Assembly (NCBI GenBank): GCA_003223245.1
Contig: QHYI01000147.1
Location: 1 to 44,772 of the forward strand
From: Acidobacteriota bacterium
GTDB taxonomy: Bacteria > Acidobacteriota > Terriglobia > Acidiferrales > UBA7541
Length of the DNA: 44,772 nt
Direction of reading: 5' to 3'
This document shows positions 1-44,772 of this stretch, in pieces. The notes beneath the pieces were generated by a model. That model was given only the letters and a program-made list of their open reading frames with translations. It was not told the DNA's origin and did not search any database. A program made the translations under genes and the position numbers. Every line of letters begins with the position of its first letter. The stretch's first letter is position 1.

Positions 1-885
1 ATCTACGGGGAGACCGGCGCCGGGAAGGAACTCATCGCGCGCGCGATTCATGATTTCAGCCCGCGGAAATCAAAGGCCTTCGTGAAACTCAACTGTGCTG
101 CCATACCGACTGGCTTGCTGGAAAGCGAGCTCTTCGGACACGAAAGAGGTGCTTTCACGGGAGCCATCGCGCAACGCATCGGCCGCTTCGAAGTGGCCCA
201 TGGTGGGACGATTTTTCTGGACGAGATCGGAGAGATTCCCCTCGAATTGCAGACCAAGCTGCTGCGCGTGCTACAAGAGCGGGAATTCGAACGCTTGGGC
301 AGTTCGCGGACGCTGCGTACCGATGCTCGATTGATTGCTGCCACAAACCGCGAGTTGGAAGCGATGGTCGCCGAACAGAAATTCCGCTCCGACCTGTTCT
401 TCCGGCTGAATGTTTTCCCAATCCAGGTCCCGCCACTTCGCGAGCGCCACGGCGATATTCCCCTCCTGGTCCGCCACTTCGCGCAGCAGTTTTCCAAGCG
501 AATGAACAAAACGATTGACACGATCTCCTCCGCCACCATGGATGCCCTGTCCCGATATCATTGGCCTGGCAATATACGAGAACTCCAAAACGTCATTGAG
601 CGCGCCGTGATTACGTCTACCGGCCCTGTTCTCAAGGTAGATGTGGCAGACCTGAAGATTTCTAGATCCTCATCTCCAGCAGAAAAAAGTTCTGCTCAGG
701 GATCGACAAATGACGCGCTGCGCAACGTGCTCGAAGAGACCGAACGTCAACAAATCCTCAAAGCCTTGAAACAATCCAATTGGGTCGTGGCAGGTCCGAA
801 GGGCGCAGCGGCGAAGCTCGGAATGAAAAGGTCCACCCTCCAGCTGAGAATGAGCAAGCTCGGCATCTCACGTCATTCCTCATAG
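1..885 (+). CDS. Sigma-54-dependent transcriptional activator, 5' truncated by window edge
   Basis: The reading frame is open from base 1, so the N-terminus lies outside the window; 294 residues are visible. The AAA+ domain starts in its Walker A (GETGAGKE, residues 3-10), followed by the sigma-54 contact loop GAFTGA (about residues 51-56), Walker B (FLDEIGEI, about 72-79) and the arginine-rich sensor region with WPGNIREL. The last 50 residues form a Fis-type helix-turn-helix ([19 protein letters not shown]). Such proteins hydrolyse ATP to open sigma-54 RNA polymerase complexes at -24/-12 promoters. The missing N-terminus would show whether it is a response regulator or a GAF/PAS sensor. It lies directly upstream of the STAS/efflux operon on the same strand and is the obvious candidate regulator of it (inference). 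Family assignment is firm; target is not. Confidence 0.95.
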
Positions 886-1308
886 TCGTCCTTACCTGTT
901 TTCCTTCGAGAGGCGCTCGCCCCGAATGCATTTTGCGTCAGTGCCAGCAAACTGGCAGGGTACCAACTCGCTGGCATGGGCACGCAGGCACTTCGACCTG
1001 TAGTCCTCTCGTGCTGGCGGCTATTTCCAAAAAAATGAATGAGTTACTCGAATGTGCAGACCCACCACGCTCTGGCATCCGCGTTGCCCTTCCTGTTGTC
1101 GCTCGAACGCAAAGCAGATGGGATGGAGGCGCTATGGCTCAGATTCTTACTTTCGCCCGCGAATGGAGCAAATGGTACCGCGTGCTCCGTCACCACAAGG
1201 GTTTCGGACAGCTCGATTCCCTACGCTACAGTCATTGGCTGGTACGCAGCTGAGTCGTGCAGCCGGAACGCAAGTGCAAGTGGTTTCACGACCGCAAAGG
1301 AAAACAGC
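886..1308. other. Intergenic stretch without a convincing gene
   Basis: Several open frames cross this 423-bp stretch but they overlap each other, have no ribosome-binding site and resemble no family I know. The only structure I can support is a weak sigma-54-like element near 1236, listed separately. The STAS gene starts at its right end. Confidence 0.5.
1236..1251 (+). promoter_or_regulatory. Possible sigma-54 (-24/-12) promoter of the STAS-efflux operon
   Basis: TGGCTGGTACGCAGCT has the invariant GG and GC dinucleotides at the correct 10-bp interval of the TGGCACG-N4-TTGCW consensus, but the flanking bases match poorly. It sits 58 nt before the STAS start and downstream of a sigma-54 activator gene, which is why it is listed. 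By chance alone such a match is not rare. Confidence 0.3.
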
Positions 1309-1614
1309 ATGTTGAAGATCTCGATTGTCGAAGGAAGGAAGCAGCGCCGGCTGGTGGTAGAGGGCAAGCTCGTCGCGCCGTGGTCCGATGAGCTGAAAGC
1401 CACCTGCGAAAGGGCTGGATCGGGACTTAACGGCCGCGAACTCGTCGTCGACCTGAAGATCGTCACGACGATCAGCGAAGCAGGTGAAAACGTCCTTGTT
1501 GAGTTGATGAAGCAGGGGGTGAAGGTCCGGTGCTGTGGCGTCTTCACGGAATACGTTTTGAAACAGCTTACCCGCAGGGTGCGCAGGAATGGTAGTCAGG
1601 AGGAGGAGAGATGA
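1309..1614 (+). CDS. STAS-like (anti-sigma antagonist fold) protein
   Basis: A 101-residue protein starting MLKISIVEG. The pattern of short beta strands and helices (RRLVVEGKLVAPW, then ELVVDLKIVTTISEAGENVLVELMKQG split over the middle) matches small STAS-type proteins: the VVDL strand followed by the loop and helix is the region that in SpoIIAA-like proteins carries the phosphorylatable Ser/Thr. Here T-T-I-S occupies that loop, so a serine/threonine is available, but I cannot assign phosphorylation. The start was chosen at 1309 because an AAAGGAAA sequence precedes it; longer frames reach 1039 without support. Its stop overlaps the next start as ATGA, so it is translationally coupled to the efflux genes. 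Role in the operon is unknown; a regulatory partner of the upstream activator is one guess. Confidence 0.7.
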   Translation: MLKISIVEGRKQRRLVVEGKLVAPWSDELKATCERAGSGLNGRELVVDLKIVTTISEAGENVLVELMKQGVKVRCCGVFTEYVLKQLTRRVRRNGSQEEER

Positions 1615-3125
1615 GTTGCTTCGGGAAAAGGCAGGAAGCAAATCAGTATCCGACCAGTGAACACACTGTGTTCGCCAGTTCACCCGCCGCGCGGAAGTTC
1701 ACTCTCCGAATGGGCTTCGCACTCGTACTAGGCGCGAGCCTCGCCGGATGTGCCGTGGGGCCAAAATACCATCGCCCGACGGTGGAGCTGCAGCCCTTTC
1801 ACAACGCCCCCTCGATCGAAACTCGTACCACCTCTCTGCCGGCACCGCCCCTGGACCAGTCGTGGACGGGCTTCCATGATCCCGAGCTGACACGGATCGT
1901 GAAGCGCACGCTGGACCAGAATCTCGACCTCGCCGCTGCCATGACACGGGTGCAACAGGCGCATGCCGCTGCCCGGGGAGCAGGAGCGCAGCGCTTACCA
2001 TCAGGAAACCTTTACGCTTCGACGACCTCACTGTACCAGTCGACTGAAAGTATGACGGGCCGTCTCGCCTCACACGCGCCCGGCTATAACCGCTCACAGA
2101 ACTACTACGATCTCGGATTCATGGCCAGCTGGGAAACGGATCTGTTCGGCGGTTTGAAGAAAGGAGCTCAGGCTGCTACCGCCGAGGCTCAGGCGGCCGA
2201 AGCTTCCCATACAGGCACCCGCATCACGGTTGCCGCGGAAGCCGCTGATGCCTATATGCAGGTACGAGGCGCACAGGCGCGCTTAAACTTCGCCAAAGAC
2301 CAGATCGCCACTGACAGCCATCTCGTCGAACTGGTGCAGCAGCGCAGGGATGCAGGCGTCGCTTCCGACCGCGAACTCGCTCAGGCCCAAGCGCTGCTGT
2401 CGCAAGCGAAGGCGACGATTCCGCTGCTCACAGTCTCTCTCGAAGCACAGCTGAACCGGCTAGACGTTCTGATGGGCGCCCAGCCGGGAACGTACGCAGC
2501 GGAGTTGAGCCCTGTCGCAAACATTCCCGATGTACCGGAAATCTCCGGTTTCGGCACGCCCACTGATCTATTACGCAGGAGACCTGACATCATCGCTGCC
2601 GAGCGAACGGTTGCTGCCTCGAACGCTCGCATTGGTCAGGCTCTTGCCGAGTATTATCCAAAGCTCTCACTTTCAGGAATCGTCGGATCTCAAGCGCTGG
2701 CACCCGCTCATCTTTTCGAGCAGCAAGGATTTCAACCTGTCAGTGTTGTAGGTCTGCGCTGGAGACTCTTCGATTTCGGGCGTGTCGCCTCAGAAGTGGC
2801 GCAAGCGCGAGGCGCCAATGCCGAAGCCTTGCTCCAGTATCGTAGCTCCGTCCTGCACGCGGCCGAAGATGTCGAAGACGCCTTCAGTCTTCTCGTCCAA
2901 TCGGAAAATCGCCGCAATGAAATCCTCCGTGAAATCGACGAATTGCAGCGCGTGCGCGACCGCTCGGAAGAATCCTACGCTGCGGGCGTCATCGGACTCA
3001 CGGATGTGCTCGACGCGGATCGTCAGTTGCTTGTCGCCAAGGACGAGTTGGCTGTAGCGCGAGAGAGTGCGGCGCGTGCAGCGGTCGGCTCCTATCGGGC
3101 TCTCGGGGGCGGCTGGCTCCCATGA
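1611..3125 (+). CDS. RND efflux outer-membrane factor, NodT/OprM family lipoprotein
   Basis: 504 residues, the normal size for TolC-like outer-membrane channels of the NodT/OprM type. A lipoprotein signal precedes Cys47 (LGASLAGC), followed by the family hallmark AVGPKYHRP. Two outer-membrane-efflux repeats follow, with the typical RRPDIIAAERTV segment in the second half and SYAAGVIGLTDVLDADRQLL near the end. The start at 1611 has a very strong AGGAGGAGAG site; an internal ATG at 1710 would also give a normal lipoprotein signal. The product should form the trimeric exit duct of the pump encoded by the two following genes. It overlaps the STAS stop by 4 nt and its own stop touches the next gene's upstream ATG. 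Confidence 0.95.
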   Translation: MSCFGKRQEANQYPTSEHTVFASSPAARKFTLRMGFALVLGASLAGCAVGPKYHRPTVELQPFHNAPSIETRTTSLPAPPLDQSWTGFHDPELTRIVKRTLDQNLDLAAAMTRVQQAHAAARGAGAQRLPSGNLYASTTSLYQSTESMTGRLASHAPGYNRSQNYYDLGFMASWETDLFGGLKKGAQAATAEAQAAEASHTGTRITVAAEAADAYMQVRGAQARLNFAKDQIATDSHLVELVQQRRDAGVASDRELAQAQALLSQAKATIPLLTVSLEAQLNRLDVLMGAQPGTYAAELSPVANIPDVPEISGFGTPTDLLRRRPDIIAAERTVAASNARIGQALAEYYPKLSLSGIVGSQALAPAHLFEQQGFQPVSVVGLRWRLFDFGRVASEVAQARGANAEALLQYRSSVLHAAEDVEDAFSLLVQSENRRNEILREIDELQRVRDRSEESYAAGVIGLTDVLDADRQLLVAKDELAVARESAARAAVGSYRALGGGWLP

Positions 3126-3154
3126 TCAAAACCCTCAATAAAAGGAAGAACTAT

Positions 3155-4249
3155 ATGAATCGGATTAATTTCAGCTATTCCGCTCTGGTGCTGGTCATCG
3201 CCGGTCTCGTAGTCAGCTTGACTGGTTGCGGTCAGAAGCGGGAATTAGACCCAAGAACACAGCCGGAGCTGGTTCGCGTAGTGGAAATAGGTTCGTCGTC
3301 CGGGGCAGATCCCGCGTTCACTGGCGTGGTCTCAGCGCGTGTTCAGAGCAATCTTGGTTTCCGAGTTCCCGGAAAGATCACGAGCCGCTTGGTAGATACG
3401 GGGCAGTTTGTCCGCGCTGGACAACCGCTCATGACGATCGATCGAACCGACTATGCACATGCCATTACCGCGCGAGCAGAAACCGTCGCCGCGGCGAAAG
3501 CAAAGGCTGTTCAAGCCGCCGCCGATGAGGCCCGCTATCGCCCTTTGGTCAAGAGCGGTGCGGTTTCCGCTTCCATCTACGATCAGATCAAGGCCGCATC
3601 AGACGCAGCACAAGCGGAGCTCGCTGCTGCCACCGCTCAGGAGCAGGTTGCGAGAGACGAGGGCGGCTACTCACAACTTTTTGCGGATGCGGGCGGCATC
3701 GTGATCGAGACCTTGGCCGAACCAGGACAAGTGGTAATGGCCGGGCAAACAGTTGTGAAGCTCGCCCATTCCGGTCCGCGAGAGGCCGCAGTGAACCTGC
3801 CCGAGACGTTGAGGCCGGCGCTTGGATCGACAGCATACGCAACGCTCTACGGCAGCACGATGAGGGTTCCAGTTCGATTGCGACAGATTTCCGGCGCTGC
3901 TGACCCGCAGACCCGGACCTTTGAAGCACGGTACGTTCTCGAAGGCGCTGCCGCGAATGCTCCGTTAGGAGCAACCGTTACAGTCCATCTCTCCGATAGT
4001 GTTGGGACCGACATGCTGCAAGTACCGGTCGCAGCCGTTCTCGATCAAGGGAAGGGACCTGGTATCTGGGTGCTGAACCCTTCTACGTCCACCGTCTCAT
4101 TTCAACCTGTGCAAGTACGCCAACTCGGTGAAGAACTAGCAACCGTCAGCGGGAACCTGCACCCAGGACAACAGGTCGTAGCGCTTGGCGTTCATTTGCT
4201 TCGCGATGGTCAACGCGTGCGCGCTGAGAACAAGGCAGAAATTCGATGA
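3155..4249 (+). CDS. RND efflux periplasmic adaptor (membrane fusion protein)
   Basis: 364 residues from the ATG at 3155, which has a GGAAGA site 7 nt upstream and gives a standard lipoprotein signal ending at Cys25 (VVSLTGC). An alternative ATG at 3122 overlaps the preceding stop and would add 11 basic residues; it lacks a good ribosome site. The chain shows the adaptor architecture: lipoyl half-motif GFRVPGKITSRLVDTGQFV, an alpha-helical hairpin rich in Ala/Glu/Lys, the returning lipoyl half with VIETLAEPGQVVMAGQ, then the beta-barrel and membrane-proximal domains (LQVPVAAVLDQG). It should link the pump to the outer-membrane channel. Ends in a 4-nt overlap with the pump gene. Confidence 0.95.
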   Translation: MNRINFSYSALVLVIAGLVVSLTGCGQKRELDPRTQPELVRVVEIGSSSGADPAFTGVVSARVQSNLGFRVPGKITSRLVDTGQFVRAGQPLMTIDRTDYAHAITARAETVAAAKAKAVQAAADEARYRPLVKSGAVSASIYDQIKAASDAAQAELAAATAQEQVARDEGGYSQLFADAGGIVIETLAEPGQVVMAGQTVVKLAHSGPREAAVNLPETLRPALGSTAYATLYGSTMRVPVRLRQISGAADPQTRTFEARYVLEGAAANAPLGATVTVHLSDSVGTDMLQVPVAAVLDQGKGPGIWVLNPSTSTVSFQPVQVRQLGEELATVSGNLHPGQQVVALGVHLLRDGQRVRAENKAEIR

Positions 4250-7200
4250 GCCAGCACCATAGATCACAAAAAAACGAGAAATCGATGCCGGAACGCGGCA
4301 GCTCTGGACCCCAGGTTCCCGATTCTGCGGCGAAGCAGTTTCTCAACCTATCAGCCCTCGCGGTCCGCGAAAAAGCGATCACTCTGTTCTTGCTGATCGC
4401 GATTGTGGCCGCTGGCATTTTTGCCTTCCTAAAACTGGGACGCGCAGAAGACCCAACTTTCACGATCAAGGTGTTTACCGTTGCAGCGGTGTGGCCCGGA
4501 GCGACGGCACAGGAGATGCAGGACCTTGTTGCCGAACCACTGGAGAAGCGGATGCAAGAATTGCGCGACTACGATCGCGTAGAGACCTTTACGCGGCCCG
4601 GGCTCGCGCTGATGATGGTGAGTCTCAAGGACACTACTCGCCCAGAGGACGTCTCGGAAGAGTTTTACCAGGCTCGCAAAAAGCTAGGCGATGAAGCACA
4701 CAAATTGCCTCAGGGGGTATTCGGTCCCTTCATCAATGACGAGTACTCGGATGTGACGTTCGCACTCTACTCGGTCGAGGCTCCAGATCTTCCTCCACGC
4801 CAGGTTGCCCGTGAAGCAGAAAGGCTTCGACAGCGCATGCTTCATGTGCCTGGCGTGAAGAAAGTGGACATCGTTGGAGAATGGCCAGAACGTATTTTTG
4901 TTGAGCTCTCGTACGAACGGCTGGCTACGCTAGGAGTAAGCGCACGAGATGTCTTCGATGCGCTGGTTCGAGAGAATGCCGTAACTCCATCTGGATCTAT
5001 CGATACGAAAGCTCAGCAGGTTTACATTCGCCTGGATGGTGCGCTTGATGACCTTCAGAAGATTCGGGATACCACCGTCGTGTCAGGGGGGCGCACCCTA
5101 AAGCTCTCCGATATTGCCAATGTGAAGCGCGGATACGAAGATCCCGCAACCTTTCTTGTTCGTCATAATGGCCAGCCGGCCTTGCTTCTCAGCATCGTGA
5201 TGAAGGAGGGCTGGAACGGTCTGGACCTCGGCAAAGCCCTTGTTGCCGAACAGAAGAAAATTTCCGCCGACCTGCCTGCAGGCATCAGCTTCAGCAAAGT
5301 GACGGATCAGGCAGTCAACATCCGCGAAGCAGTGGATGAGTTCATGCTGAAGTTCTTTGTCGCACTTGCCGTCGTGATGATCGTTAGCATTATCAGCCTC
5401 GGTTGGCGCGTAGGAATCGTCGTGGCAGCGGCCGTTCCGCTGACGTTAGCGGCCGTCTTCGTCATCATGCTTCTGACCGGAAGAGTATTTGATCGCATCA
5501 CGCTCGGCGCTCTGATTCTCGGCCTTGGCCTTCTTGTTGACGATGCGATTATCTCCATCGAGATCATGGTGGTCAAAATGGAGGAAGGGTGGGACCGCAT
5601 CCGGGCCGCCCGGTTCGCATGGAGTCATACTGCTGCTCCCATGCTTGCTGGCACGCTTGTCACTGTTATTGGTCTCATGCCCGTGGGGTTCGCTCGATCG
5701 AGCGCTGGCGAGTATGCGGGAAACATCTTCTGGGTAGTGGGTTTTGCGCTGCTCACCTCGTGGGTCGTAGCCGTAACCTTTACTCCTTATCTTGGCGTGC
5801 AGATGTTGCCCAAGATCAAGGCTCTGTCCGGTGGCCATGCAGCCATTTATGCGACCCCCGGGTACGAGAAGCTCCGGCGTCTGATCGTTTGGGCGGTACG
5901 CCGAAAGGTTTTGGTTGCTTGCATTGTTCTGGGCACTTTTCTTGTCTCAGTTGCAGGCATGGGACTTGTCAAAAAGCAGTTCTTTCCTCAATCCGATCGG
6001 CCTGAACTCTTGGTAGAGGTGACGCTACCACAAGGCACCAGCATAGAAGCCACCAACGCGAGTGCGAAAAAAGTCGAGGAGTGGCTGCGGCCGCAGCCCG
6101 AAGCAAAGATTGTTACGGCTTACATCGGGGCCGGTGCTCCGCGCTTCTTCTTTTCATACAATCCAGAACTCCCGAACCCCAATTTTGCCAAGATCATTGT
6201 TCTGACGGCCAATGAAAAGGATCGAGACCGTTTAAAGGTCAGGCTGCGTGAACGGGTTGAGCAGGGGCTTGCGCCTGAAGCACGTGTGCGCGCCTCGCAG
6301 CTTGTATTTGGACCCTATTCACCCTGGCCGGTAGCGTTTCGCGTCACCGGCCCCGACCTGGAAAAGGACCACGCGATTGCGGCACAGGTACAGGCGGCAA
6401 TGCTGGCAAATCCCAATACTCGGCGGGTAAACCAGGACTGGGGAGAACGTGCGCCAACTGTGCATTTTGTGCTCGACCAAGCTCGGCTACAACTGATTGG
6501 CCTTTCCTCCCACGAAGCTGCCGAACAGATCCAATTTCTTCTGACGGGTGCGCCAGTGACGCAGGTCCGTGAAGATATCCGAACGGCGGAGGTAGTCGCG
6601 CGAAGCGCGGGAACAGACCGCCTCGATCCCAGCAAGCTGAACGAGATGACGCTGATGAATCACTGGGGGAAGGCTGTTCCACTCAGCCAAGTCGGTCACG
6701 TCGAAATTCGTCCTGAAGAACCGATCCTCAAACGTCGTGATCGCGTGCCGACCATTACGGTAGAGAGTGACATCGACGAATCACTTCAACCCCCGCAGGT
6801 CTCTGCGGAGATTGAAAAGGCGATTCAGCCGATTATCGCCAGCCTGCCCGAGGGCTACAGGATCGAAACGGGCGGCAATATAGAAGAGTCTGGAAAGGCG
6901 AACCGGGCGCTTTCAGTCGTCTTTCCCGCGATGATCGCGCTGATGCTCACGGTGATCATCTTCCAGGTTCGGTCATTCTCCGGGATGTTCATGGTGGTTC
7001 TTACGGCGCCTCTAGGTCTCGCCGGTGTCGTTCCAACATTGCTTCTCTTTCATCAGCCATTTGGGTTCAATGCAATCCTCGGACTGATCGCGCTAGCTGG
7101 CATCCTGATGCGCAATACGCTGATCCTCATCGGTCAAATCAAAACCAATCAGGAGGAAGGTCTTGACAGTTATCGCGCGGTCGTCGAGGCGACTGTACAG

Positions 7201-7422
7201 CGATCACGTCCGGTGATCCTTACGGCTCTTGCAGCCGTATTGGCTTTCATCCCTCTGACCTTCTCAGTCTTCTGGGGGTCGATGGCATACACCCTGATTG
7301 GGGGGACGGCCGTAGGTACGGTGCTGACCCTTATCTTCCTGCCTGCACTCTATTCAATCTGGTTTGGAGTAAAACCGGCAGCAGTCCCGAGCGATGAGGC
7401 TGAGGCAGCGCTGCGTCCATAG
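4246..7422 (+). CDS. RND superfamily efflux pump (AcrB/HAE-like inner-membrane permease)
   Basis: 1058 residues, full length for an RND pump. The N-terminal transmembrane helix (ITLFLLIAIVAAGIFAF) is followed by two repeats of periplasmic loop plus six-helix bundle. The proton-relay aspartate pair is present in TM4 as Asp432-Asp433 (GLLVDDAI), so a proton-driven antiporter is expected rather than a degenerate copy. The sequence WPGATAQEMQDLVAEPLE after TM1 is characteristic. Together with the adaptor and channel upstream it forms a complete tripartite exporter; the substrate (drug, solvent, lipid) cannot be read from sequence. Start overlaps the adaptor stop (ATGA). The first about 35 residues are hydrophilic and longer than in E. 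coli AcrB. Confidence 0.96.
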   Translation: MSQHHRSQKNEKSMPERGSSGPQVPDSAAKQFLNLSALAVREKAITLFLLIAIVAAGIFAFLKLGRAEDPTFTIKVFTVAAVWPGATAQEMQDLVAEPLEKRMQELRDYDRVETFTRPGLALMMVSLKDTTRPEDVSEEFYQARKKLGDEAHKLPQGVFGPFINDEYSDVTFALYSVEAPDLPPRQVAREAERLRQRMLHVPGVKKVDIVGEWPERIFVELSYERLATLGVSARDVFDALVRENAVTPSGSIDTKAQQVYIRLDGALDDLQKIRDTTVVSGGRTLKLSDIANVKRGYEDPATFLVRHNGQPALLLSIVMKEGWNGLDLGKALVAEQKKISADLPAGISFSKVTDQAVNIREAVDEFMLKFFVALAVVMIVSIISLGWRVGIVVAAAVPLTLAAVFVIMLLTGRVFDRITLGALILGLGLLVDDAIISIEIMVVKMEEGWDRIRAARFAWSHTAAPMLAGTLVTVIGLMPVGFARSSAGEYAGNIFWVVGFALLTSWVVAVTFTPYLGVQMLPKIKALSGGHAAIYATPGYEKLRRLIVWAVRRKVLVACIVLGTFLVSVAGMGLVKKQFFPQSDRPELLVEVTLPQGTSIEATNASAKKVEEWLRPQPEAKIVTAYIGAGAPRFFFSYNPELPNPNFAKIIVLTANEKDRDRLKVRLRERVEQGLAPEARVRASQLVFGPYSPWPVAFRVTGPDLEKDHAIAAQVQAAMLANPNTRRVNQDWGERAPTVHFVLDQARLQLIGLSSHEAAEQIQFLLTGAPVTQVREDIRTAEVVARSAGTDRLDPSKLNEMTLMNHWGKAVPLSQVGHVEIRPEEPILKRRDRVPTITVESDIDESLQPPQVSAEIEKAIQPIIASLPEGYRIETGGNIEESGKANRALSVVFPAMIALMLTVIIFQVRSFSGMFMVVLTAPLGLAGVVPTLLLFHQPFGFNAILGLIALAGILMRNTLILIGQIKTNQEEGLDSYRAVVEATVQRSRPVILTALAAVLAFIPLTFSVFWGSMAYTLIGGTAVGTVLTLIFLPALYSIWFGVKPAAVPSDEAEAALRP

Positions 7423-7464
7423 TCGAAATGATTCTTTACAGAAATCAAACGAACAAGGAGTCTT

Positions 7465-8238
7465 ATGAAAATCACAGGTCGCACGATCCTTATTACCGGA
7501 GGCTCTGCAGGTATTGGCCTCGCGTTTGCCCTCAAGTTTCTCGAACTCGGCAACCAGGTCATTGTGACTGGCCGGCGGCAGACAGTGCTCGATGAAGTGA
7601 AGGCAAAGTATCCGAAGCTCCACACGATTCAGGGCGATGTCGCAGACCCCGTGCAAATCGCCTCTCTTGCAACGCGCGTGAAGGCTGAATATCCAAGGCT
7701 CGACGTGCTGATGAATAACGCAGGCATCATGCTCCACAAGAACCTCAAGGTCCCGGCGACTGACCTCGACGGATTGATGGCCGAGATGAACATCAATGTG
7801 GGGGGCGTGATTCGCATGACGTCCGCATTCATCGACATTCTCGCAGCCAACAAGGGAACCGTCATCAACGTATCCTCTGGCCTCGCCTTCGTGCCGCTGC
7901 CGTCCGCGCCGATCTACTGTGCCACCAAGGCGGCGATTCACTCCTACACCCAATCGCTCCGGTTCCAGTTGGAGGAGACCGGCGTTGAAGTGATCGAGCT
8001 GATGCCGCCGGCCGTGAAGACCGAACTGTCGGCAGAGATTGCCGAGGGCGACGGCATCGCTTTAATGACCGCAGACCAGTTGGTGAAGCAATCCTTTGCG
8101 TCGCTCAAGACGGGAGCACTGGAGATCCGCCCGGGTCAGGCCAAACAACTCGCGTTGATGCGCCGCCTGGCACCCGATTTCATCAACCGGCAGCTCTGGA
8201 AAGCATCGAAGAAGCTAGTTCCAGTCGGATTGGGATAA
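7465..8238 (+). CDS. SDR family NAD(P)-dependent oxidoreductase (DltE-like)
   Basis: 257 residues of a classical short-chain dehydrogenase: nucleotide-binding GGSAGIG near residue 13, NNAG near residue 89, catalytic Ser138 region (NVSSG) and Tyr151-x3-Lys155 (YCATK). The closest recognisable subgroup is the DltE/YbbO-like oxidoreductases, whose substrate is usually unknown. An AAGGAG site precedes the ATG. The gene follows the pump by 42 nt on the same strand and precedes a truncated MDR gene by 3 nt, a pairing (SDR plus zinc-type quinone oxidoreductase) common in stress-response operons; the functional link to efflux is inference. Confidence 0.93.
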   Translation: MKITGRTILITGGSAGIGLAFALKFLELGNQVIVTGRRQTVLDEVKAKYPKLHTIQGDVADPVQIASLATRVKAEYPRLDVLMNNAGIMLHKNLKVPATDLDGLMAEMNINVGGVIRMTSAFIDILAANKGTVINVSSGLAFVPLPSAPIYCATKAAIHSYTQSLRFQLEETGVEVIELMPPAVKTELSAEIAEGDGIALMTADQLVKQSFASLKTGALEIRPGQAKQLALMRRLAPDFINRQLWKASKKLVPVGLG

Positions 8239-8241
8239 GGC

Positions 8242-8325
8242 ATGAAGGCATTCATCGTCGATCGCTATGGAAGCAAGGACTGCGGGCCGGGCGAAATGCC
8301 GGACCCGGAATTGCGGGAGGATGAG
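8242..8325 (+). pseudogene. 5' remnant of an MDR-type (quinone oxidoreductase-like) dehydrogenase
   Basis: The first 28 codons (MKAFIVDRYG..., GEMPDPELREDE) are the unmistakable beginning of a medium-chain dehydrogenase/quinone oxidoreductase. A ribosome site (TAAGG) and start are intact. After the codons for REDE the similarity ends abruptly and the frame runs into tRNA-like and non-coding DNA, with a stop at 8449-8451. Only about 8 percent of the expected 320-340 residues remain, so it cannot be functional. The break near 8326 marks the left edge of the accretion island. The exact join is uncertain by a few bases. Confidence 0.7.
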
Positions 8326-8355
8326 ACAAGGCAGCGTGCGTTCAGTTTCCGCAAA

Positions 8356-8394
8356 CTGTCACAGCAGAGACGGGTTCGAACCCCGTCGTTTCCA
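8356..8394 (+). repeat. Degenerate tRNA-Asp 3' fragment (att-like copy 1)
   Basis: Begins with the Asp anticodon loop CTGTCAC, then a stem-like AGCAG, and a complete T arm: 5-bp stem ACGGG/CCCGT around TTCGAAC. The acceptor strand is CGTTTCC instead of CGTCCCC, the variable region is 3 nt short and the terminal CCA is lost. It therefore looks like an old or divergent version of the fragments at 8524 and 9577. No 5' half of a tRNA precedes it. Confidence 0.5.
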
Positions 8395-8523
8395 GAAGTT
8401 TCTGCCGTCGTGCGGCAGAGTCCATTTCTTGGTCCATTCATGGGCCAATAATTGTTACTTGGGGTTCCAAAGCGCGGTTTTGCTAGCCATCCGTGCCGCG
8501 TAGTTTCAATCAGTTATCAAATA

Positions 8524-8568
8524 CTGTCACGGCAGAGGTCACGAGTTCGAGTCTCGTCGTCCCCGCCA
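8524..8568 (+). repeat. tRNA-Asp(GTC) 3' fragment (att-like copy 2)
   Basis: 45 nt comprising anticodon loop CTGTCAC, 3' anticodon stem GGCAG, a 5-nt variable region, T arm (stem ACGAG/CTCGT, loop TTCGAGT), acceptor strand CGTCCCC, discriminator G and CCA. The preceding bases do not form the 5' anticodon stem, D arm or acceptor, so this is a fragment, not a gene. The sequence TCAATCAGTTA lies about 20 nt upstream, and the same string lies upstream of copy 3. Same strand and boundaries as copy 3. Confidence 0.85.
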
Positions 8569-8653
8569 TTCTTTCTAAGACTTATTTCTTTAAATAGGGG
8601 CTCACTGCTGACGACCATTCAGGTCGGCCACCGTATTTCCCTCGCCGGATGAT

Positions 8654-8661
8654 GCTATAAT
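8654..8661 (+). promoter_or_regulatory. Extended -10 promoter of the UPF0175 module, near-leaderless
   Basis: TGCTATAAT is a perfect extended -10 element (8653-8661, TATAAT at 8656-8661); no good -35 hexamer is seen. The predicted transcription start falls within about three bases of the antitoxin ATG at 8671, and no ribosome-binding sequence precedes that ATG. The antitoxin mRNA is probably leaderless or nearly so. Confidence 0.55.
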
Positions 8662-8670
8662 TTCTCAATA

Positions 8671-8937
8671 ATGCGACACGTCACGATTGCGATTCCTGAC
8701 GAACTCTCAGCGGCCCTGGCTGCTCCTGGTCAAGATTTGTCCCGTGCTGCCTTCGAGGCCTTGGCCCTAGCCGCGTACCGTGAACGCAAGATTTCGGCTG
8801 CCCAATTGCGTCAGTTGCTTGGTTACGAGAGCCGGATGGAAGTCGATGCCTTTCTGAAGAACCATGGCGTCGAACTGGAATACACACTGGAAGACATCGA
8901 GCGGGATCGCGACACTCACCGGCAACTCGGCTTGTAG
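8671..8937 (+). CDS. UPF0175 family antitoxin
   Basis: 88 residues matching UPF0175 proteins over the whole length: an N-terminal strand (HVTIAIPDEL), the helix FEALALAAYRERKISAAQLRQ, a second helix-turn-helix-like part around LLGYESRMEVDAFLKNHG, and the acidic end YTLEDIERDRDTHRQLG. These small proteins are encoded immediately before DUF3368 PIN-like toxins and act as the antitoxin and autorepressor. Here the stop codon TAG at 8935-8937 is directly followed by the ATG of the toxin at 8938. The antitoxin frame is intact although the toxin is not. Confidence 0.85.
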   Translation: MRHVTIAIPDELSAALAAPGQDLSRAAFEALALAAYRERKISAAQLRQLLGYESRMEVDAFLKNHGVELEYTLEDIERDRDTHRQLGL

Positions 8938-9446
8938 ATGCAAGCGATCGTAGCTGATACAACTCCCCTGAACTATCTCGCGCTCATTCAAGCAGCCGAT
9001 ATTCTTCCAAACCTATATCGAAGGGTTTTGATCCCTCCCGCTGTGAAGGCCGAGCTGGCTCATGCAAACACGCCCGCGATTGTGCGCGCGTGGATTTTGC
9101 AGCCTCCCCAGTGGGTGGAAGTAGTGAGCCTGAAGCTACCCGTCGATTCTGCTCTGGCACACCTCGACGCGGGCGAGCGGGAAGCGATATATCCCTTGCG
9201 TCCGAACTCCCAGCCTTCCTTTTGTTGATGGATGAACGAGACGGCGTGACTATAGCTCGAGATCGTGGACTGAAGGTGGTAGGTACGCTCGCAGCGTTGG
9301 ACCTTGCTGCATCACATGGACTCGTTGACTTGCAAACCATGTTCGACCGGTTGCGCGCGACCACGTTCCGGTCACCGGTTCGCCTCATGGCGAGCATGCT
9401 AGAACAGGATGCCGACCGGAAGAAACGTCAAGAAGGCCGACAATAG
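8938..9446 (+). pseudogene. DUF3368-type PIN-like toxin, frameshifted
   Basis: The first 84 codons encode the start of a DUF3368/PIN-like nuclease (Asp7 in VADTTPLNYL; RRVLIPPAVKAEL; LDAGEREAI). After AI the frame leaves the family, while a second frame continues it exactly (LASELPAFLLLMDERDG, then ARDRGLKVVGTLAALDLA) up to the stop at 9444-9446. The two parts join if two bases are removed from GATATAT at about 9185-9191, which looks like a tandem AT duplication. The C-terminal active-site acidic residues (MDERDG) are therefore out of frame and the toxin is probably inactive, unless the shift is an assembly error. About 169 residues would be restored, the usual family size. Confidence 0.8.
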
Positions 9447-9464
9447 CCGGGCGAGTGGACAAAG

Positions 9465-9495
9465 CACGATCCGGGTACAATAAGGGGACGATAAG
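9465..9495 (+). repeat. Box R1: CRATAAG pair, 11 bp apart
   Basis: First of four copies of a 31-bp box (9465-9495, 10783-10813, 10831-10861, 11860-11889). R1 contains CAATAAG at 9478 and CGATAAG at 9489, start to start 11 bp. It lies 19 nt behind the toxin pseudogene and 81 nt before tRNA fragment copy 3. R1 and R2 agree at about 25 of 31 positions without gaps. One-helical-turn spacing suggests a protein-binding site, for example recombinase arm sites (inference). Confidence 0.7.
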
Positions 9496-9499
9496 AAGT

Positions 9500-9553
9500 G
9501 ACATCCGGTACCTTGTGGTATCAAAAGATGTCCGCCGACACCGTTTGATATCA
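9500..9553. promoter_or_regulatory. Nested inverted repeats upstream of tRNA fragment copy 3
   Basis: GACATC (9500-9505) pairs with GATGTC (9527-9532), and TGGTATCAA (9516-9524) pairs with TTGATATCA (9545-9553) with one mismatch. The block lies between box R1 and the tRNA fragment. No coding function fits. Such symmetry is compatible with recombinase or accessory-protein binding sites. Confidence 0.45.
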
Positions 9554-9576
9554 ATCAGTTACATCACAACGCTGGC

Positions 9577-9621
9577 CTGTCACGGCAGAGGCCGCGGGTT
9601 CGAGTCCCGTCGTCCCCGCCA
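9577..9621 (+). repeat. tRNA-Asp(GTC) 3' fragment (att-like copy 3)
   Basis: 45 nt with the same layout as copy 2: CTGTCAC loop, GGCAG, variable region, T stem GCGGG/CCCGT, acceptor CGTCCCC, G, CCA. The five bases before it (CTGGC) pair with GGCAG except at one position, so identity to a tRNA may extend slightly into the 5' anticodon stem, but no D arm or 5' acceptor strand exists. TCAATCAGTTA occurs 26 nt before the loop, as for copy 2. This is the best-preserved fragment. Confidence 0.88.
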
Positions 9622-9740
9622 TTCCCATTCCAAGTAAAGCGTTACCATTTTCCCTGCAATAACTCATGGGGCAAAGGAGCGCCGCCCGTTGACGTTCGCC
9701 TGGACCCATTGCGTCTTGCGCGCGATCGGGGACCTGACCC

Positions 9741-9770
9741 GTGCTACACTCGCGAAGATATTGTGCTACA
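9741..9770 (+). promoter_or_regulatory. Direct repeat at the promoter of the RHH-like/PIN module
   Basis: GTGCTACA occurs at 9741-9748 and again at 9763-9770, 22 bp apart (two helical turns). The first copy contains an extended -10 like TGCTACACT. It ends 15 nt before the antitoxin ATG. The geometry fits an operator for autoregulation by a ribbon-helix-helix-type antitoxin (inference). Confidence 0.4.
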
Positions 9771-9785
9771 TGGAGGACGTGACCA

Positions 9786-10091
9786 ATGAAGAGGATTACT
9801 TCTTCCACCAGAAGACGACGTGACCGTCTCCGCAACGCCAGATCTGCCAAGTTGCGCGAGGTTATGACCATTGCCGAGCAGGAAGGACTTCTAGGCGGCG
9901 AACGGACCCAGGTCATTCGCGGAAGAATGCCGCGGGCGCTTGTAGCGAGAGCAAAGAATCGCACAGGTATTGCCTCCGATACCGATCTTATCGAGATCGC
10001 GCTGGCCAATATTGCCGTCGCCGACGATTACACCGATTGGCTGCTGTCTCAGCGCGGCAGCATCCCTGGTGAGGTCGATCTTGAGTTCTGA
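9786..10091 (+). CDS. Probable RHH-like antitoxin of a PIN toxin
   Basis: 101 residues with a GGAGG ribosome site (9772-9776) ahead of the ATG. The N-terminal 40 residues are strongly basic (KRITSSTRRRRDRLRNARSAK). The centre has a ribbon-helix-helix-like pattern: a strand TQVIRGRMPRALV followed by ARAKNRTGIASDTDLIEIAL, and the C-terminus ends in the acidic VDLEF. This layout (basic tail, GGER, RHH core, DLEF end) is what I associate with uncharacterised antitoxins next to VapC-type toxins; I cannot name a formal family. Its stop lies inside the toxin gene, whose TTG start at 10081 precedes it by 8 nt. DNA binding and neutralisation are inferred from context. Confidence 0.6.
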   Translation: MKRITSSTRRRRDRLRNARSAKLREVMTIAEQEGLLGGERTQVIRGRMPRALVARAKNRTGIASDTDLIEIALANIAVADDYTDWLLSQRGSIPGEVDLEF

Positions 10092-10644
10092 GTTTCAAGC
10101 CACTCTAAGGCGTCTAAAACCTCACAAACATCGAGACGCCTTCAAACCTCGTCCTGAATCTGACCTCGACTTCCTTGGCAGTGGACAGTATCGCCCCGCG
10201 AAACTGCTGTATGACACTACAGTCTATGTCGACATCCTCCAAGACCGGTTTCCACAAGATGGGGAACGGACGTTGAGGGCGACGGAAGCATGGCATTCGC
10301 CGGTAACAGAGGCGGAGCTCGCTGCGGCTTGCGGCATGCTCGATCCAACTCACTCTGGTACACGACAGATTGTGGAAAAGATTCAAAGAATCATCGAGCA
10401 ACGCTCGACCTTCCGGGTAATCATTCCCGATCCCGAGATCTGGCGGGAAGCGGGAATCCTCTCGGGAGTGCTTGCGCGTCTACAGGGCTATGGGAAAGAC
10501 CAGCGCAGGCGCATGTTGAACGACGCCCTGTTATTCGCAACCGCCCGAAAACATGGATGCGCAGTGCTGACCAGGAATCGCACAGATTTTGATTTCCTGC
10601 AGCAGCTTGATCCTTCGGGAAGGGTTTTGTTTTACAAGTCGTAG
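10081..10644 (+). CDS. PIN-domain (VapC-like) ribonuclease toxin
   Basis: 187 residues from the TTG at 10081, chosen because GAGGT lies 5 nt upstream and the start overlaps the antitoxin stop by 11 nt; a GTG at 10069 is the alternative. An N-terminal extension of about 40 residues precedes the PIN fold. The four acidic positions of the active site are recognisable: Asp45 (LLYDTTVYVDIL), Glu77 or Glu79 (PVTEAEL), Asp148 (MLNDAL) and Asp169 (RTDFDFL). Such toxins cleave tRNA or rRNA at specific sites with Mg2+. The N-terminal extension is unusual for VapC (normally 130-150 residues). The frame is intact, unlike the neighbouring DUF3368 toxin. Confidence 0.75.
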   Translation: MSSEFQATLRRLKPHKHRDAFKPRPESDLDFLGSGQYRPAKLLYDTTVYVDILQDRFPQDGERTLRATEAWHSPVTEAELAAACGMLDPTHSGTRQIVEKIQRIIEQRSTFRVIIPDPEIWREAGILSGVLARLQGYGKDQRRRMLNDALLFATARKHGCAVLTRNRTDFDFLQQLDPSGRVLFYKS

Positions 10645-10782
10645 AGCAACACGACGTCCAGTTGCTCCGCGCCCGGAATTTCCGTTCGCTGGCGGAAATG
10701 CTGCTCCGTAGATCTCGAAATGTTTGAGCTTAATGGCTTCGAGGCCGTCTATTGCCACTATGCAGAAGCAGGCCAGGGTATT

Positions 10783-10813
10783 CAAAATCTCGGGACGATA
10801 AGGGGACGATAAG
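10783..10813 (+). repeat. Box R2: CRATAAG pair, 11 bp apart
   Basis: Second copy of the 31-bp box. CGATAAG at 10796 and again at 10807, start to start 11 bp, with a GGGGA spacer as in R1. It lies 139 nt after the PIN toxin stop and 17 nt before box R3. Confidence 0.7.
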
Positions 10814-10830
10814 TGTACGCGCAACTCGAA

Positions 10831-10897
10831 CAGAATCTGGGCGCAATAAGGGTTCAATAAGAATTCCCGAGGGTTCCTGAGGGCGCCAAGAGTGGCG
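10831..10897 (+). repeat. Box R3 with downstream CGCCA/TGGCG hairpin
   Basis: AATCTGGGCG leads into CAATAAG at 10844 and CAATAAG at 10855 (11 bp). At 10884-10897 a small hairpin CGCCA-AGAG-TGGCG follows. Box R4 has the same AATCTGGG start and the same hairpin (11902-11915), so R3 and R4 are copies of one 55-65-bp element. In R4 a tRNA fragment follows the hairpin; here none is left. Confidence 0.7.
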
Positions 10898-11056
10898 ATC
10901 GGCACCGTGAAATTACAACTATGATAGTTATTCAGAACGCGTGGGCTTCTTGGGTACACCGTGCAAGGTGACTTGCGGTGGACTGGCCGTCGGCGAACTC
11001 ACCGAAAGCACAGCGCCTTGATGCTCTCATCGCTTTGCTGAAGCTCGAGAACAGAC

Positions 11057-11085
11057 TTGCACACGTATATACGGTGATGTATATA
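11057..11085 (+). promoter_or_regulatory. VapBC promoter overlapped by an inverted-repeat operator
   Basis: TTGCAC (11057-11062) and TATATA (11080-11085) are separated by exactly 17 bp. TATATAC (11066-11072) and GTATATA (11079-11085) form a 7-bp inverted repeat with a 6-bp spacer that covers the -10, and CGTATATACG (11064-11073) is itself a palindrome. AbrB-type VapB antitoxins bind inverted repeats in their own promoters, so autorepression is likely. Confidence 0.65.
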
Positions 11086-11103
11086 TGTAGCAGGAGATGA
11101 CAC

Positions 11104-11334
11104 ATGGCCACCGCCCGCGTATTTAGGTCTGGAAATAGCCAAGCCGTAAGGCTACCCAAAAAGTTCAGAGTCAAGAGCTCGGAAGTTGAGATTTTCCGAC
11201 GTGGCGACGAAATCGTTTTGCGAGAGAAAGCTGGCGACATGGTTCGTGTTCTGGATTTGCTCGCCGAGTTGCCAGCGGACATGTTTCCGAGCAAGCGCAA
11301 GGATCCGCAGCCGCAGCGCCGCAAAGGACTGTAA
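11104..11334 (+). CDS. vapB: VapB antitoxin, AbrB/SpoVT swapped-hairpin family
   Basis: 76 residues with the diagnostic start MATARVFRSGNSQAVRLPK followed by KFRVKSSEVEIFRRGDEIVLREK, the AbrB-type DNA-binding beta hairpin. The C-terminal 30 residues (LLAELPADMFP, then basic PSKRKDPQPQRRKG) form the toxin-binding tail. An AGGAGA ribosome site precedes the ATG. The gene is 9 nt upstream of the toxin gene. It should neutralise the VapC nuclease and repress the operon by binding the inverted repeat over its promoter. Confidence 0.93.
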   Translation: MATARVFRSGNSQAVRLPKKFRVKSSEVEIFRRGDEIVLREKAGDMVRVLDLLAELPADMFPSKRKDPQPQRRKGL

Positions 11335-11343
11335 GGGCACACA

Positions 11344-11760
11344 ATGACCATCCGTTATATGCTCGACACCAATATGTGCATCTATCTGCGGCAGAACCGG
11401 CCGCCCGAAGTAACCGCACGTTTCCGCCAAATGCAGCACGGTGATGCAGTTCTCTCTGTGATGACCTATGGAGAGCTGCTTTATGGGGCGGAACGAAGCC
11501 AGCAACATACCCGAGCCTTGGAGGCTCTCGCGCGCCTTGTGTCTCTGTTGCCTGTTCTTCCCTTGCCGGAGGAAGCGGCGTCAGCCTATGGCGAGGTTCG
11601 CGCCGCGCTGGAAAAACGGGGTCGGGTGATCGGTGGCAACGATCTCTGGATTGCAGCTCACGCTAAATCCGCAGGGCTCACTCTCGTCACCAACAACGAG
11701 CGCGAATTCAAGCGCGTCCCCGGCCTCAAGCTGCAAAACTGGACTCGCGCTCATTCGTGA
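11344..11760 (+). CDS. vapC: VapC toxin, PIN-domain endoribonuclease
   Basis: 138 residues, normal VapC length, starting RYMLDTN with the first active-site Asp8. The other expected acidic residues are in place: Glu44 (TYGELLYGAE), Asp100 (GGNDLWIAAHA) and the TNNEREF segment (Glu119/Glu121). The end VPGLKLQNW is typical. VapC toxins cut initiator tRNA or the sarcin-ricin loop; which one cannot be read here. The gene has its own ribosome-site-poor start 9 nt after vapB and is expected to be translated with it. No defect seen, so this is the one classical intact module of the island. Confidence 0.94.
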   Translation: MTIRYMLDTNMCIYLRQNRPPEVTARFRQMQHGDAVLSVMTYGELLYGAERSQQHTRALEALARLVSLLPVLPLPEEAASAYGEVRAALEKRGRVIGGNDLWIAAHAKSAGLTLVTNNEREFKRVPGLKLQNWTRAHS

Positions 11761-11859
11761 TTGCTCAAGGCACGACGCTCGACGGTGAAGAGTCGCTTAG
11801 GCATGTTTGCCGCTAATTGGACAGCACGCTCATGGCGCCAATGCTGGAGTGCACCTCCC

Positions 11860-11915
11860 GAGAATCTGGGTGTAATAAGACTTCCTGAGAACTATGTAGA
11901 GCGCCAGAAGTGGCG
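11860..11915 (+). repeat. Box R4 with CGCCA/TGGCG hairpin
   Basis: AATCTGGGTG leads into TAATAAG at 11873; the second word at +11 is degenerate (CCTGAGA). A hairpin CGCCA-GAAG-TGGCG at 11902-11915 matches that of R3. tRNA fragment copy 4 starts 13 nt later. The box lies 99 nt behind the vapC stop, so the order toxin-antitoxin, R box, tRNA fragment is repeated. Confidence 0.65.
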
Positions 11916-11927
11916 ACCGCCGCCGCA

Positions 11928-11966
11928 AGGCAGAGGCCGCGGGTTCGAGTCCCGCCGTCCCCGCCA
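11928..11966 (+). repeat. tRNA-Asp 3' fragment (att-like copy 4), lacking the anticodon loop
   Basis: Starts at the 3' anticodon stem (GGCAG, 11929) and contains the variable region, T arm (GCGGG/CCCGC, fully Watson-Crick), acceptor CGTCCCC, G and CCA. Compared with copy 3 the part from GGCAG to CCA differs at one base in 38. The anticodon loop is replaced by CGCCGCAA. It is followed by a T-run, as expected behind a tRNA gene, and then by ordinary chromosomal genes, so it may be the original 3' end of the host tRNA. Confidence 0.85.
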
Positions 11967-12043
11967 TTTTTTCAATGACTTACAAGAAGAGCGTGGCGGC
12001 AGCCCCTAGAAACTTCCAACCCAAGTTGCACCCACTGTTGGTT

Positions 12044-13192
12044 TCACGGCACCCACTCCGCGATGAACACATTGATTTCATGCGGGACCTTGGCGTTGCG
12101 GTTCGAGATGAACACCAGCTTTTTGCCATCCGGTGAGAACTGCGGAAAGGCATTAAAACCGCCAGTGAACGTCACGCGCTCAAGAGCACTACCATCGCGA
12201 TGAATCGCATAAAGCTCGAATTGGCTTGTGGCGGGATGCTCGTAGTTTGAAGCGAAGATAATTCGCTGGCTGTCAGGGAAAAATGACGGCGCAAAACTCG
12301 CGCCGGGTAGTTTCGTGATCTGCTGCTGGTTTGAGCCATCCGCATGCATTACATACAGGTCCATCTCATTCGGCTCAACCAATCCCGCAGCAAGCAGCGC
12401 GTTGTAATGCGCGATCTCTTGCTCCGTTGTGGGGTGATGCGCCCGGTAAACAACCCAGTCCCCATCCGGAGAGAAGAACGGTCCGCCGTCGTAACCTAGA
12501 GTGTTGGTCAAGCGCCGAACCTCTGTTCCATCCGCATTCATGCTGTAGATGTCTAGATCCCCGTCTCGAGAGGAAGTGAAAACGATCTTCTTGCCGTCGG
12601 GGGAAAGTGTGGCTTCGGCGTTGTATCCGGGTCCCGTCGTGAGTGGCTTGACGATTTTTCCCTCCTTCCTCGCGTAGTAGATCTGGTACGCGGAATAAAT
12701 GGCCCACACATACCCGCGCGAGTAATCGGGGCGCGGCGGGCACAAGTCGCCGGCAAGGTGAGTAGAGGAGTACAGCAGGTGCTTTCCGTCGGGATAAAAA
12801 TATCCACAAGTCGTGCGGCCTTTGCCGGTCGACACCAGATGAGAATCTGAACCGTCTGTGTTCATGATAAAAATTTGATCACACTGGTAGGGCGGCCGAG
12901 TCGACATGAAAATAAGCCGACGGCCGTCGTAGCTGAAATAGGCTTCGGCATTTTGTCCGCCAAACGTCAATTGCCGCACATGTCGCAGATGGATTTCGTG
13001 CGTGTCGCGCAAAGGATCGTGGGGCGTACCGTGCACGACTGGCCCAGCCGACCCAAGACCCGATGTGGCTGTCTTCTCTTGAGGCTTTTCTCGAGGCTTC
13101 TCCTGAGGAATCAGCGAAGCCGCAATAAACAAGGTCGCGATGGGGAAAAGCAAGGCCACACGTATCCGAGGGATGTCTGGCCGCCCTTTCAC
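12044..13192 (-). CDS. Exported TolB-like beta-propeller protein (PD40 repeats)
   Basis: 382 residues with an N-terminal signal anchor (VALLFPIATLFIAASLI) and repeated WD40-like PD40 motifs: SYDGRRLIFMSTR, YPDGKHLLYSS, SPDGKKIVFTSSRDGDLDIY, SPDGDWVVYRA and SPDGKKLVFISNRNAKVP. Each blade is followed by an NADG or MHADG turn, as in TolB-type six-bladed propellers. The start is GTG and overlaps the stop of the upstream M28 peptidase gene (GTGA), so the two are translationally coupled. A periplasmic recognition or scaffold role with the peptidase is likely; no enzyme activity can be assigned. Confidence 0.88.
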   Translation of the reverse strand: MKGRPDIPRIRVALLFPIATLFIAASLIPQEKPREKPQEKTATSGLGSAGPVVHGTPHDPLRDTHEIHLRHVRQLTFGGQNAEAYFSYDGRRLIFMSTRPPYQCDQIFIMNTDGSDSHLVSTGKGRTTCGYFYPDGKHLLYSSTHLAGDLCPPRPDYSRGYVWAIYSAYQIYYARKEGKIVKPLTTGPGYNAEATLSPDGKKIVFTSSRDGDLDIYSMNADGTEVRRLTNTLGYDGGPFFSPDGDWVVYRAHHPTTEQEIAHYNALLAAGLVEPNEMDLYVMHADGSNQQQITKLPGASFAPSFFPDSQRIIFASNYEHPATSQFELYAIHRDGSALERVTFTGGFNAFPQFSPDGKKLVFISNRNAKVPHEINVFIAEWVP

Positions 13193-15075
13193 TTGCGCAC
13201 CTCAAGTGTCACTTCGCGCGTGACCCGCTCGTCGTCTCGCAGAACCGTCACCGTCACCTTATCGCCGGGCTTGTGCGCGCGGAGAGCGTAAGTGAAGTCG
13301 TAGAGGTTATCGATCTTTTGGCCATCGAATTCCACCAAAACGTCGCCAGCCTTGAACCCTGCTTTTCCCGCAGGACTACCATCGCGCACGTCGGCAAATT
13401 TCACGCCGCCGTGCTCGATTTGTCCGAAGTCAGGAATCGAGCCGAAGTACGGGCCGTAACCGCCGCCTCCACCCATGGCGGAACTGACCGGCTCGGATAC
13501 GCGCACGTACTGAGGCTTCTCATTGAGAGCATCCAGGCCGTGGAGGACATTCCAGACCAGTTCAACCACGCGGGCGCCGTCCACGGCATCAATCTTGTCC
13601 CAGGTGTCTGACGGTTTGTGATAGTCGGAGTGCAAGCCAGAAAAAAAGAAAAGGACGGGGACTTCGTGTACCGTAAATGACGTTTGGTCGCTGGCGCCGT
13701 AACCCGAAGCCGAGTAGCTGAGAGCAAACTTCAGCGAGCGATTCGCCTCATCAACCAATCTTTGAAAATCCGGTGATGTCCCGGTGCCGCCAACGTACAT
13801 TCGGTTGTTCGAGACGCGCCCAATCATATCCATATTAATCATCGCGATGGTTTGCTTCAGTGGAAACGGAGGATGATTTGCGTAGTACGCCGACCCGAGC
13901 AGGCCCAGCTCTTCCCCGGCAAAGCACACGAAAACGACAGAGTGGCGCGGGCGCTCCTTCGAGTGCGCAAGCGTGTCGGCCAATTCCAGTACTCCACTTG
14001 TCCCCGAAGCATTGTCATCGGCGCCATGATGAACCTGGCCCCGTTCACGCGGTGCGAGCGAATCGTGCTCACCAAGGCCGAGATGGTCGTAGTGCGCTCC
14101 TACGACGATATATTGCGCCGCGAACTGCGGGTCGCTCCCCGGCAACTCCGCCACCACGTTCGCAACCTCTCGGTGGATTCGCTCAATATCCACGGTCAGC
14201 GCCAGCCTTGCGGCAGCGTCAAGGGCCATCGAATGATTGGACAGGTCTCTATCGATAGCCTGCCGAAGCTCCTCTACGCTATGCCCGGAAGGCTTCAGCC
14301 AACTGTCCACGGTCTCCACTTTCACTTGAATGACGGGGATCGTCATTTCTTGCGGACCGCTCACGTCGTCCAACCGGAGTAACTCGTCGGGCTGGCCCGG
14401 GTGATTGCCCGTGTCGTTCACCAGCACCATGGCCGTTGCTCCGTGATTCTTGGCATTGGTGGCTTTGTTCACGATCTCCGAATGCGCAGTGAGCTGTTTT
14501 CCCGCAAACACACTGTGCTCGTCATTTTCCTGAGGCTCGTGGCGCACCACGATAACGATTCGGCCGTTCGCGTCGATACCTTGGTAGTCATCATAGTGGT
14601 ATTCGGGCGCGGTTATGCCGTAGCCTGCAAATACCAACGGTGCTTCGATACTGGCGTTTGCCGAGAAGCTAAGCGGCACAAAACTCTGCTGCACTTCCAG
14701 TCTCTTTGACTTTTCACCTTGCTTGTAAACGGCCGCATTCTTGGGGCCTAGCTTCGCGCCCACGACGAGGTCAAAGTGCTGAAGATATTTGCCGTCGTCT
14801 CCGCCAGGTATGAGCCCGAACCTGCGAAAATGGTCGGCAATATAGTCGCCCGCACGATCTAATTCCTTTGTTCCATCGCCTCGACCCTTGAGTTGATCGC
14901 TCGACAGGAACTTGATTGGCTCGAGAAACTCCTGAGCGGAGAACTGGCCATCCGTCGCCGCCCAGCCCAATTCTGTGGAGCGTTCTACGAGTGCGGGCAG
15001 AGCCAAACTAATTCCCAGGCCCGCGAGCGCCAAGCTCCAGCTAAAAAACGGAATCTTCCATCTTTTCGATCTCAT
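13189..15075 (-). CDS. Secreted M28 family zinc metallopeptidase with PA insert and C-terminal PDZ domain
   Basis: 628 residues from the ATG at 15075, chosen because GAGGA lies upstream; an ATG at 15102 without ribosome site would add 9 residues. A signal anchor (FSWSLALAGLGISLALPAL) leads the protein. The M28 zinc ligands and catalytic residues are all present: His328 (GAHYDH), Asp353 (GADDNASG), Glu388/Glu389 (AGEELGLLGS), Asp416 (NMDMIGR) and His486 (SDYHKPSD). A protease-associated insert covers about residues 120-280. The last 95 residues are a PDZ domain (GSPAGKAGFKAGDVLVEFDG). It is expected to be an aminopeptidase of the cell envelope. It is coupled to the TolB-like gene and follows the DUF1501 gene by 141 nt. 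Confidence 0.94.
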   Translation of the reverse strand: MRSKRWKIPFFSWSLALAGLGISLALPALVERSTELGWAATDGQFSAQEFLEPIKFLSSDQLKGRGDGTKELDRAGDYIADHFRRFGLIPGGDDGKYLQHFDLVVGAKLGPKNAAVYKQGEKSKRLEVQQSFVPLSFSANASIEAPLVFAGYGITAPEYHYDDYQGIDANGRIVIVVRHEPQENDEHSVFAGKQLTAHSEIVNKATNAKNHGATAMVLVNDTGNHPGQPDELLRLDDVSGPQEMTIPVIQVKVETVDSWLKPSGHSVEELRQAIDRDLSNHSMALDAAARLALTVDIERIHREVANVVAELPGSDPQFAAQYIVVGAHYDHLGLGEHDSLAPRERGQVHHGADDNASGTSGVLELADTLAHSKERPRHSVVFVCFAGEELGLLGSAYYANHPPFPLKQTIAMINMDMIGRVSNNRMYVGGTGTSPDFQRLVDEANRSLKFALSYSASGYGASDQTSFTVHEVPVLFFFSGLHSDYHKPSDTWDKIDAVDGARVVELVWNVLHGLDALNEKPQYVRVSEPVSSAMGGGGGYGPYFGSIPDFGQIEHGGVKFADVRDGSPAGKAGFKAGDVLVEFDGQKIDNLYDFTYALRAHKPGDKVTVTVLRDDERVTREVTLEVRK

Positions 15076-15216
15076 ATCAGATCCTCGTAAATTCGCCATC
15101 ATTATATCGTCATATCGTCGCGACCTTATGCAACAACTCGGCGTCCATGCACACTCATCTCTGCAGAAAGTGCAAACGTCCGTCAGTTTTGTCAGCTGGT
15201 ATCGTGCTCGCGAGGG

Positions 15217-16692
15217 TCAAGCCAGGGCTTTCTTCACCACGAAGCCGCCTACATCGGTCAGCCGGAAGTATCTTCCCTGGAACCTGTAGGTCAGCTTCTT
15301 ATGATCGATCCCGAGGCAATGCAGGATGGTCGCCTGCAGGTCGTGGATGTGCACTGGATCTTCGAGAATGTTGTAACCATAATCGTCGGTTTTGCCGATG
15401 GTCAGACCGCGCCGAATTCCGCCGCCCGCCATCCAGATCGAAAAACAACGAGGATGATGGTCGCGGCCATAGTTGGTTCCCGTGAGCTTGCCCTGGCAGT
15501 ACACGGTTCGGCCAAATTCGCCCGCCCAGATGACCAGCGTATCATCCAACATACCGCGCTGCTTGAGATCGAGGATCAGGCCGGCAGAAGGCTGATCGAC
15601 GCCTTTGCATTGCAATGCAATGTCGCGCGGCAGGTCGTTGTGCTGATCCCAGCCGCGATGATAGAGCTGAATAAAACGTACGCCGCGCTCGGCAAGCCTG
15701 CGGGCGAGAAGACAATTGGCTGCATAGGTCCCCGGCTTGCGCGAATCCGGCCCGTACAATTCAAAAGTAGACTCAGGTTCTTTTGAAAGATCCATCAGAT
15801 CGGGGACGGAAGTCTGCATCCGATACGCCATTTCATATTGCGCCACTCGCGTGTCAATCTCGGGGTCGGCATATTTTTCTGCCAGCAAGCGATTCAATCT
15901 TGCGATGCCGTCCAGCATACGGCGCCTCGTCGTGGGCGATACGCCTGGCGGATTCGACAAATACAGCACGGGATCGCCACTCGCGCGGAATTTCACTCCC
16001 TGGTACCGCGATGGCAGGAACCCGCTTCCCCACAAGCGCGAAAATAGCGGTTGGTCCGGATTCAGTGCATTGGCCTGCGAAATTAGCACTACGAACGCCG
16101 GCAAATTTTGGTTTTCACTTCCCAGCCCATAGCTAACCCATGCGCCCATACTCGGACGCCCAGGCTGCTGGAAGCCGGTTTGCACGAACGTGATCGCTGG
16201 ATCGTGATTGATGGCCTCTGTGAAAACAGTCTTGATGATGGTAATGTCGTCCACAATCTTCGTGTGATGGGGTAACAGTTCGCTGAGCCAGGTGCCGGAC
16301 TTGCCGTACTGGCTGAATTTAAAAATGGATGGCGCCACCGGAAATGACGACTGCCCCGAGGTCATGCCTGTGATGCGCTGCCCCTGCCGAATTGAATCCG
16401 GCACCTCCGTACCCTGTAATGTGATCAAATCGGGCTTGTAGTCGAACAACTCCATTTGCGAGGGAGCTCCGGATTGATGCAGAAAGATGACTCGTTTTGC
16501 CTTTGGCGGAAAATGCGGCAGTCCAACGAGTCCGCCGGTTTTCGGGTCGGTTGCGGTATCCGCGGCAAAGCCATCCGCGGTGAGCAGCGTCGCCAACGCC
16601 GGAATCCCGATGGCAATTCCAGCCGTGCTTTGCCGGAAGAACTGCCGGCGCGTCATTGCTGCGCTGACTTCCGCAGACAACCTGTCACCCAT
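15217..16692 (-). CDS. Tat-exported DUF1501 family protein
   Basis: 491 residues. A twin-arginine signal ([16 protein letters not shown], Arg15-Arg16) is followed by the DUF1501 body, which belongs to the alkaline-phosphatase/sulfatase-like fold: [16 protein letters not shown] near the start, [29 protein letters not shown] and [17 protein letters not shown] towards the end. A GAGGAAG ribosome site sits just before the ATG. It lies 18 nt behind the PSD1 gene. DUF1501 and PSD1 proteins occur as neighbours throughout Planctomycetes and Acidobacteria; the biochemical role of the pair is unknown. Confidence 0.93.
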
Positions 16693-16710
16693 AGTCTTCC
16701 TCGCCTTCTG

Positions 16711-19700
16711 CTATTGCTTGGTAATGGTCTCGTCCAGATTCAGGATCATGCTCGCTAGCGTCGTCCACGCCGCAAGTTCGCGCGGATCGAGTTTCGAACT
16801 TGTTTTCGCTTCGCCAACCGACAGCAGTTTGCTAGAGTCCTGCCGGTCCTGGCGGTACGTGGAACGGAATTCGTTAAGCGAATCTAGGAGGACGGCTCGT
16901 TCCTGGAGATCAGGCGTTCGCGCGGTCGCCAGTTTGAAGGCAAAATCAATACGCGCACGATCGGATTTTCCTCCGTTACGCAATGTACGCTGTGCCAACG
17001 CGCGCGAAGCCTCGACGTACGTAGGATCGTTGAGAAGCGCCAAAGCCTGCAGCGGCGTATTGGTCACCGTTCGCCGGGCCGTGCATTTTTCACGATCGGG
17101 AGCGTCGAACAGAGTCAATGACGGGGGCGGCACCGTGCGCTTCCACACCGTGTACATCCCGCGGCGGTATAGATCGGAGCCCGAAGACTGCGTATAACTC
17201 TGGCCCGAGAAGCCTTCACCGAAGGCCATTTCCTCCCACAGGCCCTTTGGCTGGTACGGATATACACTGGGCCCGCCGATCTTGTCGTTCAGCAATCCGC
17301 TGACCGCCAGGGCGTTGTCGCGAATCATTTCGGCCGGAAGGCGAAATCTCGGCCCTCGAGCCACAAGCCGGTTTTCCGGATCGCGCTCGATGAGTTCGCG
17401 CGAAGCGATGGAGGACTGGCGATAAGTCGCGGAGGTAACCATCAGCCGCTGCATGGCCTTGATGTCCCAACCCGTGCGTACGAATTCCGTGGCCAGCCAG
17501 TCAAGCAATTCAGGATGGCTCGGCGGTTCGCCCTGCGAGCCAAAGTCCTCGGCCGTCTTGACAATCCCGATTCCGAAGTACTGCTGCCAATATTGGTTCA
17601 CCGCAACACGCGCCGTGAGCGGATTCGACGGGGCAAGGATCCACTTTGCTAATCCCAAACGGTTCGGAGGCATGTCGCGCGACATGGGCGGCAAGAAAGA
17701 GGGAACGCCCGGCGTGACCTTTTCACCTTTGTTATCGTACTGGCCGCGCCCCAGTATGAAGGTGTCGCGCGGCTTCGACATCTCCGCCATCACCATGGTC
17801 GTGGTGATGGACTTTTCGAGCTTTTCGCGCTCCTTTCGCAGTTCTGCCAGTCGAGAGTAAAGCTGTCTGTATTTCTCCGGGGCGTCGTGCTTCAGAAAGT
17901 ATTCGGTTAGGCGGGTCTGGTGCTGCTTCTCCAGCCGTGCCTGCTTCTGTTCCTTGCTTTCTGCCTTGGGCGGCTCTCCGATATCGGCCTCTTGGGGCGG
18001 CTTATCGGGCTGAAGCGTCGCAATTTCTGTAGCAGGAGCACCGGCAAGCTCGGTCAACAGCACGCGTGCAGGCAAATGCACCGCGAGATTCTCAACCTCA
18101 GCGTCTGTGAGCGTCCGCTTGTAAGTGCGCAGGTCATCGAACTGGCCTTGGAACAAGCCGCCGATATTCTTATTCCCAATTTCCAAGGATGCGGTAGTAC
18201 GGAAGGTGCCGCCGAGCCGGTCCTTGACGATCTCGGTTTCCCAAGGCTTGCCATCAACATAAATCTTGCAGCCCGCGGCCTTGCCTGACCCATCGTAGTT
18301 AACAAGTATGTGGTGGGCGCCATCCATCGGCACACGATCTTTGGTTCGTACCTCGATGGCAGAATCAGGCCAGCGCGCTGCGAGCCGTATAACAACGCGA
18401 AGATTCCGCTGGTGCCTGCCTGTATATGCGACGTCATCAAAACCCAGCTCATAGCCCGCCCAGTGCTCGGAGGAGTCTCTTTTCTGAAGAACTTCGCTGC
18501 TTTTCAACCCGTTCAGATTCACCCACGCGCCCAGCGCAAACGGTTCGTGCGCGTCGAAATCTCCGGCTGGCCCGAAGCTGACTTCCGTTTCTCCGCTGAA
18601 TTCAGCCGCTTTCCCCGTCGGCCCATCCTCGTAGACAACTTCCCCGCGCACGACTTTTCCATCCAGTTTTGCCAACGCATCGGACAGGTCGCCATTGAAC
18701 GCATAGTGCGTCGCCAGCCCCTCGCTCGGCGGTTCCGGCAACAAGCCGAGACGCGTCTTCTGCCATTCATTTCGCAGTGCCAACATCTGTTTCTCAGGCA
18801 TTGCCGTCAGAACCCGAGCGATTTGCTGATTGAGTTCGTCCAGCTGTCGCTTCTGCTCGGTCGTGGGCAACTGCAGCACCGGGTCGGCATTTCCTTCATA
18901 GCCATCGAGCCCTCGCTCCGGCACGGTATTGAAGAACGCAAAGAATCGATAAAAATCCTTCTGCTTGATCGGATCATACTTGTGATCGTGACACCGCGCG
19001 CAACCCATGGTGAGTCCCAGCCAAGTCGTTGCCGTGGTGCTCGCGCGGTCCACCACATACTCCACGTGGTACTCTTCGGGGATCGCGCCGCCTTCGAAAT
19101 TGAGCATGTTATTGCGGTTAAATCCGCTCGCGATTCTCTGCTCGACCGTCGCGTTAGGAAGCAGGTCACCGGCTAACTGTTCCATCGTGAATTCGTCGAA
19201 CCGCATGTTGCGGTTGAAGGCGTTGATTACCCAATCGCGCCACGGCCACATCTCGCGCAAGCTGTCGATGTGATAGCCATGGGTATCGGCGTAACGCGCC
19301 AGATCGAGCCACGACATCGCCATCCGCTCGCCGTAGTGCGGCGACTTCAACAACTGGTCCACTCTCTTTTCGTAAGCATCCGGAGAACGGTCTGCTAGAA
19401 ACGCGTCCACTTCGGAGAGAGTGGGCGGCAGACCGGTTAAGTCGAAAGAAACGCGTCGCAGCAGCGTGGCCTTGTCCGCCTCCGCCGAAGGTTTCAGCCC
19501 CTCGGCTTCTAGGCGCGCGAGAACGAAATCGTCGATCGGATTCCTCGGCCAGGTTTTGTCCTTGACTTCGGGTATGGCGGGACGCTTCGGAGGATCAAAC
19601 GCCCAGTGGGGTTCCCACTTCGCCCCCTGATCGATCCATTCGCGGATGAATTCGATCTGCTTGGGCGTCAAGTTCCTGCCGAACGACACCGGCGGCATGC

Positions 19701-20049
19701 GTCTTTCCTTCGCGATGATCCTCTGATACAGCCGGCTCGCCGCACTATTGCCGGGCACAATCATCTGATACCCGTCTCGATTCGCAAACACGCCTTCTTT
19801 GGTGTCGAGCCGCAACTTGCCCTGGCGGCTGTCCTCTTCCGGGCCGTGGCAGGCAAAACACGCGTCCGAGAGAATAGGACGAATGTCGCGGTCGAAGTCT
19901 ACCGGCTTTTCTGGAGGGTTCGGCGGCGCTTGCCAAGCACCCAGGGCAGGAAGGCACACCGCCAAAGCAACGACCGGCAACCATCGGCAGATGATCGGTC
20001 GGATCAAGAAACTCCTCCACCGACTCAATTGCGTAAACTCGCATACCAT
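16711..20049 (-). CDS. PSD1-type protein: cytochrome-like domain, DUF1549, LamG-like, DUF1553
   Basis: 1112 residues. After a signal peptide comes a planctomycete-type cytochrome domain (PSCyt1) with a haem-binding motif Cys64-x2-Cys67-His68 (DACFACHGPEED). DUF1549 follows (about 180-390, with FDLTGLPPTLSEVDAFLAD and MAMSWLDLARYADTHGYHID). A concanavalin/LamG-like segment (about 440-640: LATHYAFNGDLSDAL, FALGAWVNLNG, DDLRTYKRTLTDAEV) precedes DUF1553 (about 790-1060: NRLGLAKWILAPSNPLTARV, DNALAVSGLLNDKIGGPSVYPYQ). The ATG at 20049 has no ribosome site; a TTG at 20007 has GGAGGA in the right place and gives a tidier signal peptide. It probably works outside the cytoplasm, the LamG part suggesting polysaccharide binding. 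Confidence 0.93.
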   Translation of the reverse strand: MVCEFTQLSRWRSFLIRPIICRWLPVVALAVCLPALGAWQAPPNPPEKPVDFDRDIRPILSDACFACHGPEEDSRQGKLRLDTKEGVFANRDGYQMIVPGNSAASRLYQRIIAKERRMPPVSFGRNLTPKQIEFIREWIDQGAKWEPHWAFDPPKRPAIPEVKDKTWPRNPIDDFVLARLEAEGLKPSAEADKATLLRRVSFDLTGLPPTLSEVDAFLADRSPDAYEKRVDQLLKSPHYGERMAMSWLDLARYADTHGYHIDSLREMWPWRDWVINAFNRNMRFDEFTMEQLAGDLLPNATVEQRIASGFNRNNMLNFEGGAIPEEYHVEYVVDRASTTATTWLGLTMGCARCHDHKYDPIKQKDFYRFFAFFNTVPERGLDGYEGNADPVLQLPTTEQKRQLDELNQQIARVLTAMPEKQMLALRNEWQKTRLGLLPEPPSEGLATHYAFNGDLSDALAKLDGKVVRGEVVYEDGPTGKAAEFSGETEVSFGPAGDFDAHEPFALGAWVNLNGLKSSEVLQKRDSSEHWAGYELGFDDVAYTGRHQRNLRVVIRLAARWPDSAIEVRTKDRVPMDGAHHILVNYDGSGKAAGCKIYVDGKPWETEIVKDRLGGTFRTTASLEIGNKNIGGLFQGQFDDLRTYKRTLTDAEVENLAVHLPARVLLTELAGAPATEIATLQPDKPPQEADIGEPPKAESKEQKQARLEKQHQTRLTEYFLKHDAPEKYRQLYSRLAELRKEREKLEKSITTTMVMAEMSKPRDTFILGRGQYDNKGEKVTPGVPSFLPPMSRDMPPNRLGLAKWILAPSNPLTARVAVNQYWQQYFGIGIVKTAEDFGSQGEPPSHPELLDWLATEFVRTGWDIKAMQRLMVTSATYRQSSIASRELIERDPENRLVARGPRFRLPAEMIRDNALAVSGLLNDKIGGPSVYPYQPKGLWEEMAFGEGFSGQSYTQSSGSDLYRRGMYTVWKRTVPPPSLTLFDAPDREKCTARRTVTNTPLQALALLNDPTYVEASRALAQRTLRNGGKSDRARIDFAFKLATARTPDLQERAVLLDSLNEFRSTYRQDRQDSSKLLSVGEAKTSSKLDPRELAAWTTLASMILNLDETITKQ

Positions 20050-20198
20050 ACTACGTGAGGGCTTCGGCTTGGAAGTACTCTTCGCTCAGGTGAACACCTG
20101 CATTTGCTCACAAACATTCCCAGGGGACTGCTTAACTTGCTGAAACGCCTGCTGCGAGCTTGAAGGAGTAAGCGTCTTCCTTTTGTGCGATTCGGGAC

Positions 20199-21025
20199 AT
20201 GGGCATGCATCACACTCGCGGTAGGGGCAATTCCTCGCGTGTCGTGGAGTTCTCCCCCACACGCGCGCATTCCGCATCCATGCTTGGCTACGTCCGAACA
20301 TGCAGCATGGAGGATGCCCAGTACTCTTTCGAGCAGGCCAAGGCCATGCTCGAGCGCGCCCGCTTCATGTGGTCTGAAGCAAGCCAGGCCGTGGAAAAGA
20401 CGCAGAGCTTGCGCGCGGAGCTGCGCGCACAAATCCACGAACTCGCCAAGCGCGGTGCTCTTCGTCGCCAATTCACCACCAACCTTCTTTCAGGAATCTT
20501 GGAGGCCACCGTCGAAAGTACCAGAGCGGACATGGGCAACATCCAGCTTCTCGACCCGAAAACGGGCCGCTTGCACATCCGCGTGCAACGCGGATTTAGC
20601 GACCCTTTCCTGGAGTTTTTCAATTCCATCCATCCGGGCCACGCGGCATGCGACAGCGCTTTGAAATCCAGAGAGCGCGTCGTCGTTCCCGACATCACGG
20701 ACAGCCCCATGTTTCGCGGAACCCGCCTGGTGGAAGTCATGCTGGATGCGGGCATTCGGGCCGTCCAAGCGACACCGCTGCTCGGCAAACCCGCGCGCAT
20801 TGGGGCTTGCTCTCGACTCACTATCGCACCGTAACACAGCCCGCCGAGAAGGATTTGTACCTCATCGATTATTTCGCGGCTTGGGCCGTTGACATTCTCG
20901 AGGCGGAGTACCGTTCCGTTCATCCTCATGCCCAAACTTCGGCCCCTGGCGACAACGGTTCTCAGACCCAGGCGGTCTTCCCTTCGCCAGAGGATTCAGT
21001 TGTTACCAACCAGCGGAAAGACTAG
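20199..21025 (+). pseudogene. GAF-domain protein, apparent single-base frameshift
   Basis: A helical N-terminal part (about residues 25-90, with SFEQAKAMLERARFMWSEA and a basic segment) is followed by a GAF domain: TADMGNIQLLD-type strand (ADMGNIQLLDPKTGRLHI), RERVVVPDITDSPMF and DAGIRAVQATPLLGK. At about 20793 the family sequence leaves this frame and continues in the +2 frame as HWGLLSTHYRTVTQPAEKDLYLIDYFAAWAVDILE, ending at 21025. One missing base in the run around AAACCCGCGCGC explains it; a sequencing error would do so too. The protein would be about 275 residues and soluble, possibly a sensor feeding the CheB-CheR protein encoded 144 nt downstream. Start could also be 20280 or 20308. 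Confidence 0.7.
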
Positions 21026-21169
21026 AATCGGCTGGTAGCCATCCTGGCAGCCGAAGCCAAGGCACAGGTGTTTGCGAAACCGTTATTTATATAGTTGTAG
21101 CGGCACTCCCCAACACGCGCTCCTCCCTGCCGGGTGAATACCCAGCCGTTCAAAAGATTTGGAGTGAAG

Positions 21170-23785
21170 ATGAAACCGAAATCGTCGGGGCGGAACCACC
21201 CACGCAACGCGGCCGAGGGAGACGGTCCCCCACCGGAGCGCAAGAACGACCTCCTAATCGCCGCTGTCGGCGCGTCTGCCGGTGGCATCGAAGCGTTCAC
21301 CGAACTCGTAAGCAATCTTCCCACCGACACAGGCATGGCTTTCGTTCTCGTTCAGCATCTCGATCCCGAGCATCACAGCATGCTCACCGAGCTCCTCTCC
21401 AAGAAAACCGCCATGCGTGTGAAGGAAGTCACGAATGGCATGATCGTCGAGCCGAACCATCTTTACGTCATCCCACCCAACGCCACCATGTCCATTTCCA
21501 ATCACTCCTTGCAACTCGCTCCGCGTGGCGATTCGCACGCGCTTCACATGCCCATCGACCACTTCATGCGCGCCCTCGCCGAGCAACAAGGCGATCGCGC
21601 CATTGGCGTTATCTTGTCCGGCTCGGGCAGCGATGGAACCGCCGGCCTAGCCGAAATTCAAGCTCATGGCGGCGTCACTTTCGCCCAGGACGAGGAATCC
21701 GCAAAATATGACAGCATGCCCCGCAGCGCTGTCGACGCCGGTGTCGTCGACTATATTCTTCCTCCCAAATCGATTGCCCGCGAGCTCTCCCGCATCGCTC
21801 GCCACCCCTATCTGGTCCGCGATGTCACCCCCGAACTGGCCCCTGCGGAAAACACGGGCCTCAGCCTCGTTTTCCAGCTCCTTCGCAAGTCCACCGGCGT
21901 CGACTTCACTCACTACCGCCAGACCACCATCCTCCGCCGCATTCAGCGCCGCATGGTGGTCCACAAAATGGACAAAATAGAAGAGTATGTCAGATACGTG
22001 CAAACCAATCCCGAGGAAATCAAAGCCCTTTACCAGGACATGCTCATCAATGTCACCAGCTTTTTCCGCAATCCCAAGATGTTCGATGCCCTCAAGGCCA
22101 CGGTTTTTCCAGCCCTTGTCAAGGGCCGCGGTCCGGAAGCCAGCATCCGCATTTGGACTCCCGCCTGCGCTTCCGGCGAAGAAACCTATTCGCTGGCCAT
22201 CGCGCTCCTCGACTTTCTCGGCGACAAAGCTTCCCAGACTCACGTTCAATTCTTTGGCACGGATATCAGTGAATCGAGCATCGCCAAAGCCCGCAGCGGT
22301 GTCTATCCCGAAAACATTCAGGCCGACATCTCCCCCGAGCGCCTCCGCCGCTTCTTCACCAAGCTCGAGGGCGGTTACCGCATCAGCAAAACCATCCGCG
22401 ACATGTGCATCTTCGCCCAACACAATGTCCTCAACGATCCTCCCTTTTCACAAATGGATCTCATCTGCTGCCGCAACCTCCTCATTTATCTCGAACCCGT
22501 CCTGCAGAACAAAGTCGTCGCCCTGTTTCACTACGCCGCGCGTCCCAGCGGCTATCTTGTTCTCGGCACCTCCGAAGGCGTCGGCACCTCCACCAATCTC
22601 TTCTCCACGGAGGACCGCACGCACAAGATTTTTCAAAAGAAATCCACCGGCACCCGTCAGCCCGTCACTTTTTCTCTCACTGCAGCTGGTGAACGCCACG
22701 AATCCGGCGCCTTCCGTGTCCCTTCCAAGCAACCCGACACCACTTGGAACTATCTCGAAGCCCAGAAGGAATTCGATCGCCGCCTCCTCAGCCAATACTC
22801 CCCCGCCACGGTTTTCGTCAACGAAGACCTCGAGATCATCCACACGCGCGGCAGCGTCAATCGCTATCTCAAGCTCGCTCCCGGCCGCGCCAGTCTCAGC
22901 ATTCTCAAGATGGCCCGCGAGGGGCTGCTGCTCGACCTGCGCAACGCCCTGACCAAAGCCAAAAAACACAACGTCACCGTCCGCAAACAAAAAATTCAAA
23001 TCAAAAACGGCAATGGCGCGCCCGATTCCATTCGCGTCGTGAACTTTGAAGTCGCCCCCATCCGCATGGGCAATCTCAAAGAGCTGTACTTTATGATTGT
23101 CTTTGAAGAATCCCCGGCCATTGCCTACCCGCGCGCCTCCCGCCAGACTCGCGTGGCCCGGGAAACGGAATCCGCCACCTCCAGCAGGATTGCCAAACTC
23201 GAGCAGGAACTCGCCGCCACCAAGGAATACCTGCAATCCGTCATCGAAACGCAGGAAGCCACCAACGAAGAACTGCAGTCCGCCAACGAGGAAATTCTCT
23301 CCAGCAACGAGGAACTGCAGAGCACCAACGAAGAGTTGGAAACCGCTAAGGAAGAGCTGCAGTCCGCCAACGAAGAATTGAGCACCGTCAACGACGAGTT
23401 GCGCAGCCGCAACCTGGAAGTCACTCAGATCAACAACGACCTCACCAACCTTTTCGCCAGCATCGATTTCGCCGTAATCATCGTCGGCAGCGATCTCAGC
23501 ATTCGCCGCTTCACCCCGGCGGCTCAAAAGTTCCTGGGCCTCATTCCTAGCGATATTGGCCGTCCGCTGACCAACATCAACCCCACCATCGAAATTCCCG
23601 ACCTGCAGTCCCTTCTTTTGCAGGTGATGTCCACGCTCCACCAGGTGGATCGCCAGATTGCCGGTCGCCAGGGCGCTCGGTACCAGTTGCGCATCATTCC
23701 TTACCGGACCGTCGAGAACCGGATTGACGGCGCCATTATCACCATCATCGACGCTACCTCCTTCGCCTCCGCCGAATCCGTCTAG
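21170..23785 (+). CDS. CheB-CheR fusion with coiled coil and PAS domain
   Basis: 871 residues from the ATG at 21170, which has GGAG 5 nt upstream; the frame extends to a GTG at 21134. Methylesterase part: Ser36 (GASAGG), His63 (LVQH) and Asp155 (GSGSDG), with no N-terminal receiver. Methyltransferase part: SFFRNPKMFDAL, the SAM site IWTPACASGEETYS, FGTDIS, and FSQMDLICCRNLLIYL. A long heptad coiled coil follows (about 660-745, repeats of NEELQSAN type), then a PAS domain (IDFAVIIVGSDLSIRRFTPA). Unlike many CheB/R-PAS hybrids no histidine kinase domain follows. Chemotaxis receptors and CheA/CheW are absent from the window, so it may belong to a non-chemotactic sensing pathway. Confidence 0.95.
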   Translation: MKPKSSGRNHPRNAAEGDGPPPERKNDLLIAAVGASAGGIEAFTELVSNLPTDTGMAFVLVQHLDPEHHSMLTELLSKKTAMRVKEVTNGMIVEPNHLYVIPPNATMSISNHSLQLAPRGDSHALHMPIDHFMRALAEQQGDRAIGVILSGSGSDGTAGLAEIQAHGGVTFAQDEESAKYDSMPRSAVDAGVVDYILPPKSIARELSRIARHPYLVRDVTPELAPAENTGLSLVFQLLRKSTGVDFTHYRQTTILRRIQRRMVVHKMDKIEEYVRYVQTNPEEIKALYQDMLINVTSFFRNPKMFDALKATVFPALVKGRGPEASIRIWTPACASGEETYSLAIALLDFLGDKASQTHVQFFGTDISESSIAKARSGVYPENIQADISPERLRRFFTKLEGGYRISKTIRDMCIFAQHNVLNDPPFSQMDLICCRNLLIYLEPVLQNKVVALFHYAARPSGYLVLGTSEGVGTSTNLFSTEDRTHKIFQKKSTGTRQPVTFSLTAAGERHESGAFRVPSKQPDTTWNYLEAQKEFDRRLLSQYSPATVFVNEDLEIIHTRGSVNRYLKLAPGRASLSILKMAREGLLLDLRNALTKAKKHNVTVRKQKIQIKNGNGAPDSIRVVNFEVAPIRMGNLKELYFMIVFEESPAIAYPRASRQTRVARETESATSSRIAKLEQELAATKEYLQSVIETQEATNEELQSANEEILSSNEELQSTNEELETAKEELQSANEELSTVNDELRSRNLEVTQINNDLTNLFASIDFAVIIVGSDLSIRRFTPAAQKFLGLIPSDIGRPLTNINPTIEIPDLQSLLLQVMSTLHQVDRQIAGRQGARYQLRIIPYRTVENRIDGAIITIIDATSFASAESV

Positions 23786-23876
23786 GCTGACTGGCTTAGA
23801 GGTTTCACCCCCCTTCCCCCTTCGGGTCTTTACCTGATGGACGAATCGCGTCGTTTTGTTTACCCTCGATATCATA

Positions 23877-23904
23877 TTGACACTGCCCACAAAGAGTAGA
23901 TAAT
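23877..23904 (+). promoter_or_regulatory. Sigma-70 promoter of the first paralogue gene
   Basis: TTGACA (23877-23882) and GATAAT (23899-23904) are 16 bp apart, close to the ideal housekeeping promoter. The ATG of the next gene is at 23929, giving an 18-20-nt leader without an obvious ribosome-binding site. Confidence 0.6.
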
Positions 23905-23928
23905 AGGTATTGCGCTCACGATGACGTT

Positions 23929-24609
23929 ATGGCAGTCCGCTTCACCTTCACCGCGCAATTTTGGGGCGACAGTGCTGCTGTCGTCTGTCGCGCCGTGGAA
24001 GAGCGTCCCGGCCCGCTCGTCGAGCAGCAATTCGGCGAGTTTTCCACTTGGACGCAGGCCCACGGTTTTGCCACCAAACTAAACGAAGGCTTGGATCTCG
24101 ACCCGCTTGATGTTCGTCAAATCGTAACGAGTTCCCTTCTGGCCACCGCCTGTGTCGTTCAGCAAGCCGTCAATTCGGAATTGTTGTTGGCAGGAGGTCG
24201 CGTCCAGGCCGCAGCCCGCGCCGTGCAATTGCGGTTTATCCTTGAGCAGCTGTCTTTGGCCCTGACGTTTTGTCGTTCCGCGGCTAGTTACTCATCAGAG
24301 GACGCCGTGCGTCGTATCGCTTGGAATGTCGGGAGAGTCCTCCGCCAATCGGCGCGTTTCCTCAATTCCTTTGATGGCGACCACGAGGAATTAAAAGCCG
24401 TCTCCACAAGCTCCCAGCAGGTTAACTCCGCTTTCCAATACAAAGTATCCTGCCCGCCTGCCTTGTCAGGAGCGTCCGGAGTTCGCATAATGCCCAGAGC
24501 TCTCTTTGCACAATGCCCAGCTTGGCCTGTAACACGCCCAGCTCGGTTTGCATTATGCCCAGCTTCAAAAAGTCTGGGTCGCAGCACGGCTTTGCCGTAC
24601 CGCAGCTAG
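23929..24609 (+). CDS. Hypothetical protein, paralogue A of a tandem pair
   Basis: 226 residues; I do not recognise the family. It shares with the protein at 24728 a conserved N-terminal half: QFWGD, VCRAVEE-PGP-VEQQFGEF, FA-KLNEGL, then VRQIVTSSLLATA. The first 45 residues look like beta strands and the rest like a helical bundle (residues 60-175), with LSLALTFCRSA shared in the middle. No signal peptide or membrane segment. From about residue 187 (RIMPRAL onwards) the two proteins diverge completely and here the frame runs through a 21-nt periodic repeat, giving a Cys-Pro-rich tail (CPAWPVTRPARFALCPASKS). The natural C-terminus may have been replaced. A strong promoter precedes it. Confidence 0.65.
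   Translation: MAVRFTFTAQFWGDSAAVVCRAVEERPGPLVEQQFGEFSTWTQAHGFATKLNEGLDLDPLDVRQIVTSSLLATACVVQQAVNSELLLAGGRVQAAARAVQLRFILEQLSLALTFCRSAASYSSEDAVRRIAWNVGRVLRQSARFLNSFDGDHEELKAVSTSSQQVNSAFQYKVSCPPALSGASGVRIMPRALFAQCPAWPVTRPARFALCPASKSLGRSTALPYRS
24487..24570 (+). repeat. Four degenerate 21-23-nt repeats with core TGCCCAG
   Basis: TGCCCAG occurs at 24491 and 24514, CGCCCAG at 24535 and TGCCCAG at 24556: spacings 23, 21 and 21. The units follow the pattern AATGCCCAGCT plus a pyrimidine-rich TTTGCA. They lie inside the end of the paralogue A reading frame, and 21 is a multiple of three, so they encode a repeated seven-residue unit if translated. Too short and too divergent for CRISPR. Confidence 0.6.
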
Positions 24610-24633
24610 CCTGGAACGCACTCGGCTCTTGTA

Positions 24634-24656
24634 GCCCTGGGCTTTTAGCCCAGGGC
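24634..24656. repeat. Perfect 10-bp hairpin between the two paralogue genes
   Basis: GCCCTGGGCT (24634-24643), loop TTT, AGCCCAGGGC (24647-24656). No T-run follows, so it is not a classical terminator. It could be a dispersed REP-like hairpin or a processing signal that separates the messages of the two genes. Confidence 0.6.
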
Positions 24657-24727
24657 GCAGCGCCGTTAAGGGATCGTTTTCCAGTCGCGACACAGACTTT
24701 TAACTCTTAAAGGACTTGGAGGAAGCC

Positions 24728-31933: not shown

Positions 31934-34018
31934 CTACGCTATCGATTCGGGTTCGGCGTAGTGGATGCTCTCCTCCGCGTCGGTTACCGGCTCGGCGGAG
32001 ATTGCCAAGCGTGGCTGCGGGCTATCGAGAATGACCACTCCTTGATCGTCGGCAAGCAAGCGGAACGTTGGCGATATTTCGTAGAGTTCCTCGAAGGAGC
32101 TTGCGGAAGCTTCTAGTGACGATTCTCCCGGAGCAAGTCCCTCGGCGTCTCTCAAGACAAAGAATTTGGTGCAGAGCCGACGCACGGTTGAGAGGCGATG
32201 GGTGATGATAAGAGCACTCATATCGTCGCCCAGCACTTCTTCAAGACCCTTCTGCACGGCTTTTTCAGTCGTGGCATCGAGCGAAGCGGTGGCTTCGTCA
32301 ACGACCATGAATATCGGCTTACGCATCGCCGCGGCGCCGATCATCAAGCGTTGTTGCTCGCCACCAGAGAGTTCGATTCCATGGCGGCCGACGCGCGTAT
32401 CAAGGCCATCGGTCAGGCGGTCGCCAAAATCAATCTTCAGCTTGCGCATGATGGCCCAGAGCTCCTGATCGGGCACGGTGATCGCTTCATCGGTGAAACG
32501 GTACAGCAGATTGTCGCGGATGGTGCCATCAAAGACCTGGGCCTGTTGCGGCACGTAGGCGATGAGATTGAGCCAGGAAGAGAGCCGCACGTTACGCAGG
32601 TCCTGACTGTCAACCAGAATTGTGCCGGAGGTCGGATCCATATAGCGCATGAGAAGGCGCATGATGGTCGTCTTGCCGGCGCCCGAGGGACCAATCAGAG
32701 CGGCTTTTTCGCCGGGCTCAATGGTGAAGCTGACATTTCGGAGAATCGGCGTGGCCGGCTTAGAGCCTTCGATTCCGCCAGCGGCCACACCCGGAAGATC
32801 GCGTTTTTCCACGGCGTAGGCGTAGCAGACATTGCGCATCTCCACGCGCACACCGTTGTTTCGCCTGAGCTCAATGGCATTGGCCTTGTTGGTGATGTCG
32901 GGCGGAACCGTCAGCGTAAGCATGGCCGTGCGAATCGCCGGCATGTTCCAGTTAATCTGATGTTCGATATGGCCGATATGCCAGATGCTCTCGCTGACTT
33001 TGGTGGCGTACATCAGGAGCGGCACGAAGACGCCGTTGGACCAATCGCCCTGCCAAATCAACCAGGCTCCATAGCCCAGCGTGCCCAAAAGAACGAAACG
33101 GTTGGAGTATCCACGCCAGGTGACCTTGTTGATGAACCACAGCCAGAATTTACGCTCTTCGCCGAGCACTTTTTTGAAGCAGCGATTCTGGTAAGCGATC
33201 TCGGCGTCCTCTTTCGCACAGGTTTTTACGCGCTCGATTTTTTCCCAGCGCTCATGCTCCCAGCGGTTGATACGCCGGAATTCTTTGTCGAACGGCACAC
33301 ATTTCTCGGAAATGTTGCGGTTCAGATAGATAAGCCAGACCAAGTAGCTTGCGAGCAGCAGGGTCATGAAGAAGCCAGCTGACGGCACGCGTAACCACAA
33401 GAGCGTCAGCGCCACCGTAAGCGAGATCATGGAGGAGGAGCCCTCGAACATGAGCATATTTTCGAGTTGCTCGATGCGTCCCTTGCCGCGCTCGATGTTT
33501 GCCGTGTTGAGATAGGAGCTTTCCTGGAGGTGCTGGCCCATGCTCTTCTCAAAGAAGAGTTCATTCATACGGCGCTTGAGTTGCGCGAGATTCTCGCCCT
33601 GTGCGTGTTCCCGTGCGATCATTTGCAGGCGGTCGAAATAGCCGTATATGACCACGAATGCGGCCATGCCCACGAAGCTCATCTTGACAGCATGGGCATC
33701 ATGACGAATAAGGCCGTCAACGAGATATTTGGCCAGCCAGGCGATGCCATTGAGCGCGGTGACCGAGACGGCGAGAGACACAAGCATGCGCCGGGTCCAA
33801 TGGCGGCTTTCCGGAGTGATGAATTCCTGATAGACCCAGCGAGCTACGCGCAAGCTTTCCTTCATCGCATGGAGGTATTCGCGCCAAGTTCGCGAGATTT
33901 TTCGGGTATCTTGCGGATCAAGAATCACAAAAGGGCCCCTAAGTCGCAGACTTCGGCCCGCTGGGAAAGGGAGCACTCGGCCGTCGTCCTCAAAATATGT
34001 GTAATCTAAATGATACAT
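31934..34018 (-). CDS. ABC-type exporter half-transporter (fused membrane and ATPase domains)
   Basis: 694 residues from the ATG at 34018; a TTG at 34042 would add 8 residues. The membrane domain (about 75-385) shows several hydrophobic helices (MLVSLAVSVTALNGIAWLA, FVGMAAFVVIYGYF, GFFMTLLLASYLVWLIYLN, FVLLGTLGYGAWLIW). The ATPase has Walker A GPSGAGKTT, Q-loop YVPQQAQVF, signature LSGGEQQRL, Walker B IFMVVDEATASLD and the switch His in ITHRLSTVRR, all intact. It should work as a homodimeric exporter of lipids, peptides or drugs. The N-terminal 70 residues are soluble and not typical of the family. It stands alone on the minus strand. Confidence 0.93.
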   Translation of the reverse strand: MYHLDYTYFEDDGRVLPFPAGRSLRLRGPFVILDPQDTRKISRTWREYLHAMKESLRVARWVYQEFITPESRHWTRRMLVSLAVSVTALNGIAWLAKYLVDGLIRHDAHAVKMSFVGMAAFVVIYGYFDRLQMIAREHAQGENLAQLKRRMNELFFEKSMGQHLQESSYLNTANIERGKGRIEQLENMLMFEGSSSMISLTVALTLLWLRVPSAGFFMTLLLASYLVWLIYLNRNISEKCVPFDKEFRRINRWEHERWEKIERVKTCAKEDAEIAYQNRCFKKVLGEERKFWLWFINKVTWRGYSNRFVLLGTLGYGAWLIWQGDWSNGVFVPLLMYATKVSESIWHIGHIEHQINWNMPAIRTAMLTLTVPPDITNKANAIELRRNNGVRVEMRNVCYAYAVEKRDLPGVAAGGIEGSKPATPILRNVSFTIEPGEKAALIGPSGAGKTTIMRLLMRYMDPTSGTILVDSQDLRNVRLSSWLNLIAYVPQQAQVFDGTIRDNLLYRFTDEAITVPDQELWAIMRKLKIDFGDRLTDGLDTRVGRHGIELSGGEQQRLMIGAAAMRKPIFMVVDEATASLDATTEKAVQKGLEEVLGDDMSALIITHRLSTVRRLCTKFFVLRDAEGLAPGESSLEASASSFEELYEISPTFRLLADDQGVVILDSPQPRLAISAEPVTDAEESIHYAEPESIA

Positions 34019-34312
34019 GGGGTGCCCCGGCTGACGAGACAATTTTATTCGTGTGCCCTTCGCCGCTGGAGAGAAACTGCTGCGTGACTTAGGCGAAGTC
34101 CTTAGCGCCGGATCTTAGACCCACGCGACTGCCTTTGGCGCGGTGGATACTCCTAGAAGGCGGCTTGATCTTATGCACGCGACCGAATACCGAGGTATGA
34201 CCTCTCCGCTCCGTGTTTCAGGAAGAGAGCTGGCAAAAACCGTTTGACCCCTCCGCGCATCCTCGGCGACAATCCTTGCTCGACCAAAGGGATTTGCGGT
34301 GTTGGTGGAATC

Positions 34313-35464
34313 ATGACGCATGAAGCGGCCGTTTTGCGTGCCCGGGACATCGCTGGTCGCGTGCTAGCACCATCTGCAGGGCAAAACGACAAAGCGGGAC
34401 GATTCTCAATTGAAGCCGTCGATTCGCTTGGTAAGGCTGGACTGCTTGGGTTGATGCTACCAGTAGAGCTAGGCGGTTCTGGCCTAGGACCGCGTACGCT
34501 TGCCCCTGTCACGGCGATACTTGCCGAGGCGGACGCGTCGGTTGCCATGGTCTATCTGATGCACATCCTCGGTGCGGCAACGATCATGAGGGCACGGCCG
34601 ACCGCGGCTCCGACAGTCACCCCCATACTGCAGGAGATCGCCGCTGGCCGGCATCTTTCCACACTCGCTTTCAGCGAAGCCGGGTCGCGCAGCCACTTCT
34701 GGACGCCCATGTCGCGCGCCCATCGAAACGGCAGCGGCGTGCGCATCACCGCTAAGAAGTCGTGGGTCACGAGCGCGGGCCACGCACAGAGCTATGTCGT
34801 TTCTGCGCTTGCCCCTGAAGGGAAAGGTCCGACCGACTCGACTCTCTACGTTCTTCCCGCGGAGACGCGCGGCCTCTCAGTTGCCGGCCCGTGGGACGGT
34901 TTGGGACTGCGGGCCAACGCTTCCGCGCCGATTGCGCTGGACAACTGCGAAGTCCCGTCCCACTTTCAGCTTACCGAGGACGGCGCGGGCTTTCAGGCCA
35001 TGCTAAACGTAGTCCTCCCCTTGTTCAATTTAGGAACGGCAGCGGTGGCGCTCGGACTATGTCGAGCCGCGGTCGCTGGAACTGCGTCGCACCTCAAAAG
35101 CGCGAAATTCGAGCATCTCGGCCAGAGCCTCGGCGAGAGCCTGCCTACATTGCGCGCGCAACTCGCGGCCATGCAGATTGATACCGACGGCCTCTCGGCG
35201 CGCATCGACGATTTGATTGAGCATTTTGAGAAGCCCCGCGAGACAACCATGCTGCGCGTGCTTGAAACAAAAGCGGCGGCAGGCGATATCGCCATCGCCG
35301 TCACCTCGGCAGCAATGCGCATTTGCGGGGGTGCGGCGTTCTCCAAGCATATGAGCATCGAACGCCTGTTCCGCGATGCGCACGCGGGCGCCGTCATGGC
35401 CCCAACGGGCGACGTACTGCGCGAGTTCATCGCCAAGTTGCTTTTGGGAATGCCGCTCTTCTAA
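34313..35464 (+). CDS. Acyl-CoA dehydrogenase-like flavoprotein
   Basis: 383 residues from the ATG at 34313 (GGTGGA upstream; the frame is open from 34244). It has the three-part dehydrogenase layout: N-terminal helices (LGKAGLLGLMLPVELGGSGLG), the beta domain with FAD contacts (LAFSEAGSRSHFWTP, KKSWVTSAGHAQSYVV) and a C-terminal four-helix bundle ending RICGGAAFSKHMSIERLFRDAHAGAVMAPTGDVL in parts. The acyl-CoA dehydrogenase catalytic Glu region is not clear, and the family also contains flavin monooxygenases of the DszC type, so dehydrogenase versus monooxygenase stays open. The next gene, 67 nt downstream, encodes a PhnD-like binding protein; that pairing suggests a dedicated small-molecule pathway. 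Confidence 0.88.
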   Translation: MTHEAAVLRARDIAGRVLAPSAGQNDKAGRFSIEAVDSLGKAGLLGLMLPVELGGSGLGPRTLAPVTAILAEADASVAMVYLMHILGAATIMRARPTAAPTVTPILQEIAAGRHLSTLAFSEAGSRSHFWTPMSRAHRNGSGVRITAKKSWVTSAGHAQSYVVSALAPEGKGPTDSTLYVLPAETRGLSVAGPWDGLGLRANASAPIALDNCEVPSHFQLTEDGAGFQAMLNVVLPLFNLGTAAVALGLCRAAVAGTASHLKSAKFEHLGQSLGESLPTLRAQLAAMQIDTDGLSARIDDLIEHFEKPRETTMLRVLETKAAAGDIAIAVTSAAMRICGGAAFSKHMSIERLFRDAHAGAVMAPTGDVLREFIAKLLLGMPLF

Positions 35465-35531
35465 AGCTAAACGCGTTGCCAACGCCAGGAGCGCCTTGCG
35501 AAACATCTCTGGGAGTACATCGCGGGGGACT

Positions 35532-36386
35532 ATGAGCAAAACAATCTGGGTGGGAGCCGTTGCGTACAATCCGAAGGTGGTCACAATCTGGGAGGGCATG
35601 CGGCGCTATTTTCACGAAGAAGCGCATTTGCCCGTGGAGGTCGTACTATTTCAAAGCTACGAGGCGCAGGTAATCGCGCTCCTGGCCCAGCCGGGCGAGA
35701 CCGTGCCGCGTATCGACATTGCCTGGAACACAAACCTCGCCTACCTACAAGCCGAGGAATGGAGCGGCCACCGCTGCCGCGCGGTCGCCATGCGTGATAC
35801 CGATCTCGGTTGGATGACGAAGGTCGTTGCAGTCACGGGAGGTGCCGTCGCCACGCTGTCGGACTTGAAAAATCGAACGCTGGCACTTGGCAGCCGAGAC
35901 AGCGGGCACGCCGCTATTCTGCCGATTCACTTTTTGGAGCAGCAAGGCTTGCGCGAGGGCCGGGACTTCCGCACGCTGCGCTTCGACAGCGATGTAGGCA
36001 AACACGGTGATACCGGGACCAGCGAAGTGGAAGTGGTGCGCGCCGTCCTCGACGGGCGAGCCGACGCCGGCGCCATCGGCAGTCCCTTCTGGAATACCGT
36101 TCGTAGCGAGCGCCTGATCCCCGAAGGCGGACTCTGCGAGATCTGGACTTCGCCCGCCTACCATCATTGCATGTTCACTGCGCGGCCCGATCTTGACTTG
36201 GCGCTCGAGCGGCGGTTCGCCGACGCGCTCTGTGCGATGAATTACGAGAACCCGGTGCACCGTGCCGTCCTCGACGCCGAGGGGCTTCGGCGTTGGCTGC
36301 CGCCTCATGTTGATGGCTACGATGCGTTGCGTCAGGCTGCCGCAGAACAGGGATTCTTCAAGCAGCCATTTGCCAAGTCGGCTTGA
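35532..36386 (+). CDS. PhnD/SsuA-like periplasmic-binding-fold protein without signal peptide
   Basis: 284 residues from the ATG at 35532 (GGGGG upstream). The fold signature is clear: TIWVGAVAYNPKVVTIWEGM, IDIAWNTNLAYLQ, LSDLKNRTLALGSRDSGHAAILPIHFL, and VRAVLDGRADAGAIGSPFW, as in phosphonate-type type 2 binding proteins. There is no signal peptide or lipobox, and no ABC permease or ATPase is adjacent, so it is probably not a transport receptor. Proteins of this fold can act as enzymes or ligand sensors in the cytoplasm. It follows the flavoprotein gene on the same strand and converges with the radical SAM operon. Confidence 0.85.
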   Translation: MSKTIWVGAVAYNPKVVTIWEGMRRYFHEEAHLPVEVVLFQSYEAQVIALLAQPGETVPRIDIAWNTNLAYLQAEEWSGHRCRAVAMRDTDLGWMTKVVAVTGGAVATLSDLKNRTLALGSRDSGHAAILPIHFLEQQGLREGRDFRTLRFDSDVGKHGDTGTSEVEVVRAVLDGRADAGAIGSPFWNTVRSERLIPEGGLCEIWTSPAYHHCMFTARPDLDLALERRFADALCAMNYENPVHRAVLDAEGLRRWLPPHVDGYDALRQAAAEQGFFKQPFAKSA

Positions 36387-36440
36387 GCGATGAGCCGACC
36401 TATTGAGGATCGCAAAATACAGAGCGGTGTGAGCAGTCGG

Positions 36441-36463
36441 AAAAGCGGCAGCCGGGCTGCCGC
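36441..36463 (-). terminator. Intrinsic terminator of the radical SAM operon
   Basis: On the minus strand a perfect 8-bp stem GCGGCAGC/GCTGCCGC with a 3-nt loop is followed directly by TTTT. It starts 7 nt behind the stop codon of the radical SAM gene (36470), the expected place for the end of the five-gene operon. Confidence 0.7.
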
Positions 36464-36469
36464 ACTACC

Positions 36470-37498
36470 TCACGCGCAGTTAAAGATTTTTGCCAACTTA
36501 TGCCCGTGTTCGCTTTCGCGTTCGAAGGCGCGGCGGACGGCAGCGAACGACTCGGCCAACGGGAAAATCTCACGTGTCACAAGCAAGTCGGTGTCTTGCG
36601 CCCCCACCGGATGCCAATAAACGCCTTCAGCCGTGATCGTGACTTCGGGCACCAAATCGGCTCTAGTCAGTGCAACCCCTTCTGTGGCTGAGCCGCGCAG
36701 GGCGATCCGGCGGATCACCCGGTCTTCGGGAGCAATGCTTTCATGGTCGAGGAATTGGCGGAACTCCTCAGCCTCTTGATGCGTTGAAACAGTCGCCGCC
36801 AGCCGCACTCGAAACCCTTGCGCACGAGCGCGTTGAATGCCCTCCCTTGTGCGCGCCCAGGTTCCCGGCCCGCGGTGGAGATCGTGCCGTTCCGGCGTAG
36901 CGCTGTCCAAGCTGATCTGCAGGGTAATTCGATCCCGGGGCAAAACCAGCAAACTTTCAATCCGCCGTCCGGTGAATAGCATTCCGTTGGTCAGCACGGT
37001 GGTTGGTGCGGCTGCGGCGCAAGAAACCAGAATCTCGCCTATATCTTCCAGCAGGAACGGTTCGCCTCCGGTTACAAAGATTTCCTGGACGCCGAGTTCC
37101 GCCGCTTCACGAGCAATCCGCTGTACACGCCCGAGCCCCAGTTCTCGTCGCGGCGCGGTCGGTGACGAACGCACACAGCAGTAATCGCAGCGCAAGTTGC
37201 AGTCGAAGTTCGTGTAGAGCCAAAGCCGTCCCCCCACCGGCCGATGGCCTTCGGCAGGCACAGGAACTGTCCCGCAGCGGATCACCCAACGACCGCGTGC
37301 TTTTTCGACCGTGTATTCAACCAGGGCATTGCCCGTGAAACGGCACCACGTTTCCAGTTCCGTGCCGATGCTTTCTTCAGCGCCGACAATCGCCACCAAA
37401 TCGCCCGGACGACTTCGGCGGAGCGCTGCGATCAGCTCCGGCAGCAGCCCTGACGCAAACGTCTTGCGTCCAACATCCAGCTCGATGGTCGCCTTCAT
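36470..37498 (-). CDS. Radical SAM protein fused to an N-terminal TusA-like domain
   Basis: 342 residues from the ATG at 37498, which overlaps the stop of the preceding gene as ATGA; an ATG at 37513 is possible. Residues 1-75 have the TusA/SirA fold pattern: ELDVGRKTFASGLLPELIA, RRSRPGDLVAIVG and ETWCRFTGNALVEY. The cysteine of the usual CPxP motif is missing (KTFASGLLP instead). The radical SAM domain carries the iron-sulfur site Cys100-x3-Cys104-x2-Cys107 (CNLRCDYC), followed by FVTGGEPFLLEDIG and LQISLDSATPERHD. It makes a 5'-deoxyadenosyl radical; the substrate is unknown. The last gene of a tight operon with two glycosyltransferase-like genes. Confidence 0.9.
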   Translation of the reverse strand: MKATIELDVGRKTFASGLLPELIAALRRSRPGDLVAIVGAEESIGTELETWCRFTGNALVEYTVEKARGRWVIRCGTVPVPAEGHRPVGGRLWLYTNFDCNLRCDYCCVRSSPTAPRRELGLGRVQRIAREAAELGVQEIFVTGGEPFLLEDIGEILVSCAAAAPTTVLTNGMLFTGRRIESLLVLPRDRITLQISLDSATPERHDLHRGPGTWARTREGIQRARAQGFRVRLAATVSTHQEAEEFRQFLDHESIAPEDRVIRRIALRGSATEGVALTRADLVPEVTITAEGVYWHPVGAQDTDLLVTREIFPLAESFAAVRRAFERESEHGHKLAKIFNCA

Positions 37499-38841
37499 CG
37501 GAGTACGTTGCATTTTACAATTTTCTGTTCACTTAGGAATGGTTCCATGCTGCGCGCGGCCCAGCCATAGTACGCCAGCCAAAGGTAGACGGGACCGTAT
37601 TCGAGCGACAACATCAGGAGAGAATTCTTGAGTGGCTCCCCTGCCCCGTAAGTGATCGAAGGAGTGTACGCTAGGACGCTAGTCACACTCATGAGCAGCC
37701 AGGCCGCGCTCGGGTAAAAACATAGGAACGGGATCGACCAAGTGAAATACCAGGGATAGGCAGTCGGCGACAGCAGCAGCACTCCGCCCGTGAGAACGAG
37801 ACCCGACCACAGCGGGGACGCCTGCTTCTTTGCCAGGTAGCCAATCGCCACCAACACGATCAAGCCTGCGGCCATCTCTGCTCCGGCTCTCGACCTTGCC
37901 ACGAAATGCAGCAGGTGGAACAGGCTGGCGTTGTTTATCCAATCTCGCGCGTAGTTCCGCGCGCCATCCAATAGGTGCAAGCCGGCATCCAGGAACGGAA
38001 TATAGAATGCGAAAACCAAGAGTGCAAAGATGCCGATGGAGGCGAGGCGCACGCGTTTTAGGAAGGCAAGCAAAAGCAGCATCGGGAAAAACTTGGATAG
38101 AAACGACAACCCAAGTGTTCCCATCGAGAGCGCCTGGCGATTCGTCACGAGAAAGAAGAGCGCCGCCAAGAGCGTGACGATCGCAAGCGAATCAAAATGA
38201 CCACTCATCGCAAACGAGATAAGTACCGCGGGGTTCCACGCGTAAGTAAGCACACGGTGCAAAGGCTGCTTCACCGCAGCCAGCAGGAGCATCAACACGC
38301 CGGCACTTGCCATATCGAAGATCGTGGATGTGCGCTTGTATCCGGGAACTGTCTCGACCAGCCTGTAGGCAAGTTCGCTCAGAGGCGGATAAATCGTCGG
38401 AGTGTCTTCCCCCGGTGGTTCAGGATGCTCCGGATTTAACAGCCACTCGAGTCCTTCCTGGTTGGGATATACGACGTACGGATTCAGGTGCGCTCGCTGG
38501 GCCCGGCCATCCCATTGGTAGCGATATACGTCGTCGGAAAGTGTCGAGGGGGCCGACAGCAGCACCACACGAAATAAGACCGCACTCCCCAGAATAAGGA
38601 CGAGAGCGGTTGCTCCCAGCCGATACCGCTCGACGCAAAACACGCCTACGACGTAGAAGATGCCGGCGAGCAGCACGAGTCCGATGAATTCCGGCATACA
38701 GGCGTCCAAGTCCTGCTGCCGAGCGACCCACTTGAAGATGACTGTTAATGCTCCCGCCAGGAAAGCGAGCCCCGCCGTGACAATACCACGCGGCCAAAGA
38801 GTCTCAAGGCGTTGTACATAATCCCGCCAGAACTCCTTCAT
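37495..38841 (-). CDS. Polytopic GT-C type mannosyltransferase-like membrane protein
   Basis: 448 residues with about ten hydrophobic helices (TAGLAFLAGALTVIFKWVA, FIGLVLLAGIFYVVGVFCV, ALVLILGSAVLFRVVLLSA and others). An extracytoplasmic loop carries the GT-C type motif LSDDVYRYQWDGRAQRAHLN, in which the Asp-Asp pair binds the metal or lipid phosphate, as in polyprenol-phosphate-mannose-dependent transferases (GT87-like). NPYVVYP and the repeated AWNPAVLISFAMSGHFDS agree. It should transfer a sugar from a polyprenol carrier to an acceptor outside the membrane. Its stop overlaps the radical SAM start and it begins 9 nt behind the DUF2064 gene. Confidence 0.85.
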   Translation of the reverse strand: MKEFWRDYVQRLETLWPRGIVTAGLAFLAGALTVIFKWVARQQDLDACMPEFIGLVLLAGIFYVVGVFCVERYRLGATALVLILGSAVLFRVVLLSAPSTLSDDVYRYQWDGRAQRAHLNPYVVYPNQEGLEWLLNPEHPEPPGEDTPTIYPPLSELAYRLVETVPGYKRTSTIFDMASAGVLMLLLAAVKQPLHRVLTYAWNPAVLISFAMSGHFDSLAIVTLLAALFFLVTNRQALSMGTLGLSFLSKFFPMLLLLAFLKRVRLASIGIFALLVFAFYIPFLDAGLHLLDGARNYARDWINNASLFHLLHFVARSRAGAEMAAGLIVLVAIGYLAKKQASPLWSGLVLTGGVLLLSPTAYPWYFTWSIPFLCFYPSAAWLLMSVTSVLAYTPSITYGAGEPLKNSLLMLSLEYGPVYLWLAYYGWAARSMEPFLSEQKIVKCNVLR

Positions 38842-38850
38842 AGAAATCCT

Positions 38851-39528
38851 TTACTCATGCCCCGCCCTCGCCTGCTTCGAAAGCCACTCAGCTGTTCTTG
38901 GTGCTTTCCTCGGCATGCGCCGCAGTTCGTCGGCGAGTTGCCTAAGATCTGCCGCGATATCGATGTCGTAGAAGGGATCGGTCAGTTGCACCGAAATCCC
39001 CAACTCACGGGCACGGGTTAACAGCGCTTCAAGCGCATTTCTTGTTCCCATCCCATCATTGCTGAACAAACCTGGATGGGACGCCTTCGCACCGACGAGA
39101 TAATAGCCGCCGTCGTGAGTGGGGCCTACCACCAAGTCGCGAGTTTCGAGTAGGTCGAATGCCGTTTCTAAGACTGCGGCTGGCAGGTGCGGACTGTCGC
39201 TATTGAAGGCCATGACGCGCTGGTGGCCAGAAGCTGCAAAATGCTTGAACACGCAGGCAAGGCCGGCGGCGAGGCCTTGACCTGTCTGCGGCACAATGGG
39301 CACGGTTTTAGCCACCACGCGCGACAGGTCTTCAGCGTCGGACGCGGGGCACATTATGGCAATTTCCACATGATCGAGCGTTTGTGCCAGAGCGATGGTG
39401 TCGTTCAGAAGACATCGGTACAGCTCGGTGATCGCTTCGAGAGGAAGGCTCTCAGCCAAGCGGGTCTTGACCGAGCCGAGCCTGGGAGCTTTGGCCATGA
39501 TAACTAGAGTACGATTCATCGATGTCAT
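38851..39528 (-). CDS. DUF2064/TIGR04282-like glycosyltransferase family protein
   Basis: 225 residues (an ATG at 39519, three codons in, is the likelier start: MNRTLVIMAKAPRLGSVKTRL). The sequence follows the nucleotidyl/GT-A-like family that TIGRFAMs calls transferase 1 of rSAM/selenodomain loci: VKTRLAESLPLEA, QTGQGLAAGLACVFKHFAA, VMAFNSDSPHLPAAVLETAF and LVVGPTHDGGYYLVG. NSDSP and DGGYYL mark the sugar-nucleotide and metal site. Known members occur in arsenosugar and rSAM clusters, and the donor is generally not established. It lies between a GT2 gene and a GT-C gene on one transcript. Confidence 0.87.
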   Translation of the reverse strand: MTSMNRTLVIMAKAPRLGSVKTRLAESLPLEAITELYRCLLNDTIALAQTLDHVEIAIMCPASDAEDLSRVVAKTVPIVPQTGQGLAAGLACVFKHFAASGHQRVMAFNSDSPHLPAAVLETAFDLLETRDLVVGPTHDGGYYLVGAKASHPGLFSNDGMGTRNALEALLTRARELGISVQLTDPFYDIDIAADLRQLADELRRMPRKAPRTAEWLSKQARAGHE

Positions 39529-39581
39529 GCAAACGCGTCACCGTTTCGTTCGAGGTTCCCTAAATATTGCCAACCGGGATT

Positions 39582-40289
39582 TCAAACCGGCCTTGCCATG
39601 GTGGTTTTTCGGCGGCGGAAATAGTAGCTTGCGATGCGGCTGAGAATGAACCACGCCGCCCCAAAAGTGCCCTTGAAGGTGCCGCTGATCTTCGATTTCC
39701 CAAGGCGTGGATGATAGCTTACCGGGACCTCGACAATGCGGAAACCCGAGATAACTCCCTTGAGGATCAATTCCACTGCCCAACCATACGTGGTCTCCTG
39801 CAATTCCACCGCGCGAAGAACATCTGCACGTGCAGCACGGAACGGACCGAGGTCGCTAATCTTGAGTCCGTAGAGCTTCGTGATCAAGGTGGCAGCGAGC
39901 CAATTGCCGAACAGCGCGTGCCAAGGAAGCGCTCCGGGCGTGCGCGGACCTGCAAGACGCGAACCGATGGTAATGTCTGCCCGCCCCTCAGCAATGGGAG
40001 CGAGGAGAAGCGGAAGCTCAGCAGGTCGATCGCTGTAGTCGCCATCCAGAAAAACGACAACATCGGGCGCGTTAGTGCAAGCGAGCCCGGTGAGGCACGC
40101 CTGGCCGTATCCACGACGCACTTCTGAAACGACACGGGCGCCCATGCGGGCAGCAATCTCCGGAGTCCCGTCCGATGAGAGGCTGTCGACGACAATGACT
40201 TCGTTTACCAGCTCCGCGGGAATATCAGCAAGGACATGACCGATTGCCAGTGCCTCGTTGCGCGTAGGAATGATGACTGAGACCCGCAC
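39582..40289 (-). CDS. Family 2 glycosyltransferase (dolichol-phosphate-mannose-synthase-like)
   Basis: 235 residues. GT-A fold features: VSVIIPTRNEALAIGHVLADI, VIVVDSLSSDGTPEIA, VVFLDGDYSDRPAELPLL with the DGDxSD metal site, and TIGSRLAGPRTPGALP. The C-terminal part has LKISDLGPFRAARADVL and a basic end (YYFRRRKTTMARPV) without long hydrophobic helices. It probably makes polyprenol-phosphate sugar, which would be the donor for the GT-C enzyme encoded downstream (inference from context). It corresponds in position to the second transferase of rSAM/selenodomain loci. Starts 15 nt behind the DoxX gene. Confidence 0.9.
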   Translation of the reverse strand: MRVSVIIPTRNEALAIGHVLADIPAELVNEVIVVDSLSSDGTPEIAARMGARVVSEVRRGYGQACLTGLACTNAPDVVVFLDGDYSDRPAELPLLLAPIAEGRADITIGSRLAGPRTPGALPWHALFGNWLAATLITKLYGLKISDLGPFRAARADVLRAVELQETTYGWAVELILKGVISGFRIVEVPVSYHPRLGKSKISGTFKGTFGAAWFILSRIASYYFRRRKTTMARPV

Positions 40290-40304
40290 GCGACCTCCGC
40301 TCGG

Positions 40305-40814
40305 TTACCACCAAAATGCGGATGGACGCTTACGCGCCAAGAAGGAATCAACACCCCACGTGCGGCCCGCTCCTCCTATAACCAGCGCGAGCGAAGCTAG
40401 GACCGGAACGAGCAGTTCCCATATCCATGCCGTGCCCCATTCCGAGATCCATAGGCTTGAAAGAAAGGCGAAAGCCACAAGTGCGACCGGACGCGTAAAA
40501 AGGCCGAGCACCAACAACACGCCAAGCGAGATTTCTGTGAATCCCTGAACCGGTGCGGCCATCGCCGCGTGAGCTGCCGCGAAGGCCATAACGCTTTTCC
40601 ACAGAGCAGGGGCACTACCGTTCTCAATATAGTCATTGATGAGGCCAGCGTAGCCCGATGGCTTGTATAGGCCCTTCCCCAGATTCTCAAAGAAGACCCA
40701 CACGAACATTGCACCAATTGTGAGCCGCACCAAGGCGAGCCCAAATCGAGCATGGGGCTGGTGGTCTGCGTGGGACGCGTTGTCTTGCAACTCGCTGGCG
40801 GTTGTCATCATCAT
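40305..40814 (-). CDS. DoxX family membrane protein
   Basis: 169 residues, four hydrophobic helices (LALVRLTIGAMFVWVFFENL, AFAAAHAAMAAPVQ plus following, LLVLGLFTRPVALVAFAFL, WELLVPVLASLALVIGGAG), the usual DoxX layout. DoxX proteins include the small subunit of thiosulfate:quinone oxidoreductase and redox-partner proteins of sulfur metabolism; most are uncharacterised. Three ATG codons in a row (40814, 40811, 40808) follow GGAAGG; any could start. It is the first gene of the operon that ends with the TusA-radical SAM protein, and a sulfur link between the two is possible but not shown. Confidence 0.85.
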   Translation of the reverse strand: MMMTTASELQDNASHADHQPHARFGLALVRLTIGAMFVWVFFENLGKGLYKPSGYAGLINDYIENGSAPALWKSVMAFAAAHAAMAAPVQGFTEISLGVLLVLGLFTRPVALVAFAFLSSLWISEWGTAWIWELLVPVLASLALVIGGAGRTWGVDSFLARKRPSAFWW

Positions 40815-41039
40815 GATCCTTCCACTCTTCGATCCTGAATCAACATCTTGGTTACAGGTTCTGGACGTGTCCGACCACCAGACGAAGCTCTAGCGCCTGT
40901 CCGGGTCGTGCGGAACCATCCGTAGCGGATGCCAGGGGATTATAGTCTGAATGCGAGATTCGGAGGCTTTTGAGAAGCGGAAAAATTAGGGCCGAAAGAA
41001 AGGTGTGGCCATGCGGGCCCACGTCACCCTTTTGCTGGC

Positions 41040-41801
41040 TCAGCGGAAGCGGCGAATCACCAGATTGTGCCGGTCGGAGCGGTAAAAACCCAGCACGTAC
41101 ATGATGGCCTTGCCCTTGGTGGAATAAATGACCTGGCGAATGCGCAGCAGCGGCACGCGGCGCGGAATGGCCAGCAGGTCGGCGATGCGCGGGTCAGCGG
41201 CAGTGGCGTCGACTTCTTCGTCGGCGTAGGCCAGCTCGACTTTGAAATCCCGCTCGAGGACGCCAAACAGGGAGTCGCGCTCGATGGGCGCGTCAAGCAA
41301 GCCCGGGAATTCCGCGGCGTTGAGATAGCAGGTTTCGAGCGCGAATGGCTCGCCCGAGGCGTGACGAAGGCGTTCGAGTTTGATGATGCCGCTTTTGGGC
41401 GGAAGCGAAAGGCGCGCGGCGGCTTCGTTTTCATTGTCGACGATTTTGGCAGAGAGGACCTTCGCTCCGGCAGCAAGCGTGCGGGCTGCCATCTGCTCGG
41501 TGTAGCTCATAAGCTTGTTGAAATGGATTTTCGGCGGCGCGACGAACGTCCCGATGCTGCGGCGGCGCTCGACGAGACCCTCGCGTTCAAGGAACGCCAG
41601 GGCGTGGCGAGCGGTCATCAGGCTGACATGATGCGTGCGCGCAAGGTCGCGTTCGGAGGGAACCGCGTCGCCGGGCTGGAGCTGCCCGGAATCGATGCGC
41701 TTGCGAATGACGCTCTGAATGCGCTGATAAGCAGGCTCAGCGCTTGGGACGCGGGCGGGGAAGCGCTCGAGAGCGGCTAGAATCTTTTTGTTCGAAGCCA
41801 T
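41040..41801 (-). CDS. GntR family transcriptional regulator with UTRA ligand domain
   Basis: 253 residues. The N-terminal winged helix (AYQRIQSVIRKRIDSGQL, AVPSERDLARTHHVSLMTARHALAFLEREGLVERRRSIGTF in parts) is typical of the HutC subfamily, and residues about 100-250 form the UTRA sensor (LSAKIVDNENEAAARLSL, IIKLERLRHASGEPFALETCYLN, VPLLRIRQVIYSTKGKAIMYVLGFYRSDRHNL). UTRA regulators bind sugar phosphates or amino-acid derivatives and release DNA on binding. The gene is divergent from the TonB-dependent receptor gene across 317 bp containing three palindromes, so it probably controls nutrient uptake by that receptor. Confidence 0.92.
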   Translation of the reverse strand: MASNKKILAALERFPARVPSAEPAYQRIQSVIRKRIDSGQLQPGDAVPSERDLARTHHVSLMTARHALAFLEREGLVERRRSIGTFVAPPKIHFNKLMSYTEQMAARTLAAGAKVLSAKIVDNENEAAARLSLPPKSGIIKLERLRHASGEPFALETCYLNAAEFPGLLDAPIERDSLFGVLERDFKVELAYADEEVDATAADPRIADLLAIPRRVPLLRIRQVIYSTKGKAIMYVLGFYRSDRHNLVIRRFR

Positions 41802-41876
41802 CCGTTGCCCCTTTTTCCGAGCGAAAGGAACGCCGAAGGAAGCAACGCCTTACATCGTCCCGCGCGCCCGTTTACT

Positions 41877-41905
41877 GCTATAGGGCGATCGACAGCCGCT
41901 ATAGC
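41877..41905. promoter_or_regulatory. Inverted repeat GCTATAG ... CTATAGC in the GntR-receptor intergenic region
   Basis: GCTATAG (41877-41883) and CTATAGC (41899-41905) are a perfect 7-bp inverted repeat with a 15-bp spacer. The second arm lies inside the palindrome GCTATAGC (41898-41905). A related palindrome, GCTATATAGC, covers the -10 region of the receptor promoter at 41998-42007. Candidate operators for the divergent regulator. Confidence 0.4.
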
Positions 41906-41958
41906 GCGGTCTAGTCCCACGGGTATCTCCGAGCCCCCGCTACTCTCGAGAATCGTTT

Positions 41959-41973
41959 ATAATGCAGCATTAT
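41959..41973. promoter_or_regulatory. Palindrome ATAATGC-A-GCATTAT, candidate GntR operator
   Basis: A perfect 7-bp inverted repeat with a one-base centre, 5 bp upstream of the -35 of the receptor promoter. The size and symmetry fit dimeric winged-helix regulators. It is placed between the GntR gene and the receptor gene. Confidence 0.5.
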
Positions 41974-41978
41974 TCTTC

Positions 41979-42007
41979 TTGACGAGCAAAAGTTTGTGCT
42001 ATATAGC
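41979..42007 (+). promoter_or_regulatory. Promoter of the TonB-dependent receptor gene
   Basis: TTGACG (41979-41984) is followed after 17 bp by TATAGC (42002-42007), or after 15 bp by TATATA (42000-42005). The -10 region is part of the palindrome GCTATATAGC, which would let a bound regulator block polymerase. The leader to the ATG at 42119 is about 105 nt. Confidence 0.5.
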
Positions 42008-42118
42008 TATGCGCCAATCGAATCTGTAACCATCTACGGTGCCCATTACCAGTCGAGGAAAATCGGTTAGGGGAGAGGCAGGTTGGACGGCCAGCCGCTT
42101 CAAGCCGGAGGAGTAAAT

Positions 42119-44772
42119 ATGAGAAAGATGCAGTACCTGGCGTTGGGAGCAGTGGTTTGTGCGCTGGTGCTGTTGCTAGTCAGCGCCAATGCGGTGTGGG
42201 CGCAGGAAGTTACCGCTACGATCACCGGAACGGTGACGGACTCAACCGGAGCCGCGGTCGCGGGGGCAACGGTTACGGCGAAGTCCGTGGATCGGGGTAC
42301 AGTCTTTAAAGACGCAACCAACGAAGTGGGAATTTACCGAATCGCGCAGCTCCCGGTCGGTAACTACGATCTCCGAGTGGAAAAAGAAGGATTTCAGGCC
42401 GCGCTGTTTCCGTCCTTCACTTTGGTGCTGAATCAGGTTGCGCGCATCGACGTTGCGCTGAAAGTCGGCCAAGTAAGCCAGACGATCGAGGTGACCGGTG
42501 CGGCCCCCGTCATGAAGACAGAAACGACGCAGGTGGACACGATCATCAACGCCGCCACGAATGACAACCTGCCTCTCGCGTCCCGCAACTACGTCCAACT
42601 GACTTTGCTTTCACCTGGGGCGGTTTCGACAGATCCCGCCAGTTTTACGAGCGGCAACAACACTGATTTTTATAGCGGCCGCCCGCTGATCAATGGCAAC
42701 CGCGAGCAAGCCAACAATTTCTTGCTCGACGGCATGGACAATAATCAGGTGTCAGACAACCTTTTGGGTTACACGCCGGCACCGGATGCGATCGAAGAGT
42801 TCAACCTGATCACGAATAACGCTTCGGCCGAGTTTGGTAACTTTGAAGGCGGCATTGTTAGCGCGACCATCAAATCCGGCACCAACACTTACCACGGCGA
42901 TGTGTGGGAGTTCTTCCGGAATGACAAGCTGAACGCGAATAGCTGGTCGAATAATTTCAATAAACTTCCTAAGGACAAAATTCGCTGGAATATGTTTGGC
43001 GGTACCTTCGGTGGGCCGATCTTCAAAAACAAGCTATTTTTCTTCACCGACTTTCAAGGACAGCGTTTTGATATCCCTACTTCATCGTCCACCTTGAATG
43101 TCTTTACAACCGCGGAACGCCAGGGGGACTTTGGCGCTCTCTGCGCGGCGGGATTCGACGCAGCCGGAGCATGTACGGCAAGCGGCAGCGGGAATGTTCA
43201 ACTCTATAACCCCTGCGCGTCCTTTAGCGCGCCGTGCACTCCTTCCTCGACTCCGGCTGGGACTCGGCAGATATTCCCGTTCAACAGAATTCCAGCAGCA
43301 ATGATCAGCCCTGTCGCGAGCAATTTGTTCTCCTCCTCGCTTTATCCGGCGGTGATCCCTGGTTCGGGATTGCAACAAAACGCTATCAATACTGTCGCTA
43401 ATGCCAAAAATGTGGACCAGGGCGATCTGAAAATAGACTACAAGGCGACGAACAAGGACAACATTTCGGGCCGCTTTAGTCGCGCCTATCAGAACAATCC
43501 ATCGACGAACTCGGTCGCGCTGTTGGGCAACGGCTATGGAACAACGCCGATTTACAACATCGTGGGCGATTGGAGCCGGACGCTCACTAATACTCTCCTA
43601 AACGATTTTCGCTTGGGCTGGAACCACGTGACGTTCGGGAGCGGCACTAGCTGGGCTAGCGGCGTCGGACAATTCGGCAACACCATTGGCATCGGGAATG
43701 GCAACCCCGCGGGGCTCGACGGGCTACTGGGCCTCAACTTTTCGAACTCAGCCCTGTCGAGCCTGGGAACACAAGAAAGCACGACGAGCTTCGACGACCA
43801 TGTCTGGCAGTTGGAAGATTCAGTTAGCTGGACGCGCGGCCGGCACACGTTCAAGTTTGGCGGCCAATACTGGCGTAATGTCATCAAGACTTTCTATGCG
43901 GGCAACAACGGCGAACTTGGGCTCATGGATTTTGACGGCCGGTTCACCAACGCCTCAGCAACCTCTCCGGTGACCAACACGGGCGATGGCGGGGCAGACT
44001 TCGTTCTCGGGCTGCCGTTTCAAATTGGCCGCGGCGTAAGTACCGGAAAGACTTGGCAGCAGTCGAGCAATGTTATTGGTATCTATGCGCAAGATACATG
44101 GAAAGTGACGGACCGTCTGACCTTGAACCTTGGTTTGCGCTACGACGCGCACACGCCATGGGTGGAGGCGAACAACCAACAGGCCAACTACAACTTTGCT
44201 ACGGGCAATATCGATCTTGCGGGCCAGAACGGAGCCAGCAGGGCTCTCTACAAAGGTTTCTATGGCGGAAGGGACTTCCAGCCGCGCATTGGCTTCGCGT
44301 GGACTCCTGAGATGCTGGGGAACCACACGGTCGTCCGGGGAGCGTTTACCATCTCCTCCTATCTCGAGGGTACAGGTACGAACCTGCGTTTGACCTTGAA
44401 CGCGCCTTTTACTCCAGCCGAAGTCAATGCTATCTACAACAATACTGCACTGCCAGGGACGAGCACCACAGACGGCATCCCGGGAACAGCCAGCGCCGTA
44501 TCCTGCGCGGCGCCAGCCTATGCTTGCTACGCGGGCGCCTTCCTCCGCGTATGGGATCCCAACGTGCAGCCGGCGATTGCCGATGAGTGGAACTTGACCG
44601 TTCAGCACCAATTCTGGGGGGACACGACCTTCCAGATTGGATATGTCGGCCAGTGGGGCTATCACCTGATGGTGCCATTCGACTACGCGCAGCGAGTACT
44701 GCTCCCGAATTCAGCATGCGGGACTCCGCCGTGTACAGCTCCGAGCCCATTCTTTGCCAACAACCCAACGCT
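42119..44772 (+). CDS. Oar-like TonB-dependent receptor with carboxypeptidase-regulatory domain, 3' truncated by window edge
   Basis: 884 codons are visible and the frame is still open at the right edge; full proteins of this type have 1000-1200 residues. A GGAGGA site precedes the ATG. A signal peptide (LGAVVCALVLLLVSANAVWAQ) is followed by a carboxypeptidase-regulatory-like beta sandwich (TITGTVTDSTGAAVAGATV, GIYRIAQLPVGNYDLRV), then the plug (NFLLDGMDNNQVSD, IEEFNLITNNASAEFGN, GGIVSATIKSGTNTYHGD) and barrel strands (WRNVIKTFYAGNN, IGIYAQDTWKVTDRLTLNLG, RYDAHTPWVE). This is the Oar architecture expanded in Acidobacteria, used for import of polymer fragments or for envelope functions. The divergent GntR gene suggests substrate-dependent expression. 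Confidence 0.95.
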   Translation, partial: MRKMQYLALGAVVCALVLLLVSANAVWAQEVTATITGTVTDSTGAAVAGATVTAKSVDRGTVFKDATNEVGIYRIAQLPVGNYDLRVEKEGFQAALFPSFTLVLNQVARIDVALKVGQVSQTIEVTGAAPVMKTETTQVDTIINAATNDNLPLASRNYVQLTLLSPGAVSTDPASFTSGNNTDFYSGRPLINGNREQANNFLLDGMDNNQVSDNLLGYTPAPDAIEEFNLITNNASAEFGNFEGGIVSATIKSGTNTYHGDVWEFFRNDKLNANSWSNNFNKLPKDKIRWNMFGGTFGGPIFKNKLFFFTDFQGQRFDIPTSSSTLNVFTTAERQGDFGALCAAGFDAAGACTASGSGNVQLYNPCASFSAPCTPSSTPAGTRQIFPFNRIPAAMISPVASNLFSSSLYPAVIPGSGLQQNAINTVANAKNVDQGDLKIDYKATNKDNISGRFSRAYQNNPSTNSVALLGNGYGTTPIYNIVGDWSRTLTNTLLNDFRLGWNHVTFGSGTSWASGVGQFGNTIGIGNGNPAGLDGLLGLNFSNSALSSLGTQESTTSFDDHVWQLEDSVSWTRGRHTFKFGGQYWRNVIKTFYAGNNGELGLMDFDGRFTNASATSPVTNTGDGGADFVLGLPFQIGRGVSTGKTWQQSSNVIGIYAQDTWKVTDRLTLNLGLRYDAHTPWVEANNQQANYNFATGNIDLAGQNGASRALYKGFYGGRDFQPRIGFAWTPEMLGNHTVVRGAFTISSYLEGTGTNLRLTLNAPFTPAEVNAIYNNTALPGTSTTDGIPGTASAVSCAAPAYACYAGAFLRVWDPNVQPAIADEWNLTVQHQFWGDTTFQIGYVGQWGYHLMVPFDYAQRVLLPNSACGTPPCTAPSPFFANNPT

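What the first reader, a model, noticed from the sequence alone, without database searches (positions are those of the whole stretch)
36470..40814. Five-gene operon: DoxX, two GT-A transferases, GT-C enzyme and TusA-radical SAM fusion
Gaps are 15, 53 and 9 nt and one 4-nt overlap, ended by a clear terminator. Two of the genes correspond to the transferases of rSAM/selenodomain (arsenosugar-type) loci, but the radical SAM enzyme is different: it carries a TusA-like domain without the sulfur-carrying cysteine. A GT2 making a polyprenol sugar, a GT-C using it and a radical enzyme point to an undescribed modified glycolipid or glycan.
Basis: partly seen in the sequence, partly recalled or inferred. 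Interest (0 to 1): 0.65.

Follow-up and report, generated by a model that had tools for sequence, protein, structure and literature searches.

The report
Radical-SAM locus with swappable partner enzymes
A bacterium, probably a soil acidobacterium, carries an uncharacterised set of enzymes that also lies in mycobacteria; one small docking-like domain of the set is fused to either of two unrelated radical-making enzymes, and here the set adjoins genes that probably build sugars onto membrane lipids.

Summary
The five-gene operon is real, with the gaps described. The radical SAM protein belongs to a named, uncharacterised family, NCBIfam NF049973 (Rv1681/MoeX); its partners resemble FadE16 (Rv1679) and a cytosolic substrate-binding-protein-like protein, SBP (Rv1680). 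Of 80 radical SAM loci, 73 have SBP nearby, 68 FadE16, 50 DoxX, but 44/41/34 DUF2064/GT2/GT-C. FadE16 lacks the usual catalytic glutamate. The radical SAM protein's N-domain is TusA-like without the carrier cysteine. In 11 of the 15 sampled genomes of this phylum with SBP but no such radical SAM gene, the same kind of domain is fused to an AurF/R2lox-like di-iron oxidase: an O2-dependent and an O2-independent catalyst behind one domain and the same partners. The glycosyl cassette is separable (seven congeners carry it without this gene) yet has joined this set repeatedly, in Miltoncostaea as one gene run near selABD. I read it as a conserved three-component radical pathway, coupled in some lineages to polyprenyl-sugar glycosylation. 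Substrate unknown; sulfur/selenium chemistry is only a lead.

The parts
36470..37498 (-). Radical SAM protein P0001 (342 aa), Rv1681 family; residues 1-76 TusA-like domain without the CPxP cysteine, 85-342 radical SAM core, C-terminus F-x-C-A
   Evidence: NF049973 480 bits, cut-off 380; invariant C100/C104/C107, C108, WHP 295-297, F339-C341-A342 in 30 of 30 aligned rows; model pLDDT 88.6
35532..36386 (+).
   Evidence: NF049985 309 bits (cut-off 400) and PF12974 111 bits; no hydrophobic segment; model pLDDT 93, closest PhnD/PtxB/ArrX/AioX; near rSAM in 73 of 80 loci
34313..35464 (+). FadE16-type flavoprotein (Rv1679 type), acyl-CoA dehydrogenase fold without the catalytic Glu
   Evidence: NF049984 428 bits (cut-off 600); MAP in place of YEG; near rSAM in 68 of 80 loci; same 8 of 101 relatives as the SBP-like gene
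40305..40814 (-). DoxX/DoxD-family membrane protein
   Evidence: PF04173 32.9 and PF07681 29 bits, over cut-offs; a DoxX-family gene in 50 of 80 loci
39582..40289 (-). GT2, polyprenyl-phosphate-hexose-synthase-like (AglJ-like), GTG start
   Evidence: PF00535 71.5 bits; TIGR04182 127.6 bits, under cut-off 325; TIGR04283 40.7, under 182
38851..39528 (-). DUF2064/TIGR04282 CofC-like transferase; the only one over cut-off found in this genome
   Evidence: TIGR04282 153 bits, cut-off 134; one of two matches over cut-off in the genome, the other 22 bits
37495..38841 (-). GT-C-like membrane transferase (GT87-like, weak)
   Evidence: PF09594 19 bits, under cut-off 25; 8 hydrophobic segments; a Miltoncostaea GT-C::GT2 fusion passes GT87, 32.4 bits
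36441..36463 (-). Hairpin plus TTTT after the rSAM stop, in the 83-nt gap between the convergent units; probable terminator
   Evidence: 56-nt stretch folds at -24 kcal/mol, z -1.8; position; not listed by the consensus scan

Best explanation
The locus is the radical SAM edition of a conserved three-component enzyme system, with a glycosylation cassette attached. SHOWN by sequence: FadE16 and the SBP-like protein travel as a pair, and the third gene beside them is most often a Cys-less TusA-like domain fused either to a radical SAM core (window, Bradyrhizobium, Verrucomicrobiota, Myxococcota, a Thermoplasmata archaeon; in Actinomycetota with a shortened N-domain) or to an AurF/R2lox-like di-iron oxidase (11 of 17 sampled genomes of this phylum with the SBP gene). 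The glycosyl cassette (DoxX, GT2, DUF2064, GT-C) is separable but repeatedly linked. INFERRED: the TusA-like domain is a docking or substrate-presenting domain, not a sulfur carrier; the radical enzyme abstracts H from a small molecule held by, or handed over by, the cytosolic SBP-fold protein (invariant GKHGD and HC motifs); the flavoprotein, having lost both known base positions, does a second non-dehydrogenase step such as oxygenation, elimination or desulfination; DoxX and thioredoxin-type neighbours supply or drain electrons. In lineages with the cassette the product is placed on, or made from, a polyprenyl-linked sugar outside the membrane. Product class (organosulfur/organoselenium or phosphonate-like) is a guess.
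For: Partner counts over 80 loci, within the fetched stretch of at most 8 kb a side: SBP 73, FadE16 68, DoxX 50, DUF2064 44, GT2 41, GT-C 34; over the 54 loci of 14 kb or more: 51, 49, 42, 32, 31, 25. FadE16 and SBP in the identical 8 of 101 relatives, none over the curated cut-offs, at the E limits I set. Third gene next to SBP in 17 genomes: TusA-di-iron 11, TusA-rSAM 2 (one is the window), MetE-like 2, none identified 2. The two TusA-like domains are homologous: profile-profile probability 98.1%, E 6.8e-14; 14 slices outside the domain gave at most 0.4%. Of 5 fused relatives scanned, 2 pass Pfam TusA (34.3 and 29.0 bits against 28.6) and 1 AurF (34.2 against 29.6); the di-iron ligand pattern ENE, DEARH, GEG, DE-R is invariant in 11 of 11 rows, the last His in 10. 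SBP motifs GKHGD and HC are invariant in 17 of 17 rows across the three variants; the FadE16 MAP motif and the Phe at the other base place in 10 of 10. Mycobacterium simulans genes pass all three Rv1679/1680/1681 cut-offs, in that order. Cassette link: window proteins match Bradyrhizobium at about 65-77% for the trio but about 32-36, 40-44 and 29-35% for DUF2064, GT2 and GT-C, and the Bradyrhizobium DUF2064 genes form their own clade, so the cassette was probably joined more than once; in Miltoncostaea all lie in one run of genes.
Against: Nothing here shows a reaction. The cassette is missing near most actinobacterial trios (DUF2064 plus GT2 in 8 of 34 loci) and is present without the trio in congeners, so coupling may be lineage-specific. 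Loci are not independent: 22 of 80 are alphaproteobacterial, mostly Bradyrhizobium, and some genomes give two or three loci. The rSAM form occurs in only 2 of 101 relatives and 1 of 396 phylum genomes. The three Chloroflexota matches and the Miltoncostaea rSAM protein lack the TusA-like domain, the latter also the FxCA tail. Two genomes have a MetE-like gene instead, which does not fit a purely radical third component. 3 of 5 scanned fusions miss the Pfam TusA cut-off and 4 of 5 the AurF cut-off. The selenoneine-synthase association holds within relatives but not elsewhere.
Confidence: 0.42

Rival explanations
1. The five genes are one pathway for a radical-modified glycolipid or glycan: GT2 charges polyprenyl phosphate, GT-C transfers, the radical SAM enzyme modifies the sugar or lipid.
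For: Tight spacing; GT-C::GT2 fusion and DUF2064 in one Miltoncostaea run with rSAM, FadE16, SBP and DoxX; joining in Acidobacteriota, Bradyrhizobium, Streptomyces and others with distinct cassette clades.
Against: 34 of 80 rSAM loci have GT-C and 41 of 80 GT2, against 73 with SBP and 68 with FadE16; mycobacterial trios L081, L084, L087 have no cassette in the fetched stretch; congeners have the cassette without this rSAM.
Confidence: 0.26
2. The trio serves sulfur or selenium small-molecule metabolism (ergothioneine/selenoneine type thiols): the SBP-like protein binds a seleno- or thio-phosphate-like or organosulfur ligand; TusA-like, MetE-like and OsmC-like parts act on thiols.
For: In G071 the SBP gene lies in an OsmC-SBP-MetE-SenA-SenB-like run, SenA 523 bits, cut-off 420; SenA over cut-off in 6 of 8 SBP genomes against 14 of 101 in all, permutation within families p 0.0026; the Miltoncostaea run lies near divergent selD-selA-selB; SBP's nearest outside family is a putative selenate binder, under cut-off; the nearest ACAD families include SfnB and a desulfinase, under cut-off; thioredoxin- and CcdA-type neighbours in 8 and 7 of 80 loci and on a plasmid.
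Against: 0 of 50 genomes with rSAM loci (10 of them Acidobacteriota) have SenA over cut-off, though 40 of 50 have an EgtB/SenA-superfamily match; in the phylum sample 2 of 10 SBP genomes against 24 of 396, p 0.12, or 3 against 25 counting a truncated match, p 0.02; the SBP oxyanion-site Ser/Thr are largely replaced.
Confidence: 0.2
3. MoeX as annotated: the radical SAM enzyme serves molybdenum-cofactor synthesis.
For: Weak MoaA similarity, 64.8 bits; filed so in the tuberculosis literature (passages).
Against: Cut-off 284; the genome has its own MoaA at 364.6 bits elsewhere; after residue 160 the only cysteine is C341, so no second-cluster motif (motif recalled); partners unrelated to molybdopterin.
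Confidence: 0.03
4. Two unrelated modules lie together by genomic accident and horizontal transfer.
For: Patchy trio; cassette present in congeners without the trio.
Against: Recurs with distinct cassettes in several phyla, while a relative's genome has none or one DUF2064 gene of this kind, two in one case.
Confidence: 0.12

Closest known systems
NCBIfam NF049973/NF049985/NF049984 (Rv1681, Rv1680, Rv1679 families)
   Same: Window rSAM passes the cut-off; the SBP-like and FadE16 genes match the other two families best
   Different: Window SBP and FadE16 score under the curated cut-offs; they are convergent to rSAM, not co-directional as in L084; a glycosyl cassette is attached; I found no function for any
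rSAM/selenodomain (ArsS, arsenosugar-type) loci, TIGR04167/04282/04283
   Same: TIGR04282 transferase beside a radical SAM gene
   Different: rSAM 36.5 bits against 300; GT2 40.7 against 182; no ArsS over cut-off in the genome
TusA (PF01206)
   Same: Profile similarity and predicted strand/helix order
   Different: No CPxP cysteine; fused to catalytic domains
AurF / R2-like ligand-binding oxidase
   Same: Ferritin-like di-metal ligand pattern in the alternative fusion
   Different: Carries the TusA-like N-domain and sits with FadE16/SBP; mostly under the curated cut-offs; not in the window
PhnD/PtxB/ArrX/AioX binding proteins
   Same: Fold
   Different: No export signal seen, no importer genes noticed beside it in the window, different conserved motifs
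Selenoneine locus senAB
   Same: One SBP family member lies inside such a run
   Different: Not at the window locus; the window genome's senA and a senB-like gene are on another contig

Membership tests
NF049973 Rv1681 radical SAM family | curated score cut-off 380 bits | tested here: met
   480 bits
NF049973 Rv1681 radical SAM family | CxxxCxxC radical SAM motif | tested here: met
   C100, C104, C107 invariant in 30 of 30
MoaA / molybdopterin (MoeX name) | TIGR02666 cut-off 284 bits | tested here: not met
   64.8 bits; true MoaA elsewhere, 364.6 bits
ArsS rSAM/selenodomain | TIGR04167 cut-off 300 bits | tested here: not met
   36.5 bits
TIGR04282 transferase | cut-off 134 bits | tested here: met
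   153 bits
TIGR04283 transferase | cut-off 182 bits | tested here: not met
   40.7 bits
TusA sulfur carrier | Pfam gathering cut-off 28.6 | tested here: not met
   window domain 19.6 bits; of 5 fused relatives scanned L160 34.3 and L165 29.0 pass, 3 do not
TusA sulfur carrier | active-site cysteine of CPxP (recalled) | tested here: not met
   no Cys at that place in the rows of A5 that reach it, but for a nearby Cys in L110 (MDCGSG), nor in A6
Acyl-CoA dehydrogenase | fold / Pfam domains | tested here: met
   ACAD N, M and C domains over cut-off
Acyl-CoA dehydrogenase | catalytic Glu (IYEGT position; alternative helix position recalled) | tested here: not met
   Ala in 19 of 19 rows, Phe at the other place
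NF049984 Rv1679 FadE16 family | cut-off 600 bits | tested here: not met
   428 bits; L084 homologue 640.7
NF049985 Rv1680 SBP-like family | cut-off 400 bits | tested here: not met
   309 bits; L084 homologue 477.5
ABC-importer binding protein | export signal | tested here: not met
   no hydrophobic N-terminal segment by Kyte-Doolittle
AurF/R2lox-like oxidase (alternative fusion, not in window) | di-metal ligand pattern | tested here: met
   11 of 11 rows, last His 10 of 11
AurF/R2lox-like oxidase (alternative fusion, not in window) | curated cut-offs (AurF 29.6, R2lox 194 bits) | tested here: inconclusive
   AurF passed by 1 of 5 (L196), R2lox by 0 of 3
GT87 GT-C | Pfam cut-off 25 bits | tested here: not met
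   19 bits
All enzymes above | activity | not testable with these tools
   needs biochemistry

The most novel reading that the evidence does not exclude
A Cys-less TusA-like domain acts as an interchangeable dock that brings either an O2-independent (radical SAM) or an O2-dependent (di-iron) radical catalyst to a cytosolic binding-protein-fold partner and a non-dehydrogenase FadE, making an undescribed, probably sulfur- or selenium-related metabolite in soil bacteria, archaea and mycobacteria, which several lineages then glycosylate at the membrane.
Probability: 0.25. Interest if true: 0.82.

Novelty: new variant of a known kind. Interest (0 to 1): 0.62.

Why it matters
It ties three unassigned mycobacterial-type genes (filed in papers under fatty-acid oxidation, phosphonate transport and molybdopterin synthesis) into one conserved system and says all three labels are probably wrong. 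The rSAM/di-iron swap behind one domain makes the reaction type testable: both enzymes should act on the same substrate, without and with oxygen. It also points to harmless hosts (Bradyrhizobium, Streptomyces) where both the core and the glycosyl cassette can be deleted.

Tried and rejected
Arsenosugar reading: no ArsS over cut-off in the genome, rejected. MoaA/molybdopterin: rejected. The plain selenoneine reading: strong in relatives, weak in the phylum sample and absent in 50 genomes with rSAM loci (50 of the 80 loci given), so kept as a lead only. I noticed afterwards that SBP matches above about 250 bits mostly go with SenA and those below do not; this split was post hoc and is not used. 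A purine-nucleoside-phosphorylase-family neighbour (9 of 80 loci) was considered as an adenosylation clue, too sparse. The structure comparison gave the radical SAM core; almost no listed chain covered the N-domain. Searching plasmids for the TusA-di-iron fusion found nothing. The SBP-like search of plasmids also gave a protein annotated as a selenate-transporter part in another bacterium. Papers: search listings only, except passages read in PMC8562490, PMC11250799, PMC5499769 and PMC6440112; seven searches, of which 42 and 105 found no paper.

Count caveats: L031's GT2 row is a doubtful long branch; L034 and G018 are one genome; L076/L097 and L088/L093/L103 come from one genome each; the 34 'Actinomycetota' loci include one Candidatus Dormiibacterota (L099). 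DoxX counts used profiles iterated on the same loci. Gene calls in loci are simple open-frame choices, not a trained gene finder. In one search two query rows (a FadE and an OsmC row) were cut out of frame and held stops; the FadE genes of the eight relatives rest, the others.

Full report
Observation. They are DoxX/DoxD, a GT2, a DUF2064/TIGR04282 transferase, a GT-C-like membrane protein and a radical SAM protein. The terminator is a hairpin with a short T run that a consensus scan does not list. Of the two GT-A genes only the DUF2064 one belongs to the rSAM/selenodomain set (153 bits, cut-off 134); the GT2 is nearer to AglJ-type polyprenyl-sugar synthases, under cut-off.

What was missed. 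Two + strand genes converge on the operon: 34313-35464, an acyl-CoA-dehydrogenase-like protein, and 35532-36386, a substrate-binding-protein-like protein. The radical SAM protein passes NCBIfam NF049973, the Rv1681 family (480 bits, cut-off 380). The two convergent genes best match the Rv1679 and Rv1680 families, though under the curated cut-offs. In Mycobacterium simulans (L084) all three pass and lie in order behind a thioredoxin-like gene and a DoxX-family gene. A Mycolicibacterium vanbaalenii plasmid shows the trio in the same order with annotation.

Conservation. Among 80 loci with a relative of the radical SAM protein, the SBP-like gene is near in 73, FadE16 in 68, DoxX in 50, DUF2064 in 44, GT2 in 41, GT-C in 34; among the 54 loci of at least 14 kb the numbers are 51, 49, 42, 32, 31, 25. 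DUF2064 plus GT2 occur together in 10 of 12 Acidobacteriota loci, 19 of 22 alphaproteobacterial, 2 of 3 Myxococcota, 1 of 1 Thermoplasmata, 8 of 34 loci labelled Actinomycetota (one of them, L099, is in fact Candidatus Dormiibacterota), 1 of 3 Chloroflexota, 0 of 4 Verrucomicrobiota and 0 of 1 Gemmatimonadota. In 101 relatives, full-length radical SAM matches occur in 2; in 396 genomes of the phylum in 1. The rSAM form is patchy.

The swap. FadE16 and the SBP-like gene occur in exactly the same 8 of 101 relatives, all under the curated cut-offs but at E below 1e-60; 2 of the 8 have the radical SAM gene. In 5 of the other 6 the next gene encodes a TusA-like domain fused to a ferritin-like domain. 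A wider sample gave 10 SBP genomes of 396. Over the 17 genomes together, the third gene is the TusA-ferritin fusion in 11, TusA-rSAM in 2 (the window and G018), a MetE-like gene in 2 (G071, G221) and not identified in 2: G283, where efflux-like genes follow, and G435, where the SBP frame holds a stop and only a 44-bit TusA-fusion fragment follows. FadE16 is beside SBP in 15, one of these across two contig ends. The fusion weakly matches R2-like oxidase and AurF models (AurF cut-off passed by 1 of 5) and keeps the di-iron ligand pattern in 11 of 11 rows, one row having Tyr for the last His. Its N-domain and that of the radical SAM protein are homologous: hhalign probability 98.1%, E 6.8e-14. 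Of 17 slices of the alignments compared as controls, three gave more than 0.4%, and these were the domain itself (A4, A1) and its edge (A1); the other 14 gave 0.4% or less. The cysteine of TusA is missing in both (the CPxP motif is recalled). Radical SAM and di-iron enzymes are known elsewhere as oxygen-independent and oxygen-dependent counterparts (recalled), so I infer a shared radical step.

Anatomy of the parts. In 30 of 30 rows the radical SAM protein keeps C100/C104/C107, C108, W295-H296-P297 and the C-terminus F-x-C-A; the first three are the cluster motif. The core resembles SkfB, SuiB, BlsE, viperin and MoaA. Besides these the window protein has only C52, C75 and C160, so it looks like a SPASM-type protein that lost its auxiliary clusters and kept one C-terminal cysteine (inference). 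FadE16 has Ala where acyl-CoA dehydrogenases have the base Glu, in 19 of 19 rows, and Phe at the alternative base place (recalled place); both hold in 10 of 10 proteins from all variants. The SBP-like protein has no export signal that I could see, folds like PhnD, PtxB, ArrX and AioX, and keeps GKHGD and HC in 17 of 17 proteins across variants, while the Ser/Thr oxyanion stretch of PhnD is mostly replaced.

The glycosyl cassette. Seven congeners without the trio carry DoxX-GT2-DUF2064-GT-C in the same order, and an eighth (L135) the first three. In 7 of these 8 a secreted-looking protein of about 246 residues follows (not called in L138, where the contig ends); a different radical SAM gene lies beside the cassette in 7 of 8 (all but L137, partly cut in L142 and L145), and a methyltransferase-like frame beside that in 4 (family scans only for members from L138, L140 and L141). 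Window proteins match Bradyrhizobium far better for the trio (about 65-77%) than for DUF2064, GT2 and GT-C (about 32-36, 40-44 and 29-35%), and the Bradyrhizobium DUF2064 rows form a separate clade (100/100), while the window groups with congeners (long branches advise care). So the cassette belongs to the lineage and was probably joined to the trio more than once. In Miltoncostaea oceani one run of genes on one strand reads DoxX, CMD, rSAM, GT-C::GT2 fusion, DUF2064::NUDIX fusion, FadE16, SBP, DUF2515, SPASM rSAM, with selD-selA-selB divergent about 1 kb upstream. The SPASM protein there is about 48% identical to the second radical SAM protein of the Bradyrhizobium loci. That is the best evidence that core and cassette work together.

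Selenium and sulfur lead. In G071 the SBP gene lies between OsmC-like and MetE-like genes, followed by SenA and a SenB-like gene; SenA scores 523 bits, cut-off 420. SenA passes in 14 of 101 relatives and in 6 of the 8 SBP genomes; a permutation within families gives p 0.0026, or 0.00045 if a truncated match is counted. But in the 396-genome sample it is 2 of 10 against 24 of 396 (p 0.12; 0.02 with a truncated match counted), and 0 of 50 genomes with rSAM loci pass, while 40 of 50 have an EgtB/SenA-superfamily match. I keep it as a lead.

Literature. In the searched library the mycobacterial genes turn up in tuberculosis biomarker papers (listing only), as a GWAS locus filed under molybdenum cofactor (passages, PMC6440112), as a putative phosphonate transporter part (passage, PMC8562490) and as a starvation-raised protein filed under beta-oxidation (passages, PMC11250799). 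The neighbouring cmr, rv1676 and dsbF genes are described as redox-linked (passages, PMC5499769). In seven searches I found no functional study of the trio and no paper on a TusA fusion to either catalyst; I read none of the listed papers whole.

Verdict. The family is named but uncharacterised as far as I could find; the arrangement here is a new combination, and the swap of catalysts behind a shared domain is the surprising part. Architecture is well supported; chemistry is inference.

Noticed in passing
L135, L138, L140, L141, L144 and, cut, L142, L145 (congeners): The DoxX-GT2-DUF2064 cassette lies beside a different radical SAM gene (L140's, 354 aa, best model mycofactocin MftC at 65.8 bits, cut-off 265); methyltransferase-like frames flank four of them and phosphorylase-family frames three cassettes (L137, L140, L144; only L140's scanned).
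   Followed up: partly
L031-L033, L035-L040, L072: A secreted-looking protein of about 245 aa lies near the rSAM gene in 10 of 80 loci; L037's has no Pfam or NCBIfam match at the limits used. No such gene lies between GT-C and rSAM in the window.
   Followed up: partly
19 Bradyrhizobium/alphaproteobacterial loci between L041 and L071: A second radical SAM/SPASM gene (L054's nearest the tungsten-cofactor maturase model, under cut-off) and, in 15 loci, a methyltransferase.
   Followed up: partly
L202 (M. vanbaalenii plasmid) 1-10945: Deiodinase-like, glutaredoxin, CcdA, disulfide oxidoreductase and a second radical SAM plus methyltransferase flank the trio.
   Followed up: no
L198 (G221) 143-2896: What looks by eye like a sulfonate/nitrate-type ABC transporter lies about 3 kb from OsmC-FadE16-SBP-MetE-like genes.
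   Followed up: no
L170 (G000 contig C205) 1328-3621: The window's genome has a SenA gene (507 bits) followed by a SenB-like frame on another contig.
   Followed up: partly
window 31934-34042: An MsbA-like ABC exporter next to FadE16, with only weak matches in 5 of the 80 related loci.
   Followed up: partly
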